Source of the DNA: an uncultured Clostridia bacterium
Lineage (GTDB): Bacteria > Bacillota > Clostridia > Christensenellales > Borkfalkiaceae
Reading direction: 5' to 3'
Assembly: GCA_947625095.1 (NCBI GenBank)
Contig: CANQMX010000001.1
Coordinates: forward strand, 124,001 to 188,000
DNA length: 64,000 bases
Shown: positions 1 through 64,000 of the stretch, piece after piece
Numbering within the stretch: position 1 is the first letter of the stretch
Layout: every line of letters starts with the position of its first letter
The notes under the pieces: model-generated
Told to the model about the DNA's origin: nothing
Seen by the model: only the letters and a program-made list of their open reading frames with translations
The model's database searches: none
Position numbers and translations under genes: made by a program

Positions 1-96
1 AAAGCCCCGCCCACTCGCGTTGCTCTTTGAGCGCACGACCGATATCTATCATATTTTCCTCGCAATTATTTTTACACGATTTCGGATAAAAAATGC

Positions 97-137
97 TTGA
101 CTTACACGTTATTGTGTAATATGATTGATTACACAAT
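97..137 (+). promoter_or_regulatory. Promoter overlapped by inverted-repeat operator-like sites
   Basis: TTGACT (97-102), 17-nt spacer, TATGAT (120-125). ATTGTGTAAT (111-120) N7 ATTACACAAT (128-137) is a perfect 10-bp inverted repeat; TTACAC-N6-GTGTAA (103-119... region) overlaps the spacer. Confidence 0.6.
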
Positions 138-155
138 TTCGTGTGGAGGTGAGCT

Positions 156-404
156 ATGGAAAAATATTGTTGGAGTTGCGGAAACTTTCGCCCGTTCTAT
201 ACAAAGGGATTTTGCTGTTTTACAAAGACGGACTACGGCACTTGCTCTTTGCGGACGCACGTCAAGGAAAAGCACGAAACGTGCGAATTTTGGAGGATGC
301 GTCCCCACTCCTATCCCGTAAAAAATGCCGTCATCGTGCGCAGTTTGGAAGAGGCGCTTGTGCATATTGCCGCGATCAAAGAAATTTTGGAGGATAAAAA
401 ATAA
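156..404 (+). CDS. Small Cys-rich protein (82 aa), unknown function
   Basis: ORF MEKYCWSCGNFRPFYTKGFCCFTKTDYGTCSLRTHVKEKHETCEFW...; GGAGGTGAG ribosome-binding site just upstream; clear promoter upstream. Confidence 0.65.
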   Translation: MEKYCWSCGNFRPFYTKGFCCFTKTDYGTCSLRTHVKEKHETCEFWRMRPHSYPVKNAVIVRSLEEALVHIAAIKEILEDKK

Positions 405-1150
405 AAGCCCCTTCGCCGAGAAGGGGGAAGATACACTCTCCAGCCGCCCGCCGACGCATAGCGTCGGCGGGCGGCTGGCTCGGTATGAGTAAAGGCGGCG
501 GAGTGACACCCCTTCCGTCACCTGCGGTGCCACCCACCCCTTAGAGGGGTGGGCAAGAATTGCCCCTCCCCCTGTATCCCCCTCCCCGCGGCTTTGCCGC
601 GGGGAGGGGGATAAGATACACTCGCTACGCTCGGTATGAGGAGGCGGCAGTATGAGGAATACCTCCCCACCACCGCCTACGGCGGAGCCTCCCCTCCATA
701 GGAGGGTAGGCCTTGCAAGACGGACTGCGTTGGTCGAGATTCTTCTTCTCCCTACTTCGCGCTACGCGCTCGTGCCGCGCTTAGTAGACAATCGTGCGCG
801 CGGGACAGAATGACGCGAAAAACCGAGCGCGGGCAAGATACACTCGCTACGCTCGGTATGAGGGTCGAACTGCGTTGTTCTGGATTCTTCGGTCGCTACG
901 CTCCCTCAGAATGACGCGGAGGACAAGGGTGTGGGGGATATGGGAAGATGCACTACTTCGCGCTACGCGCTTGTGCCGCGCTTAGCGGAAAGCAATGTCA
1001 TGTTTCGACTACGCTCAACATGACGTATTGGTGCGGGGGGACGGGGTTACTTTCTGAAAATTTCGGCTACTGCGCGCTACGGGCTTGTGCCGCGCTTAGT
1101 AGAAAGCAATGTCATGTTTCGACTACGCTCAACATGACGTATTGGCGCGG
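405..1150. repeat. Intergenic repeat island (modular hairpin repeats)
   Basis: Perfect 18-bp hairpins at 440-478 (loop ata) and 575-613 (loop ttt); motifs GATACACTC..CGGTATGAG, ACCCCTTCCGTCACC, CTCCCCACCACCGCC..GGAGGGTAGGCCTTG recur elsewhere in the window; 114-bp tandem duplication from about 953. Confidence 0.8.
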
Positions 1151-1159
1151 GGGACGAGG

Positions 1160-3118
1160 TTACTTTCTGAAAATGAGGACGTTGAAACTGCGGGGGGGCA
1201 GGGTCAATTTGCGGGGAGCGGTGGGCGCGACCTCGACGGGGACGATCTTTTCCGGCTCTTCCAACGTGTTGTAATCCTTCAAGTCGCCCTCCATGCGGAT
1301 GATGTTGGTAAGTTCCCCTACCTCGAAATCCGCCTCGACTTCGGCTTCGACTTCCTCGTCGCCCGCGTTTGTGACCTTCACGAAAATCAAATTGCCGCGC
1401 TCCGTCGCAGAGGCGTATACCTTTTCCGCATCCGTACTCACCTTGAACGACGTATCGCCCGTGTACAGACTGTAAAGTTTCTGAACATAATAACTCGCCG
1501 AGCCGTACGCCGTTTTGCCGTTGAACCAGATGAGGTTGGGACACCACTGCTGGTAGTTGAGGCGGGCGAAGAGCGGCGCAAACGACTTCATGACGACGAC
1601 ATCGGCGTTGCGCTCCATGCCCGTCATGAACGCCGATTCGGCGAGCGCGCCCTCCCAGCAGTTGGACTGCGGCGCGTTGAAGAGAGCCGCCCCCGAACCC
1701 GGCACATGGCAGGCGTATTCGCCCGCGTACACCTTGCCGACGCGGGGATATTTATCGTACATCGTCACGTTGTCGTACATCCACTGCGGCGGAACGTAGA
1801 AGTGCTCATCTGCGCAATAGATAAAGTTGGGATTCTTTTCGAGATTTTCGCGCGTCCACTTCCACGCGCTCTCGTAACTTTCCGTGCCCACGGTCGGGCC
1901 GACCGTGCCGACGATCTTGATCCCGGGATAGACCGCGTGGATGCGTTTTTCAAACAGCTCGAACCGCTTGTAGAATTCGTTGGGGCGCTCCACGCCGTCC
2001 TTCTGCTTGGGAGACGCCTCCCACTGCTCGTTGCCGACGCCGAGGTATTCAAGCCCGAACGGTTCAGGGTGACCCATGTCCGCGCGTACCCTGCCCCAGA
2101 CGGTGTCCGTGCCGCCGTTGGCGAACTCCACGACGTCCAGCGCCTCCTGTATGTACGTTTCGAGTTCGGGGTCGTCGAGCGGGACAAATTCCGTAGACAT
2201 ATATTGGCAGGCGATGCCCACCGAGACGACGGGCAGCGGCTTTGCGCCCAAATATTCGCACAGGCGGAAATATTCGTAGTACCCCACGCCGAGCGTCTGC
2301 CCGTAGTGGGAATATTCGGAGCGGAAGTTGTTATCCGGCCCCGTGGCGTGCACCGCCCAGCGATTCCAATTGTGCCGCCGCCGCTCGGGCATCCCGATGG
2401 ATTCCTTCCAAAGATAGCGGTTTGCTATACTGTTTCCCTCGACGACGCAGCCGCCCGGGAAGCGCAGAAAGCCCGGCTTCATCTCCTTCATGAGTTCGGC
2501 GAGGTCGCGGCGGAATACCCCCATGATGGCGTTTTCGGGGATCATGGAGAAGGCGTCGATGTGCACCGTGCCCGCCTTTTCGAGGCGGAAGGCGAAGTCC
2601 GCCTTTTCCGCGTCCTCCTTGGCTTTGAGGCGGAAGGCATAGCGGTGCCATGCGCCGTCTGCCTTCAATTTGACCTTTTTTTCGACGAGCGCGCCGCCGC
2701 CCTGATAGACGCCGACGAGCGCCTTCCCCTTGTAGTCGTACGAGCGGGCGTAGAAGGAGACCTTGTAGCCCATGCCCTTGGTGAGGTAGACGCCGTCATA
2801 CGCCTTGTTTTTGACGCCCGCGCCCGCAGGGGCGGTGACGCGCATATAGTGCGGATTTTCGGGGATGAGCGGGCGATCGGTCTTGATCTTCATGCCCACC
2901 TGCGCGCCCTCGGGATACGCCGACCAGCCGTAGCCGCCGTCCTCTTCGACGATATAGCGATCCCACTCGCCGTGCACGTCCTTGGCCTCGAAATTTCTGT
3001 TTTCCAAAAGTTCGGCGTAGAGGCCGCCGTCCAGATCGTAATTCAAATCTTCGAAGAACAGCCCGACGCCGCCCGATACGACGGGGACTTTGCCCTTTTC
3101 GGTGATGGAAATTTTCAT
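1160..3118 (-). CDS. GH51-family alpha-L-arabinofuranosidase
   Basis: ORF with FRFPGGCVVEGNSIANRYLWKESIG, YLGVGNEQWE, YAGEYACH motifs typical of GH51; start at MKIS preceded by AGGAGACAAC (ORF track extends to 3139). Confidence 0.9.
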   Translation of the reverse strand: MKISITEKGKVPVVSGGVGLFFEDLNYDLDGGLYAELLENRNFEAKDVHGEWDRYIVEEDGGYGWSAYPEGAQVGMKIKTDRPLIPENPHYMRVTAPAGAGVKNKAYDGVYLTKGMGYKVSFYARSYDYKGKALVGVYQGGGALVEKKVKLKADGAWHRYAFRLKAKEDAEKADFAFRLEKAGTVHIDAFSMIPENAIMGVFRRDLAELMKEMKPGFLRFPGGCVVEGNSIANRYLWKESIGMPERRRHNWNRWAVHATGPDNNFRSEYSHYGQTLGVGYYEYFRLCEYLGAKPLPVVSVGIACQYMSTEFVPLDDPELETYIQEALDVVEFANGGTDTVWGRVRADMGHPEPFGLEYLGVGNEQWEASPKQKDGVERPNEFYKRFELFEKRIHAVYPGIKIVGTVGPTVGTESYESAWKWTRENLEKNPNFIYCADEHFYVPPQWMYDNVTMYDKYPRVGKVYAGEYACHVPGSGAALFNAPQSNCWEGALAESAFMTGMERNADVVVMKSFAPLFARLNYQQWCPNLIWFNGKTAYGSASYYVQKLYSLYTGDTSFKVSTDAEKVYASATERGNLIFVKVTNAGDEEVEAEVEADFEVGELTNIIRMEGDLKDYNTLEEPEKIVPVEVAPTAPRKLTLPPRSFNVLIFRK

Positions 3119-3208
3119 GTTGTCTCCTTTTTCCGCCATGCGGAACGCCTGTTATTATAGCACAAACGCGCGGCATGGGGTAGCGTTTGCGCGATTTTTT
3201 GCAAAAAT

Positions 3209-4894
3209 CTACTCCACGCTGTGCGCAATGAAGGTGATGTGGTCGGCGGCGCGCTCCAAATTGCCGACGAGGTTGATGAACACGCTCGCGTTCTGCGGCC
3301 GGCACTTGCCCTCGTTGAGGCGCTTGATGTGCCGCTCCACGAGCACGCGGCGGTCGGTATCGATCTCATCCTCCAACCCGTCGAGTTCGGGCAGTTTTCC
3401 CCCGTCCTTTTGCAGGAAAATTTCGAGGGCGAGGGCATAGAGCCTTTCGATCTTTTCGAACATCGCCTGTGTCATCTCCAAAAATTCATCGGAAAAGACG
3501 AGGGCGTCCTCCACATAGTGGCGGGTATATTTGGTGACGTTATCGGCAAGTTCGCCGATACGCACGATGTCGTTGAGCACATAGTGGAGGGTGGAGACCG
3601 TCTCCTCATCCTCCATAACGAGGGGGGAGGCGGAGAGTTTGACAAGATAGGAGACGCCCTTCTTGTTGGCGTCCGCAAGGCGGGCGTTCTCCGCGGCGAC
3701 GCGCGGCGCGACCCCTTCATCCTTTGCGATGAAGCCCGCGAACGCCTCCGAAAGAGTACCCATTGCGTAGGAGAACACCTTACCCGTCTGTTGATACAAA
3801 AACCCGAGCGCGACGGAGGGCGAACGCAGGAGGCGTTCATCGAGGTCGCCGAAGATATCCGCCTCCTCTTCCCCCGCCTCCTTCTTTTCGGGAATGATGT
3901 GCTCGGCGAGCCACACGAAAATTTTAATGAAGGGTAAAAAGAGGAGGGTGTTGATGATATTGAAGAGGGAGTGGAAGGTGGCGATCTGCAACGTCTGCCC
4001 AAGCCCCGTCCGCCCGAACACGGTGATGCCCGAGGGGAAGATACCCGCGAGGACGGTATCCGCAAAGCCCTTCCACGGCACTAAAATTACCATGAAGATG
4101 ATCGCGCCGAAGAAGTTGAACAAAAAGTGGATGAGCGCCGCGCGCTTGGCGTTGGTGCTCGCCCCGAGCGAGGAGAGAAGTGCGGTGACGCACGTTCCGA
4201 TGTTCGAGCCGATGATGATGTAGAGCGGGGCATTGCCCCCATCCCCTATCACCATGCCGAGCGAAGCCATTGTGATGATGATGGCGTTCACCGCCGTGGA
4301 GGACTGCACGAGCGCGGTGATGGCAATACCGATCAGCAACAATAAGAAGGGATTTTTGACGGCGGAGAGCATCGCCTTGACGGCGTTGAATGCCGACGAA
4401 CCCTCCTCGAACGTGAGCGCGGAGGACATGAATTTCAGCCCGACGAAGATGAGACCGAACGCCGCCACGACGTTGCCGACCGACTTGGTTTTTTCCCGCT
4501 TCGAGAACATGGAGATGAACACGCCGACCGCCGCGAGCGCCAAGAAGAGGGCGGTGATATCCGACCCCGCGAGCGCGATCACCCACGCGTTGAGCGTCGT
4601 TCCGATGTTCGCGCCCATGATGATGGCCGTCGCCTGAAAGAGGGTCATGACGCCCGCGTTGACAAGACCCACCACCATGACGGTGGTGAACGCCGAACTC
4701 TGTCCCAAAACCGTCATGCCCGCGCCGATGCCCACGCCCGCAAAGCGGCTCTTTGCCGTTCTGTTGAGCATATGTTGCAGTTTTCCGTGCGCAAGGCGGG
4801 TCATATTCTCGGAGAGAACCTTCATCCCCACCAAAAACGTGCCCATGCCGCCCAAAATCTGCATGACGATTTTTACGATATCCCAAGCGCCCAT
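3209..4894 (-). CDS. Na/Pi cotransporter family protein with C-terminal PhoU-like domain
   Basis: GGMGTFLVGMKVLSENM, GQSSAFTTVMVVGLVNAG and QSSTAVNAIIITMASLG repeated QSS motifs; helical C-terminus. Confidence 0.9.
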   Translation of the reverse strand: MGAWDIVKIVMQILGGMGTFLVGMKVLSENMTRLAHGKLQHMLNRTAKSRFAGVGIGAGMTVLGQSSAFTTVMVVGLVNAGVMTLFQATAIIMGANIGTTLNAWVIALAGSDITALFLALAAVGVFISMFSKREKTKSVGNVVAAFGLIFVGLKFMSSALTFEEGSSAFNAVKAMLSAVKNPFLLLLIGIAITALVQSSTAVNAIIITMASLGMVIGDGGNAPLYIIIGSNIGTCVTALLSSLGASTNAKRAALIHFLFNFFGAIIFMVILVPWKGFADTVLAGIFPSGITVFGRTGLGQTLQIATFHSLFNIINTLLFLPFIKIFVWLAEHIIPEKKEAGEEEADIFGDLDERLLRSPSVALGFLYQQTGKVFSYAMGTLSEAFAGFIAKDEGVAPRVAAENARLADANKKGVSYLVKLSASPLVMEDEETVSTLHYVLNDIVRIGELADNVTKYTRHYVEDALVFSDEFLEMTQAMFEKIERLYALALEIFLQKDGGKLPELDGLEDEIDTDRRVLVERHIKRLNEGKCRPQNASVFINLVGNLERAADHITFIAHSVE

Positions 4895-5046
4895 TGTTTC
4901 CTCTTTGTGAACGGGAATATAGATCGGGAATATTATAACAGGCGCGGGCGGAATTTGTCACGCGATTTGCGGTATTTTATAAAAATATTGCCCCGCGAAA
5001 ATGCTTGCAAATTCCGTTGGGCTTTGTTATAATATTGGAGCGTTCA

Positions 5047-5123
5047 CGAGGAGTAGCGCAGTTTGGTAGCGCGCTTGGTTCGGGACCAAGAGGTCGCGTG
5101 TTCAAATCACGTCTCCTCGACCA
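5047..5123 (+). tRNA. tRNA-Pro, anticodon CGG
   Basis: CGAGGAG...CTCCTCG-A-CCA acceptor, anticodon loop TTCGGGA, T-loop TTCAAAT; encoded CCA. Confidence 0.95.
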
Positions 5124-5333
5124 ACAGACAGACGGGAGAAAAATTCTTCCGCCTGTTTGTTATTTCAACGCAGTTTTTGCGCCGATTTTTGGGTGAATTT
5201 TTCAATTGTTTGGGGTTTTTCAAAAAAATTCACAAAATTTTGACAAAAAGACTTGAAAATTCGCGCTTTAAGTGTTATTATATGGCAACACATTATAATA
5301 TAGAACAAATTTAAGGACATTCTATCACCTGCC

Positions 5334-6896
5334 ATGCTCGATAAATTTTACGCCCACATCGGTCAGACTTCGCAAGTCCCCGTCGTCATCATCTGCATCG
5401 CCATCATGCTCCTTGCGGGCTTCTTGGGCACGCGGCTGACCAAACTGTTACGGCTGCCCAATGTGACGGCCTATATCGTTGTGGGCATCTTGCTTGGCCC
5501 GTATGTGCTCGACCTCGTGCCCGAGAACGTCGTGAAGGGCATGGATTTTATCTCGGATATCGCCCTCGCCTTCATCGCGTTCAGCGTCGGCGAACATATC
5601 CGTTTCAGCAAACTGCGCAAAAACGGCGGGAAGATGGTGGCGATCACCCTCTTCGAGGCGCTCGTCGCCTCCGTGCTCGTCTTCATCCTCATGTACTTCA
5701 TCCTCGGGCTGGGGCTGCCCTTCTCCATCATTTTGGCGGCGCTCGCCTCCGCCACCGCCCCCGCCTCCACCATGATGACCATCCGACAGACGGGCGCAAA
5801 GGGCGATTTTGTCGATACCCTCGTCTCCGTCGTCGCCCTCGACGACGTCGTCAGCCTGCTCGCGTACAGCGTGGCCGTCTCCATCGCCCTCGCCTCCCTC
5901 GGAAGCGGGTTCTCCGCCGCCGACGTCCTTTTGCCCATCGCGTGGAATATCATGATGATAGCGATCGGCGCGGCGGGCGGCTTCCTATTGAAATTCCTCA
6001 TGATGCGGCGCTCCACCGATAACCGCCTCATCGTATCCGTCGCCCTCCTCTTCGCCCTCTGCGGCATCGGCGCGGCCGTGGACGTCTCCCCCTTGCTCGC
6101 CTGCATGGTGATGGGCACGGTGTACATCAACGTCACGGGCGACGATAAACTCTTCAAGCAACTCAACTACTTCTCGCCCCCCATCCTGCTCCTCTTCTTT
6201 GTGAAGTCAGGCATCGGGTTTGACCTCTCCGCCCTCGCCTCCACGGGCAGCATCGCCATCGGCGTGCCCCTCGTTGTGGTGGGCATCCTCTACTTCTTCG
6301 TGCGCTTCGGCGGGAAGTATCTGGGCGCGTTTGTGGGCTGCGCCGCGACGAAAAAGGACAAAAAAGTGCGAAACTATCTCGGCTTTGCCCTCGCCCCGCA
6401 GGCGGGGGTCGCCATCGGCCTTGCAGCGCTCGGCGCGCGCGTTCTGACGGGAGGCGGACAGCCCGAGATGGGCAATATGCTTGAGACCGTCATCCTCACT
6501 TCGAGCATCCTCTATGAACTCGTGGGTCCTGCGCTTGCCAAACTCGCCCTGTACCTTTCGGGTTCGTACGGGAAGCGCGCCCAGCCCGCGGAGGCCGAAG
6601 TGGGCGGCGCGGCGGAGGGCGCGGAAACGGCAGCGCCCGCCCTCACCCCACGCGAACGGGAGGTCGCCGCCCTGAAAGTGCGGCTGTATCAGATAGAGCA
6701 GGAAATTTCCTACAAGGAATATGCCCGCTCGCCCGAGGAGGAGGCGTTTTTGGAGGCAACGCAGGCCGCGGAGGCGGCGCAAGCGCCTCGACCCCTGCCG
6801 ACCCCGCCCGCAACGCCGCCGCCCGAGGAGGACGACGCGCCCGAGACTTCGGCGGGAACGGAATACAACAGAAGGAAATTCATCAATAAGAGGTAA
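5334..6896 (+). CDS. Cation:proton antiporter (Kef/NhaP-type)
   Basis: Multi-TM ORF; LLRLPNVTAYIVVGILLGP, DIALAFIAFSVGEHI, ALDDVVSLLAYS. Confidence 0.85.
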   Translation: MLDKFYAHIGQTSQVPVVIICIAIMLLAGFLGTRLTKLLRLPNVTAYIVVGILLGPYVLDLVPENVVKGMDFISDIALAFIAFSVGEHIRFSKLRKNGGKMVAITLFEALVASVLVFILMYFILGLGLPFSIILAALASATAPASTMMTIRQTGAKGDFVDTLVSVVALDDVVSLLAYSVAVSIALASLGSGFSAADVLLPIAWNIMMIAIGAAGGFLLKFLMMRRSTDNRLIVSVALLFALCGIGAAVDVSPLLACMVMGTVYINVTGDDKLFKQLNYFSPPILLLFFVKSGIGFDLSALASTGSIAIGVPLVVVGILYFFVRFGGKYLGAFVGCAATKKDKKVRNYLGFALAPQAGVAIGLAALGARVLTGGGQPEMGNMLETVILTSSILYELVGPALAKLALYLSGSYGKRAQPAEAEVGGAAEGAETAAPALTPREREVAALKVRLYQIEQEISYKEYARSPEEEAFLEATQAAEAAQAPRPLPTPPATPPPEEDDAPETSAGTEYNRRKFINKR

Positions 6897-6899
6897 CCT

Positions 6900-7616
6900 A
6901 TGCAGACGGATATCATCGCTTATTTGCTCGGAAGTTGGTCATCCGAGATCAACATCGCCTCCACCGTGTTAAAGACGGTGCTCGTCATCGCCATGGCCGC
7001 GGTGCTCGGCTGCGAGCGCGCCCAAAACCGCCACGCCGCGGGGTTGAGAACGCTTGTCGCCCTCTCCATCGGCGCGATGTTCGCGGGCATCGCCGATATC
7101 TACTTCATCGTCGATTTAGGCGTCGGCTTCCCCTTCCTCTCGGCGGGCGTGCTCATCGGCGGCGCGATCATTACCGCGAACACCATCATCTTCTCCTCCA
7201 AGAACCAAATTAAAGGGCTGACGACCTCCGTCGACCTTCTGACGATGTCCATCATCTCCGCCCTCGTCGGGTTCGGGCTGTACACCGCCGCCCTCGTCGG
7301 GTTTGTGGCACTGATGGTGGGGCTTTTGGCCTTTGCCAAGTTGGAGAAATACATCCGCAACAAATCCAACCATCTTGAAGTGCATTTGGAGTTAAAAACT
7401 CGCAATAGTTTGCAGGAATTTATCACCGCCGTGCGAGAGTTCGGGCTGAAGATCGAGAACCTCGAAGTCAACCCCGCCTACGCAAACTCGGGGCTGGGGG
7501 TGTACACGGTGAAGTTGACGATCGTAAAGGACGAACTCAAAAAGACCAACCGCAACGACATCATCGAAGCCCTCTCCTCGATGGAGTGCGTCCACTACAT
7601 CGAACGAATTGCTTAA
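6900..7616 (+). CDS. MgtC/SapB family protein
   Basis: AAVLGCERAQNRHAAGLRTLVALSIGAMFAGI motif; multi-TM N-terminus and soluble C-terminus. Confidence 0.9.
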   Translation: MQTDIIAYLLGSWSSEINIASTVLKTVLVIAMAAVLGCERAQNRHAAGLRTLVALSIGAMFAGIADIYFIVDLGVGFPFLSAGVLIGGAIITANTIIFSSKNQIKGLTTSVDLLTMSIISALVGFGLYTAALVGFVALMVGLLAFAKLEKYIRNKSNHLEVHLELKTRNSLQEFITAVREFGLKIENLEVNPAYANSGLGVYTVKLTIVKDELKKTNRNDIIEALSSMECVHYIERIA

Positions 7617-7726
7617 ATAAAATGCACCCGCCCCGCGAAACCGCAGGGCGGGATTTTTTTATGCGAATTTTTGGGCAAAGTTTATGGGCAAGGCCGCGGC
7701 GGGCATGGGGCAAGGCCGCGGAAGTT

Positions 7727-9115
7727 TTACAGCAGCCCCTCGTTGACGGGGCAGTGCGGAATGGTATCGAACCCGCGCTGCAAGTCCTCGTCCGTGGGGA
7801 TGCGATCGGTCATCGTGCCGTCGTTGTACTGCTTGTAGGCGGAAAGATCGAAGTACCCCGTGCCCGTGAGGCCGAAGAGGATGCGCTTTTTCTCCCCCGT
7901 CTTTTTGCAGGCGAGCGCCTCGTCGATGGCGACGCGGATGGCATGAGCACTCTCGGGCGCGGGCAAAATTCCCTCGCACTTCGCAAACATCTCCGCCGCC
8001 TCGAACACCTTGCTCTGCTCCCCGGCGACGGCGCGGATGTAGCCATCGTGATAGAGTTGGGAGATGATGGGACTCATGCCGTGGTAACGAAGCCCGCCCG
8101 CGTGGTTGGGCGAGGGCATGAAGCCGCACCCCAGCGTGTACATCTTGGCGAGCGGCGTCGTCTGGGCGGAGTCGCAGAAGTCGTACACAAATTTTCCGCG
8201 CGTAAGAGACGGGCAGCTTGCCGGCTCTACGCCGATGAACTCGATGTCGTTCTTGCCCTGCAACCTCTCCCCCATGAAGGGCGCGATGAGGCCGCCGAAG
8301 TTGGAACCGCCGCCCACGCAGCCGATGATGACGTCGGGTTGGACGCCGTATTTATCGAGCGCCGTCTTGCTCTCCAACCCGATGACGGATTGGTGCAAGA
8401 GGACGTGGTCGAGCACCGACCCCAGAACGTAGCGGCAGTTCTCGGTGGTGACCGCCTTCTCCACCGCCTCCGAGATGGCACAGCCGAGAGACCCGCCCGT
8501 GCCCGGGAATTCGGCGAGAAGTTTGCGCCCCGCGGCGGTCGTATCCGAGGGCGAGGGCACGACGTTTGCCCCGTAGGTGCGCATGACTTCCTTGCGGTAG
8601 GGCTTCTGCTCGGAGGAGACCTTCACCATGTACACGTCGAGTTTCAGCCCGAAGAACGCCGCCGCCATCGCAAGCGCCGTCCCCCACTGCCCCGCGCCCG
8701 TCTCCGTGGTGATGGAAGTAAGCCCCTGCTTCTTGGCATAGTACGCCTGCGCCGCCGCCGAATTGAGTTTGTGCGACCCAGATGTGTTGTTGCCCTCGAA
8801 TTTATAGTAAATTTCGGCGGGCGTGCCGAGGACTTCCTCCAAAAAATAGGCGCGCACGAGCGGCGAGGGGCGGAAGGCCTTGTAGAACGAGCGGATGCCC
8901 TCGGGGATCTCGATGCGTTCATCCTTTTCGTTGAGTTCCTGCTCGACACATTCCTCGCAAAAAACGGGGGTGAGGTCGGACATGGTACAGGGCTTTTGCG
9001 TGGCGGGATTGATGAAGGGCGCGTGCTGCGTCTTCATATGCGCCTTCATGTTGTACCACGTCTTGGGCATCTCCTCTTCCGTCAAGTACACCTTGTAAGG
9101 GATCTTTTTTGCCAT
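7727..9115 (-). CDS. trpB: TrpB-like pyridoxal-phosphate-dependent enzyme (tryptophan synthase beta chain, TrpB2 type)
   Basis: RPSPLVRAYFLEEVLGTPAEIYYKFEGNNTSGSHKLNSA (PLP Lys), CVGGGSNFGG; start at MAKKIPYK rather than the upstream in-frame Met. Confidence 0.9.
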   Translation of the reverse strand: MAKKIPYKVYLTEEEMPKTWYNMKAHMKTQHAPFINPATQKPCTMSDLTPVFCEECVEQELNEKDERIEIPEGIRSFYKAFRPSPLVRAYFLEEVLGTPAEIYYKFEGNNTSGSHKLNSAAAQAYYAKKQGLTSITTETGAGQWGTALAMAAAFFGLKLDVYMVKVSSEQKPYRKEVMRTYGANVVPSPSDTTAAGRKLLAEFPGTGGSLGCAISEAVEKAVTTENCRYVLGSVLDHVLLHQSVIGLESKTALDKYGVQPDVIIGCVGGGSNFGGLIAPFMGERLQGKNDIEFIGVEPASCPSLTRGKFVYDFCDSAQTTPLAKMYTLGCGFMPSPNHAGGLRYHGMSPIISQLYHDGYIRAVAGEQSKVFEAAEMFAKCEGILPAPESAHAIRVAIDEALACKKTGEKKRILFGLTGTGYFDLSAYKQYNDGTMTDRIPTDEDLQRGFDTIPHCPVNEGLL

Positions 9116-9139
9116 GGTTGTTTCCTCCTGAAAAAAATT

Positions 9140-9400
9140 TTGACAAATAAAAACGGAGCCATTCGCTTGGGACGAATTGCTCCGTGTTGCCACCCAATTT
9201 TACGGCCTAAGCCGCCTCGTTACGGGCGCTGTCACGCCCTCTCTCTGTAACGGAAGAGACCCGTCGGGGCATTACTCCGCAAATTGCGTTTCCTCCCCGC
9301 CCTCGGAAACCCATTCATCCGCCGCAGACTGCCTTCTTTCCACCCCCGAAGGCTCTCTGAAAGCCTGTTTATGCAGATTACTCCCTTTCCTCATCGGTTT
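9140..9400 (-). promoter_or_regulatory. T-box leader upstream of trpB2
   Basis: Minus strand GATGAGGAAAGGGAGTAA...AAAATTGGGTGGCAACACGGAGCAATTCGTCCCAAGCGAATGGCTCCGTTTTTA: T-box core plus CGGAGC..GCTCCG terminator with U-run. Confidence 0.8.
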
Positions 9401-9406
9401 TTATTC

Positions 9407-9435
9407 ATTATATCAACAGTTTATGCGCTTGTCAA
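9407..9435 (-). promoter_or_regulatory. Sigma-70-type promoter for the trpB2 leader
   Basis: TTGACA (9435-9430), 17-nt spacer, TATAAT (9412-9407) on minus strand; both consensus. Confidence 0.8.
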
Positions 9436-9592
9436 CGGTTTTTATAAAATTTTTATAATTTTTGTGCAAAAAAATTTTTCGCGAAAACAGCGGGGAAATT
9501 GCTTGACACCCGCGGAATTTTCCTTATAATAAGATGTGCTTTTTGCGCGAGGCGCTTTGCCGCGGGCGCGTGGATTGCAAAAATGCATATAT

Positions 9593-9669
9593 TGAGGTGT
9601 AGCGCAGTTTGGTAGCGCGCTTGGTTAGGGACCAAGAGGTCGCGTGTTCAAGTCACGTCACCTCAACCA
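9593..9669 (+). tRNA. tRNA-Pro, anticodon AGG
   Basis: TGAGGTG...CACCTCA-A-CCA acceptor; anticodon stem CTTGG/CCAAG with loop TTAGGGA, giving anticodon AGG; T-loop TTCAAGT. Confidence 0.92.
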
Positions 9670-9726
9670 AAGTACTGCATATTGTAGAGGATTTTCCGTC
9701 CAATACGATATGCGGTACTTTTTTTC
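9670..9726 (+). terminator. Terminator downstream of tRNA-Pro(AGG)
   Basis: AAAGTACTGCATATTGTA ... TACGATATGCGGTACTTTTTTT; 18-bp stem with two G-U wobbles and a U-run. Confidence 0.75.
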
Positions 9727-9791
9727 TGCGCTTTTTACGAAATTTTAATAATTTTTTTCTTTTTTGGGTAGTAATTTGGGCAGAAAATCGC

Positions 9792-10772
9792 TCAAAAATC
9801 AAGTTTTTCGATCTCCCGAAGCATAAAATCGTCCGAAAAATGCGTATAAACCGCCGTCGTCATATCCGTTCGGTTAACGTGCCCCGTCCAAACGTCCACG
9901 ACCTCTTTGGCGATCCCACACTCCTGGCATCGCGTCGTAAACGTATGCCGAAGATCATAGAGCTGATGCGCCGGAAAAAGTTTTTTGAAAACATTGGTCA
10001 TCACTTTTCCACACTTTGCAAGTTCCGCCGCGCCGATCGGTAAATATTTACGCAGCCCGGGTGCGATCGGAATTTTGCGAAAGGTTTGTTGCTCGCCCTT
10101 ACGGCATTTTCCGTTGGCCACCGTTACAAAGTACTCGTCGAACGTCGCGCTAGCAATCTCACTGCGCCGAATCCCCGTATACAGATACAACATAAACTGT
10201 TTCTGATAGAAAGAACTCTTGCAGCGCTCAATGAAGTCCGCGATCTCTTCCTTCGACAACGCCCGCCCGTGAACCGATTGATGCCTGGGCAATTTCACAT
10301 AATCCATCGGGTTTCCGACGATCAGCCGCTCCCCCACCGCCGCGCGCAAGATCTCTTTCAAAAGAACTTTCGCCTGCTCCGCCGTTCTGCCGAGCCCCGC
10401 CGAAAGCAACCCGTTCAGAAACGCCTGACATTTCATCGGCGTAAGTTCCCGCAGATCCACCGCACCGAGCGCCGGCAAGATATGATTTCGCAGGCATCGC
10501 TCCTGCATCTCATACGTCACCGCCTTCACATTCACCGCCTTTACGTTGGTAAAATAGAGCTCGGCAAACTCCGCAAACGAAGTCTTGCGTTTCAGCGGTT
10601 TTTTCAAAACTGCTTTTTCGTCATCAACGCTACGCACCCATTCCCGAAAACGATCCATTACTACCGCTTTTTTCTTTGAGGTGAATTGAATATCATATCC
10701 GCCCCGACGGTATCTCACCTGCCAATATCCGTCCGGTGTTTTGCGGAAATGCCCGTCTTTGAGTTTTGGCAT
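9792..10772 (-). CDS. Phage-type tyrosine recombinase/integrase
   Basis: TGIRRSEI, LYDLRHTFTT, WTGHVNRTDMTTAVYTHF active-site motifs; N-terminal DGYWQVRYRRGGYDIQF arm-binding-like domain. Confidence 0.9.
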   Translation of the reverse strand: MPKLKDGHFRKTPDGYWQVRYRRGGYDIQFTSKKKAVVMDRFREWVRSVDDEKAVLKKPLKRKTSFAEFAELYFTNVKAVNVKAVTYEMQERCLRNHILPALGAVDLRELTPMKCQAFLNGLLSAGLGRTAEQAKVLLKEILRAAVGERLIVGNPMDYVKLPRHQSVHGRALSKEEIADFIERCKSSFYQKQFMLYLYTGIRRSEIASATFDEYFVTVANGKCRKGEQQTFRKIPIAPGLRKYLPIGAAELAKCGKVMTNVFKKLFPAHQLYDLRHTFTTRCQECGIAKEVVDVWTGHVNRTDMTTAVYTHFSDDFMLREIEKLDF

Positions 10773-11027
10773 CTTTGCTATCTCCTCCTGCGAATAGTAA
10801 AGAGCTTCTTCTCGGGTTTTCGCTTCGCTATCTATTTGATCCGTCCCCTGTTTTTCACTCTGTTTTCCCCATAAAAATCAGAATGGGAGATTACTTCGCG
10901 CTTAGGTTACTTCGGCGCGTTGCGCCTCGTGCCGCCCTTAGTCGAAAATAGTGCGGGCGGGGCGTGCCGCGCTTGGTAGACAAATAGTGCGCGCGGGGTG
11001 AACTACCGGCGGGAGTTCACCCCGCGC

Positions 11028-11089
11028 CCCACTCTGCGCCAGAGCCCCCCGAGGACAAATGTCCTCGGGGGGCTCTGGCGCAGAGTGGG
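11028..11089. repeat. Perfect 30-bp inverted repeat, 2-nt spacer, overlapping the tRNA-Ser 3' end
   Basis: CCCACTCTGCGCCAGAGCCCCCCGAGGACA-AA-TGTCCTCGGGGGGCTCTGGCGCAGAGTGGG. Confidence 0.95.
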
Positions 11090-11166
11090 AGATTTGAACT
11101 CCCGGTAAGCTTTTGACCTACACACGATTTCCAATCGTGCTCCTTAAGCCGCTCGGACAACTCTGC
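11076..11166 (-). tRNA. tRNA-Ser, anticodon GGA
   Basis: Minus strand GCAGAGT...ACTCTGC-G-CCA, anticodon loop TTGGAAA, long variable arm typical of tRNA-Ser. Confidence 0.93.
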
Positions 11167-11240
11167 AAAAGACAATGCCATTTTACACGAAACGCCCGCA
11201 AAATGCAACCGTTTTCGCCGTCTTTTGCAAAGAAATTTTG

Positions 11241-13817
11241 TCATTTCAGATACAGTCCGTCGGCGTTTGCGTCGAGGGTGAGGAGCGTACCCGCGGGGGG
11301 ATCGTGCTCCACAATGTAGCGTGCGATGAGCGTTTCCGCGTGCGACTGCAAAAAGCGCTTCAACGGCCTTGCGCCGAACACGGGGTCGTAGCCGCTATCC
11401 GCGATGTACGCCTTCGCCCTGCCCGTCACCTCGAGCGAGAGGTGCTCCGCTTCCAGCCGTGCGCGCAGCCTATCGAGCAAAATTTCCACAATATTGTCGA
11501 TATTCTCCTGCGTGAGCGGCTTGAACAGGATAATTTCATCCAGCCTGTTCAAAAACTCGGGGCGGAAGGTCTTTTTGAGCAGCGTTTGCACGTTTTTGCG
11601 CGCGGCGGCGGAAATTTCGCCCTCCTCGATGCCATCCATGATAAGATCCGAGCCCAAGTTGGAGGTCAAAATGATGACGGTATTTTTGAAGTCCACCGTC
11701 CTGCCCTGCGAATCGGTGGCGCGGCCGTCGTCCAGGATCTGCAACAAAATATTGAACACATCGGGGTGCGCCTTTTCCACCTCGTCGAAGAGCACGATGG
11801 AATACGGGCGGCGGCGGACTGCCTCGGTGAGCGTTCCCCCCTCCTCGTAGCCGACATACCCCGGAGGCGCGCCGACCAGCCGCGAGACGGAGAATTTCTC
11901 CATATATTCGCTCATATCGATGCGCACGATGTTCTTTTCGTCGTCGAAGAGGTTTTCGGCGAGCGACTTTGCAAGTTCGGTCTTGCCCACGCCCGTAGGC
12001 CCTAAAAAGAGGAACGAACCGATGGGGCGGTTGGGGTCGGAGATGCCCGCCCGCGCGCGCAGAATGGCCTCGGAGACCTTCTTCACCGCCTCGTCCTGCC
12101 CGACGACCCGCCTGTGGAGCGCTTCGGGAAGGCGCAGAATTTTGGCGCGCTCCCCCTCCTTTAAGCGGGAAACGGGGATGCCCGTCCACCGCGCGACGAT
12201 CTTTTCGATCTGCTCCTCGGTCACTTCGTCCTGCAAAATGGCGTCCTCGCCCTTTTCCCTATCTTTTTTCTCGGCGAGCGCCTTTTCGAGGGCGGGCAGT
12301 TCGCCGTATTCGATGCGCCCCGCCCGATCGTAATCGCCGCGGTTTTTCGCCGTCTCCAACTCGCCGCGGAGAAGGTCGATCTTCTCCTTCAACTGCTTTT
12401 CTTCCTTGATGGCGGCCTTCTCGTCGTCCCACTTTGCCTTCATCGCGCCGAAGCGTTCCTTGCAGTCCGCAAGTTCCTTTTTGAGGCTTTCGAGGCGGGC
12501 GGCGGAGAGGTTATCCCCCTCCTTTTCGAGGGCGTTCTCCTCCACCTCGAGCTGCACGATGCGGCGGTGCAGGGCGTCCATTTCGGCGGGCATACTGTCT
12601 ATCTCCGTCCGTATCATCGCGGCGGCCTCATCCACGAGGTCGATGGCCTTATCGGGCAAAAACCGATCGGTGATATAGCGGTTTGAAAGCGTCGCCGCGG
12701 CGACGAGGGCGTCGTCGTGAATGCGCACGCCGTGGAAGATCTCAAACCGCTCTTTGAGGCCGCGCAGAATGGAGACGGTATCCTCCACCGTCGGCTCGGA
12801 GACGAGCACGGGCTGGAAGCGGCGCTCCAAGGCGGCGTCTTTTTCGATGTATTTGCGGTATTCGTCGAGGGTGGTCGCGCCGATGCAGTGCAGCTCGCCG
12901 CGCGCGAGGAGAGGCTTCAACAGATTGCCCGCGTCCATTGCGCCCTCCGTCTTGCCCGCGCCGACGACGGTGTGGAGTTCATCGATGAAGAGAAGGATCC
13001 TGCCCTCGGACTTGGTGACTTCGGCAAGCACGGCCTTCAAGCGCTCTTCGAACTCGCCGCGATACTTTGCGCCCGCGATGAGCGCGCCCATATCGAGGGC
13101 GAAGAGCGTTCTCCCCTTCAATCCCTCGGGCACGTCGCCCGAGACGATGCGCCGTGCCAGCCCTTCGGCAATGGCCGTCTTGCCCACGCCCGGCTCGCCG
13201 ATGAGCACGGGGTTGTTCTTGGTCTTGCGGGAGAGGATGCGGATGACGTTTCTTATCTCCTCATCCCGCCCGATGACAGGCTCCAACTTGTGCTCGCGCG
13301 CCCGCTTGGTGAGGTCAGTCCCGTACTTTTCCAGCGCCTCGTAACTGTCCTCGGGGTTATCGCTCGTCACGTTCTGGTTGCCGCGAACGACCTTCATCCC
13401 CTGCAAAAATTTGTCCTTGGTGAGTCCGAAGCGGTTGAAGAGCGCGGAGAGCGTCCCCTCCGCGTTGTCGAAGAGGCACAAAAAGAGGTGCTCCACCGAG
13501 ATGTAGGCGTCCTTCATGCCGCTTGCGAGTTTTTCCGCCTCCGTAAGCGTGCGCGTGAACGCCGCGGTGGGATATACATTGCCTGCCGCCGCACCCGAAA
13601 CGCGGGGCAGTTTTTGAATTTCATCCTTCACGGCGCGCGAAAAGCCCTCCGCATCCGCCCCCGCGCGGAGCAGAATGCGATAGACAAGCCCCTCGCGCTC
13701 CGTAAGCGCGTATGCAAGGTGCAGTGTTGTAAGTTCGGCGTTACCGTATTCCACGGCGGTATTTTGCGCCGATTGAATGGCCTGCACCGATTTTTGCGTG
13801 AAATTGCTTGCGTCCAT
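11241..13817 (-). CDS. clpB: ATP-dependent chaperone ClpB
   Basis: Two AAA+ modules ([31 protein letters not shown]), middle-domain coiled coil, [14 protein letters not shown]. Confidence 0.97.
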
Positions 13818-13877
13818 AAAATCGCCTCCCGTCAAGTTCTTTCGCCTCTATTATACCGCAATCGGGCGGCGGTTAAA

Positions 13878-13912
13878 CAAAAGAGCGCCGCCCGCAGGCA
13901 GCGCCCTTTTCC
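13878..13912 (-). terminator. Terminator at the 3' end of the 13.9-33.8 kb cluster
   Basis: Minus strand GGGCGCTGCC-TGCG-GGCGGCGCTC-TTTTGTTT shortly after the stop at 13918. Confidence 0.75.
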
Positions 13913-13917
13913 TTATT

Positions 13918-16900
13918 TTATTCCTTGTCTTCGGGGGGAAGCGTCTCGCTCCCGCCGCCGCTTTCGCTTTCACTGCCGCCCTTGCCGCTTTCACTTTCGC
14001 CGCCGCTTCCGCCGCCGCTTTCACTGCCGCCCTTGCCGCCTTCCGTCGACGGCTCATCCAGCCATTTGATCGTGCCCTCGATGATTTTGATGTCGTAAAA
14101 CTCCGTCACGTCGCGCCCTTCGGCGTCGACAACCTTTACATTTTCTTTGAGCAGTTCGTTCTTCGCCGATTTGTCTTTGAGGAGAAGTTTCCCCGTCATG
14201 GTGCATTGGAGGGTGTGCCCCTTCATGAGGGTGTTGAACGTGAGGTTGTACAGTGTTTTATCGTCCGATTTCACGATGTAATCGCGCTCCTTGGTGCTTC
14301 CCTCCTCGGTGCGCCGCACCGTCATGTTGATGGTGTGGATGGTGAGCGTGCGCTGCTTTACGGTGAGCACCGTAGCCCCCTCGGTCGCCGCTTGGGGGTT
14401 ACCGCCGACGAAGATAAAGCGGTTCTGCGCGGTGATGTCATTCCCCTCCGCGTCCTTGGCTGTGCACTGACTCTGCTCCCGCACATCCGCCGCGGTGAGC
14501 GAGCCGATCGACGTGATCCCCTCGCCGAATGCAATGAGATACTCCCATCCCTCCGCACCCGCGGGAACGATGATGACGCGCGCCCGCGACGAATCGTAGG
14601 TAAGCGGCTTGCCGTCGTACTGTTTGCTGAGGGAGGAGAGGTAGATATAGATGGGCGTATAGATGCGCAGCCCCCCCAATTCGCCCTGCTCTATCTCGTA
14701 GTTTTCCAGCATATCTACGCCGCTATCATCGACGATGGCAATGTCGGTGTAGGCGTTTGCTTCAAATCCGAATGTATACTTGCCGTCGTCGCCGCGGATA
14801 TCGGTGATATTCGTCCACTCTTTGCCCGTCGCGGTGGCGATGTGCCCCGCAAGAAGCCCGCGCTCTGCCCCCTGCTGCTCGTAAGCAAATTCTGCGGAAT
14901 GGGGCTGGCCGTCGTATACCCACGCGCCGCCCTCGCTGGTGACTTCGACGGGGCGGGGCTTTACGGTGATCGTGCCCCATACCCACTCGATATCGTAATT
15001 GCCCGTCACATCGAACCCGCCGGCGAGAATACGCGCGGTGTCGATATCCACCGTGTTGTTTTCCGCTACATTATCCCAAACATTGGTGACGGAGGCATAA
15101 TCCGCGGAGAGCGTGTGCCCCGCTACAATTCCCCGCTCCGCCTCTTGGTTGAATTCTTCCGCGGCGTATTCGGTGAAACGGAACGGCTGCCCGTCGTAGA
15201 CGTGCTCGCCCGTGCCCGTGGTGATCTTCACGGGGCGTTTTGTCACGGTGAGGATGCCGTCCGTCTCCTCGGAGTACTCAAAGGTGTAGTTGTCGAGGGA
15301 GACGTCTTTCCCGCTTGCGTCCCGAACGGTAAAGATGAACCGCACGCTGTTGCGCAGCTCGCCCACGTCGGTGATCGTCGCCGTCTCCGAGACGACCGCC
15401 GTCGCGATCCTTTGCCCCTTGGCAAGCCCCCTGTGCTCCTCTTCGTTATACTCTTCCGCCGTGTACTCTTCCACGCCGAACGGCTGCCCGTCGTAGACGT
15501 GCGTTCCGCCATTCGTTGTGATCTTCACGGGGCGCGGCGTGACCCGCAGTATGCCGTAGGTATAATACCCGTCAAAAATGTAATTTCTTGTGACGTCAAC
15601 CTCTTCCGCCGTGACCTTGATATTGGTAGGCTTGAAGAGGTTAGGGGTGGGGCTCCCTACATGGTCGACGGATGGCGTATTCTTGACCTCATCCGCCGTG
15701 AATATGTGCCCCGTAACAAGCCCTGTTTTGTTTTCTTGGTTGAACTTTTCTACCGTATAATCCGCCGCGGTATGCCGTTCGCCGTCGTACACAAATTCGT
15801 CCGAACCCGTCGTGATCTTCACGGGGCGCTGGGTTATAACAATTGTGCCCCATTCCCATGTAATCTCATAGTTGTCCGTAACGTCGTCGCCGTTCTCGAA
15901 AATGTGCACTTCTTTCCACTCGTTGTATTCCGTTTTGGATTCCGTTACGGGCGTCGTCGATTGGCTGTTTACCACCCACACGTTGGCGTCGGTGTAGGAA
16001 GGATATTCCGCGGAGAGCGTGTGGTTGTGCTCCGTAACGAGCGAATTTTCCACCGCTTCGTACTCATATACGCTGTGCTCCTGCGCGTCGTAGACGAACT
16101 CGCCCGAGAGCGTTCGAAGGGTCACTTTGCGCGCCAAAATTTCAATTTCTCCGTACACCCAATCCTCAATGTAATAGTTATCCGTCACATCGGTTTTGCC
16201 GTTTACGATCGTCACTTCCGTGGGGATATTTTGCTTCTTCCCCACATTTGTGCGCGTGGGATATGTCGCGGAGACGGTGTGCCCTTCGACCAATTTGAGG
16301 ATATCCCCCTCCTCGCTTCCCAGATCTTCGTATTCGGGCGCACCGTGCGGGTCGGCGTCGTATTCCACGTCGTAAAGCGATCCGGATTGGAACTTCACGT
16401 GCCGAGGCGTCACCGAAATCGTGCCCTTTTCGGCAAACGTAAAATCGTAGTTTTCGGTCACGTCCTTGTCGTCCGTATCGGTGATCTTGAACACCAATTC
16501 GTTGGTGACATCGCCCTCGTTTACGTTGGTGACGCTCGCCGCTTTGGCCACGGTGAAGTTGTGGAAGTCCACGACCCCATAATCTTTATCGCCCGCCTTT
16601 TCGGTAATGACGTAGCCCGCATCCTTTTCCGCATAGGTGTGCGCCTTGCCGTCATAGATGAACTGCTGTGACTGCGTTGTAATTTCGATCGGCCGCCTGT
16701 TCACGATGACCTGCGCCTCAACAACCGTGATGATGTAATTCTCCGTGGTGTCTCCTGCCGCCGAGGACACCGTTACGGTGGGCTTGCTCTCATATGTTTT
16801 TGCCTCGCGCGCGGAGAGGGTATTTGAAAATACCAGCCACTCGTCTGCCACAGGCTCGCGGGAAAGCGTGTACCAATCGTCCGTATCGTACTCGTGCCAT

Positions 16901-19900
16901 TCACCGTCGTATGTAAATTCGTCGGGCGTCATCGTCACCGTAATTGAAATTTTATTGATGACGACTTCCCCGTCCACTTGTTCTATTTTGTAGTTTTCCG
17001 TCACCTTTTCGTCACCCGCATAGACGTCGATCGTGGGCTTGTTGGTATATGTGCCCGCCTTCTGCGCGGTAAGAACGTCGCTAAAACGGAGCTCCTGCCC
17101 CGCCGCGAGCGTCCCTTCAAGCGTATACGCCTCTTGCTCGACGCCGTAGATATGCGGCTTGCCGTCGTAGTCAAACGTCTCGCTCTTTGCCGTCACCTTG
17201 ATGGAGATCTTATTGATAGTGACCGTACCGAATTTTTCGGTAATCTGATAGTTGCTCTTGGTGGACTTGCCCGCCGCGTCTACGATATCGTAATCGGGCG
17301 TGTTGTGGTATACGGCCGCGTTCCGCGCAGAGAGCGCCTCGGTGCGGCGGAACTCCTGTCCCGCGGCGAGCGATGTACCGTCGATGGCCTCGATTTTTTC
17401 ATAGGTATGCATCTCGCCGTCGTATGTAAATTCGGCGCTCTCGGTCTTCACTGTCAGGGGGCGCTTCTGAATGGTGACTGTGCCGTACGGCGTTTGCATT
17501 ATATTGTAGTAGTTTTTCGTCACGTCGTTGCCGTTCGCCATAATCGTGACCTTGAATTGGATCTCGTGCGTTCCGGCGTTCGCCATGCCGTCTTTCCCGA
17601 TATATTCGATGCGTACTTCATGCCCTTCGAGTTTGGGCATATCTTGCGGGTAGACGACTTCGCAATTCTCGTACTCCTCCCTCCATGAAATGCCGTCGTA
17701 GATGCGCTCCGCTACATTTTTCGAGTGCACTTCGATGGGGCGGCGGTCGATTGTCACCTCGCCCCAAACGGGCGTTATGTGATAATTGTCCGAGATGTTC
17801 TCCTCGTTCGCGTATACTTCCACCGTCATTTCGTTGAAATAGGTATCCGCATCAATGAACGATTTGTACCCCGTGAGCACAAGTTTATGCTCCGTTTTTG
17901 CAAGTTGCGTTTCCGAAGTGACTTCCGCAGAATTATAGGTATGCTCTTGGCCGTCGTAGGTAAATTTATCGCCCCTTGTCGTCACCGTAATTTCGCGCTT
18001 GTTGATTTTGACCGTGCCGTTGACGTGGGATACCTCGTAATTTTCAATGCAGTTCTCGCCGCCCTTTACCCCGATGAACTCATCGGAATAGGTGAGTTCG
18101 TTTTCACGGCTGTCCCATACGTTGATAATTTTCGGCGCAATGACGGTCGCCGTATAGGTATGCCCTTCGGCGAGTCCCCTCTCCCCGTTGAACGCTTCCA
18201 CATCGTATTTAGCCTCAAAGTGCTCATCTCCGTCGTATGTCCATTGATTGTTGTGCGCCGTAATGTTGATGTGGCGCTTATTTATAGTAATCGTGCCCCA
18301 CACCCATTCAATCTCGTAGTTATCGGTCACGCTGTCCTTGCCGTTGGAAATTTCCCAATTCTTCCACTCGTTGTTGTGCTCGGCGGTCTCCCGAACATTG
18401 GTGAACGCGGGATATTCCGCGGTGAGCGTGTGCCCCTCCACCAATTTGTAATATGCAGAGCCGGCCTCGCTCCCCCAATCTTTATAGGTCATCACGCTGT
18501 GCGGCTTTGCGTCGTATGTAACGGTGAGCGAATCCGTTTGCAATTTCACTTGGCGCTTGTTGATGACGACCGTCCCCCACTCCCATGTGAGCTTGTAGTT
18601 TGAAGTCACGTCATTGCCGTCTGCGTCCTCGATCTTCGCCGCTTCCGTGTCGATGCTGTTCGTGTAAGTATTTGCACCTATCCATGCGGAATAGGTCGTC
18701 ACCAATTTGTGTCCATCGGCAAGTTGCGTCCCCACTGCGGAATACGACGGCGCGTCGTGCTCCTTTGCGTCGTATGTAACGGTGTCCGAACCCGTGAGCA
18801 GGGTCACTTGGCGTATATCGACGGTGACTTTGCCGTACACGAGGGTGAGGTCGTAGTTTCCCGTCGTATTTTCCGTGCCCGCAAAGATCTCGATCGTGGG
18901 TTTGTTATCGTATGTCCCCACATTCTTCGCAGTCAGAACGTTTGCGGAATAGCGCACCGTTTCGCCGTCCGCGAGCGACGCGCTGAGCGTAAACGCCCCA
19001 CCCATGTCCGCGGTGTAGGTGTGTTCTTTGCCGTCGTAGGTAAATTCATCGTCCGTCGTCGTCACCGTGACGACGATTTTTTGAATGTTGATTTTGCCGA
19101 AGTCTGCGGTGATTTCGTAGTTGCTCTTTGTGGAGTTCCCCTCCGCGTCCAAAATGTCGAACTCGGGCGTGTTGTCATATGTGCGTGCATTTTTCGCGAC
19201 GAGCGGCGCAGCGCGGCGGAATTCCTGTCCCTCGGCAAGTGACGTATCGTTGGCGGCGGCGATGTCGTTGTAGGTGTGTTCCGTGCCGTCGTATGTAAAG
19301 TTCTCGCTCACCGTCGTCACATGGAGCGGGCGGAGATTGATGACGACTTCCGCCTCCTTCACCGTGATGTTATAATTCTCCGTGGTGTCTCCTGCCGCCG
19401 AGGACACCGTTACGGTGGGCTTGCTCACATATGTTTTTGCGTCGCGCGCGGAGAGCGTGCCCGAAAATTTCAGCCGCTCGCCATCCACGGGCGCGCCGTC
19501 GACCGAGTACCACTCCTCCGTGTTATACTCGTGCACCGCGCCGTCGTATGTAAACTCGTCGCCCTTCATCGTCACTGTGATCGCAATTTTATTGATAGTG
19601 ACAGTGCCATAAATTTTTTCTATCTCGTAGTTGTCCGTCGTCCTCTCGTCGCCCGCATAGATGTCGATCGTGGGCGTGTTTTGATATGTATCCGCCTTCT
19701 GTGCGGTCAGAACGCCGGTAAAGCGGAGCGCCTGCCCGTCCGCAAGCGTCCCTTTCAGTTCGTACGCCCCCTCTTCGATGCCGTAGGTATGCGGCTTGCC
19801 GTCGTAGTCGCGGGTCTCTGTCTTGGTCGTCACCTTGATCGCAATTTTGTCGACGGTGACTTTGCCGTATACGGGGGTGAGGTCGTAGTTGTCCGTCGTA

Positions 19901-22020
19901 TTTTCCGTGCCCGCAAAGATCTCGATCGTCGGTTTGTTATCGTATGTCCCAGCGCTCTGCACCATCAGAACGTTTGCGGCGTAGCGCACCGTCTCGCCCT
20001 CCGCGAGCGCCGCGCTGAGCGCATACGCCCCATCCATGTCCGCGGTATAGGTGTGTGCTTTGCCGTCGTAGGTAAATTTATCGCCCGTCGTCGTCACCGT
20101 GACGACGATTTTTTGAATGTTGATTTTGCCGAATTCTTCGGTGATGGCGTAGTTGCTCTTTGTGGAGTTGTCCTCCCCGTCCACAATGTCGAACTCGGGC
20201 GCGTTGTCGTATGTGCCCGCCTTGCGCCACGTCTTGGTATCGGAGCGGCGTATCTCCTGCCCCTCCGCAAGCCCGTTGTCGGGCGTAGTCGCGGCGACCG
20301 CCTCGATATCTTCGTAGGTGTGCTCTGCGCCGTCGTAGGTAAGGTCCTCACCCACCGTTTTTACCGTCACGGCGCGCCTGAGGATGACGACCGTACCCCT
20401 TTGGGTCTCGATCTCGTAGTTGGCAGTCACGTTCTCCTCGCCCGCGAAAATTCCGATGGTCGGGTCGTTTAAGTACCCCTCCTCGTTCGCCGCGGTAAAG
20501 GTATAATTGCCGCCCGTGAACTTTATCTCCTGCCCCGCGACGCAGGAGGTCTCGTCGGTGAGCGCCAGCGTTTTTTCGTCATATATATGCGATTTTCCGT
20601 CGTAGGTGCGGGTCTCCGTCTGGGTCGTCACATGGAGCGGGCGGCGGCCGATGATGACTTCCGCCTCCTCCACCGCGATCGTGTAATTCTCCGAAGTCTC
20701 CGCGTCCTCCGCGAACACCTTTACGGTGGGCTTGCTCACATATGTTTTTGCGTCACGCGCGGAAAGAGTATTTGTAAATTCCAGCCGCTCGCCCTCCACG
20801 GGCGCGCCGTCGAGCGTGTACCACTCCTCCGTGTTATACTCGTGCACCGCGCCGTCGTAAGTGAACGTCTCGCCCTTCATCGTCACCGTGATCGCAACTT
20901 TATCGATGGTGACCGTGCCGAATTTTTCGGTGATGGCGTAGTTGCCCTTCACGGAGTTCCCCTCTGCGTCCAAAATGTCGAACGCGGGCGCGTTGGGATA
21001 TGTGCCCGCATTTTTCGCAGAAAGCGGCGCGGCGCGGCGGAATGTCTGCCCCTCGGCGAGCGAGGTATCTTCGGCGGCCTCGATCTTTTCATAGGTGTGC
21101 GCCTTGCCGTCGTAGACAAATTCGGCGCTCTCGGTCGTCACCGTGACGGGGCGGGGCGTCACCGTCAGATCGCCGAAGTCCTCGGTGATCTTGTATTTTC
21201 CCGTCACGTCCTCATCGTTTTCGTCGAGGATATGGTACTCGCACGCGTTCACCTTTGTGCCCGCGTCGGTGATCGAGCCGAACTTCACCTCTTCGATGCG
21301 GTGTCCCTCGGCAAGGCCGTGGTCGCTCACGATCTCCCACTCCTCGGCGGAATGGGGCTTGCCGTCGTATGCAAAGGTCTCGGAGGGCGTATGCACGGTG
21401 ATCTCGCGCGCGATCTTATTCACGTCGCGCTCGGCGACCTCCACGTCGTAGGAGGCTGTCACATCCTCCCCGTCCGCGCTTACAATGGAGACGGCTTCGA
21501 GGTCGGCGACGATGTGATAGCCATTCTCGCCGCTCTCCTCCATCTGATAGCCGTTTACCTGCAAGGTGTCGTCATAGCGCAGGTCGGCGGCAAAGGTGGG
21601 CTTATCGCCGTACATGAGGTCGCTCTCCTGCACGCGCACCACCGTTTTCAGGGGGTCGATGGTGAAGGAGAAGATCTCTCCGCTCGGGCGGGAAGTTCCT
21701 GCAACGCTCGTGCCCACGGCGCGACATTCGTAAGTGCCCGCCGCCCGCGGGAAAATTTCGCTCCACTCGGTTTCGCCCTTCGGTCGGAATTCAAAGTCCG
21801 CGCCGCCGAACACCGTACTCGCCTGCATGGAGAGCGGTTCGCCGTATGTAAAGTGCGCGGGAACGGAGACCTCCGTCACCGTGCCTGCGACGCCCATCAT
21901 CGCGCCTGCAAAGGCGAGGAGCATCAAGAGCGCCAACAAATAGAGCAAGCGGAAGCGCCAGAACCGCTCAAACCTGCGCCTCCGCTGCTCTAACTTGTTT
22001 TTGTAGGAATCGTACAACAT
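13918..22020 (-). CDS. Giant (2700 aa) membrane-anchored MBG/YDG-repeat protein
   Basis: N-terminal basic segment plus TM (RRRRFERFWRFRLLYLLALLMLLAFAGAMMG); about 26 hand-counted 'YDG/YDA-x-x-H' units followed by 'xVTxNYxIxxxxGTVxIxxR'; Gly/Ser/Glu low-complexity C-terminus. Confidence 0.9.
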   Translation of the reverse strand: MLYDSYKNKLEQRRRRFERFWRFRLLYLLALLMLLAFAGAMMGVAGTVTEVSVPAHFTYGEPLSMQASTVFGGADFEFRPKGETEWSEIFPRAAGTYECRAVGTSVAGTSRPSGEIFSFTIDPLKTVVRVQESDLMYGDKPTFAADLRYDDTLQVNGYQMEESGENGYHIVADLEAVSIVSADGEDVTASYDVEVAERDVNKIAREITVHTPSETFAYDGKPHSAEEWEIVSDHGLAEGHRIEEVKFGSITDAGTKVNACEYHILDENDEDVTGKYKITEDFGDLTVTPRPVTVTTESAEFVYDGKAHTYEKIEAAEDTSLAEGQTFRRAAPLSAKNAGTYPNAPAFDILDAEGNSVKGNYAITEKFGTVTIDKVAITVTMKGETFTYDGAVHEYNTEEWYTLDGAPVEGERLEFTNTLSARDAKTYVSKPTVKVFAEDAETSENYTIAVEEAEVIIGRRPLHVTTQTETRTYDGKSHIYDEKTLALTDETSCVAGQEIKFTGGNYTFTAANEEGYLNDPTIGIFAGEENVTANYEIETQRGTVVILRRAVTVKTVGEDLTYDGAEHTYEDIEAVAATTPDNGLAEGQEIRRSDTKTWRKAGTYDNAPEFDIVDGEDNSTKSNYAITEEFGKINIQKIVVTVTTTGDKFTYDGKAHTYTADMDGAYALSAALAEGETVRYAANVLMVQSAGTYDNKPTIEIFAGTENTTDNYDLTPVYGKVTVDKIAIKVTTKTETRDYDGKPHTYGIEEGAYELKGTLADGQALRFTGVLTAQKADTYQNTPTIDIYAGDERTTDNYEIEKIYGTVTINKIAITVTMKGDEFTYDGAVHEYNTEEWYSVDGAPVDGERLKFSGTLSARDAKTYVSKPTVTVSSAAGDTTENYNITVKEAEVVINLRPLHVTTVSENFTYDGTEHTYNDIAAANDTSLAEGQEFRRAAPLVAKNARTYDNTPEFDILDAEGNSTKSNYEITADFGKINIQKIVVTVTTTDDEFTYDGKEHTYTADMGGAFTLSASLADGETVRYSANVLTAKNVGTYDNKPTIEIFAGTENTTGNYDLTLVYGKVTVDIRQVTLLTGSDTVTYDAKEHDAPSYSAVGTQLADGHKLVTTYSAWIGANTYTNSIDTEAAKIEDADGNDVTSNYKLTWEWGTVVINKRQVKLQTDSLTVTYDAKPHSVMTYKDWGSEAGSAYYKLVEGHTLTAEYPAFTNVRETAEHNNEWKNWEISNGKDSVTDNYEIEWVWGTITINKRHINITAHNNQWTYDGDEHFEAKYDVEAFNGERGLAEGHTYTATVIAPKIINVWDSRENELTYSDEFIGVKGGENCIENYEVSHVNGTVKINKREITVTTRGDKFTYDGQEHTYNSAEVTSETQLAKTEHKLVLTGYKSFIDADTYFNEMTVEVYANEENISDNYHITPVWGEVTIDRRPIEVHSKNVAERIYDGISWREEYENCEVVYPQDMPKLEGHEVRIEYIGKDGMANAGTHEIQFKVTIMANGNDVTKNYYNIMQTPYGTVTIQKRPLTVKTESAEFTYDGEMHTYEKIEAIDGTSLAAGQEFRRTEALSARNAAVYHNTPDYDIVDAAGKSTKSNYQITEKFGTVTINKISIKVTAKSETFDYDGKPHIYGVEQEAYTLEGTLAAGQELRFSDVLTAQKAGTYTNKPTIDVYAGDEKVTENYKIEQVDGEVVINKISITVTMTPDEFTYDGEWHEYDTDDWYTLSREPVADEWLVFSNTLSAREAKTYESKPTVTVSSAAGDTTENYIITVVEAQVIVNRRPIEITTQSQQFIYDGKAHTYAEKDAGYVITEKAGDKDYGVVDFHNFTVAKAASVTNVNEGDVTNELVFKITDTDDKDVTENYDFTFAEKGTISVTPRHVKFQSGSLYDVEYDADPHGAPEYEDLGSEEGDILKLVEGHTVSATYPTRTNVGKKQNIPTEVTIVNGKTDVTDNYYIEDWVYGEIEILARKVTLRTLSGEFVYDAQEHSVYEYEAVENSLVTEHNHTLSAEYPSYTDANVWVVNSQSTTPVTESKTEYNEWKEVHIFENGDDVTDNYEITWEWGTIVITQRPVKITTGSDEFVYDGERHTAADYTVEKFNQENKTGLVTGHIFTADEVKNTPSVDHVGSPTPNLFKPTNIKVTAEEVDVTRNYIFDGYYTYGILRVTPRPVKITTNGGTHVYDGQPFGVEEYTAEEYNEEEHRGLAKGQRIATAVVSETATITDVGELRNSVRFIFTVRDASGKDVSLDNYTFEYSEETDGILTVTKRPVKITTGTGEHVYDGQPFRFTEYAAEEFNQEAERGIVAGHTLSADYASVTNVWDNVAENNTVDIDTARILAGGFDVTGNYDIEWVWGTITVKPRPVEVTSEGGAWVYDGQPHSAEFAYEQQGAERGLLAGHIATATGKEWTNITDIRGDDGKYTFGFEANAYTDIAIVDDSGVDMLENYEIEQGELGGLRIYTPIYIYLSSLSKQYDGKPLTYDSSRARVIIVPAGAEGWEYLIAFGEGITSIGSLTAADVREQSQCTAKDAEGNDITAQNRFIFVGGNPQAATEGATVLTVKQRTLTIHTINMTVRRTEEGSTKERDYIVKSDDKTLYNLTFNTLMKGHTLQCTMTGKLLLKDKSAKNELLKENVKVVDAEGRDVTEFYDIKIIEGTIKWLDEPSTEGGKGGSESGGGSGGESESGKGGSESESGGGSETLPPEDKE

Positions 22021-22067
22021 TCTCTTCTGCTCTCCGCTATTTTGCCGTCACGCGCTCCACGCTCTTT

Positions 22068-24140
22068 CTAATCCCAGTCAATGGTGAGTTTTCCCCACAC
22101 GGGGATGATTTCATAGTTGTCCGTCACGTCGACGCCCGCGCGGTTGATGATCTTATAGTCCACCAAAATATTATCGTATTCACCCACTTCCGTCGGCCAA
22201 TCGCCGAACACGAGGTCGGTAAAGGTATCACCCTCCACAAGTTGATACTCGGAATCCGCGGCATACGACCACTCCGCGCATACAAGCGGCTCGCCGTCAT
22301 ACGGCTTCGCAAACGACCCCGTCTCGATGGTGATACGGCGCGGGATAATTTTGATCGTGCCGAACTCGAGCTCAATGATGTAACTGCTTGTAACGTCCCG
22401 TCCCGTGATGTCGCGCACTACTGCGGAGAAGCGGTTGGGCACGCTCCCGTCGCCGCCCGCCGCGTCGTTGGTCTTGACGTATGTAAGCGAGACCTCGTAG
22501 GTGACCTCCACCGTCTGTCCCAACGATTGGGGCAACCGCCCGCATTTTTCCTCGACGAGGGTAAAGTTATTCTGGATGGAGTTGGAAGATTGCGGCGCGC
22601 CGCTGTACACGAACTCATCCGTCGCGCCACGGATATACAGCCGCGGGCGGTGGCAGATGGCGCACAGGTTGCTATCGTCGTTGAAATCGTGGACATGGTC
22701 CCACTCGGCGGGATAGTAGTTAAAGCGTTCCAGAAGACCGGCGGGCAAATCCTCGGGCGAGATATTCTCCCACGGCATGACGATAGCGCCGAGCACCACA
22801 AGGGGAAGGAGGTGCTCCCACGGCATCTGCTCCCACGCAAAGTCCTCGCCGAAAGTCGACCACGGGATCTTGCTCCAATCGAAGCCATCGGGCACATTCT
22901 TAAAGAAGTTCCCCCAATCAAAGCCCGACGGCGCGCTCGAGAAGAACCCGCTCCAATCGAAATTATCGGGCACATTCTCAAAGAAGTTCCCCCAATCGAA
23001 GCCCTCGGGCACATTCTCCAAAAAGTCGCTCCACTCAAAGCCCTCGGGCGGGGCTTTCAGGAACGCACCCCAATCAAAGCCCTCGGGCGGGTCTTGCAGG
23101 AATTCGCCCCAATTAAAACCCTCGGGCGCGTTTTTCAGGAACTCGCTCCAATCGAAGTTCTCGGGCACGTTCTCAAAGAACTCGCCCCAGTCAAAGCCCT
23201 CGGGGATATTGTCGTAGAAGCCCTCCCAATCGAAGTCCTCTGGGATATTGCTCAAAAACTCGCCCCAGTCGAAGCCCTCGGGCACGTTCTCGAAGAACTC
23301 GCTCCACTCAAAGCCCTCGGGCGGGTTTTTCAAAAATTCGCCCCAATCGAAATCCTCGGGCACATCTTGCAAGAACTTGCCCCAGTCGAAGTCCTCGGGC
23401 GCGTTTTGCAGGAATTTACCCCAATCGAAGTTCTCGGGCACGTTGTTAAAGAATTCATCCCAGTCGAAGTTCTCGGGAATATTGTTATAGAAGCCCTCCC
23501 AATCGAAGTCCTCGGGGAGATCGTTCAAGAACTCGCCCCAGTCGAAATTCTCGGGCACGTTCTCAAAGAAGTCGCCCCACTCGAAGCCCTCGGGCGGATT
23601 TTTCAGGAACTCGCCCCAATCGAAGTCCTCTGGCACGCTTTGCAGGAACTTGCCCCAATCGAAGTCCTCGGGCACGTTTTGCGTCACTTTGCCCCAATCG
23701 AAGTCCTCGGGCAAACCGTCAAGGAAGCCCGGCCAATCGAAGCCCTCGGGGATATTTTCAAGGAAGCCCGGCCAGTCGAAATCTTCGGGCAAACTGTTAA
23801 GGAAGCCAGGCCAGTCGAAATCCTCGGGCAAATTTTCAAAGAACCCGCCCCAATCGAAGTCTTCGGGCAAATTATCAAGGAAGCCTTCCCAATCGAAATC
23901 GTCGGATATTTCCTTAAAGAAATCCCCCCAATCGAAGTTATCGGGCAGGTTGTTGAAGAACTTGCCCCAATCAAAGTCCTTCAAATATTTCAGCCACGGG
24001 TTAGCAGCCTCCGCCACCGCGTCGGGGTCTGTGAGCACGGCAAAATTTTGGTAACCCGTGCCGATCATGAGGCCGCCGATAAACATCACAACGCTGGCGA
24101 GCAACATTCCGAGCATAACTAAAATTTTCTTTCGGATCAT
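22068..24140 (-). CDS. Tandem 13-residue repeat protein with N-terminal TM and C-terminal MBG-type domain
   Basis: MIRKKILVMLGMLLASVVMFIGGLMIG then about 28 units of PE(D/G/N)FDWGxFLxNv, then a YSGAPQSS..VTSSYIIELEFGTIKI / PYDGEPL..VTDNYEIIPVWGKLTI region. Confidence 0.9.
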   Translation of the reverse strand: MIRKKILVMLGMLLASVVMFIGGLMIGTGYQNFAVLTDPDAVAEAANPWLKYLKDFDWGKFFNNLPDNFDWGDFFKEISDDFDWEGFLDNLPEDFDWGGFFENLPEDFDWPGFLNSLPEDFDWPGFLENIPEGFDWPGFLDGLPEDFDWGKVTQNVPEDFDWGKFLQSVPEDFDWGEFLKNPPEGFEWGDFFENVPENFDWGEFLNDLPEDFDWEGFYNNIPENFDWDEFFNNVPENFDWGKFLQNAPEDFDWGKFLQDVPEDFDWGEFLKNPPEGFEWSEFFENVPEGFDWGEFLSNIPEDFDWEGFYDNIPEGFDWGEFFENVPENFDWSEFLKNAPEGFNWGEFLQDPPEGFDWGAFLKAPPEGFEWSDFLENVPEGFDWGNFFENVPDNFDWSGFFSSAPSGFDWGNFFKNVPDGFDWSKIPWSTFGEDFAWEQMPWEHLLPLVVLGAIVMPWENISPEDLPAGLLERFNYYPAEWDHVHDFNDDSNLCAICHRPRLYIRGATDEFVYSGAPQSSNSIQNNFTLVEEKCGRLPQSLGQTVEVTYEVSLTYVKTNDAAGGDGSVPNRFSAVVRDITGRDVTSSYIIELEFGTIKIIPRRITIETGSFAKPYDGEPLVCAEWSYAADSEYQLVEGDTFTDLVFGDWPTEVGEYDNILVDYKIINRAGVDVTDNYEIIPVWGKLTIDWD
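22815..23987 (-). repeat. 39-bp coding tandem repeat array (about 28-30 units)
   Basis: Plus-strand 'tcgaagtcctcgggcac..ttgccccaa' pattern every 39 bp, inside the 22068-24140 CDS. Confidence 0.9.
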
Positions 24141-24169
24141 GGCATCTCCTCGTCAACCGCGCGGGCGGC

Positions 24170-25633
24170 TCACATCTTTTGCACGCGCACAAGATAGTTG
24201 CGGCATTTTGGCATCTTGCCTTCGCCGAAGAGCGTTTCAAGATATTTTGAAGTCTCTTCGAGGGCGTTTTTCAACAGAGACAGATCTTTGTTTGCGAGTT
24301 TGCGCAAAACTTTTTTGCAGAGGATGTCGTCGAGCGCCTCCAACTCCTCGCCCCCGCACGCGGCATACACCGAGATATAACTGCGGATCTGCCGCATGAT
24401 GCGGTTTCCGAATGTGATCTGAAAGTTCTCCACAAGGTGCTCGTCGAGGGCTTTCAGCCTGCGCTCGTTGCGCCGCGTGATCTCGTATCCCCTCTGCGCG
24501 TCCTCGGCAAGCCGCGTAAATTCGCGGAAGGAGATGGGCACGGTCGCCTCCTTCTCGTCCCCCGTAAAGGGCGGCGTACGGTTGTCGAGGTCGACGACCA
24601 TCGCGCGGTCGTACACCTTATCCGAGATGGAAAAGGTGCTGTCGTCGTTGTTTGCAGTGCCCACGAACCACATATTTTCGGGCAGTTTGATGCGCCCGTC
24701 TTTGAGTCCCTCGGGGTCGTCGTCCCACTTATCGGTGACGACTTCGAGATACCTTAGTTCGGGGTTGGGGATCTCGAGGAGGGATAGAAACTCGGCGAAG
24801 TAGTACTCCACGCGGGCGATGTTCATCTCGTCGAGCACGGTGATGTAAATTTTTTCCGAACTGTTCGCCTCATACATCTTACGGAGGAGCGCCGTCTCGT
24901 TGTACTTGCGGGTGAACTCGTTATAGTAGCCCAAAAGGTCGCTCCTCTCCTTCCACATGGGCTGCACGGGGATGATGGTGGAGGAATTGCCGATGAATTC
25001 CCCGAACGCGTAGGTGAGCGAGGTCTTACCCGTGCCCGAGATGCCCTGCAAAATGAGGATGTGCGAAACGGCGAGGCTCGCCACAAATTCGCGGATCTGC
25101 GCCTCTGTGTAGTAGAGGTGGAGGTTGGTGGCGGCGAACATACGGAACTTTTGGCACAATTCCTGGAGGGAGGAGACCGCCCCGTCGCGCACGCGCACGG
25201 GCGCTGTGCCGATCTCGTTGAGCGCGCTGAAACGGTGGGAGTGCAATTCCTTCTCCTGTTCCTTTTCGATCTGCTTTTTCTCGGAGTCCACGGCGATGCG
25301 CACCGTCTCCTCCCACGTCAGGCGGTAATAGCGGAACTTCCGCCGCCGCACGCCGTTGATGACGAGAAAGATGATGAGGAGGATGGGGATGGCGAGGATC
25401 CAGAAGATGACGATGGAGCGGACGATGGGATCGCTCAAAAACGCCGATTCGATGACGGAGAACACGGCTTTCAGCGTCTCGTCGCGGAGCATCATCACGA
25501 GCAGGGAAATAAAAGTCCCCCCGATCAGAATGACCGAGACGAGGAGAATGACGGAGAGGACAAAACGGCGTTTGCCTCTGCGCTTGATTTTCTTTCTTGC
25601 CTGCTCCGGCGATAGCTTTTTCTTTTTGCCCAT
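24170..25633 (-). CDS. Membrane-anchored McrB/MoxR-like AAA+ ATPase (second copy)
   Basis: Two N-terminal TM helices; Walker A GISGTGKTSL, Walker B ITVLDEMNIARVEYYFAEF, sensor region NMWFVGTANNDDSTFSISDKVYDRAM. Confidence 0.85.
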   Translation of the reverse strand: MGKKKKLSPEQARKKIKRRGKRRFVLSVILLVSVILIGGTFISLLVMMLRDETLKAVFSVIESAFLSDPIVRSIVIFWILAIPILLIIFLVINGVRRRKFRYYRLTWEETVRIAVDSEKKQIEKEQEKELHSHRFSALNEIGTAPVRVRDGAVSSLQELCQKFRMFAATNLHLYYTEAQIREFVASLAVSHILILQGISGTGKTSLTYAFGEFIGNSSTIIPVQPMWKERSDLLGYYNEFTRKYNETALLRKMYEANSSEKIYITVLDEMNIARVEYYFAEFLSLLEIPNPELRYLEVVTDKWDDDPEGLKDGRIKLPENMWFVGTANNDDSTFSISDKVYDRAMVVDLDNRTPPFTGDEKEATVPISFREFTRLAEDAQRGYEITRRNERRLKALDEHLVENFQITFGNRIMRQIRSYISVYAACGGEELEALDDILCKKVLRKLANKDLSLLKNALEETSKYLETLFGEGKMPKCRNYLVRVQKM

Positions 25634-25658
25634 CGGTATGCGGCTCCTTCACGCCCGC

Positions 25659-27674
25659 CTACGCGCCCTTTTTCGGCGCGGTTGTTGTCTTTGTCTCTGC
25701 GCTCTTCGGCGCAGTCGTCTTTGTTTGAACATTTCCCTCCGCAGGCTTGGGTGTAGCCGCGGGCTTGGGTGTAGCCGCGGGTTTCGGTGCAGCCGCAGCC
25801 GCAGGCTTGGGCGGAGGCGTTGCCGCCTTCTGCGCCGCCGCAGGTTTTGCCGCAGGCGCTTGCGGTTTCGCCGCAGTCGCGGGTTTGGTCGCCGTCGCAG
25901 GCGCAGTCGCGGGTTTGGGCGGGGGTTGCGGCGTGCGCGCCCTCACTTCGGCGCTCAAACTGCGGTACTCGTCCGATTTCTCCCCCCTCTTTCCGCGCAT
26001 CACGGCGCGGATATTGCCCGAGAACTCCTTTTTGAGGATCCTCTTCACATCCGTCCAATTCTTGCGCACCAGCCTGCCCAGCGTCTCGAACTCGTGTTCG
26101 AGGGCGTTGAAGCCCGCTTCCGTCGTAAAGTCGTCTGCGGGGGTCAAGAGGCCTCGCTCGCTCCGCACGGCGGTCAGCCGCGCCTTATAAACGGCAAGTT
26201 CGCGCTCCACGCTCTCCTGCGTCTTTTCGGCGGTCTTGCGTTTTTCGGTCTCCTCCTCCATGACGGCGCGGTTCTCGGCGAGGCGCGCGTCGCACTCGTC
26301 CTGCACGCGGGCGAGGTCCGCCCTTCTCGTCTCCTCTGCGCGGGCGAGCGCCTCTGCGCTCTCCTTTTTGAGGGCGGCCTCCGAGGCCGCACGTTCGCGC
26401 GTCATCTCCTCCACCTTTTGGCGGTGTTCCGCTTCGGCGCGCTTCATGTCCTCTTGGAGGGCGGCGTTCACATCGTTCAGTCTGTCTATCTCGGCGCGGA
26501 GCACCTTCCCCTCCGTCGTGAGGGTCTCCACGGTCTCCTTCAATTTCTCGATCTCGGCGCGCGCCTCTTTTAAGAGTTTGCTGTCCTTTTCGAGCGCCGC
26601 GTTGCGCTCCTCGAGCAAGAGGGCGTACTCTTCGATGCCCTTTCCCGTCTCGGCGACCCGCTTTTTGAGCTGGCGGATGGCCTCTGCGAGGGCGGCTTGG
26701 CGCGCCTCTTCGCGGCGGACTTCCTCCTTCTCGAACTCCTCCTGCAGGGCGTTTTCCACGCCCAGCCCGTACTTATACACGAGGAGGGAGGTGAGCAGCA
26801 TGGGCGCGGCGAGTTCTCTTGCGGCAGCCTCGCTCACGGGGTCGAGGGTCTTTACTTCGCGCTGGATGGTAAACCCGTCCCTGTCGTAGGCGAGGAGGAA
26901 TTCATACAGCGTCACGGCCTCCTTGAAGTTCTTATCCATGCGGAGGACGTTGGTCTTGGTGATCTTGGATTTTATCTTATCGACGCGGGAGACCTCAATC
27001 ATGAGGGGGGTCCGCATAAAGAACGCCACGCTCTGCTGGATCTTCTCGAGGCGGTCGATGTAATAGGCACATTCGGGGTCGGCGGAGGCGGCGAGCACGT
27101 CGTCCTGTTCGTCGGTGAAGTTCAACTCGTAGGTGAGTTTCCTCGTCGCCGTCACCACCTTCTTTTGGGCAGTGAGTTCGCCGCGGTACAGCCTGTAAGC
27201 GCGCAGGATGGACTCGTAGCGGTAGGTCACAAAGTCGCGGATGCGGCACAAAAGCAGGTACAAAAACCTGTTCTCGTACACGGTATAGTCGTTGAGCCGT
27301 TCCACCGTGTACAGTTTATCGGGGATGAGGTCGCCCTTCTCGGCCTCCTGTTTGCGCGAGATAAAGTCGCTGTGGCGGGAGAGGTGCTGCACCGATTCGC
27401 GCGAGACGTGCTTCACCTTCTCGATGGGCTGCACCTCGCCGTTGGAGCGGATGAATTGCCTATCCTCTTCAATGGCCTTGCCGATGTACACAAGCCCGCG
27501 CTCGATGGCAGCCACCCAATCCTCTTCGACGTGGCAGATGTTGTGCACGACGACGATCTTATCCGGCTCTCTCGCGTTTGCGATGGTGCCCTCCATGGCG
27601 GTCACGCCGTGGTGCTCGTCGAGTTGTTTGGAAAGATCGCGGAAGGCGCGATACAGCAGGTCTATCTGGTTCAT
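25659..27674 (-). CDS. Coiled-coil protein with possible McrC/DUF2357-like N-terminal region and P/A/K/T-rich tail
   Basis: LYTVERLNDYTVYENRFLYLLLCRIRDFV segment; long heptad-like E/K/R/A region; disordered PKPAAT tail. Position between two AAA+ genes. Confidence 0.6.
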   Translation of the reverse strand: MNQIDLLYRAFRDLSKQLDEHHGVTAMEGTIANAREPDKIVVVHNICHVEEDWVAAIERGLVYIGKAIEEDRQFIRSNGEVQPIEKVKHVSRESVQHLSRHSDFISRKQEAEKGDLIPDKLYTVERLNDYTVYENRFLYLLLCRIRDFVTYRYESILRAYRLYRGELTAQKKVVTATRKLTYELNFTDEQDDVLAASADPECAYYIDRLEKIQQSVAFFMRTPLMIEVSRVDKIKSKITKTNVLRMDKNFKEAVTLYEFLLAYDRDGFTIQREVKTLDPVSEAAARELAAPMLLTSLLVYKYGLGVENALQEEFEKEEVRREEARQAALAEAIRQLKKRVAETGKGIEEYALLLEERNAALEKDSKLLKEARAEIEKLKETVETLTTEGKVLRAEIDRLNDVNAALQEDMKRAEAEHRQKVEEMTRERAASEAALKKESAEALARAEETRRADLARVQDECDARLAENRAVMEEETEKRKTAEKTQESVERELAVYKARLTAVRSERGLLTPADDFTTEAGFNALEHEFETLGRLVRKNWTDVKRILKKEFSGNIRAVMRGKRGEKSDEYRSLSAEVRARTPQPPPKPATAPATATKPATAAKPQAPAAKPAAAQKAATPPPKPAAAAAPKPAATPKPAATPKPAEGNVQTKTTAPKSAETKTTTAPKKGA

Positions 27675-27683
27675 GCGCCCCCC

Positions 27684-29012
27684 TTAGGTATTCCGCGCAA
27701 TGCGGCGCACGGTGCGCAGGCATCGCTTCATGCGCTCGGGGCCGAAGAGTTCGTTGAACATGGCGCACAGCGCTTCGAGTTCGGCGGCGCGGTAGGTGAG
27801 GTTCTGCGTCTCCAACTTGCGCAGCACCTTTTTGGCGAGGATGTCGTCCAGCGCGTCCAACTCCTCGCCGCCGCACGCAACGTACACGGGCAGGTAGATG
27901 GTGATCTGCCGCATGATACGGTTTCCGAACGCGATCCTGTAATTTTCGGCGAGGTAGGCGTCGATCTTGCGCAGTTTATCAAAGGTCTCGGGCGAGATCT
28001 TATACCCCCGCACCGCCCTTTGGGCGAGCCGCATAAACGTCCTTGCGGAAACGGGCAGCGGCTTTCTCACGGGCGCGGTAAAGGGTTCGGACTTGGTGTC
28101 GATGTTGAGGATCATCGCGCGGTCGTACACCTTGTCGGAGATGGCAAACGTCGAGTCGTCGTTGTTGGCCGTGCCGATGAACCACATATTCTGGGGCAGG
28201 CGCACCCTGCCGTTTTCGAGTTCGACGGGGTCGTCGGGCCAGCGGTCGGATACGACCTCCAACTTGCGCGATTCCGCCTTGGGCAGTTCGAGCAGGGATA
28301 GAAACTCGGCAAAATAGTACTCCACGCGGGCGATGTTCATCTCGTCGAGGATGGTCACATAGATGTCCTTGCGCCCGTTGGCCTCGTAAATTTTTTGCAG
28401 GAGCAGGGTCTCGTTGAACCGCTTGGTGAATTCGTTGTAGTAGCCCAACAGGTCGCTCCTCTCCTTCCACATGGGCTGGACGGGGATGACGGTGGAGGGA
28501 TTTCCGAGGAACTCCCCGAAGGCATAGGCGAGCGAAGTCTTGCCCGTACCGGACATACCCTGCAAAATAACGATGTGCGAGACGGCAAGCCCCGCGATGA
28601 ACTCGCGGATGGTGTCGATGTCGTAATACAGCCGCAGCGTCCCCGCGGCGAAGTTGCGGAAGGCGTCGCAGAACACTTTAAGGGAGATATTCTCCACAAA
28701 GGGTTTTGGCTGGTAGGTCTTTCGTTCCGCGTCGATGCGCTTCAACATATCGAAGCGGGAGGTCTGTTTTTCCCCCTTGTCGGCGGCCTCCTCCGTCTTT
28801 TCCACCGTCTTTTCCACCCGCCGCGAGAGCGAGGAAAAGCGGTGCTCGTTCACCATCACGGAGATGACGATGATGAGCATGAGCAGCACGATGGCGGCGA
28901 TGTAAATGACGATAAAGAGAGGCGACGTCAAAAATCCGAGAACGCCCTGCGCTCCCTCCGCCGCCGCGTCTGCCGCCGCTTGAGTTGTTTCTTCTTCCAG
29001 GAGTTCGATCAT
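27684..29012 (-). CDS. Membrane-anchored McrB/MoxR-like AAA+ ATPase (first copy)
   Basis: One N-terminal TM; GMSGTGKTSLAYAFGEFLG, VTILDEMNIARVEYYFAEF, NMWFIGTANNDDSTFAISDKVYDRAM. Confidence 0.85.
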   Translation of the reverse strand: MIELLEEETTQAAADAAAEGAQGVLGFLTSPLFIVIYIAAIVLLMLIIVISVMVNEHRFSSLSRRVEKTVEKTEEAADKGEKQTSRFDMLKRIDAERKTYQPKPFVENISLKVFCDAFRNFAAGTLRLYYDIDTIREFIAGLAVSHIVILQGMSGTGKTSLAYAFGEFLGNPSTVIPVQPMWKERSDLLGYYNEFTKRFNETLLLQKIYEANGRKDIYVTILDEMNIARVEYYFAEFLSLLELPKAESRKLEVVSDRWPDDPVELENGRVRLPQNMWFIGTANNDDSTFAISDKVYDRAMILNIDTKSEPFTAPVRKPLPVSARTFMRLAQRAVRGYKISPETFDKLRKIDAYLAENYRIAFGNRIMRQITIYLPVYVACGGEELDALDDILAKKVLRKLETQNLTYRAAELEALCAMFNELFGPERMKRCLRTVRRIARNT

Positions 29013-32000
29013 CGCTTTATCTTCCCGTCTCCCCTTGCGTCCAAAAATTCATTGCAGAGTTTGGTATTTTTTCCGAATATTTCCACGAGCGCGTCCGTCA
29101 GCGTGCCGTCGCAGAGGTCGGTGTCCCACACCTCGAAGAGCCACGGCAGGGCTTCGGCGGCAAGCGCACCGTCTATCGCGTCGTCGTCCTCCGCGCCGCA
29201 CGCCGAAAGCACGGCGGCGTGGATCTCCGTCTTGACCCACAGGATATTCCCGACGTGCGCCGAGCGGCACCGCTCCGTCAGCCCGTCCACGTTCTTCCAC
29301 GCCATCTCGCCGAGGGGATACTCATCGCGCACGTTGTGCCGCATGGCGGTAAAGCGGTCGAAGCCCACCGACTGCACCACGCTCTTGCGCTCCAAAACGG
29401 CGCACTCGCTGCACCGCGGCAGCAGGATGGCGGCGACTTCGGAGATGGAAGCGGGGATCGCGCCGAGGTCTTTCTCCTCCACTTCGGCGACGATGCGCAA
29501 ATTCTGCGGAAGCACGCAGTCCGTACCGTCGGGCAGGGGGAGGGAGGCCCTCCTTCTTGCGATGCAGTCCGCCACCGTCTCGAACACCTTTCCGAGGCGG
29601 GAGGCCTCGGCATGGCGCAGCACCGCGATGTGCAGGAACGCGGGTTCGCGCGCGCACGCTTCGAGCGCCTGCGTCAGCGCCGTCTCGTGGTAGGTGCGCT
29701 CGTTGGTTTTCCACTGCGTAAAGAGGTCGCTGCTCTGCGTGTACTGTTCGGCGTTGTCGATGTAGGGCTTCTTGCCGAAGTACTCGGCGACCGCGCCCAT
29801 GAGCGCCGCCCCCATGCCGTAGGGCACGATGATGAGTTGGGCGGCGGCAACGGCGGCAAACACGCCGCGCATGGTGTTCTCCTCGGGGTCGAACCCGCGC
29901 TCCTTCACATACAGCGTGCCGTCGCGCAACATCTCCGCGAAGGTGAGTTCCTTGTCAAAGTATTGAATGGGATCTTCGGGCGCGACCTCCTCCGCCTCCG
30001 CCCTCGCCTCGTCCGCGGCGCGGAAGGCCTCCTCGAACGCGGCGTCCGGAAGTTTCGTCTCGGGCTTTGCCTGCGTAAAGTAATACTTCTGCCAGCTGTT
30101 CGCACCGCTCTTGCTCTTCACGAGGACGTGCTCGGTGATGGCGGCAACAATGGCCATGAGCGGCGTTCCGAGGGCGATGCACGAAAGAACAGTCATCACC
30201 AAGGTCTCCGTGTCCCCCTTGACGCTCCCGCGGATCATCATGATGCCGAGCACAAGGCAGGCAAGCAGCATGGGCAGGCACACGATGAGCGCCCCCGTCC
30301 GGACGTGCGAAAGGCGGCGTCGGTTGAAACTTCCGAGGAGGGGCACGATGGCGAGCATGAGCACGGCCAACCCGTACACCCCCCACTTCACCGCCTCTAT
30401 GTCGAGGCTGGCGACGAGGGCGTAGTCCAGAAGATAGGCGCAGATGTACACCGTAAAGAGCATGAAGAAGAGCACGGCGGAGATGGGGAAAACCCACAGC
30501 GCGGCGCGGCGCAGGTGGTGCAGGGGCTTGGGCACGCCCTCCTCGGGGTGCAGCCCCACGCGGCTGTGCGAAGCGGGGCTTTCGTCGCGCACGAACGGGC
30601 CGTCGGGGAAGTAGTCCGCGGGGTGGATCTCCGTAGCGGGCTTGCGCTTGACCCCGGGCAGGCTGCGCTTGCCTTGCAGGCGCACCTCCTGCGCGTTGGC
30701 GCACACGTAGATGGTATACGTCCCCGCCTCCACGTTGTCGGTGAGGGTGACGGGGTCGTATGTCGCGTAGTCGGCGGGCGTCAGCGTGACGGTCGCCTTC
30801 TTGCTCTCGCCCGGTTTGAGGGCGAACTTGCACACCGCTTTCAAGCGTTTTCTGGGTTGGAAGGTCGTATCCGTCGGCGCGCCGATATAAATTTGCGCGA
30901 CCTCGTAGCCGAAGCGGCTTCCCGTGTTGCGCACGGTGAAGGAAATTTTATCGCCGTTCACGGAGAGTCCCGAATAGGCGAATTTGGTGTAGGAAAGCCC
31001 GAACCCGAAGGGATAGCGCACCCTCTCGCGGGCGGTATCATATCTGAGATACCCCACAAATCCGCCCACGCGAAGCCTTCCCGCGTCGCGCTCCTCGCAC
31101 AGTTTTTTGAAGTAGGCGTCCCCGTTGTCGTAGGCGGTCCTCGTGAGCCTGCCGCCGGGAGCGGCCTCGCCCGTGAGCACGCGCGCGAGGGCTTCCGCCG
31201 CATAGCGTCCGTCCGCGGGCGCGATGAGTAGGGCGTCCAGCACACTGTCGAACGAGAGGTCGGCGGGCATATCGCCGCACACGATGCCCACAATGCGCTT
31301 GCCCGTCTTTTTGATGGCCTGCAACAGGGCGATGCGGTTGGCGGGCATCGTCAGGCTTCTGCCCGTCTCGTCGGGGTAGAGGAAGGCGAGCACCACGTCC
31401 GCGCCCCCCGCCGCCCGCACGGCCTCGGGGATGAGCGCGTCGCTGCGCGCCGTCTGGCGCTCGTACCCGCGCGCGCGCCCGCGCAGAGTGAACCTGCTCG
31501 CAAACGCGGAGAGGTCGGCGTAGGCCTCCCCCACCACGGCAACGCGCGTCCCCTTCGCAAGCGGGAGGATGCGCTGATTTTTGAGTAAAACGATGCTCGC
31601 AACGGCCATCACCTTGCGCGCCACGTCGCTGTCGGGGATGTTCGCGGGCATCCGCTTTGCCACTTTCATCGCAAAGTCTATCACTTCGCCCGCCGCCTCG
31701 TCGAGTTTTCTCTCGTCGAGCGCCGTCCCGTCGCGCACCGCGTCCAGAAGGTCGCGCTCGCTGATGCTCCCCTCCGCGCGGTATTGTTTGAGCTGTTCAT
31801 ACCGCCTCGACGCCCGCTCCAAAGGAATGGCCGCCCCGCCGAGCGAGACCTTCCCGCGCAGCAGCGTCAGTGCCGAGGAGTTGGCGGCAACGCCGTCGCC
31901 CACGGCGAACGTGTCGCCGAAATATCCGTTCTGCACGTCGTTGAACAGCGCGCGGTTGGTATCGGGGTAGCCGTTCGAAAGGCGGTTGGGCGCAAGGAAC

Positions 32001-32500
32001 ACGGCCTCGCACCGTGCCCGCGCGGCGGTGAGGAAGGGTCGTTCCACAAGGTCGCGCACCGCGCCCGCGTCCTCGCGGCGGTCGAGGTAGGCGATGTCCC
32101 CCTCGTCCATGGAGAGGGCGGAAAGCCCCACCGCCATGCCCGTCGCGTGCACCGCGCTCGCAATGGAGGCGCCGATGAGGCCGTTCAGCCCCGCGTCCTC
32201 CGAAAGCCCCGTCGCATAGGGATTGGTCGCCGCCTTCAAGTCGGGGGTGACGAACAGTTTTTTGCCCGCCTTGGCTGCCTCCGAGGCAAGTTCCCTCGTC
32301 ATGCGGCCGATGAGCGCGGGGTCGAAGGAGCGCGCGGCGGAGGCATAGGAGACCCCCTTTTCGTTCGCGAGGTCGTCTAAATACACCCGTCCCACGGCGG
32401 GGATGCCCGCCTGCACGAGGCCTTCGTCCCCCAGCCCGGAGGCGACGAGCGCCACCTTGCGGAGCGGGTCGAGTTGTCCGAGAATGTCGTTATGCTTCAT
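29009..32500 (-). CDS. GH3-like domain / 4-TM / degenerate AAA+ fusion protein (1163 aa)
   Basis: GH3-like features: VLLKNQRILPLAKGTRVAVVGEAY, GGRLTRTAYDNG, RVRYPFGFGLSYTKF, FnIII-like NTGSRFGYEVAQIYIG; four TM helices; C-terminus collinear with the neighbouring AAA+ proteins (LPQNLRIV / ISEVAAIL / SACGAEDDDAIDGALAAEALPWL). Confidence 0.75.
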   Translation of the reverse strand: MKHNDILGQLDPLRKVALVASGLGDEGLVQAGIPAVGRVYLDDLANEKGVSYASAARSFDPALIGRMTRELASEAAKAGKKLFVTPDLKAATNPYATGLSEDAGLNGLIGASIASAVHATGMAVGLSALSMDEGDIAYLDRREDAGAVRDLVERPFLTAARARCEAVFLAPNRLSNGYPDTNRALFNDVQNGYFGDTFAVGDGVAANSSALTLLRGKVSLGGAAIPLERASRRYEQLKQYRAEGSISERDLLDAVRDGTALDERKLDEAAGEVIDFAMKVAKRMPANIPDSDVARKVMAVASIVLLKNQRILPLAKGTRVAVVGEAYADLSAFASRFTLRGRARGYERQTARSDALIPEAVRAAGGADVVLAFLYPDETGRSLTMPANRIALLQAIKKTGKRIVGIVCGDMPADLSFDSVLDALLIAPADGRYAAEALARVLTGEAAPGGRLTRTAYDNGDAYFKKLCEERDAGRLRVGGFVGYLRYDTARERVRYPFGFGLSYTKFAYSGLSVNGDKISFTVRNTGSRFGYEVAQIYIGAPTDTTFQPRKRLKAVCKFALKPGESKKATVTLTPADYATYDPVTLTDNVEAGTYTIYVCANAQEVRLQGKRSLPGVKRKPATEIHPADYFPDGPFVRDESPASHSRVGLHPEEGVPKPLHHLRRAALWVFPISAVLFFMLFTVYICAYLLDYALVASLDIEAVKWGVYGLAVLMLAIVPLLGSFNRRRLSHVRTGALIVCLPMLLACLVLGIMMIRGSVKGDTETLVMTVLSCIALGTPLMAIVAAITEHVLVKSKSGANSWQKYYFTQAKPETKLPDAAFEEAFRAADEARAEAEEVAPEDPIQYFDKELTFAEMLRDGTLYVKERGFDPEENTMRGVFAAVAAAQLIIVPYGMGAALMGAVAEYFGKKPYIDNAEQYTQSSDLFTQWKTNERTYHETALTQALEACAREPAFLHIAVLRHAEASRLGKVFETVADCIARRRASLPLPDGTDCVLPQNLRIVAEVEEKDLGAIPASISEVAAILLPRCSECAVLERKSVVQSVGFDRFTAMRHNVRDEYPLGEMAWKNVDGLTERCRSAHVGNILWVKTEIHAAVLSACGAEDDDAIDGALAAEALPWLFEVWDTDLCDGTLTDALVEIFGKNTKLCNEFLDARGDGKIKR

Positions 32501-33101
32501 AGTCTGTTCGCTCGCTCCTTCCTATCTCCGCCACGATTTGCGTCTCCGCCTCCGCGGTGGGCAATTCCACGATCTTGTCAAAGAATTTCAGCCGCCACGC
32601 GATGACCGCGACGCCCGCGGCGACCACGAACACGGCGGCGACGGCCAGCCAGACGTACCACTTGCGCCGTTTGGAGGCAGAGTACGCGGGCTTGGGCGCA
32701 AACGAGAGCGTCCGCTCCGTCTGAACGGGCGCGGGCACGTGCCCGTACTTCAAATTCACGCCGCCCTTTACGAATTCGTACTCGTATTCGTCGGAAAACA
32801 CGGCCATCACTTCCACGTCCACCGCGGCGCAGTCCCCGCTCACGGCGACGTCCGCGACCGCAAACTCCTTTCCGCTCTCGGCGAACAGTCCCTCGCGCTC
32901 GATCGCGCGTTCGGCGAGCACGTTTCCGTCGCCGTCTCTTTCCTTCAAGCGGAAGCGCACCCCCGTCACGCCAACTTCGCCCGCGTTGAAAAAGCGGATG
33001 GCGACCTTTCTCTCCTCCCCGCCGAACAGCACATAGCGGCAGGGATAGACGGGGAAGCCCCCGGGGAAGGGCAGGCGCACCGCAACCGTTTCGTCCGTCA
33101 T
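32490..33101 (-). CDS. Single-TM protein of unknown function
   Basis: Start at MTDETVAVRLPFPGG, overlapping the upstream stop by 4 nt; RKWYVWLAVAAVFVVAAGVAVIAW TM helix. The longer ORF-track start (33323) overlaps the upstream gene and is unlikely. Confidence 0.7.
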   Translation of the reverse strand: MTDETVAVRLPFPGGFPVYPCRYVLFGGEERKVAIRFFNAGEVGVTGVRFRLKERDGDGNVLAERAIEREGLFAESGKEFAVADVAVSGDCAAVDVEVMAVFSDEYEYEFVKGGVNLKYGHVPAPVQTERTLSFAPKPAYSASKRRKWYVWLAVAAVFVVAAGVAVIAWRLKFFDKIVELPTAEAETQIVAEIGRSERTDYEA

Positions 33102-33823
33102 GTTTCCCCTCCTTTGCGCATGGAAAAGAAGCGCACGAGCTCGACCGCGCCGATGAGCGCCGCCGAGGCGAGCGCCCCCAGCCCCAACAATTCCGCCCAC
33201 GTCGCAACGGAGAAGCCCATAGTCGCCGTAAACGCGTCGACGAGGCGCAGATACACCGTCACGCCGACCCAAAGGAGGAGGTCGGTGAGGAGGGCCGCCA
33301 CAAGGCAGAGGACGGCGAGCCACAGGCCGAAGCGCAGGTTAAAGGGGTTGCGCTCGGCGCGCAGCGGGGTATCGTCCGCGCAGATCATGCGCAGGGAGAT
33401 GTAGTCGGTATTTTTGGGCAGGCGGGTGATGTGTGTCTCCGCGCCGTCGTTGAATTTTTCCTTGACGTGAAGGATGTTCACGATGTTATTGGCGGCATTG
33501 TAGACGACGATCTCGTACTTGACGAAGGCGACGAGGCGGTTCCACTCGCCGCAGAAGTAGAGGCCCTTTGCGTCCTTTGCGATGCGGTACGATTTGATGT
33601 AGGGTCTGACGGAGGGCGCGGTCTCGAACCACACGACGTCCCCGTTCTCGTCCGTGCCGCGGGCGACGGGTTTATCGGTGACGGGGATGGCGGCGGCGCG
33701 CACTTTCAGCATGAGGCGCGGCAAAAAGATGACCGTGATGCAGATCACGGCGCCCAAACCGATCGCGAGCCAAGCGACCCAAAAAATCATTGCGCCAATC
33801 GAGCTTGAGTCGATAAAGTCCAT
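33098..33823 (-). CDS. Multi-TM protein of unknown function, first gene of the cluster
   Basis: TM segments near the N- and C-termini flanking a soluble central region; promoter immediately upstream. Confidence 0.7.
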   Translation of the reverse strand: MDFIDSSSIGAMIFWVAWLAIGLGAVICITVIFLPRLMLKVRAAAIPVTDKPVARGTDENGDVVWFETAPSVRPYIKSYRIAKDAKGLYFCGEWNRLVAFVKYEIVVYNAANNIVNILHVKEKFNDGAETHITRLPKNTDYISLRMICADDTPLRAERNPFNLRFGLWLAVLCLVAALLTDLLLWVGVTVYLRLVDAFTATMGFSVATWAELLGLGALASAALIGAVELVRFFSMRKGGET

Positions 33824-33829
33824 GCGATG

Positions 33830-33859
33830 AGTATATCATACTCGCGCGCGCGATGTCAA
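33830..33859 (-). promoter_or_regulatory. Putative promoter of the cluster
   Basis: Minus strand TTGACA (33859-33854), 18-nt spacer, TATACT (33835-33830). Confidence 0.7.
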
Positions 33860-33935
33860 CGAAAATCGCGCCCGCGCGCCCGCGCAAATTGCAGAAATTT
33901 TTTCCACCCCTCCCCTCTCATTTTCCCCACTATTG

Positions 33936-34560
33936 TCATGTCGAGCGTAGTCGAGACATCTCTACCTCATCCTCCTCATACCGAGGCGTAGCCGCCCCGC
34001 GCGCACTATTGTCTACTAAGCGCGGCACGAGCCGTAGGCGAAGTAGACATCTCTACCTCATCCTCCTCATACCGAGGCGTAGTCGCCCCGCCCGCACTAT
34101 TTTCGACCAAGGGCGGCACGAGCCGTAGGCGAAGTAGACATCTCTACCTCATCCTCCTCATACCGAACGTCTGCCGCAGGCGGTGGTGGGGAGGCGTCCT
34201 CATACCGAGTTTGCGCTCTGCGCAAACGAGTGTATCTTGCCTGCCCCCTTTGAAGGGGGCGGGTGGCGCGGCTTTGCCGCGTCAGGTGGGGGTTGCCCTC
34301 ACCCCCTCACCCCCCTCATCCCGCCCCGCAAGGCCTACCCTCCTTTGGAGGGGAGGCTCCGCCGCAGGCGGTGGTGGGGAGGCACGCCCCCACCCTCTCA
34401 TCCCCTCATACCGAACGCGCCGCCGCGCTCCATGGGAGCGCGGCGGCGCGTGAGTGTATCTTCCCCCAAACGCAGTCCGTCTCCTTGCCCACCCCTCAAG
34501 GGGTGGGTGTCTCGCCGCGCGCGGCGAGACGGAAGGGGTGTACATACCCCCCCAACCAAA
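33936..34560. repeat. Intergenic repeat island with 91-bp tandem units and variable hairpins
   Basis: 'gacatctctacctcatcctcctcataccga' begins at 33955, 34046 and 34137 (91-bp period); hairpins at 34415-34451 (17-bp arms, loop atg) and 34509-34530. Confidence 0.85.
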
Positions 34561-34646
34561 ATCGCGGGGAGGCAAAACAGCCTCCCCGCGCAAAAACGCA
34601 CAATGGCAAAAAATCGCAATAAGCGCGCAAAAACGCGCAAACGCTG

Positions 34647-35708
34647 TCAGTTTACGGCCTTTCTCCACCCGTGCGGATCGGGCAATTTTCCGTATTGGAT
34701 TCCCGTGATCGTATCGTACAGCATCCGCGTGATCTCCCCCATCTTTCCGCCGTTCACCGTGTAATCGACGTCCTTGTAGCGGATGAGGCCGACGGGCGAA
34801 ATGACGGCCGCCGTGCCCGTGCCAAACGCCTCGGAGAGCGCGCCGCTCTTGGCCGCCTCCGCGACCTCGTCGATGGAGATGCGCCGTTCCGCCACCGCAT
34901 AGCCCTTCTCGCGCAAAATTTGCAGGCAGCTCTTGCGGGTGATGCCGGGCAGAATCGAGCCGGTCAGGGCGGGGGTCACCACCTCGCCGCCGATCACGAA
35001 AAACATATTCATGCTGCCCACTTCCTCGACGTATTTTTTCTCGGCGGAATCCAGCCACAGCGCTTGGTCAAACCCCTTTTCCTCGGCGATCTCGCCCGCC
35101 TTGATGCTCGCGGCGTAGTTGCCGAGGCACTTCGCCTCGCCCGTGCCGCCGAGGGAGGAGCGGGAATAGAAGTCCTCCACGATGAGTTTGACGGGTTCAA
35201 GCCCGTGCGCGTAGTAACTGCCGACGGGCGAGAGGATGATGAAGAAGAGATATTCGGTGGAGGCGTGCACGCCGAGCGCCACCTTTGTCGCCACGATGGT
35301 GGGGCGGATGTAGAGCGCCGTCCCGGGCGCGGTGGGGATCCAATCCTTTTCCAACTTCAACAGCGCCTCCAAGCCCTCCTCGGCGACTTCCTCGGGGAAG
35401 CGCGGGATACACATACGGTCGGCGGAGCGGTTCATGCGCGCCCAATTTTCGTAGGGGCGGAACACCGCGATCGAGCCGTCGGGCTGGATAAACGCCTTCA
35501 TGCCCTCGAAGATGCCCTGCGCGTAGTGCAGAACGCTCGTCGCAAGGTCGAAGGGTTGGGGCACGTTGGGTTCTATCTTCGCGTCGTGCCAGCCCTTCCC
35601 CTTCGTGTACTTCATCGTGAACATATAGTCGGTAAAATACCTGCCGAAGCCGAGGGCTTCCCCCTCTTTCGGCTTCTCTTTGAGAACGTCCCGTTTGATG
35701 ATCTCCAT
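34647..35708 (-). CDS. ilvE: Branched-chain amino acid aminotransferase
   Basis: GIFEGMKAF, RMNRSADRMCIP, LGTGEAKCLGNYAASIKA-type motifs, EVGSMNMFFVIGG. Confidence 0.95.
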   Translation of the reverse strand: MEIIKRDVLKEKPKEGEALGFGRYFTDYMFTMKYTKGKGWHDAKIEPNVPQPFDLATSVLHYAQGIFEGMKAFIQPDGSIAVFRPYENWARMNRSADRMCIPRFPEEVAEEGLEALLKLEKDWIPTAPGTALYIRPTIVATKVALGVHASTEYLFFIILSPVGSYYAHGLEPVKLIVEDFYSRSSLGGTGEAKCLGNYAASIKAGEIAEEKGFDQALWLDSAEKKYVEEVGSMNMFFVIGGEVVTPALTGSILPGITRKSCLQILREKGYAVAERRISIDEVAEAAKSGALSEAFGTGTAAVISPVGLIRYKDVDYTVNGGKMGEITRMLYDTITGIQYGKLPDPHGWRKAVN

Positions 35709-35709
35709 G

Positions 35710-36336
35710 TTATTCCTCCGCGGCAAACGGAAAATAGTACCGCCTGCCCAATGAAATTTGAATCTTTCCGTTGAAAAAATCCTGCGCCCGCGCCATGAAA
35801 TTTTCCGCCTCGCTCTCCTTGACGGCGACCACGAATTCCGCCCGCTCGGCGAAATTTTTGCGGAGGATCTCCCGTCCCTCCAAAAAGCGCATGGCGGCGT
35901 TCACGTCGGGGTAGTCGACGGAGAGCGCCATCTCCATGCACATCTCGAAGTCGCAAATCTTCGCTTCGGCAAGCGCCGCGGAGGCGCACCCCGCATAGGC
36001 GCGCGCAAGTCCCCCCGCGCCAAGTTTGATGCCGCCGAAGTAGCGCACGACGGCGACGAGCGTCTCTTTGAGTTCCTGCGCTTTGAGGACGCCCAAAATG
36101 GGCATCCCCGCCGTGCCCTGCGGTTCGCCCGCGTCGGAAAACCGCTGCAAATTTCCCGCTTTATCGGCGATAAACGCGTAGCAGACGTGGGTCGCAAGCG
36201 GATGCAGGGCGCAGATCTCCGCGAGTGCGGCGCGCGCCTCCTCCTCGCTTTCGACGTGCCTCGCGTAGCCGAGAAAGCGCGATCTTTCGATGACCTTCTC
36301 CGCGAACGCCTCGCCCGCAACGCTCCTGTATCCCAT
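35710..36336 (-). CDS. YigZ/IMPACT family protein
   Basis: SRFLGYARHVESEEEA, FSDAGEPQGTAGMPIL, VVRYFGGIKLGAGGLARAYAG. Confidence 0.93.
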   Translation of the reverse strand: MGYRSVAGEAFAEKVIERSRFLGYARHVESEEEARAALAEICALHPLATHVCYAFIADKAGNLQRFSDAGEPQGTAGMPILGVLKAQELKETLVAVVRYFGGIKLGAGGLARAYAGCASAALAEAKICDFEMCMEMALSVDYPDVNAAMRFLEGREILRKNFAERAEFVVAVKESEAENFMARAQDFFNGKIQISLGRRYYFPFAAEE

Positions 36337-37532
36337 TATTTGAGCACGATCCTGACGTGCACCTTCTTGCCCTTGTGCAGGATAAATTCTCCCGCGGGCA
36401 GCGGCATATTGAAGTCGGTCGCCTTCTCGTCGTTCACCGAAACGCCGCCCTGCTCGATGAGCCGCCGCGCCTCGCCGTTGCTCTTACACAGCCCCGCCGC
36501 GACGAGCGCCGCGACGAGATTGGGCGTGGAGGCGGGAATTTCCACGGCGGGCATTTCGCCCGCGCCGCCGAACGCCGCGCGCGCTTCCGACTGCGCCCTC
36601 TCCGCTTTTTCCGCCCCATGTACCATTTTCGTGAGTTCGAAGGCGAGTTTTTCCTTGGCGGCGTTCATGCGCTCGTCGCGGTAACGGCAGAGTTCGGCGA
36701 TTTCATCGAGCGGCAAAAACGTGAGCATCCGGAAACACGTTTCCACATCCTCGTCCGCCGTGTTGCGCCAATATTGGTAAAATTCGTAGGGGCTTGTCTT
36801 GTTCTCGTCCAGCCAAAGCGCGCCCTTCTGCGTCTTGCCCATCTTCTTGCCCTCGCTCGTCGTAAGCAGCGCGGTCGTCATGGCGAAGGCGGGCTTCCTC
36901 TCCTTTCTGCGGATGAGGTCTGCGCCCGCCAAAATGTTGCTCCACTGGTCGTCGCCGCCGAGCTCGAGCGAGCACCCGTACTTTTGGTGCAAAACGAGGA
37001 AATCGTACGCCTGCATGAGCATATAGTTGAATTCGAGGAAGGAAAGCCCCCGCTCCATTCTCGTCTTGAAGCACTCGGCGGTGAGCATCTTGTTCACCGA
37101 AAAATGCACGCCGATGTCGCGCAAAAAGTCGACATAGTTGAGATTTAACAGCCAATCGGCATTGTTGACGACGATGGCGGCGTTCTCGCCCTCGAAGCGC
37201 ACAAAGCGCGCCATCTGCTTTTTGAAGCACTCGACGTGATGGGCGATGGTCTCCTTCGTCAGCATCGCGCGCATATCCGTCCTGCCCGAGGGGTCGCCCA
37301 CCATCGCCGTGCCGCCGCCGATGAGCACGATGGGCTTGTGCCCCGCATCCTGCATCCACTTCATGATGACAAGTTGCATGAAGTGCCCGACGTGAAGGCT
37401 GTCCGCCGTCGGGTCGAACCCGATGTAGAAGGGCACGCTCTCGCGGGAGAGCATCTCCCTCAGTTCGTCCTCATACACCGTCTGCTTGATAAATCCCCGC
37501 TCCTTGAGGGTATCCAAAATGTTGCCGTTCAT
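36336..37532 (-). CDS. tyrS: Tyrosyl-tRNA synthetase
   Basis: [16 protein letters not shown] (HIGH-type), [17 protein letters not shown] (KMSKS-type), C-terminal S4-like domain. Confidence 0.95.
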
Positions 37533-37622
37533 AAAATTTATTATAATTGCCGCGCGGGCGGATGTCAAACGTTCGGCGCGGATATTTGAAAATTTGCCGC
37601 CGCTTTGCCTGCGTTCCGCGCG

Positions 37623-38192
37623 CTATTTTTTGAGAAATTCCTTGCCGCTTCCCCACGCCTTGCCCACTTTTTTGCCGAGGGAAAGGTAGTTGTGCCCCAT
37701 CTCGTCGAACACGAACACGTCGAGTTTTTCGGCGTCCACCCTGCCCTTTTCGTCGAGCACCTTCTCGTCGGCGAGAATGTTGACGATTTTCCCGAGCACG
37801 CGGAGGCCGTAGGGCTGCTGCTGCATTTCGACGACGGTGCATTCGAGGGTGACGGGGTATTCCGTGATGACGGGCGCATCGACCCGCTCGCTTCTTGCGG
37901 CGTGCAATCCCGAACGCGCGAATTTATCGGGCACGTCGTTGCCCGAGACGATTCCGAGATAATCGGACGCGGCGACGGTATCGACGCCCGGCATCCCCAA
38001 GGTGAACGCGCCGCGCGCTTTGAGGTTGGCGACCGTCTTGTGATCCTCGTCGAGGTTGAGCGCGACCATGTCCTCCGCGCAGATGCCACCCCACGCCATC
38101 ATCATCGCGTCCACGCTGCCGTCCTCGTTGTACGTGCCGATCATAAACGTCGGCATCGGGTAAAGATACGCCTTTACACCCAAACTTTTCAT
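37623..38192 (-). CDS. Flavin reductase-like (FMN-binding split barrel) protein
   Basis: PMPTFMIGTYNEDGSVDAMMMAWGGICAEDMVALNLDEDHKTVANLKARGAFTL. Confidence 0.85.
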   Translation of the reverse strand: MKSLGVKAYLYPMPTFMIGTYNEDGSVDAMMMAWGGICAEDMVALNLDEDHKTVANLKARGAFTLGMPGVDTVAASDYLGIVSGNDVPDKFARSGLHAARSERVDAPVITEYPVTLECTVVEMQQQPYGLRVLGKIVNILADEKVLDEKGRVDAEKLDVFVFDEMGHNYLSLGKKVGKAWGSGKEFLKK

Positions 38193-38276
38193 GCTGTTTT
38201 CCTCCCGAAAATTTTTTTGTTTTTATTGTACCCGAGGCGCGGAAAATTGTCAAGCGCCCAATATTGATTTTCCATT

Positions 38277-38343
38277 TTATCCCCCGCCCGCGCGCGCAGT
38301 TCTCCCCCTTTGGGGGAGAACTGCGCGCGCGGGCGGGGGATAA
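38277..38343. repeat. Perfect 32-bp inverted repeat with ttt loop
   Basis: TTATCCCCCGCCCGCGCGCGCAGTTCTCCCCC-TTT-GGGGGAGAACTGCGCGCGCGGGCGGGGGATAA followed by a T-run. Confidence 0.95.
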
Positions 38344-38499
38344 TTTTTTTCGCGCCGCCCCGCTTTTTGGTCTGTTCCGCTGATTTTTTTCTCGCTTTTT
38401 TTCATGATTTTTTCCCTCCGCTCTTTCACACTTTTATTGTATCATGCGCACAAATTTTTGGGCGGGATGTATGACAGGTTTTTTGGAAAAATTTTTGGG

Positions 38500-39480
38500 G
38501 AGGGGGATAATACGGACTGCGTTTGAGGGAAGATACACTCGTTTGCGCAGAGCGCAAACTCGGTATGAGGAAGTGGGGGCGGTATGTACACCCCTTTCGG
38601 CGCGCAAAGGCGCGCCACCTTCCCCTCAAGGGGAAGGCAAGAAAAAAGCCCCTGCGGGGGGGGATAGAATGGAGGACTGCGTTTGAGGGAAGATACACTA
38701 CTTCGTCGCTGCGCTCCTACTGCGCCTACGGCTTGTGCCGCGCTTAGTAGAGAAGAGGTATTCCAAAAAAGATTTGCGCAGCAAAGATTTTTTGGAAAGA
38801 GGAGGCTGGGCGGAGCGCGGTTGCCCTTTGCACCGTTGTACGAGACCTCAAAGGGCTACTCCCCCCACCCTGCCCTCCCCCCTCAAAGAGGGTGGAGGTA
38901 ACATAAGGGGCAAAGGGCTTAAAGCGAAGTTTGCGCCGACGAGCGCGCGGGGCGGCTACGGTCGGTATGAGGGAACACCCCTTCCGTCACCTGCGGTGAC
39001 ACCCACCCCTCCAAGGGGTGGACAAGAGTTGCCCCACCCCCTGCCCCCATTGCGGAGAAAGGCAAAAATGAGGTAGAAATGTCTCCACTTCGGTCGACAT
39101 GACAGTTTATGGGGGGCGGGCAACCCCCTATCGCCCCTGAGGGGCTTCCCCTTAAGGGGAAGGCAAGAAAAAAGCCCCTGAGAGGGGGATAGAATGGAGG
39201 ACTGCGTTTGAGGGAAGATACACTCGTTTGCGCAGAGCGCAAACTCGGTATGAGGAAGTAAGGATATGAGGATACCTCCCCACCACCGCCTACGGCGGAG
39301 CCTCCCCTCCAAGGGAGGGTAGGCCTTGGGGACGGGCGGCAGGTGAGTGTATGAGGAAGTAGGGCGGTATGTACACCCCTTTCGGCGCGCAAAGGCGCGC
39401 CACCTTCCCCTCAAGGGGAAGGCGAGAAAAAAGCCCATGAGGGGCAAAAAAATTCCCCCGAGAGGGGGGGAATCCGTAAA
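38500..39480. repeat. Intergenic repeat island
   Basis: Two copies of GGAAGATACACTCGTTTGCGCAGAGCGCAAACTCGGTATGAGG and two copies of 'ggtatgtacacccctttcggcgcgcaaaggcgcgccaccttcccctcaaggggaaggc' plus other shared modules. Confidence 0.85.
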
Positions 39481-39482
39481 AA

Positions 39483-40856
39483 TTACATGATGTTTTTGAC
39501 GCTGCGGGGGAAGAGGGTGACATCGCGGATGTTCTCCATGCCCGTGACGTACATGACGAACCGCTCGAAGCCAAGACCGAACCCGCCGTGCGGCACGCTG
39601 CCGAATTTGCGCAGGTCAAGATATTGCTTGTAAGCCGACTTATCCATCTTCCGCGCGTCCATCGCCGCCACGAGTTTTTCGTAGTCCGCCTCCCTCTCGC
39701 TGCCGCCGATGATCTCGCCGATGCCGGGAACGAGCAAGTCCGTCGCCGCGACCGTCTTTCCGTCCGCATTCTGCTTCATGTAGAAAGATTTGATCTCCTT
39801 GGGGTAGTCGGTGACGAACACGGGGCGGCCGAATACCTTTTCCGTGAGGTATTTTTCGTGCTCCGATTGCAGGTCGCTCCCCCAATGCACGGGGAATTCG
39901 AACTGCGAATTTTTCTCCTCCAAAATCTTGATCGCCTCGGTGTAGGTGCACACGGCGAAGTCGGAATTTGCGACGTGCGTGAGTTTTTCGAGCAGCCCCT
40001 TTTCCACAAAACTATCGAAAAATTTGAGCTCCTCGGGGCACTCCGCCATGACCGCCTTGATGAGATATTTCAGAAGATCCTCGGCGAGTTCGATGACGTC
40101 GGGAAGTTCGGCAAACGCCACTTCGGGTTCTATATGCCAAAATTCGGCGAGGTGGCGCGTGGTGTTGGAATTTTCCGCGCGGAAGGAAGGCCCGAAAGTG
40201 TAAATTTTGCCGAGCGCCATTGCCGCGACTTCGCCCTCTAACTGTCCCGAGACGGAAAGGCCCGCCTTCACCCCGAAAAAGTCGCTCTTGTAGTACTCCT
40301 CCTCGCTCTTTGCGCTGTCGTTCCAAGGCCGCGTGGTGACACGGAACATCTCGCCCGCGCCCTCGCAGTCGCTCGCCGTGATGAGCGGCGTGTTGACGTA
40401 ATAAAACCCGTGCGCGTGGAAATAGCGGTGGATGGCCTGCGCCGCCACGGAGCGGACGCGGAACACAGCCTGAAAGGTGTTGGTGCGCAGGCGCAAGTGC
40501 GGAATGGTGCGCAAAAATTCGAGCGTGGTGCGCTTCTTCTGGATGGGGAACTCCGCGGGGCACTTGCCGAGAAGTTGAATGGTTTGGGCGTTGATCTCGT
40601 TCCCCTCTCCCTTGTACGCCTGTGCGAGCGTGCCGCGAACTGCGACCGCCGCGCCCGTTGCCGTGCAGGCGGACTCGACTGTGAGATTGGCCTTATCGAT
40701 GACGACCTGCAATTTGCGGAAGGAAGAGCCATCGGAAAGTTCCAAAAAGGCGACGTTTGCGCTATCGCGGAAGGTGCGCACCCAGCCGCACACGACGACC
40801 GTTTGCCCGCGCAGTTCCGCCTTGGAAATGGCTTCGGAAATATCGAGATGTTTCAT
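39483..40856 (-). CDS. asnS: Asparaginyl-tRNA synthetase
   Basis: GWVRTFRDSANVAFLELSDGS, FRAENSNTTRHLAEFWHIEPE, GFGLGFERFVMYVTGMENIRDV; start MKHLDISEA. Confidence 0.95.
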   Translation of the reverse strand: MKHLDISEAISKAELRGQTVVVCGWVRTFRDSANVAFLELSDGSSFRKLQVVIDKANLTVESACTATGAAVAVRGTLAQAYKGEGNEINAQTIQLLGKCPAEFPIQKKRTTLEFLRTIPHLRLRTNTFQAVFRVRSVAAQAIHRYFHAHGFYYVNTPLITASDCEGAGEMFRVTTRPWNDSAKSEEEYYKSDFFGVKAGLSVSGQLEGEVAAMALGKIYTFGPSFRAENSNTTRHLAEFWHIEPEVAFAELPDVIELAEDLLKYLIKAVMAECPEELKFFDSFVEKGLLEKLTHVANSDFAVCTYTEAIKILEEKNSQFEFPVHWGSDLQSEHEKYLTEKVFGRPVFVTDYPKEIKSFYMKQNADGKTVAATDLLVPGIGEIIGGSEREADYEKLVAAMDARKMDKSAYKQYLDLRKFGSVPHGGFGLGFERFVMYVTGMENIRDVTLFPRSVKNIM

Positions 40857-40939
40857 ATGTTTTACTCCTAAAATCGACAGCGTTTGTTGGGTTTTGGTTG
40901 AACCCCCCACCCTACCCTACCCCCTTGAAAGGGGGGGGC

Positions 40940-41330
40940 AAGTTAGGGTTTGAGGGTTTTAAGGGTTTTGGGTTGGGCGGGAGATAGACAAGTACAACTT
41001 TCGACGGGTCGCTTGCTCCTCGCGCGCTCCCGCTTGCGGCCCTCCGCATTGTGTGAGGCTTCAAAGGACGAAACCTCACGCAACGTGGAGGCTATTCCGC
41101 TCCGCGGGTGGGGTGCTGCAAGAAATGGCGATGATGATTTCATTCTACCGTGAGTAGAGATAGATTGTGATGCATCTCTACCGCGACGCCGAGCTACTGC
41201 ACGGCGGCGCTCTGCGCGGAGCAAAACCACGCTTTTGCGGCAGCGCACCCAATTTGCCGCATACTTGCGGCTTAATGTCGGGGTAAGCGACCGCGACGAA
41301 ACCTCAATATCCCATACAAGTTACATTCCT
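40940..41330 (-). other. Intergenic element with multiple inverted repeats (possible dispersed element or structured RNA)
   Basis: 540-nt gap between proS and asnS; stems such as GCCGCAAGTATGCGGC and GGTAGAGATGCATC...CTATCTCTAC; no credible gene. Confidence 0.35.
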
Positions 41331-41396
41331 CGTTCAATTTGTTTTTGAGCATACGCCCGCAAAGGGCGGAGACGAAAAAAGAAATTGAACGAAACT

Positions 41397-42827
41397 TTAG
41401 TAGGCTCTCGCAAAAAAGACGGTGTGGGTGGCGGGCTTGCCGCAGCAGATGCACACCTTTTCGGTGTGGTGCTCGTCGATGACGCGGGCGGTCGCCTGCG
41501 CGAATTCCTTGACTCTGTCCTCGCAGGCGCGCTCGCCGCACCAGCCCGCACGCACAAAGTTTCCGCCCTCTACGCCCTGCAACAGTTCGTCCAGCGAGGC
41601 CGCCGTGACGGTGCGCGACTGCATACGGCTCTGCGCACGCGCAAACAGGCTCTTTTTTATCAAATCGAGCAGCGTTTGCACTGTTTTGACCGCATCCGCC
41701 CTCGCGTACTCCGCCTTTTCCGTCTCGTCGCGGCGGACGGCCACGAACTTTCCCGCCTCGATATCGCGAGGTCCGAGTTCGACGCGCAGCGGTACGCCCT
41801 TCATCTCCCACTCGTTGAATTTCCAGCCGGGGGAGTTGTCGGTATCGTCGACCTTGGCGCGGACGCCCGCCTTTTGCAGTTCTTCCTTTAAGGCGTTCGC
41901 CGCTTCCAGCACGCCCTCCTTCTTCATGGCGATGGGCACGATGACAACCTGCACGGGTGCGACGGGCGGCGGCAGGATGAGGCCGCGGCTATCGCCGTGC
42001 GTCATGATGATCGCCCCGATGAGGCGGGTGGAGACGCCGTAACTCATGGTGTAGCCGTATTCGAGCGCGCCGTCCTTGCCCGTATACTGAATGTTGAACG
42101 CCTTGGCGAAGTTCTGACCCATGTAGTGCGTCGTGCCCGACTGCAAACTCTTGCCGTCGTGCATCATCGCCTCCATGCCGTAGGTCGCAACTGCGCCCGC
42201 GAACTTCTCCTTTTCCGTCTTTCTGCCCGTCAAAACGGGCATACAGAGCACGTTTTCGGCAAAATCACGGTAGAGCGCGAGCATACGGAGGGTCTCCTCC
42301 TCCGCCTCCTCGCCCGTCGCGTACACCGAGTGCCCCTCCTGCCACAAAAATTCGCTGGTGCGGAGGAAGGGACGCGTGGTCTTTTCCCAGCGCATGACGT
42401 TGCACCACTGGTTGAGGCGGAGCGGCAGGTCGCGCCAGCTCTCCACCCACTTGCCCATCATGTGCCCGATGATCGTCTCCGACGTGGGACGCACGACGAG
42501 AGGTTCTTCGAGTTTCCCACCGCCCGCGTGCGTGACGACGGCGACCTCGGGCGCGAAGCCTTCGACGTGCTCCGCCTCCTTCGTCATGAAGCTCATGGGA
42601 ATGAGAAGGGGGAAATAGGCGTTTTCCACGCCCGCGGCCTTGAAACGGGCGTCCATCTCGCGTTGGATATTCTCCCAAACGGCATAGCCGTAGGGGCGGA
42701 TGACCATCGTCCCCTTGACAGGCCCGTAGTCCACCAGCTTGGTTTTGAGCACGACATCGGTATACCACTGCGGGAAATCCCGCTCGATGTCCGCGATTTG
42801 CGATACGAATTGATTTTCCTTGCCCAT
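41397..42827 (-). CDS. proS: Prolyl-tRNA synthetase
   Basis: VRPTSETIIGHMMGKWVESWRDLPLRLNQWCNVMRWE, RTSEFLWQEGHSV; C-terminal CICCGKPA zinc-site-like motif. Confidence 0.95.
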   Translation of the reverse strand: MGKENQFVSQIADIERDFPQWYTDVVLKTKLVDYGPVKGTMVIRPYGYAVWENIQREMDARFKAAGVENAYFPLLIPMSFMTKEAEHVEGFAPEVAVVTHAGGGKLEEPLVVRPTSETIIGHMMGKWVESWRDLPLRLNQWCNVMRWEKTTRPFLRTSEFLWQEGHSVYATGEEAEEETLRMLALYRDFAENVLCMPVLTGRKTEKEKFAGAVATYGMEAMMHDGKSLQSGTTHYMGQNFAKAFNIQYTGKDGALEYGYTMSYGVSTRLIGAIIMTHGDSRGLILPPPVAPVQVVIVPIAMKKEGVLEAANALKEELQKAGVRAKVDDTDNSPGWKFNEWEMKGVPLRVELGPRDIEAGKFVAVRRDETEKAEYARADAVKTVQTLLDLIKKSLFARAQSRMQSRTVTAASLDELLQGVEGGNFVRAGWCGERACEDRVKEFAQATARVIDEHHTEKVCICCGKPATHTVFFARAY

Positions 42828-42929
42828 AGTTTGCTCCGTTAGACCAAAGATATGGTACATTATACCATATCTTTTTGGTTTCGTCCAATCATTGGGGCGG
42901 GTTTTGAAAATTTTTTGATGGGGGCATTG

Positions 42930-43090
42930 GAGGGCACACCCCTTCCGTCACCTGCGGTGACACCCACCCCTTGGAGGGGTGGGCAAGATACGCTCACGCC
43001 CCGCCGCGGCAAAGCCGCGGCGGGGCGTTCGGTATGAGGAAGTGGTACGCGGGGGGGGCGGTATGAGGAGAAGACGGACTGCTGTGGGCG
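42930..43090. repeat. Intergenic repeat modules
   Basis: ACACCCCTTCCGTCACCTGCGGTGACACCCACCCCTTGGAGGGGTGGGCAAGATACGCTC then hairpin (42996-43010/43014-43028, loop aaa) then GTTCGGTATGAGG. Confidence 0.85.
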
Positions 43091-43254
43091 GGGGGCGAAA
43101 AAATGACAATATGTGATAAAATTTGCGGCGCGCGGACTGAATGTCCGCGCGCCGCATTTGTAGATGATACATCAAAATCGTGTTATAAACACTCCCTGTT
43201 TGAGTTGTATGATAAATACCTTTTTTTATGTGGCTTGTTCTTTGTTCGAAATGA

Positions 43255-44154
43255 TTATTGAATGGTGTTGCGCTCGCTCTTGGTGATGTAGGCGAGGGCA
43301 AACGCGCCCGGCCCGACGTGAGAACCGATGACAGGCCCCATGATCTGCACAAACGGTTGGATGCCGAATTTTTGCTTGACGTACGCTTCGAGTTCCGCCG
43401 CCGCCGGCTCGTTATCCGTATGTACGACAAAAACATAGTTGAATTCGGGGTCGGGGGCTTCCTTTTCCAACTTATCCTTGATGAACGCCATGGCGCGCTT
43501 CGCACCGCCCGTCACCTTGGCGAGCGTTTCCAACTTGCCATCCTTATTGAACGTGATGATGGGCTTGACTTTGAGCACGCCGCCGATCGCAGCCGCCGCC
43601 GCAGACACCCTTCCGCCCCGCTTTAAGAATTGCAGGTCGTCCGCGACGATGAAATGCTGGATGTGATGACGCACGACCATGAGTTTTTCATACGCCTCGT
43701 CGAGCGTCTTCCCCGCGTTGCGCATTTCCACCGCGAGGCGGACAAGGCCGCCCTGCCCCACCGTGGCCGAGAGAGGGTCGAGCACGCGCAAATTGAACTT
43801 GGGATAGTCCTTTTTTACATCGCGCGCAGCCTGCTCCGCATTCTCCCACGTGTTCGCAAGCCCCGACGAGATGGTGAAGTGCAACACGTCCTCCGCGCCC
43901 TCTTTGGCGAGTTTCAGAAAGTGATCGTAGTGCGCCTCGTAGTTGAGCTTGGACGTCTTGGGCATTGCGCCTGCGCGCAACCTGTTGTAAAATTCCACAT
44001 ATTGCCCGTATTCGGTGAAATTATCCACCCACTCCTCGATCTGCCCCCTCTCTTCGAGCGTGAAGGTGAGCGAGACCAATTTGACGTCGTTTGCGACGAC
44101 GTAGTCGTGATACAAATCGCAGGTGGAATCGGTGGAGACTGTAAATTGATACAT
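43255..44154 (-). CDS. DegV family protein
   Basis: MYQFTVSTDSTCDL, TISSGLANTWENAEQAA, LQFLKRGGRVSAAAAAIGGVLKVKPII. Confidence 0.93.
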   Translation of the reverse strand: MYQFTVSTDSTCDLYHDYVVANDVKLVSLTFTLEERGQIEEWVDNFTEYGQYVEFYNRLRAGAMPKTSKLNYEAHYDHFLKLAKEGAEDVLHFTISSGLANTWENAEQAARDVKKDYPKFNLRVLDPLSATVGQGGLVRLAVEMRNAGKTLDEAYEKLMVVRHHIQHFIVADDLQFLKRGGRVSAAAAAIGGVLKVKPIITFNKDGKLETLAKVTGGAKRAMAFIKDKLEKEAPDPEFNYVFVVHTDNEPAAAELEAYVKQKFGIQPFVQIMGPVIGSHVGPGAFALAYITKSERNTIQ

Positions 44155-44319
44155 GGCTTTTTTCTTCCTCCGTTTGCGTTTATTATAGCATATGCCGCCG
44201 CGAAGCGCAAGAATTTTCACCAAATTGATTTCTTTTTTCAAAAAAGCCCTTGAAAATCCGCGCGCGTACCTGTATAATATAGAAAAACGGCGGGATCGCT
44301 TCCCGCCAAGGGGGGAAAT

Positions 44320-45810
44320 ATGGCGGACTTTCTTGCTCTGAAAAACGGCACGGATGTGCGCGGCACTGCCATTGCGGGCGTCCACGACGACCCCGTCACG
44401 CTGACAGACGAGGTGGTGGAGACCATCGGGCGGGCGTTCTGCATCTGGCTGAAAAATCGAGGGCTTCTTTGCCCCACCGTGGCCGTGGGACACGATTCGC
44501 GCCTCTCGGCAAAGCGCATCGAGACAAGCCTTGTGAAGGGCATTACGGCGTGCGGGAGCGACGTTATATTGACGGGGCTATCCTCGACGCCCTCGATGTT
44601 CATGCTGCTCCAAGACGGGTTCGGCGCGCAGGCCTCCGTGATGATCACGGCAAGCCACCTGCCCAAAGAAAAGAACGGGCTGAAATTCTTTGTGAAGGAA
44701 GGCGGGCTTGAGGGCGACGACGTAAAGGAAATTTTGACGCTTGCGGCGGCGGGCGCGGCCTTTGACGCGGACAAGACGGGCGCGATAGTTGAAAGAAGTT
44801 ACATTGAGACATATTCCGCCGACCTTGTGGAGAAGGTGCGGCGGGCGACGGGAAAGGAACAGCCGCTTGCGGGCAAGCGTATTCTCGTTGACGCGGGCAA
44901 CGGCGCGGGGGGATTCTACGTCGACCTCGTGTTGAAGCCCTTGGGTGCGGACACGACGGGGTCGCAGTTCTTGCAGCCCGACGGGGCGTTCCCCAACCAC
45001 ATTCCCAACCCCGAGAACGAGGCCGCCATGGCCTCCGTCTGCGGCGCGGTGAAAAAATACCACGCCGATTTCGGCATCATCTTTGATACCGACGTAGACC
45101 GCGCGGGGGCTGTTTCGAAGCGTGGCGAGGAGATCAACCGCAACCGCCTCATCGCCCTCATCTCCGCCATCCTGTTGGAGGAGAGAACGGGCGCGACCAT
45201 CGTGACGGACTCGGTGACGAGCGACGGGCTTGCTACCTTTATTGCCGCGCACGGCGGAGTGCACCGCCGCTTTAAGCGCGGCTATAAAAATGTCATCAAC
45301 GAGAGCAAACGCCTGAACGGGGAGGGAATTTACTCCCCTCTCGCCATCGAGACGAGCGGGCACGCCGCGCTCAAAGAAAATTACTTCCTCGACGACGGCG
45401 CGTACCTTGTGACGAGGCTCCTCATCGCCCTCGCGCAGAAGGGAGACCTCGAAAGCCTCATACGCGACCTGCCCGAACCCGCGGAGGCCAAGGAGGTGCG
45501 GCTGAAATTTGCGTGCGACGACTTTAAGGCGCGCGGCGCAGCCGTTCTGGAACGCGTGCAGGCGGCGGCAGTCGAAGCGGGGCTTACCCTCGCCCCCGAA
45601 AACTACGAGGGCGTGCGCATCAACTTCGGAAAGACGCAGGGCGACGGCTGGGCGCTTGTCCGCATGAGTCTGCACGAACCCATCCTCCCCATCAACATGG
45701 AGAGCAACTCGGCGGGCGGGGTCAAAAAGATCGCCGCCGCCCTCTATGAAATGTTGAAGGAATACGACTTCCTCGACACGGAAAAACTCTTGAATACGGA
45801 AATCAAATAA
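44320..45810 (+). CDS. Phosphohexomutase (phosphoglucomutase/phosphomannomutase family)
   Basis: VGHDSRLSAKRI, VMITASHLPKEKNGLKFF (active-site Ser), FDTDVDRAGAV, ETSGHAALKENYFLDDGAYL. Confidence 0.92.
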   Translation: MADFLALKNGTDVRGTAIAGVHDDPVTLTDEVVETIGRAFCIWLKNRGLLCPTVAVGHDSRLSAKRIETSLVKGITACGSDVILTGLSSTPSMFMLLQDGFGAQASVMITASHLPKEKNGLKFFVKEGGLEGDDVKEILTLAAAGAAFDADKTGAIVERSYIETYSADLVEKVRRATGKEQPLAGKRILVDAGNGAGGFYVDLVLKPLGADTTGSQFLQPDGAFPNHIPNPENEAAMASVCGAVKKYHADFGIIFDTDVDRAGAVSKRGEEINRNRLIALISAILLEERTGATIVTDSVTSDGLATFIAAHGGVHRRFKRGYKNVINESKRLNGEGIYSPLAIETSGHAALKENYFLDDGAYLVTRLLIALAQKGDLESLIRDLPEPAEAKEVRLKFACDDFKARGAAVLERVQAAAVEAGLTLAPENYEGVRINFGKTQGDGWALVRMSLHEPILPINMESNSAGGVKKIAAALYEMLKEYDFLDTEKLLNTEIK

Positions 45811-45820
45811 GGAGCGCCGC

Positions 45821-46666
45821 ATGATGGAATATGTGAAATTAAACAACGGCGGCAAGTGCCCCGTCATCGGGATCGGAACGTACACCATCTCGCCCGCGGA
45901 CGCCGAAGTGAGCGTGCGGGAAGCCCTGAAAATGGGGTACGAATGCGTCGATACCGCGGCGGCCTACGTCAATGAACGGGCGTGCGGGCGGGGCATCAAG
46001 GCGAGCGGAGTTCCGCGGGAGAGGGTTTTTCTCTCCACCAAACTTTGGCCGAGCGAGTACGAAAACGAGAGCGCCGTCGACGAGACCTTAAAGCGGCTCA
46101 ACGTGGAGTATGTGGATCTTCTCTATATTCACCAGCCCGCGGGCAATTGGCTTGCGGGGTACAGGCTTCTCGAAAAAGCGTACAGAGCGGGGAAGGCGAA
46201 GGCGATCGGCATCTCCAATTTCGAGGGAAAATACCTCGACGAACTGCAATTGAAATGGGAGATCGTGCCGCAGTTCATTCAAGTGGAGGCGCACCCGTAT
46301 TTTGCGCAGGACGAACTCCGTAAGACGCTTGATAAATATGATATCCGCCTCATGTCGTGGTATCCCTTGGGGCACGGCGACAGGTCGCTCATCGGGGAGC
46401 AAATTTTCCAAAAACTCGGGGAGAAATACCACAAGTCGCCCGCGCAGATCATTTTGCGATGGCACACGCAGATGGGGTTCGTCGTCATTCCCGGCAGTAA
46501 AAATGTGGAGCATATCCGGGACAATCTCAATATTCTCGACTTCAAACTGACAAATGAGGATATGGCGGAGATCGCAAAACTGAATAAGGGCGTGCGCTAC
46601 TACCACCGCACCGACGAACAACTCACCGCTTTCGCCTCCTTCCGCCCGAAGTATGAAAAGGCGTAA
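45821..46666 (+). CDS. Aldo/keto reductase
   Basis: ECVDTAAAYVNERACGRGIKASGVPRERVFLSTKLWP, DLLYIHQP, GISNFEGKYLDEL, VVIPGSKNVEHIRDN. Confidence 0.95.
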   Translation: MMEYVKLNNGGKCPVIGIGTYTISPADAEVSVREALKMGYECVDTAAAYVNERACGRGIKASGVPRERVFLSTKLWPSEYENESAVDETLKRLNVEYVDLLYIHQPAGNWLAGYRLLEKAYRAGKAKAIGISNFEGKYLDELQLKWEIVPQFIQVEAHPYFAQDELRKTLDKYDIRLMSWYPLGHGDRSLIGEQIFQKLGEKYHKSPAQIILRWHTQMGFVVIPGSKNVEHIRDNLNILDFKLTNEDMAEIAKLNKGVRYYHRTDEQLTAFASFRPKYEKA

Positions 46667-46669
46667 AAT

Positions 46670-47191
46670 ATGAAAAATCTCATCGTTTACTATTCCCGCA
46701 AGGGCGAGAACTATTGGAACGGCTCGATAAAAAACCTGCAAAAGGGCAATACCACGCGCGTTGCGGAGTTTATCCGAAAGGCGGTCGGCGGCGACCTCTT
46801 TGAAGTCGAAACCGTGAAACCCTATTCTGCCGATTATTCCAAGTGCATCGAGGAGGCGAAGGCTGAGCTTCGCGCAAACGCCCGCCCCGAAATCAAGGGA
46901 TACGTAGAGGATATTTCGGGGTACAATATTATCTTCATCGGCTACCCAAATTGGTGGGGACAAATGCCGATGTGTATGTGTACCTTCCTCGAACACTACG
47001 ACCTTGCAGGCAAAAAAATTGTGCCGTTCTGCACCAACGAGGGCAGCGGCATGGGTTCGAGCGAAAAACAACTGAAAGACATCTGCAAGGGCGCGACCGT
47101 TGCCGCGGGACTTTCCGTGCACGGCGCGGAGGCAGAGCAGGCGGAGGCGAAAGTTTCCGCTTGGGCAAAGAAAAATTGCCGAAAGGCATAA
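46670..47191 (+). CDS. Flavodoxin
   Basis: LIVYYSRKGENYWNGSI..KGNT, IFIGYPNWWGQMPMCMCTFLEHYDLAGKKIVPFCTNEGSGMGSS. Confidence 0.93.
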   Translation: MKNLIVYYSRKGENYWNGSIKNLQKGNTTRVAEFIRKAVGGDLFEVETVKPYSADYSKCIEEAKAELRANARPEIKGYVEDISGYNIIFIGYPNWWGQMPMCMCTFLEHYDLAGKKIVPFCTNEGSGMGSSEKQLKDICKGATVAAGLSVHGAEAEQAEAKVSAWAKKNCRKA

Positions 47192-47228
47192 ATTCAAAAA
47201 CCGTGAAAAAATAAAAGGAGAATATATC

Positions 47229-49217
47229 ATGAAACAGACAACCATCAACGCCATACGCATCCTCTCCGCAGAGGCCATCCAAAAGGCAAATTCCGGTCAC
47301 CCCGGGCTGCCCCTCGGCTCTGCGCCCATTGCCTACACCCTGTGGCAGAACTTTTTGAAATTCAACAACAAAGACCCCAAGTGGGATGACAGAGACCGCT
47401 TTGTCCTCTCCGCAGGGCACGGCTCGATGCTCGAATATTCCCTCCTCTACCTCTACGGCTTCGGGCTGAAAACCGAGGACATCATGAACTTCCGCCAGCT
47501 TGGAAGCCTCACCCCCGGCCACCCCGAATACCGCCACACCGTGGGCGTGGAGACGACGACCGGCCCGCTTGGCCAGGGCATTGCCAACGCCGTGGGCATG
47601 GCCGTGGCGGAAGCCCACCTCGCCGCAAAGTTCAACCGCGAGGGCTTCCCCATTGTAGACCACTTTACCTATGCGCTCGTGGGCGACGGGTGCCTCGAAG
47701 AGGGCATCTCCTATGAGGCGTGCTCGTTTGCGGGCACGCACGCCTTGGGGAAACTCATCGTGTTCTACGACGACAACGACATCACCATCGAGGGCAACAC
47801 CGACATCACCTTTAAGGAGGATGTGGCGGCGCGCTTTAAGGCGCAGAACTGGCAGGTTCTGAAAGTTGACCTCGTTGCAAATCCCGACAATGTGCGCATG
47901 ATCGCAAACGCCATCAAAAAGGCGCAGGCGGAGACGACGAAGCCCTCCATCATCATCTGCAAGACCAAGATCGGTTACGGAACGCCCCTCGAAGGCAACG
48001 CGAAGTGCCACGGCTCTCCCCTCGGCGCGGAGAATCTGCAAAAGACAAAGGAGAAACTCGGCTGGACGGCTGCCCCCTTCGAAGTGCCCGAAGAGGTGTT
48101 GAAGCACACCCACGCGGCGGGCAGACGGGGCGCAAAGAAGGAACGCGCGTGGAAGGCGATGTTCAAGGAATACGAAAAGGCCTACCCCGAACTTGCCGCC
48201 GAATACAAGGCCGCGATGAAGGGAACGCTGCCCGACCTTGCCAAGATAGACGGGCTGTTTGACTTTGAAAAACCCATGGCGACCCGCCAGACCTCGGCGC
48301 AGGTCCTGCAAAAGATCGCCGCGAACGTGCCCTCGCTCATGGGCGGTTCTGCCGACCTTGCCCCCTCCAACCTCTCCAACATGAAGGACACGGAGGCCAT
48401 AACCTACGGCGACTTCCAGCCCGATAACTACGCGGGCAGGAATATGCACTTCGGCATCCGCGAGCACGCCATGGCCGCCATCACCAACGGGATGCAGCTG
48501 CACGGCGGGTTGCACGCGTATTGCTCCACCTTCTTCATCTTCTCCGACTACTGCAAGCACGCGATGCGCCTCTCCGCGCTCATGGATATCCCCGTCGTCT
48601 ACATTCTGACGCACGACTCGATCGGCGTCGGCGAGGACGGCCCTACCCATGAACCCGTGGAACAGCTCATCGCCCTGCGCTCCATCCCCAATATGAAGGT
48701 CTATCGCCCCGCGGACGGCAAGGAGACGGCGGCGGCGTGGATCTCCGCCCTCACGGGAACTGCCCCCACCGCGCTGGTGCTCACCCGCCAAAACCTGCCG
48801 CAATATGAAAACAGCGGGCTGAAAGCGCTCAAAGGCGGCTATGTGCTTGAAGATTGCAAGGGCACGCCCGACCTTCTTCTCATCGCCTCCGGCTCGGAAG
48901 TAGAACTGTGCGTGAAGGCAAAGGCCGCCCTCGAAGCGGAGGGCGTGAAGGCGCGCGTTATCTCGATGCCCTGCATGGAGGAGTTCGAAAAACAGAGCGA
49001 CGCCTATAAGGAGAGCGTCATTCCCTCCGCCGTCAAGGCGCGCGTGTGCGTGGAGGCGGCTTCGCCGTACAGTTGGTACAAGTACGCGGGCGACAAGGGC
49101 GAGATCGTGGCGATGACTACCTTCGGCGCAAGCGGCCCCGCGCCCCTCTTGTTTGAGAAGTTCGGCTTCACCGTGGACAACGTTGTGGCACACGCCAAAA
49201 AGAGTTTGGCAAAGTAA
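47229..49217 (+). CDS. tkt: Transketolase
   Basis: KANSGHPGLPLGSAPIAYTLW, GDGCLEEGISYEACSFAGTHALGKLIVFYDDN, THDSIGVGEDGPTHEPVEQL. Confidence 0.97.
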   Translation: MKQTTINAIRILSAEAIQKANSGHPGLPLGSAPIAYTLWQNFLKFNNKDPKWDDRDRFVLSAGHGSMLEYSLLYLYGFGLKTEDIMNFRQLGSLTPGHPEYRHTVGVETTTGPLGQGIANAVGMAVAEAHLAAKFNREGFPIVDHFTYALVGDGCLEEGISYEACSFAGTHALGKLIVFYDDNDITIEGNTDITFKEDVAARFKAQNWQVLKVDLVANPDNVRMIANAIKKAQAETTKPSIIICKTKIGYGTPLEGNAKCHGSPLGAENLQKTKEKLGWTAAPFEVPEEVLKHTHAAGRRGAKKERAWKAMFKEYEKAYPELAAEYKAAMKGTLPDLAKIDGLFDFEKPMATRQTSAQVLQKIAANVPSLMGGSADLAPSNLSNMKDTEAITYGDFQPDNYAGRNMHFGIREHAMAAITNGMQLHGGLHAYCSTFFIFSDYCKHAMRLSALMDIPVVYILTHDSIGVGEDGPTHEPVEQLIALRSIPNMKVYRPADGKETAAAWISALTGTAPTALVLTRQNLPQYENSGLKALKGGYVLEDCKGTPDLLLIASGSEVELCVKAKAALEAEGVKARVISMPCMEEFEKQSDAYKESVIPSAVKARVCVEAASPYSWYKYAGDKGEIVAMTTFGASGPAPLLFEKFGFTVDNVVAHAKKSLAK

Positions 49218-49227
49218 AATTTGTGGG

Positions 49228-49264
49228 AAAAGCGGTTCGCAAGAATTTCTTGCGAACCGCTTTT
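49228..49264. terminator. Terminator between tkt and the convergent LRR gene
   Basis: AAAAGCGGTTCGCAAGAA-T-TTCTTGCGAACCGCTTTTTT. Confidence 0.85.
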
Positions 49265-49293
49265 TTGCTTGAAAGCAATGTCCTTTGCGAGCC

Positions 49294-51612
49294 TTATTTC
49301 CGATTCCAAATATATTCTACGTAGTCTTTGATGAGATATTTCGCCGCCTTGGCGGGATCGCCGAGGTCTGAAAGCGCTTGTTCTTCTGTCCCCTTATCAT
49401 CCTTGGCGACTTTCCAGCCTTCTGTCTCGCGGAAGATCGCCTGTGCGAGCTTCTCGCAGCCCGAAAACGCGCCCGCCTCAATCTTTTTTACGGCACTCGG
49501 GATATCGACACTCGTCAATTCTTTGCACGCGGAGAATGTATTTGCAGAAATCGACGTGATCTTATCGGAGAGGACAACGTTCCCGATCGCACGCGGTACG
49601 GCGAAAATCGCCGTCTCTGCGATCTGTTCACCTTCCTCTGTGTAATTGTCCGTCCTATACAGAAGCCCGCCCTCTGCAAAATAGGTATAGGTGTGTTGAT
49701 TGGACGAAGTTCCCTCCGTGACAGTGATCGTTCCCTCGCCCTCAATGGAAATGGTCTTTAACTTTTCGCACGCCGAGAATGCATCCGCGGAGATCGATGT
49801 GATCTTATCGGAGAGGACAACGTTCCCGATCGCGCGCGGCACGGCGAAGATCGCCGTCTCTTCAACTTGTTTACCTTCCTCTGTATATTTGTCCGTCTTG
49901 TAAAGAAGCCCGCTCTCTGCAAAATAGGTATAGGTGTGTTGATTGGACGAAGTCCCCTGCGTGATGGTTATCGTCCTCTCGCCCTCAATGGAAATGGTCT
50001 TTAACTCTGCGCACGCGGAGAATGTATTTGCGGAAAGCGACGTGATCTTATCCGAGAGAACGACGTTCCCGATCGCGCGCGGTACGGCGAAGATCGCTGT
50101 CTCTTTGATCTGTTCACCCTCCTCTGTGTAATTATCCGTCCTGTACAGAAGCCCGCTCTCTGCAAAATACGTATAGGTGTGTTCCTTTGGCGAAGCGCCC
50201 TGCGTGAAGGTTATCGTCCCCTCGCCCCCAATGGAAATGGTCTTTAATTTTGTGCACGCGGAGAACGCATCCGCGGAAAGCGCTGTGAGGTCATCCGAGA
50301 GAACGACGTTCCCGATCGCACGCGGCACGGTGTGCAATGTGACCTCCCGAATGTCCGCACCGCTCTTTGTATAACTGTCCCCTTTGTAGAGAATCCCACC
50401 CTCCGCAAAATATGTGTAATCGTGTTCGACACCGCTCACGGTGGCCGAAAATTCCACCGACCCACCGTTTTCGACTTCCACACTTGTGAGCTTCCCGCAG
50501 GCGGACAACTTGCCGAGGCAGTCGATATCCCTCAAAGCCGGCTTCAACCCGGACAAGACGGTCGTCTCCGGCATACCCTCCGCAACTGCGATAATCTTCG
50601 TCAAATCCTTGTCGTAAAGAATGTTATGGGCGGAACGGTATTTATCGTTATTCAACTGTAAAATGGCGAGGGAGGCACTCCCCTGCACCGCATCCTCCGC
50701 AAAGGAAACGACGCTCGCGGGCAAATACAGTTCGGTCAAGCCCGTCTCGGCGAGGCATCTTTCCCGCAATGTCGTGAGAGCGGCGGAAACTTCAATTTGC
50801 CTTAATCCCGTGCACTTGTCGAAGCAGTTTGCGCCCAATTCCGAGGCGGCGGTGATGACCTCTTCGAGGCGATCGCAGCCCATAAACATCCGCTCGGGCA
50901 GAATATCTATATTGCCTGTGTTTATCTTTCCGATTTTGTTTCCGAGTTGTTGATTCTTTTCGTCATCCGTAAATTCAAAGCAGCACTTCGCCGCCAACTT
51001 CGTGTTTTCGTGCACGGAAGCTTCGGGAACAAACGTATCCCCCACCCCCATCAGAACGAGATAGGGATTTTGCGCGTTGCCGATATAATTCAATCCGCCG
51101 TTTTGATTATATTCGATGGGCGCGCCTTCGAACACCCTCACGCCGACGGTTTCCACCGTATTCGGGAAGGAGACGGTGCGGAGGGAAGAGCATTGCTTCC
51201 ACGCGCCGTCCCCGATTGTGCGAACGGAGTTTCCGAGATGGATCTCGCTGAGCGAAGAATTGCCCGAAAACGCCTCCGTGCCGATATTCGTTACGCTATC
51301 GGGGAGGACGATCTTTTGAAGTTTTGCAGAGTCGATGTGCGCGATCGACGTGACCTTTTTCCCGTTCACCTCCTCGGGAACGGTGAGCGATGTTCTGCAA
51401 AACCAACCGTCTTTGTATGTACTTTTGATCTCCGTCACTTCCAATGTGCCATCCGATTTTTCGGCATAGACCAATCGATCGGCATCGGATCTGGTGGCCG
51501 TCACAATCGCCCATATTCCCACCGCCACAATGAGTAGAATGACGAGCAAAATGACGATGACTACCGTGCTTGAACTGCTGCCCCTGCCGTGTTGTTGCTG
51601 TTCGTCGGACAT
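49294..51612 (-). CDS. BspA/LRR_5-type leucine-rich-repeat protein with N-terminal TM
   Basis: TVVIVILLVILLIVAVGIWAIV TM; LPDSVTNIGTEAFSGNSSLSEIHLGNSVRTIGDGAWKQCSSLRTVSFPNTVETVG repeats. Confidence 0.9.
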   Translation of the reverse strand: MSDEQQQHGRGSSSSTVVIVILLVILLIVAVGIWAIVTATRSDADRLVYAEKSDGTLEVTEIKSTYKDGWFCRTSLTVPEEVNGKKVTSIAHIDSAKLQKIVLPDSVTNIGTEAFSGNSSLSEIHLGNSVRTIGDGAWKQCSSLRTVSFPNTVETVGVRVFEGAPIEYNQNGGLNYIGNAQNPYLVLMGVGDTFVPEASVHENTKLAAKCCFEFTDDEKNQQLGNKIGKINTGNIDILPERMFMGCDRLEEVITAASELGANCFDKCTGLRQIEVSAALTTLRERCLAETGLTELYLPASVVSFAEDAVQGSASLAILQLNNDKYRSAHNILYDKDLTKIIAVAEGMPETTVLSGLKPALRDIDCLGKLSACGKLTSVEVENGGSVEFSATVSGVEHDYTYFAEGGILYKGDSYTKSGADIREVTLHTVPRAIGNVVLSDDLTALSADAFSACTKLKTISIGGEGTITFTQGASPKEHTYTYFAESGLLYRTDNYTEEGEQIKETAIFAVPRAIGNVVLSDKITSLSANTFSACAELKTISIEGERTITITQGTSSNQHTYTYFAESGLLYKTDKYTEEGKQVEETAIFAVPRAIGNVVLSDKITSISADAFSACEKLKTISIEGEGTITVTEGTSSNQHTYTYFAEGGLLYRTDNYTEEGEQIAETAIFAVPRAIGNVVLSDKITSISANTFSACKELTSVDIPSAVKKIEAGAFSGCEKLAQAIFRETEGWKVAKDDKGTEEQALSDLGDPAKAAKYLIKDYVEYIWNRK
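49553..50525 (-). repeat. 243-bp (81-aa) near-identical coding repeats
   Basis: 'gacgtgatcttatcggagag(g/a)ac(a)acgttcccgatcgc' pattern recurs at about 49553, 49796, 50039, 50282 (243-bp period). Confidence 0.85.
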
Positions 51613-51672
51613 AAATTTCCCCTTTCCTTTGCGGCAATGCCGTTTTTTCGAGCGAAACTGTACACTTCTGCT

Positions 51673-51722
51673 TATAGAAGTAATTATACTTCTATATTAC
51701 AGTAATAAAACTGCAATGTCAA
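51673..51722 (-). promoter_or_regulatory. Promoter plus operator-like inverted repeat between divergent LRR and XRE genes
   Basis: Minus strand TTGACA (51722-51717), 17-nt spacer, TAATAT (51699-51694); TATAGAAGTA-ATTA-TACTTCTATA (51673-51696) overlaps the -10/start region. Confidence 0.65.
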
Positions 51723-51788
51723 GTCTTTAAGAAAAATTTTCGGTAGAATGTAGAAAATATTTTGGTAAAGGAGGCGGGGCGGCCGCGG

Positions 51789-52088
51789 ATGCAACTGAAA
51801 ATACGCGAACTGCGGGAAGAGTTCCAAATGACGCAAAAGGAACTTGCGAAAAAACTTTCGAGCGCGCAACGCAACGTGAGTAATTGGGAAAACGGCGTGA
51901 ACGAGCCTGACCTCGAGACCGTCGTGCGGCTGTGCGAGATCTTCCACGTCGGGCTTGACGAACTGTTCGGGCGGGCAAGCGACGCCGAACTTACCCCCGC
52001 CGACCGCGTTCTTCTCGCAAAAATAAAAAAACTTTCCCCCTCGCAGTCCGCCGCGCTTTCCGCCTTTCTCGATACGATCGCACATTGA
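51789..52088 (+). CDS. XRE-family HTH transcriptional regulator
   Basis: MQLKIRELREEFQMTQKELAKKLSSAQRNVSNWENGVNEPDLETVVRLCEIFHVGLDELFG. Confidence 0.92.
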   Translation: MQLKIRELREEFQMTQKELAKKLSSAQRNVSNWENGVNEPDLETVVRLCEIFHVGLDELFGRASDAELTPADRVLLAKIKKLSPSQSAALSAFLDTIAH

Positions 52089-52119
52089 CAAACCCGCGCA
52101 ACAGGCGTATAATGAAACT

Positions 52120-52878
52120 ATGAAATTCGAAGTGATCGGCTGGACTTACGATTCGGATAGGCGGTATCCCGACCACAAGGGCGATTCGGGCGCGGTGCTG
52201 CGCGCCGTGGTGGACGCCCTGCGCGCGGGCGGGTATAAGTTTGGGGGCAACACCCACCAGGACGCGGTGACGGGCACGCCCGTGTTGAACGACGGCACAA
52301 AGGCGTGCTATTCGTGGCGGGGCTGGGGCGGCGTGATGGCAAAGGCCCTGAACCTGCCCGACAAGAACGGGATGGCGTACATGGCGTGGTATATGGACAC
52401 CATAGAAGCCATGATGGGCGAGAAACGGCGGGAAATCATCCTGCCGCCCCACGGCGTGGACACGAAGCGCATCAGAAAGCGCGCCGAACTTGCCGAGACA
52501 TTTGAAATGCACCTGTGCCCCGAGGCGTTTGAGGCCGTCTCCAAGGGCAAAAAGACGGTGGAACTGCGTCTCAACGATGAAAAGCGCAACTGCATTTGCC
52601 GCGACGATTTTATCGAATTTTTCTGCGAAGAGAGGCGCTGCCGCGCCCGCGTGACGCGGGTGGAATACTTTGAGGATTTCGGCGAACTGTTTGCGGCGCA
52701 GGACAAGTTCGAGGGAGAAAGGGAGTACCGCCATCGGCTGGCACTCGTGCGGCGCGCGGGGTTCGGAACTTGCAAAAACGCCAAAACGCTGTCGGATTTT
52801 CTGAATTCCGTGTACTCCGAAGAGGCGCAAAAAGAACACTATGCGATGGCGATCTCCATAAAACTTGCGGAAAATTGA
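52120..52878 (+). CDS. ASCH-domain-containing protein with an additional N-terminal region
   Basis: MHLCPEAFEAVSKGKKTVELRLNDEKRNCICRDDFIEFFC resembles ASCH/PUA-fold entry motifs. Confidence 0.6.
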   Translation: MKFEVIGWTYDSDRRYPDHKGDSGAVLRAVVDALRAGGYKFGGNTHQDAVTGTPVLNDGTKACYSWRGWGGVMAKALNLPDKNGMAYMAWYMDTIEAMMGEKRREIILPPHGVDTKRIRKRAELAETFEMHLCPEAFEAVSKGKKTVELRLNDEKRNCICRDDFIEFFCEERRCRARVTRVEYFEDFGELFAAQDKFEGEREYRHRLALVRRAGFGTCKNAKTLSDFLNSVYSEEAQKEHYAMAISIKLAEN

Positions 52879-53021
52879 CGGCGCGGAAAATGCGAAAAGG
52901 CGGCAATATGCCGCCTTTTTTGATGGGATTTTTTTGTGCCCCTCCCCCTGCGTCCCCCTCCCCGCAAGCGGGGAGGGGGATAATATTGGTTGAGATGGGG
53001 CAGGATCGATTGCAGGTTGCG

Positions 53022-56000
53022 TCAGGTCGTTGCGGGGGCGGTCTTTTCCGTGAAGGTGAGGCCGCCGAGACCGAAGAGACGCGTGATCGTCGCCGTATAA
53101 TCCTTTGTGCCGATGTGGATCGTCCACGTCTTTCCCGACACGTCGCTTGCATCCCTTTCCCATGTTGCGCCGTCCGTCTGCATATTCAGGCTCGAGAAGG
53201 TGAGAACATACTCGACCTTGAAATCCGTCGTGGTCTCCGTGTAGAGGAAGCACAGCGTGTTGAGCGCGGGATTTGTGGTGACCTCGCTGTACTTGTATTC
53301 CTCCGCCTTGGTTTGCGCAGTTTTGATGAAGCCCTGCTCATCCTCGGTGATGTCGTACACGAACGCCTCGTAGACGAACTGCTCGGAGGCGGGGTCGAAG
53401 CGGTTGCGCACAAGCGCAGCCGTATTCTCATCCAGCGCGCCCATGAATTTGACCTCTTCGGTGCTGCTCCGCGCGGCGGAGATGCCGACAAGAGAGAACT
53501 TTTCGCCGCCCGTATAGTGCGTGCCGCTCTCCCAAAGTTGCATGAACGTGACATCGATCCCATCGATGGAGAACGTGCTTTCGACGACGACGGAGTGAAC
53601 GACGAATTTGTTGTTGTACAGCCAGAAGCGAAGGACATAACTCTTTTTATCGCTCCCCGTTAAGGTGAGGGCGCGCACGCTGCCCATGAAGTTGGATTCC
53701 GTTTCCACGCGAACGTTATCAAGCGAGCCTTCGTAGTGGAGGGCGGTGTTATCGTTATCCTTTATGCCGAGCGTGACGGTAAGCGCATTGCCGCTCTTTG
53801 GCGCGAGATTGAGCGCGCCGATGTGACCTTCGGCAATGACGACGGTATCGTTGTTGTCCTTCATGGGATCTTTGGCGCTCCCATCTGCGTAGCGCTTGAA
53901 CGTGCCCTTCTCCTTCGGTTCGACGGTGAACGTGCTGCTTGCTTCCATGCCCGCGTAGTTGAGCGTGAGGGCGTATTCTTCGACGCGCGAATCCATGCCG
54001 CCCGCGAGATAGGTGAGCATGGCTTTGAACCCGCCATCGTAGGAGACGACGACGCGGTAGCCCGCAAGTTCCGCCCCGCTTGCAAACGTTGCCGCCACCG
54101 CGAAGGCCGCGCCGTCGGGCGTAAATTTGAGCGTGATGGACGTGGCGTATGCATCGTTCGTGAAGGTGAGTTCTTCGCCCGCCGTGTATGCCAAGTATTG
54201 CTTCTGGTTGTAGGTATAGGTCGTGCCCTTTATCGGGAGGGCGACGGTTTCGGGCTGTTTTACGAACGTGACGCCGCTATTGGCATTGGTCGGCTTGTAG
54301 AGCGTGACGGCTTTTTCTTGCGAGACGGTGTAGAAGTATTCCACGCCTTCGATGATGAAGCGCGTACCCGTGAGCACGACGGAGGAGAAGTTCGCGGCGT
54401 AATAGGCGGCGGCGTAGTCTCTATCGTAGTTGAGGAACTCGTAGGTCATCGTGGTGCCGTTCATTTGGAACACGTCGGTCTTGAGGGTGGATTCAAACGC
54501 GCCGTAGCCATGCTCCTTATCAAACAGCGTGAACGTGCCGATGATGACATCGCCGTACTTATTGATGTAGTGGGCGTCGCCGTAGCCGTTGAGCACGAGC
54601 ACCGTCCAATCGTCGTTGGTGAGGACAATGTTCCTCATCGTTTCATCCTCTTCCTCGAAAACGTAGGTGGTTTCCCCGCCCGCCGTTTGGGTGGAGAGAC
54701 GGAAGGTGAACTCCCTTGCTTCGAGCTCCGCCCCGACGCCTTCGCCGGAGAATACAAATTCCGACGTGCCGCGCGCCGTATATGTGCCGCGCCAAAGTTC
54801 AGTGCCATTCGCCAAAATGGAGGCGGCGGAGACGCCGTCCAGCCGCAACACCAGACCCGAGACGACGGAGCCGTTGGCATACAAGGCGTAGTCGCCATAG
54901 GGAAGCACGAGCGGCACAAGCTCGCCATCGACGATGTTGAAGTAATAATCTTCGCTGACGCTCTCCGTGCCGCGCGCAAGCGCCCAGAAATGCACCTTGG
55001 TGCCCGCGACATCGTTGATAAAGCCGTGATCATCCGTATCCGTATTGACCTTGCCGATATACATATTGCCCATGAGCGTTTCGCCGAGTTCGTTGACGTA
55101 GGTGGCAACGGGATAGCCGGGATAGCCGACGCTTTCAATTCTTCCGCCGCCGTGGACATAGAAAGAGCCAACGCGGTGCGGGATGAGCTGTTGATAGAGC
55201 GGGATCTCATCCGTGTAGCCCGTTGTGGTATCTACAACAGTATAGGAGGGATCGAGGAGATAGGTCTGCGTATCATCGTCCTCTGCCCCGCGGAGGGTGA
55301 TGCGGTACTCCATGAAGCCGCCCTGAATATAAGGCCCCAATCTGAATTTGGAGGTGCGTGCATAAGTGCCCTGCGTGGTCTTTGTCGTATCCGTCATGGA
55401 GTCGTACTCATAGAGGTAGGCGACGCCGTTGCCATCGAACACGAGGTAGGTGTTTTCGCGGATGTTTTGGTTGCTATCCAAAAGATACCAATAGCCCGCA
55501 TCGCCGCTGTTCATGTAGTCGAACACCTCCACCACCGAGCTGCCCGAGACGCGGAGGATCAAAGTCTCCTGCGTATCGTTGACGGTGAAGTAGATGAGCC
55601 TTCCGTTGCCGCTGCCGATGGTGAACGAAATGACGCCCACGCGGGTAGCGCTGCCGTTGGTGTAGGAGTAAGTGCCGTAGCCATCGCTCGTGAAGTTGGA
55701 ATAGGTGAGTTCGCTGTGCCAGAGCACGAAGGTCTGAATGTTGTCGTCGCCCGAGATCTGACGCTCATCGGAGAGGCGGAAGATAAAGTTATCGTAGCCC
55801 TCGAATTCGGAATTTTCCATATCGGGGAGTTTATCCGTGCGCGAATATTCGTAGTCCTCGTTGTCCCCCTTGGTCGTTGTGCCCTTGCCGACGATGCGGT
55901 AAAGGCCGCTATCGAGGAGATAGGCGAAGTAGGTCTCGCCCTCGTGCGTGCCATTCAAGAAGAGGAACATACCGATGTAGGAGGTCTCTTCGAGTTCGGG

Positions 56001-58709
56001 CGTGATCTTCGCAAGGTACATGGAGTTCGCGTTGATCTTTGTGAACGTCATGCTGCCGTGCGATGCGGAGGGATGAGCATATGTGCCCTCCGTCCAATAG
56101 TAGACGAGCGAGCCGTTCACCCTGAACGTGTACAGATCGAGATAGCCGATGGTGTACCAATAGTCGACTTCCTGCGTGCCGAGCTTTGCCGTGCGCGTCG
56201 TGTAGTCGAGGGTGAGCGTTTGGCCGTCCACCGTATCAATGGTGGCAATATCGTGCTGTTCGGGCAACACTACCTGTACCTTGCCCTCCACGATCTTGAA
56301 ATCGAATTGATTGAGATCGTCGGGGTCGCCGCCCTGCGCAAAGTGGTAGATATCGCCCACCTTTTCCACATCGCGGGCGAGCGCGGGTTCGAGGTAGTAC
56401 ACATAGTACACGATATCCCTGTTGGTCTCATCGGGATAGGCGGTGCCGTACAGCGTCCAAACTTCCGCATCGCCGTTTTCGTAGATCATGACAAAGCCCT
56501 TGGGGAAGGACATATTGAGAATGAAGAACCAATCGTCGCTGTCATCGGGGTCGATATCCAAATCGAAGCGCCCCGTTGCGCCCGTGTACGCCGCCGACTG
56601 CGCGGCGGTGATGGTGCGGTCGACGATGTATTCGCCGTTGCCGAGATCCATGCGGAAGTAGGTGATATCATCGCCCTCCGTCGGCGTAAAGCGGACAAGG
56701 TAGTAGGTCTCTATCGAATCGCCGTTCTCCCCCTCCACGCTCCAACGCCATGTGAAGAGGGTACACGCGCCCTCGGCGTCGCCGAACGTGCCATGGCCGT
56801 AGCCATCGAGTTTGAGCGTGTTTTCCGATTCCCCCCACTTGCTCGTATAGCGGCCGCGCACCGTATCATCCATATCCACCGTGCCCTTGACGGTGGCGTT
56901 TTGGGGCAGGTCGGGGAAGTCGGCCTTGGTGACGGTCGCACCCGTCGTTGTGATATCCTTGAACGTGAACTGTTTAAGAACGCTGGCGATGTCGCGGGTC
57001 TGCGCGACGAAGATATCCCCCTCGTTTTCAAGAATATCGCCCTCGGCGTTCGTATGGTGTTGGAGTTCATAGTAACCGAAGGCAACATAGGTAAAGTTGC
57101 CGTCGAAGCCCGTATATTCGGCGTTGCTCTTGTGGTAGTAGTAGCGAAGCCCGCCGAGACCATCGAGATAGAGAATGATGTTGGCCTCCGCATCGTAGTA
57201 GTAGCCGAGTTCCTCCGTGCTCTGGCGGCGGAATACGACGTGCTCATCGCCGTCCGCCATGGTGTAGAGGTTGAAGAGGAAGTTGTTTTGGGCGTTTGTG
57301 GCGTCCTCAAAGACAAAGTAGCCGTCGCCGTTGATGGTGTATTTGCCCGTCAGCATACCGTCGTCCGTGCCATTGGGGCGGTACATCACGGTGCCGTCCT
57401 CGAACATGGTAAGGGTGGCGGAGGTGCCGTCCATATCGGTATACGTCTTTGCGTAGGTATCGCGGTAGTAGAAGAAATAGGTGTATTGCCCGTCGTTTTC
57501 CTCATCCTCGATGAGTTTGCCGTTGAGAGTGAGATCTTCGTCGATCTCGAAGGCAAAGGAGAGGTCGGCTTCGAGCGTGCCGTCCTTGATTTCCATGCCC
57601 TCGCGCTCTAGGTGCAGTGTGGTGGGCGCGAATTTATCGATGTAGATGACGTCGCCGCCGTCGAACACATCGGCATAGCCCTTCTCCCAGATGGCGTAGT
57701 AGGTGAGGTTGCCCGCGCCGGTATCCACCACGGGGTCGCCCGGGTGTTGCAGCTCGGCCGCGCTCGCCACATCGGTGGCCGTCGACCAGCCGAGGAAACG
57801 GTAGTGCCCGCTCAACACATAGCCACATTCGCCGAGTTTGGTATTGCCGCCGTGCACATATATATCGGTGGACATGACGTCGGTGACGACACGCTCGCCT
57901 GCGGGAACGTTGGCATCGTAAACGACGTAGAAGGTATCGCGGTCGAGGTAGATGCTGAACGTATCATCCACGCCGAGGCTATCCGTCTCCATACGGCCGC
58001 CCGGGCCGAGAGTGAAGTGGCTGGGCGCGGTGACAGTGCCGTCCTCTATCACGACGTCGCCGTATTCGAAATTATCGCAGGAGAATGGCTCGCCGTAGAT
58101 CGCCGTGCCCGTGGCGACCTCTTCATCCATATCGTACCCGCCTGCCGTGTTCTGGCGGTACACTTCCACCTTGTAGGTGGCGTTGTATTTTGCGGTGAGC
58201 GTCATCCCCGCGGCGGACATGGTATCGGAAGCCGTCACTTTGTTGTTGCCCCTGTACCAGCCCGCAAAGGTAAGCCCCGTTTTGGGCGTGGGAGCCTTAT
58301 CCGCGAGAAATTCGAGAAGATTCTCGCCGACTTTAACGTTGTACTGCGTCCGCTGGAGCGTGCCGCCGTTGTTGGTGGTGAGGGTGAGTTTTGCGCCCGC
58401 GCCCTCCGCCCACTTGGCGTAGTAGGTCACGCTCTTTTCGGGCATGACGGCGGGAAGATCCTGCGCCTCGCCCGAAAAATCCGCCTCGAGATACCAGCCC
58501 TCGAAGAAAAATCCCTCGCGGGTGGGCTCTTCGGGCAGGAGCGCGGAGATATCCGCACCCGCAGCCGCCTTGATGGGCGCGATCTCCGTTCCTCCGTTCG
58601 TCTCGAACGTTATGGTGAGCGAGCGGCTTCCGCACGCCGCTATCGCAAGCGATAGCACGAGCACGAACATCGAGCAGAGCAATAGGAGCGTCTTTTTCAT
58701 TGATTTCAT
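53022..58709 (-). CDS. Very large (1895 aa) lipoprotein with InlB/Flg_new-type repeats
   Basis: Signal peptide with lipobox LAIAAC; LTITFETNGGTEIAPIKAAAGADISALLPEEPTREGFFFEGWYLEADFSG; beta-rich repeats. Confidence 0.85.
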   Translation of the reverse strand: MKSMKKTLLLLCSMFVLVLSLAIAACGSRSLTITFETNGGTEIAPIKAAAGADISALLPEEPTREGFFFEGWYLEADFSGEAQDLPAVMPEKSVTYYAKWAEGAGAKLTLTTNNGGTLQRTQYNVKVGENLLEFLADKAPTPKTGLTFAGWYRGNNKVTASDTMSAAGMTLTAKYNATYKVEVYRQNTAGGYDMDEEVATGTAIYGEPFSCDNFEYGDVVIEDGTVTAPSHFTLGPGGRMETDSLGVDDTFSIYLDRDTFYVVYDANVPAGERVVTDVMSTDIYVHGGNTKLGECGYVLSGHYRFLGWSTATDVASAAELQHPGDPVVDTGAGNLTYYAIWEKGYADVFDGGDVIYIDKFAPTTLHLEREGMEIKDGTLEADLSFAFEIDEDLTLNGKLIEDEENDGQYTYFFYYRDTYAKTYTDMDGTSATLTMFEDGTVMYRPNGTDDGMLTGKYTINGDGYFVFEDATNAQNNFLFNLYTMADGDEHVVFRRQSTEELGYYYDAEANIILYLDGLGGLRYYYHKSNAEYTGFDGNFTYVAFGYYELQHHTNAEGDILENEGDIFVAQTRDIASVLKQFTFKDITTTGATVTKADFPDLPQNATVKGTVDMDDTVRGRYTSKWGESENTLKLDGYGHGTFGDAEGACTLFTWRWSVEGENGDSIETYYLVRFTPTEGDDITYFRMDLGNGEYIVDRTITAAQSAAYTGATGRFDLDIDPDDSDDWFFILNMSFPKGFVMIYENGDAEVWTLYGTAYPDETNRDIVYYVYYLEPALARDVEKVGDIYHFAQGGDPDDLNQFDFKIVEGKVQVVLPEQHDIATIDTVDGQTLTLDYTTRTAKLGTQEVDYWYTIGYLDLYTFRVNGSLVYYWTEGTYAHPSASHGSMTFTKINANSMYLAKITPELEETSYIGMFLFLNGTHEGETYFAYLLDSGLYRIVGKGTTTKGDNEDYEYSRTDKLPDMENSEFEGYDNFIFRLSDERQISGDDNIQTFVLWHSELTYSNFTSDGYGTYSYTNGSATRVGVISFTIGSGNGRLIYFTVNDTQETLILRVSGSSVVEVFDYMNSGDAGYWYLLDSNQNIRENTYLVFDGNGVAYLYEYDSMTDTTKTTQGTYARTSKFRLGPYIQGGFMEYRITLRGAEDDDTQTYLLDPSYTVVDTTTGYTDEIPLYQQLIPHRVGSFYVHGGGRIESVGYPGYPVATYVNELGETLMGNMYIGKVNTDTDDHGFINDVAGTKVHFWALARGTESVSEDYYFNIVDGELVPLVLPYGDYALYANGSVVSGLVLRLDGVSAASILANGTELWRGTYTARGTSEFVFSGEGVGAELEAREFTFRLSTQTAGGETTYVFEEEDETMRNIVLTNDDWTVLVLNGYGDAHYINKYGDVIIGTFTLFDKEHGYGAFESTLKTDVFQMNGTTMTYEFLNYDRDYAAAYYAANFSSVVLTGTRFIIEGVEYFYTVSQEKAVTLYKPTNANSGVTFVKQPETVALPIKGTTYTYNQKQYLAYTAGEELTFTNDAYATSITLKFTPDGAAFAVAATFASGAELAGYRVVVSYDGGFKAMLTYLAGGMDSRVEEYALTLNYAGMEASSTFTVEPKEKGTFKRYADGSAKDPMKDNNDTVVIAEGHIGALNLAPKSGNALTVTLGIKDNDNTALHYEGSLDNVRVETESNFMGSVRALTLTGSDKKSYVLRFWLYNNKFVVHSVVVESTFSIDGIDVTFMQLWESGTHYTGGEKFSLVGISAARSSTEEVKFMGALDENTAALVRNRFDPASEQFVYEAFVYDITEDEQGFIKTAQTKAEEYKYSEVTTNPALNTLCFLYTETTTDFKVEYVLTFSSLNMQTDGATWERDASDVSGKTWTIHIGTKDYTATITRLFGLGGLTFTEKTAPATT

Positions 58710-58851
58710 ATTTAACCGTATAGCGGCCCCGCTTGGATTGGGCGTTTTTCGCCGTGGGATGCCGCAATTTTTCCTTTCTATAAATACCTACAAGAGAGAA
58801 GAGGCCACTCCCCTTCTCTCTTTTCAGTTGTTGTTTATCCTGCTGCGCGCC

Positions 58852-61098
58852 TTATTGGGGCTGCGTAAACGTGATCGATTCGGTCGTCCTGCGGGCGAAG
58901 TCGTTATTCTTCGTGAGCGTGATCGTCTTTGTCTCCGTGTCGTAGTCGAACTCCCAATAGACGCCGTCGTAGATGGCTTCGCCGTTGTAGTGCCGGACTT
59001 CATCCATGATGATGGATTCCGCAAAGACGAGGCGGACTGCCTTTGCCTCCCCTGCGCCCTCCGCGATCGTAATTTTCTTATCGGCGGAGACGGTGAGCGT
59101 CATGCTGCCCGCCGTCCATGTGCCTGCGGGTACACCGCTCGCCGCGAGATCGTTCAACGAGCCGAGCGGCGTCTTTGCATAGTAGGAGATGTGCCCGTCG
59201 CCGTCGTCGAACGCCAGCACGCCGCCGTTTGCGAAGTACATGACGGTGGCCCGCTTGCCCGCTTCCGTGGTGAAGTGGAAACCGAAGTCGTGCGAATCGC
59301 GCGTGACCTCGTAGACCCTGTTGCCATACACTATTTTGCCCGTACTATCGACGGAAAATGTCCCGTTGCCGACAAGTCCTGTCCATTCGCCCCTGTATTC
59401 GGCGGGCAATGCCTCGGGCTTCACAGCGGTGAACACGTTATTTGTCGCGCCGTTGGAAAGTACGATCTCCATTTCGGATGTCGTCGGGTTCTTCTGCATG
59501 AAGAACTTGCAGTAGAGCCCGTTGCTAAAGGCGTGTACGACCGCGCCGCGCCCCGCGCCCGAGACGGCGAACACGTTGACTTCAGCCGTATCGATCAGCA
59601 CGCCCGCCGCGGAGATCGAAAGTCCGTAGTAGGTTTCGTTCAGCCATTCGCCGTAGAATTCCGCGGGGAACGCCGCCACGGGCAGCGCGCCATCCGCAGT
59701 GAAGTACTGCACGTCTGTCATCTCAAAATAAATTACCTTCTTTGCATTGTCGAGATAGCCGAAGGAATAGCGCTGCGGCTTGGAGATCGCAGACCGCTGA
59801 TATTTGAGGTAGTGCGAGCCGTCGGGTGCGGTGTAATATGCCTGATAGGTATCATGGTTGCCGCCAAAATAGGTATAGACGAGGCTGGCCGCAGTGACGG
59901 TGATCGAAGCGGCGCGCGTGGGATCGCTGCTATACTGCTTCCATGTGCCCGCGTAATCGGAAAAATCGGTGATCGCGGGGCTATCAAAGACGTGCTCGGT
60001 ATAGCCCTCTTTGAATGTAATGCCCGCGCCGAACGAGACTTTATACGTCTTCATGTTCGAGCCCGTGCCGACCCTGACATCGATCTCGCCCTCGGGCAGA
60101 CCCTTGGATAAATCGACGCCCGCGGTGGTGATCGTCACATCCTGTGCGACGCCGCCCGACGGGGTGAGCTTCATGTTGTAGTTCTCATCGAAGGTGAGCG
60201 TGCCGAGACCGTCGATGTTGCTGTAGCCCGAATCCATCCACGTCATGGTGCGCAAGCCTTCGAATACAAATTTCACCGAGACCGTGACATCCCCCGTGAC
60301 GGAGAACGTGTACTTGCCCTGCGCATCGAGGGCAACGGGGGCATTGTTCACCTCGACCGAGCCGACCGTATACTTGGCATTTGCGGTAACGGTGAGCGTG
60401 ACCTGTTCCTCCTTGGTGTAGCCATCCGCCTCTTCGGAGGGGGAAACCTGCACCGTGCCCTGCGCCGTGTTGTACGGCGCGACCATGACGGTGAAATATT
60501 TTTGCACCTCCGCAAACGTTGCGGAGACGGTGGTATTGCCCGCGACCTGAAACGTGTAACTCCCCTGCGCATCGAGGGCGACGGGGGCATCGTTCACCTT
60601 GACTTCCTTGACTTCGTGATCGGCGTCGGGCGTGACGGTGAGCGTGACCTGTTCCTCCGCCACATACCCCTTGCTGCTCGCGGGGTCGGTGACCTTGACC
60701 GTGCCGCTCTCGGTATCGTACGGCGCGATCGTGACGGTATAGTAGGTGCGCGTATCTTCAAACGTTGCGGAAACAGTCGTGTTGCCCGCGACCTTGAAGG
60801 TATATTTTCCCTCCGTGAGCTCAACGGCCGCGTCGTTCACCTTGACCTCGTCCACCGCGTAGTTTGCGGCAGGGGTGACGGTGAGCGTGACCTCTTCATC
60901 CTTGACGTAGCCCTTATCGCTCGCGGAAGAGGAGACCGTGACCGTGCCGCCCTCGGTATCGTACGGCGCGATCGTGACGGTATAATATGTGGGATCGTCG
61001 TGGCGGGCAAGAAAACTATCGCAGGCGGAGAAGAGACCAACGCACGCGAAAAGAACGGATACGCTTACCATGCCGAACAGCCATTTCAAACGCTTCAT
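58852..61098 (-). CDS. Lipoprotein with three tandem 'YYTVTIAPYDTEGGTVTV' repeats
   Basis: Signal peptide/lipobox ...CVGLFSAC; three N-terminal copies of (Y/F)(Y/F)TV(T/M)(I/V)APY(D/N)T...GY.(K/A)EE(Q/E)VTLTVT.....(V)..V.VN(D/N)A.V.L.....YTF.V.G..TVS..F. Confidence 0.88.
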   Translation of the reverse strand: MKRLKWLFGMVSVSVLFACVGLFSACDSFLARHDDPTYYTVTIAPYDTEGGTVTVSSSASDKGYVKDEEVTLTVTPAANYAVDEVKVNDAAVELTEGKYTFKVAGNTTVSATFEDTRTYYTVTIAPYDTESGTVKVTDPASSKGYVAEEQVTLTVTPDADHEVKEVKVNDAPVALDAQGSYTFQVAGNTTVSATFAEVQKYFTVMVAPYNTAQGTVQVSPSEEADGYTKEEQVTLTVTANAKYTVGSVEVNNAPVALDAQGKYTFSVTGDVTVSVKFVFEGLRTMTWMDSGYSNIDGLGTLTFDENYNMKLTPSGGVAQDVTITTAGVDLSKGLPEGEIDVRVGTGSNMKTYKVSFGAGITFKEGYTEHVFDSPAITDFSDYAGTWKQYSSDPTRAASITVTAASLVYTYFGGNHDTYQAYYTAPDGSHYLKYQRSAISKPQRYSFGYLDNAKKVIYFEMTDVQYFTADGALPVAAFPAEFYGEWLNETYYGLSISAAGVLIDTAEVNVFAVSGAGRGAVVHAFSNGLYCKFFMQKNPTTSEMEIVLSNGATNNVFTAVKPEALPAEYRGEWTGLVGNGTFSVDSTGKIVYGNRVYEVTRDSHDFGFHFTTEAGKRATVMYFANGGVLAFDDGDGHISYYAKTPLGSLNDLAASGVPAGTWTAGSMTLTVSADKKITIAEGAGEAKAVRLVFAESIIMDEVRHYNGEAIYDGVYWEFDYDTETKTITLTKNNDFARRTTESITFTQPQ

Positions 61099-61350
61099 TT
61101 TCCAAACTCCCCGAAAATTTTACGATTTTTCCAAAAAAATGCATAAATTTTAGGACAAATTTATATTTATACAAATTTTATACTATCATAATATCATCTC
61201 TTCCCCGCCCTTGTCAAATGATTTCCCCCTCTGACACAAAAAAAGTTTATAGAACAATATATAACGCCCCAAAACATACCAAAAGGCGGGGGAAACGCCG
61301 TTCGCCCCGCCTGTTTTATAAAATTATGCAAAGCATACACATATTGCGCC

Positions 61351-62664
61351 CTACGGCTTTTGCGGAATCCCCTTCTTTTTGCGCAGTTCGCGGATGGTCG
61401 CCTCGTACCCCTTCTCCGACGGCACATAGAAAACTTCGTCTTTCAGACTGTCGGGCAGGTACTGCTGCTCCACCCAGCCGCCGTAGTTGTGCGGATATTT
61501 ATACTTTGCGCTCTCCGCCTTCATCTCCTTGCTGCCCATCGTGTTGTCGCGCAGGTACTTGGGAATATCGTCGTCGTGCTTTTCGCGGGCGGCGGCCTTG
61601 GCGGCGTCCATCGCCATGACGACGGAGTTGCTCTTTTCCGCCTCGCAGACGTAGATGATGGCCTCAGAGAGGGGCAAGAAGCCCTCGGGCGCGCCCATAT
61701 TTTGGAAGGCCGTCAGGGCGCTCGTCGCCACCACGAGGGCGCGGGGATCGGCAAGTCCCACATCCTCCGCGCTGTGCGCGATGAGGCGGCGGAAGATGAG
61801 CAGGGGATCGCACCCGCCCTCGATGAGGCGGAAGGCGTAGTAGAGCGCGGCGTTTGCATCGCTCCCGCGGAGGGATTTGCAAAACGCCGACAAAATATCG
61901 TAGTACAAGTCCTCGTTGTAGGAGAGGGCGCGGCGCTGGATGGATTGCTCGGCGTCGGCGAGGGTGACGTGGATCTTTCCGCTCTCCGAAGGCGGCGTGG
62001 TGAGCACGGCGAGTTCCAACGCGTTGTAGGCGGTGCGGAGATCCCCCGCCGCCGTGCGCGCGAGATGCTCTATCGCCTCCCCGTCCATCTCCACGTCGTA
62101 CATTCCCAATCCTTTCCTTTTATCGCGCAGCGCCCTTTGGAGCGCGCCCCGTATCTCCTCCTCGGTGAGGGGGAGAAATTCAAACACGCGGCAGCGCGAG
62201 ACGATAGCGGGCGTCATGGAGGCATAGGGATTTTCCGTGGTAGAGCCGATGAAGATGATCGTCCCATGCTCGATGGCGGGCAGGAGGGAATCGGACTGCG
62301 TCTTGCTGAAACGGTGGCACTCGTCGAGCAGAAGATAGGTGCGCTTGTTGAACATTTTAAGGTTGTTCTTGGCCGCTTCCACCGCCTTTTTGACGTCGGC
62401 GACGCCCGAAGAGACGGCGTTGAGGCGCACGAACTCCCCGTTGGTCTGCGCGGCGACGATGTTGGCGAGCGTCGTCTTTCCGCACCCGGGCGGTCCCCAA
62501 AAGATGCAGCTGCCGAGGCGGTCGAGCGAAATAGCGCGGCGAAGGAGAGACCCCTCGCCCACGATGTGGCTCTGCCCCACGAAGTCCTTGAAGGTGGAAG
62601 CCCGCATCCGCTCGGCAAGCGGCTTGGCCTTTTCCACATTGTCGTTAAAATCGAATAGATCCAT
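61351..62664 (-). CDS. rarA: Replication-associated recombination protein A (RarA/MgsA AAA+ ATPase)
   Basis: PLAERMRASTFKDFVGQSHIVGEGSLLRRAI, FWGPPGCGKTTLANIVA, LLLDECHRFSKTQSD, IGSTTENPYASMTPAIVSRCRVFE. Confidence 0.95.
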   Translation of the reverse strand: MDLFDFNDNVEKAKPLAERMRASTFKDFVGQSHIVGEGSLLRRAISLDRLGSCIFWGPPGCGKTTLANIVAAQTNGEFVRLNAVSSGVADVKKAVEAAKNNLKMFNKRTYLLLDECHRFSKTQSDSLLPAIEHGTIIFIGSTTENPYASMTPAIVSRCRVFEFLPLTEEEIRGALQRALRDKRKGLGMYDVEMDGEAIEHLARTAAGDLRTAYNALELAVLTTPPSESGKIHVTLADAEQSIQRRALSYNEDLYYDILSAFCKSLRGSDANAALYYAFRLIEGGCDPLLIFRRLIAHSAEDVGLADPRALVVATSALTAFQNMGAPEGFLPLSEAIIYVCEAEKSNSVVMAMDAAKAAAREKHDDDIPKYLRDNTMGSKEMKAESAKYKYPHNYGGWVEQQYLPDSLKDEVFYVPSEKGYEATIRELRKKKGIPQKP

Positions 62665-62718
62665 GTTGATCGCCCTCGCCCGCAGAATATCGCGGGCGGC
62701 TTGTACATAATTTAGAGC

Positions 62719-63639
62719 GTGAATTGCAAAACGCTCCTGCGCGGAGCGGGCGCAATGCTCACCGTGCTTGCGATGGCCTTCTTCCTCGCCGACCCCGCCC
62801 GCTATGCGGGGTGCGTGCGCGAGGGCGTTTCGCTGTGGGCGGTAAGCGTTCTGCCCGCCGTGTTCCCCTTCCTCTTTCTGACCGCCCTCTTTACGCGGAC
62901 GCCCCTCTTTGCCGCCCTCTCCCGCCTGCTTGCAAGGCCGACGCAAAAAATTTTCCGCGTCTCGGGCGCGGGAGGCTCTGTTGCCGTGCTCGCCGCCGTA
63001 TCGGGCTATCCCGTGGGGGCGCGCTCCCTCTGTGACCTCGCGGCGCGCGGGGGCGCTTTGCAGGGGGAGAAGTTCCGCCTCGCCTGCCTTGTGACCTCCT
63101 CGGGGCCGATGTTCCTTGTGGGCGTCGTGGGGAGCGCGATGGCGGGGAGCGCCGCCGTGGGTTGGCTTCTGCTTCTATGCCACTTTTTCGGCATCTGGGC
63201 GGTGAGTGTTTTGCTGCGCTTTACGGGAAGGGCGGCGGTTGCCGAACCCGCTTTACAGACGCGGGGAGGCGGCGATGACGCCGTGTACTCCGCCGTCCTC
63301 TCCATTCTATGCGTGGGAGGCTCTATCGCCCTCTTTTCCGCCTTCGGACAGATGGCGGCAGACCTCCTGCCCGAAAATGCGCCGCAGATCGCGGTCGCCG
63401 TTGTGCGCGGGCTGATGGAGATGACGACGGGCTGCGCCCTGCTCGCCCCGCAAAAAACGCCCCTTTCGCTCGCGCTGTGCTGCTTTTTTGTGACCTTCGG
63501 CGGGGCGTGCGTCCTCCTCCAACAGGCGGGCTATCTCCGCCGCGCGGGGGTGAAACTTGCCCCCTTTCTCGCCGTGAAATTTTTACAGGGCGCGGTGGCG
63601 GGCGCGATCTGCTACGGGCTTGCCGCCCTGCTCATCTGA
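62719..63639 (+). CDS. ylbJ: Sporulation integral membrane protein YlbJ-like (nucleoside-recognition fold)
   Basis: Multi-TM ORF; SGYPVGARSLCDLAARGGAL..CLVTSSGPMFLVGVVGSAMAG. Confidence 0.7.
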   Translation: MNCKTLLRGAGAMLTVLAMAFFLADPARYAGCVREGVSLWAVSVLPAVFPFLFLTALFTRTPLFAALSRLLARPTQKIFRVSGAGGSVAVLAAVSGYPVGARSLCDLAARGGALQGEKFRLACLVTSSGPMFLVGVVGSAMAGSAAVGWLLLLCHFFGIWAVSVLLRFTGRAAVAEPALQTRGGGDDAVYSAVLSILCVGGSIALFSAFGQMAADLLPENAPQIAVAVVRGLMEMTTGCALLAPQKTPLSLALCCFFVTFGGACVLLQQAGYLRRAGVKLAPFLAVKFLQGAVAGAICYGLAALLI

Positions 63640-63643
63640 CCGT

Positions 63644-64000
63644 TTAACCGTATGCGCCGAGGATCTTGAATTGGTTGCAGTAGCGTTCTGCCTCCTTCAT
63701 CGCGCTCCCGACGCGCGCATCGGCGATGTTGCCCGCAAATTCGATGAAAAAGCGGTATTGCCCGAACGCGCCCTTTACGGGGCGGCTCTCGATGCGGGTG
63801 AGGTTGAGGCTGTACCGCTGAAAAATTTTCAACAGTCCGAGAAGCGACCCCGGCTCGTGTGCGCAGACGGCGGAAAAAAAGACCATCGCGCTCCTATCGG
63901 GCAGGCTGCCCGCCCGCTCCAACAGCAAAAACCGGGTGAAGTTCGCCTTGTCGTCGGCGATGTTCTCCTCCGAAAGCACGACGCCCGCGCGCCGAACGTG
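63644..64000 (-). CDS. pheA: Prephenate dehydratase, C-terminal ACT-domain portion (truncated by window edge)
   Basis: VFFSAVCAHEPGSLLGLLKIFQRYSLNLTRIESRPVKGAFGQYRFFIEFAGN. Confidence 0.85.
   Translation of the reverse strand, partial: HVRRAGVVLSEENIADDKANFTRFLLLERAGSLPDRSAMVFFSAVCAHEPGSLLGLLKIFQRYSLNLTRIESRPVKGAFGQYRFFIEFAGNIADARVGSAMKEAERYCNQFKILGAYG

Follow-up and report, generated by a model that had tools for sequence, protein, structure and literature searches.

A 29-unit array of 13-residue FDW repeats in a predicted surface protein of a McrB-linked operon from an uncultured Clostridia bacterium

Results

Genes of the operon

We analyzed a stretch of DNA of 64,000 nucleotides (the window) from an uncultured Clostridia bacterium. 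A tight operon of six genes lies on its minus strand, in which neighbours overlap slightly or stand no more than 47 nt apart. The operon opens with a gene for a GH3-like membrane protein with C-terminal TM segments (29009..32500, matches to Glyco_hydro_3_C and Fn3-like). It is followed by AAA1, a McrB-like AAA protein with one N-terminal TM (27684..29012), by a DUF2357 (McrC N-terminal domain)-like protein with a coiled coil (25659..27674), and by AAA2, a second McrB-like AAA protein with two N-terminal TMs (24170..25633). The fifth gene (22068..24140, read from 24140 to 22068) encodes the 690-aa FDW protein, referred to below as the slot protein. The sixth (13918..22020) is an ORF for a giant 2,700-aa YDG/MBG-like repeat protein with 26 YDG-type motifs and a type II TM at residues 26-44.

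Both AAA proteins were matched by AAA_5, weakly by the McrB model of NCBIfam, and strongly by the PADLOC profile PDC-M26A (2.9e-53 and 9.4e-46). When the AAA profile was compared with the PDB, McrB came first (6hz4, E 2.5e-4). The two window copies share about 52%, and both carry GTANNDDST. This NxD signature, GT[AV]N[ND]DDS[TA], was observed in every AAA copy whose stretch spans the motif, and it marks the CoCoNuT/CoCoPALM branch (PMC11090510). For the third gene, we detected DUF2357 (PF09823) in five of eight orthologues (best 2.1e-6) together with coiled-coil matches; the window copy itself was below detection. No nuclease was recognised in this gene or in the rest of the operon by Pfam or NCBIfam.

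At 29009-32500, neither a Pfam match to the N-terminal part of GH3 nor a signal peptide was recognised, and the GH3-like domain is fused to several TMs; the protein is possibly a non-catalytic sensor. This gene was present in most, not all, of the related cassettes described below, and another gene stands there in L038 and L051. In L052, L053, L054 and L055, AAA1 and AAA2 of one genome were identical or nearly so, which may reflect concerted evolution or recent duplication.

The repeat array

The preliminary description had reported a tandem 13-residue repeat protein at 22068-24140. We confirmed this observation with corrections: the ORF is present, but on the minus strand. The plus-strand frame is broken by a stop, and the plus-strand ORFs over the gene are antisense by-products. 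An antisense or non-coding origin of the array was ruled out by the minus frame with its operon context, by homologues and by third-position variation. A full-length relative, L028, is 54% identical to the slot protein. From N to C terminus, the latter consists of a TM, the FDW array, degenerate Pro-Trp units, a Cys/His element and two YDG/MBG-like domains.

Unit-by-unit parsing yielded 29 consecutive F[DEN]W units (22854..23984, minus strand, residues 53-429), spaced exactly 13 residues apart without insertion or deletion. The earlier count of about 28 is therefore corrected to 29 in-register units, and the statement that their length hardly varies holds. One degenerate unit, GEDFAWEQMPWEH, follows at offset 14. 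The consensus unit was P-E-[DGN]-F-D-W-[GS]-x-F-[LF]-x-N-[VLI]. F4 and W6 were present in 29/29 units, P1 and F9 in 27/29, D5 in 25/29, E2 in 23/29 and N12 in 19/29. Lag-13 identity was 0.59 (maximum of 1,000 shuffles, 0.14). The array proved to be as acidic and aromatic-rich as had been proposed, with 26% acidic and 26% aromatic residues and a net charge of -84 over 377 residues.

At the DNA level, TRF detected a 39-bp repeat in 28.4 copies, and also a higher-order repeat of 273 bp, equal to 7 units or 91 aa (22990..23868, minus strand, 3.2 copies, 80% matches). Identity between units peaks at the 7-unit distance (0.70). Since this superrepeat overlies the array, we conclude that the array grew at least partly by segmental duplication. 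Identity between units at codon positions 1, 2 and 3 was 0.69, 0.79 and 0.56, respectively. As the third position is the most variable and the invariant residues use mixed codons (TTC/TTT), selection acts on the protein sequence. The invariant F4 and W6, the exact spacing and the third-position variation point to a folded core or a binding face rather than to loose filler.

None of the curated repeat families in four profile libraries (Pfam, NCBIfam, PHROGs, PADLOC) claimed the array, and the PDB gave no match by sequence; a known repeat family was therefore excluded. This agrees with the earlier view that the array belongs to no named family, and the refutation set for that view, identification as an existing Pfam repeat family, was put to the test and did not come about. 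The sole Pfam match of the array was EcsC (E 0.015, half its cut-off). A phage or plasmid origin was also rejected, as there was no phage match and no viral contig, and two plasmid matches, one of them an SdrD-like protein, were 24-25% identical and judged compositional.

Other tandem repeats were observed in the window. At 953-1174 and 33954-34166 there are tandem repeats of two near-identical copies, with periods of 114 and 91 bp and 93-95% matches, and a 243-bp repeat (49525-50330, 3.3 copies, 86% matches) lies within a minus-strand ORF of 772 aa (49294-51612).

Anchor and C-terminal part of the slot protein

The N-terminal TM of the preliminary description was found by hydropathy scan at residues 6-24 (24069..24125, minus strand), preceded by MIRKK. 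By the positive-inside rule, the N terminus is expected to be inside. Hydropathy suggests a type II topology with the array outside.

Downstream of the array, the translation shows degenerate Pro-Trp-type units (KIPW, QMPW, VMPW) and a hydrophobic segment (22761..22853, minus strand, residues 430-460, ...GEDFAWEQMPWEHLLPLVVLGAIVMPWENI), conserved in L028 and L032. Next comes an HxHxF...CxxCH element (22650..22697, minus strand, residues 482-497), in which H482, H484, F486, C493 and C496 are conserved in three orthologues. It is a possible metal or disulfide knuckle.

The C terminus comprises two YDG/MBG-like domains (22071..22643, minus strand, approximately residues 500-598 and 599-690), defined by homology with the giant protein. 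Residues 572-688 matched units of that 2,700-aa protein with 38% identity (E 3.6e-14). Thus the MBG-type end noted earlier is supported by homology to the neighbour, but no Pfam MBG model was reached: PF18657, PF18676 and PF17883 were reached by neither the slot nor the giant protein of the window, and orthologues reached YDG/MBG_2 below cut-offs only. Transglut_core (Pfam) was absent from the window slot protein.

The Pro-Trp units, the Cys/His element and the conserved McrB/DUF2357 operon had no place in the preliminary description, nor had the derivation of the 13-mer from a wider family of Pro-Trp arrays.

The array family and the cassette in other genomes

In total, 25 loci belonging to six families of the order yielded all or part of the cassette (AAA, DUF2357-like, AAA, slot, giant); these taxon counts rest on genome samples, and many genomes are incomplete. 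Within the genus its presence is patchy. One genome (G140, locus L057) keeps a single AAA, and a reduced cassette in another order (L095) has an AAA pair, a gene in the DUF2357 position, a 194-aa slot protein and a protein of 1,383 aa that contains a transglutaminase core. The gut habitat of the host is inferred from the name of a relative's sample, Lapin-030.

The slot proteins keep the TM and, in most loci, the C-terminal YDG/MBG-like domains, and their middle is exchanged between species. Acidic Pro-Trp/FDW arrays occupy the slot in 17 genomes: the FDW array in the window, a mixture of FDW and Pro-Trp units in L028, and Pro-Trp arrays in 15 further genomes. In L037, L039, L041, L042, L052 and L053 the slot holds at least one transglutaminase core; Transglut_core was matched by Pfam in L037, L039 and L042, and the call in L041, L052 and L053 was made from HAW[TVA]E and Cys motifs. 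In L042, 14 DUF1542 repeats follow three transglutaminases. In L036 the middle is Gly-rich, and the slot proteins of L054-L056 have YDG domains only. The FDW array represents the form that a single lineage has of this exchangeable module, in a McrB-linked cassette on which little has been published. The tandem transglutaminase cores of L039 and L041 include some with Ser in place of the catalytic Cys, beside copies with an intact Cys.

The arrays range in length from about 110 to 905 residues, with prolines spaced mainly 5, 9, 8, 4 or 13 residues apart. Aromatic (16-25%) and acidic (20-32%) contents are kept across divergent arrays with differing unit lengths. Aligned by eye, the Pro-Trp unit LPEDFPW-EN-VPW-DN corresponds to the window unit VPEDFDW-GK-FLQN. 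Given this correspondence and the presence of both unit types in L028, the FDW 13-mer seems to be a local variant, made uniform by homogenisation, of an order-level family of Pro-Trp arrays.

A profile of the Pro-Trp array matched 12 of the 297 genomes of the order, and 11 of these matches were real, all in the slot; in a set of 399 phylum-wide genomes, no match fell outside the order. When a single sequence was searched against 391 class-wide genomes, just G030, of the same genus, was returned. The sole candidate for an array outside the cassette, in G111, was spurious (stops, no array ORF). The unit PEDFDYSSI of the L049 array (7927-9366) is similar to a short motif in the C-terminal domain of MnmG/GidA (PF13932, E 5e-11 for the whole protein). 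This SAM_GIDA_C match was judged composition-driven, because no single stretch passes alone, and the resemblance is probably convergent.

In the tree of AAA domains, array-bearing cassettes formed one supported group in each of the AAA1 and AAA2 subtrees (100/98), and transglutaminase cassettes fell outside. The simplest reading would be a single origin of the array in the slot; it is now present in families f1, f3, f19 and f32, which is compatible with vertical descent or transfer.

Predicted fold

We modelled 19 units with AF2 from a single sequence. A short helix of 5-7 residues was predicted in every 13-mer (mean pLDDT 74.7, pTM 0.59). The model of L028, obtained with one aligned sequence, again had the 13-residue helix spacing in the FDW units and mostly three-residue turns in the Pro-Trp units (mean pLDDT 50.9, approximately 77-80 in the best array stretch). 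Foldseek found no PDB or viral fold match to the array model at E<=0.001, and TM-scores were below 0.3.

Alpha-solenoids (PUF, HEAT, TPR, ANK and others) share with the FDW array its predicted regular helical repeats. They differ in the size of the unit, which in the array is 13 residues with one 5-7-residue helix; in known alpha-solenoid families each unit has at least two helices and is longer than 30 residues. When given repeat sequences, AF2 builds solenoids that are unrealistic despite high confidence, and in one case a random 13-residue repeat came out as an alpha-solenoid (PMC11795689). As AF2 over-folds repeats, the fold of the array is treated here as a hypothesis, and for the regular solenoid suggested in the preliminary description the models provide weak support.

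Discussion

The best-supported reading of the array is that of an extracellular stalk, suggested by its position, its length variation and its replacement by stalk-like modules. The slot protein would be anchored N-in, with the array outside. Each 13-residue repeat would contribute one short amphipathic helix to a regular rod, in which W6, F9, L10 and V13 lie on one helix face, F4 in the turn, and the acidic residues point outward. Such a rod would raise the Cys/His element and the YDG/MBG-like domains off the membrane, beside the giant MBG-like partner, and its length would be altered by segmental duplication of 7-unit blocks. In favour of this, other cassettes have Gly-rich sequence, 14 DUF1542 repeats or tandem transglutaminases in the slot, and the TM and usually the YDG/MBG-like end are kept. 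Against it, a stalk role is not obvious for the transglutaminases that occupy this slot. DUF1542 and other Gram-positive surface stalk repeats likewise stand in tandem between a membrane anchor and C-terminal domains, but share no detectable sequence with the FDW or Pro-Trp arrays. The full account, a stalk in a type II single-pass protein with a regular rod, 7-unit length changes, a McrB-type assembly machine and a locally derived Pro-Trp form, has in our estimation an even chance of being right.

The main rival places a multivalent binding array in the same position. Each unit's Trp and Phe with flanking acids would form a site for a cell-wall polymer, a dietary glycan, a cation or the giant partner; repeat number would set avidity, not reach, and folding may be partial. 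W6 and F4, which never vary, would suit such a site, as would the aromatic and acidic contents kept among arrays of different unit length, and the operon opens with a GH3-like gene. However, a buried aromatic core accounts for the same conservation, the slot also accepts Gly-rich and DUF1542 modules, and no similarity to a known carbohydrate-binding repeat was found in Pfam or NCBIfam. We consider this rather unlikely. The earlier phrase "extended spacer/binding array" fits the evolution of the slot, with its range of lengths and its exchange for stalk-type or enzymatic modules; overall, the interpretation first offered is partly supported.

Quite improbable, in our view, is a mostly disordered acidic chain of stickers and spacers that forms an extended or condensed surface layer. 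The composition and charge of the array would allow it, as would the Pro-Trp relatives, which have a proline every 4-5 residues and are modelled with low AF2 confidence, and the tendency of AF2 to over-fold repeats. It is opposed by the exact 13-residue spacing, the lack of any indel in 29 units and the helix predicted in every unit.

The stalk reading includes a proposed cytoplasmic machine, built from the two McrB-type NTPases with their membrane anchors and the McrC-like coiled-coil protein, which has no recognised nuclease. It would assemble, export or regulate the slot and giant surface proteins, in line with the proposal made for CoCoPALM. We infer this from synteny and from the CoCoPALM precedent; the tight operon, the synteny over six families and the pairing of NxD McrB with a DUF2357-like partner count in its favour. 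The one line of evidence that would couple the NTPases to the surface proteins is gene neighbourhood.

CoCoPALM systems combine a McrB NxD NTPase fused to a TM and an FtsB-like coiled coil, a McrC-like protein with a coiled coil, and a pilus-assembly signal peptidase (PMC11090510). The cassette resembles them in that both AAA copies carry the NxD motif and N-terminal TMs, the DUF2357-like coiled-coil partner has no recognised nuclease, and surface proteins are predicted. It differs in having two McrB-like copies that flank the McrC-like gene, and instead a GH3-like TM protein, an array or transglutaminase slot protein and a giant YDG/MBG-like protein. No signal peptidase, pilus assembly or pilin-like gene was found among the six genes with Pfam and NCBIfam, and we therefore call the cassette CoCoPALM-related and not a member.

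A related locus, L096 (5276-13699), has a single McrB-like NTPase and a gene in the DUF2357 position, flanked by two signal peptidases of the SipW-like kind and by several short TM proteins. The latter resemble TasA-type subunits by eye, and the DUF2357 position was likewise called by eye, without library confirmation. This locus is likely CoCoPALM. A locus of this type, with SipW-like signal peptidases beside the NTPase, supports a link to surface filaments (cf. PMC11090510).

Compared with type IV restriction by McrBC (E. coli McrB/McrC), the cassette shows distant homology of the AAA and DUF2357 domains. It has NxD in place of NxxD, membrane anchors, and no recognised nuclease or DNA-specificity domain; because Pfam and NCBIfam showed no nuclease, we do not regard it as a classical McrBC restriction system. 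A part in anti-phage defence, with the surface proteins acting at the envelope of a McrBC-like system (PADLOC candidate PDC-M26), would be in keeping with the PDC-M26A matches, the McrB/McrC ancestry and the patchy presence within the genus, but is very improbable, since no nuclease is recognised in the McrC-like gene or operon, two genes encode giant or long predicted surface proteins, and PDC-M26A is a candidate model of which the best stretch covers part only.

MoxR, DUF58 and TgpA genes occur in association. The slot orthologues of L039 and L042 resemble TgpA-type membrane transglutaminases in their matches to Transglut_core and TgpA_N, whereas the window protein has no transglutaminase, and the neighbours are McrB/DUF2357-like and not MoxR/DUF58. 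Among the papers searched, none combined MoxR, DUF58, transglutaminase and TgpA. The array itself was set aside as a transglutaminase substrate because Gln and Lys are scarce in it (5 and 13 of 377 residues).

A stronger form of the stalk reading is unlikely. Here the FDW rod would represent a new fold class, with one short helix per 13-residue turn and axial ladders of F and W, displayed on the surface by two membrane-bound NTPases of the McrB type that act on surface proteins and not on nucleic acids.

In summary, the repeat family is absent from the curated libraries searched, and the natural series of arrays (the 13-mer FDW form and the 5/9- and 5/8-residue Pro-Trp grammars) offers a testbed for the sequence rules that govern very short helical repeats. 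A surface module, be it an acidic array, a transglutaminase, DUF1542 or glycine-rich sequence, is swapped at one fixed position in the cassette, next to a pair of membrane-anchored NTPases of the McrB type. This provides a specific case in which to test an idea that has been described in brief, namely that some relatives of McrBC moved from nucleic-acid restriction to cell-surface assembly.
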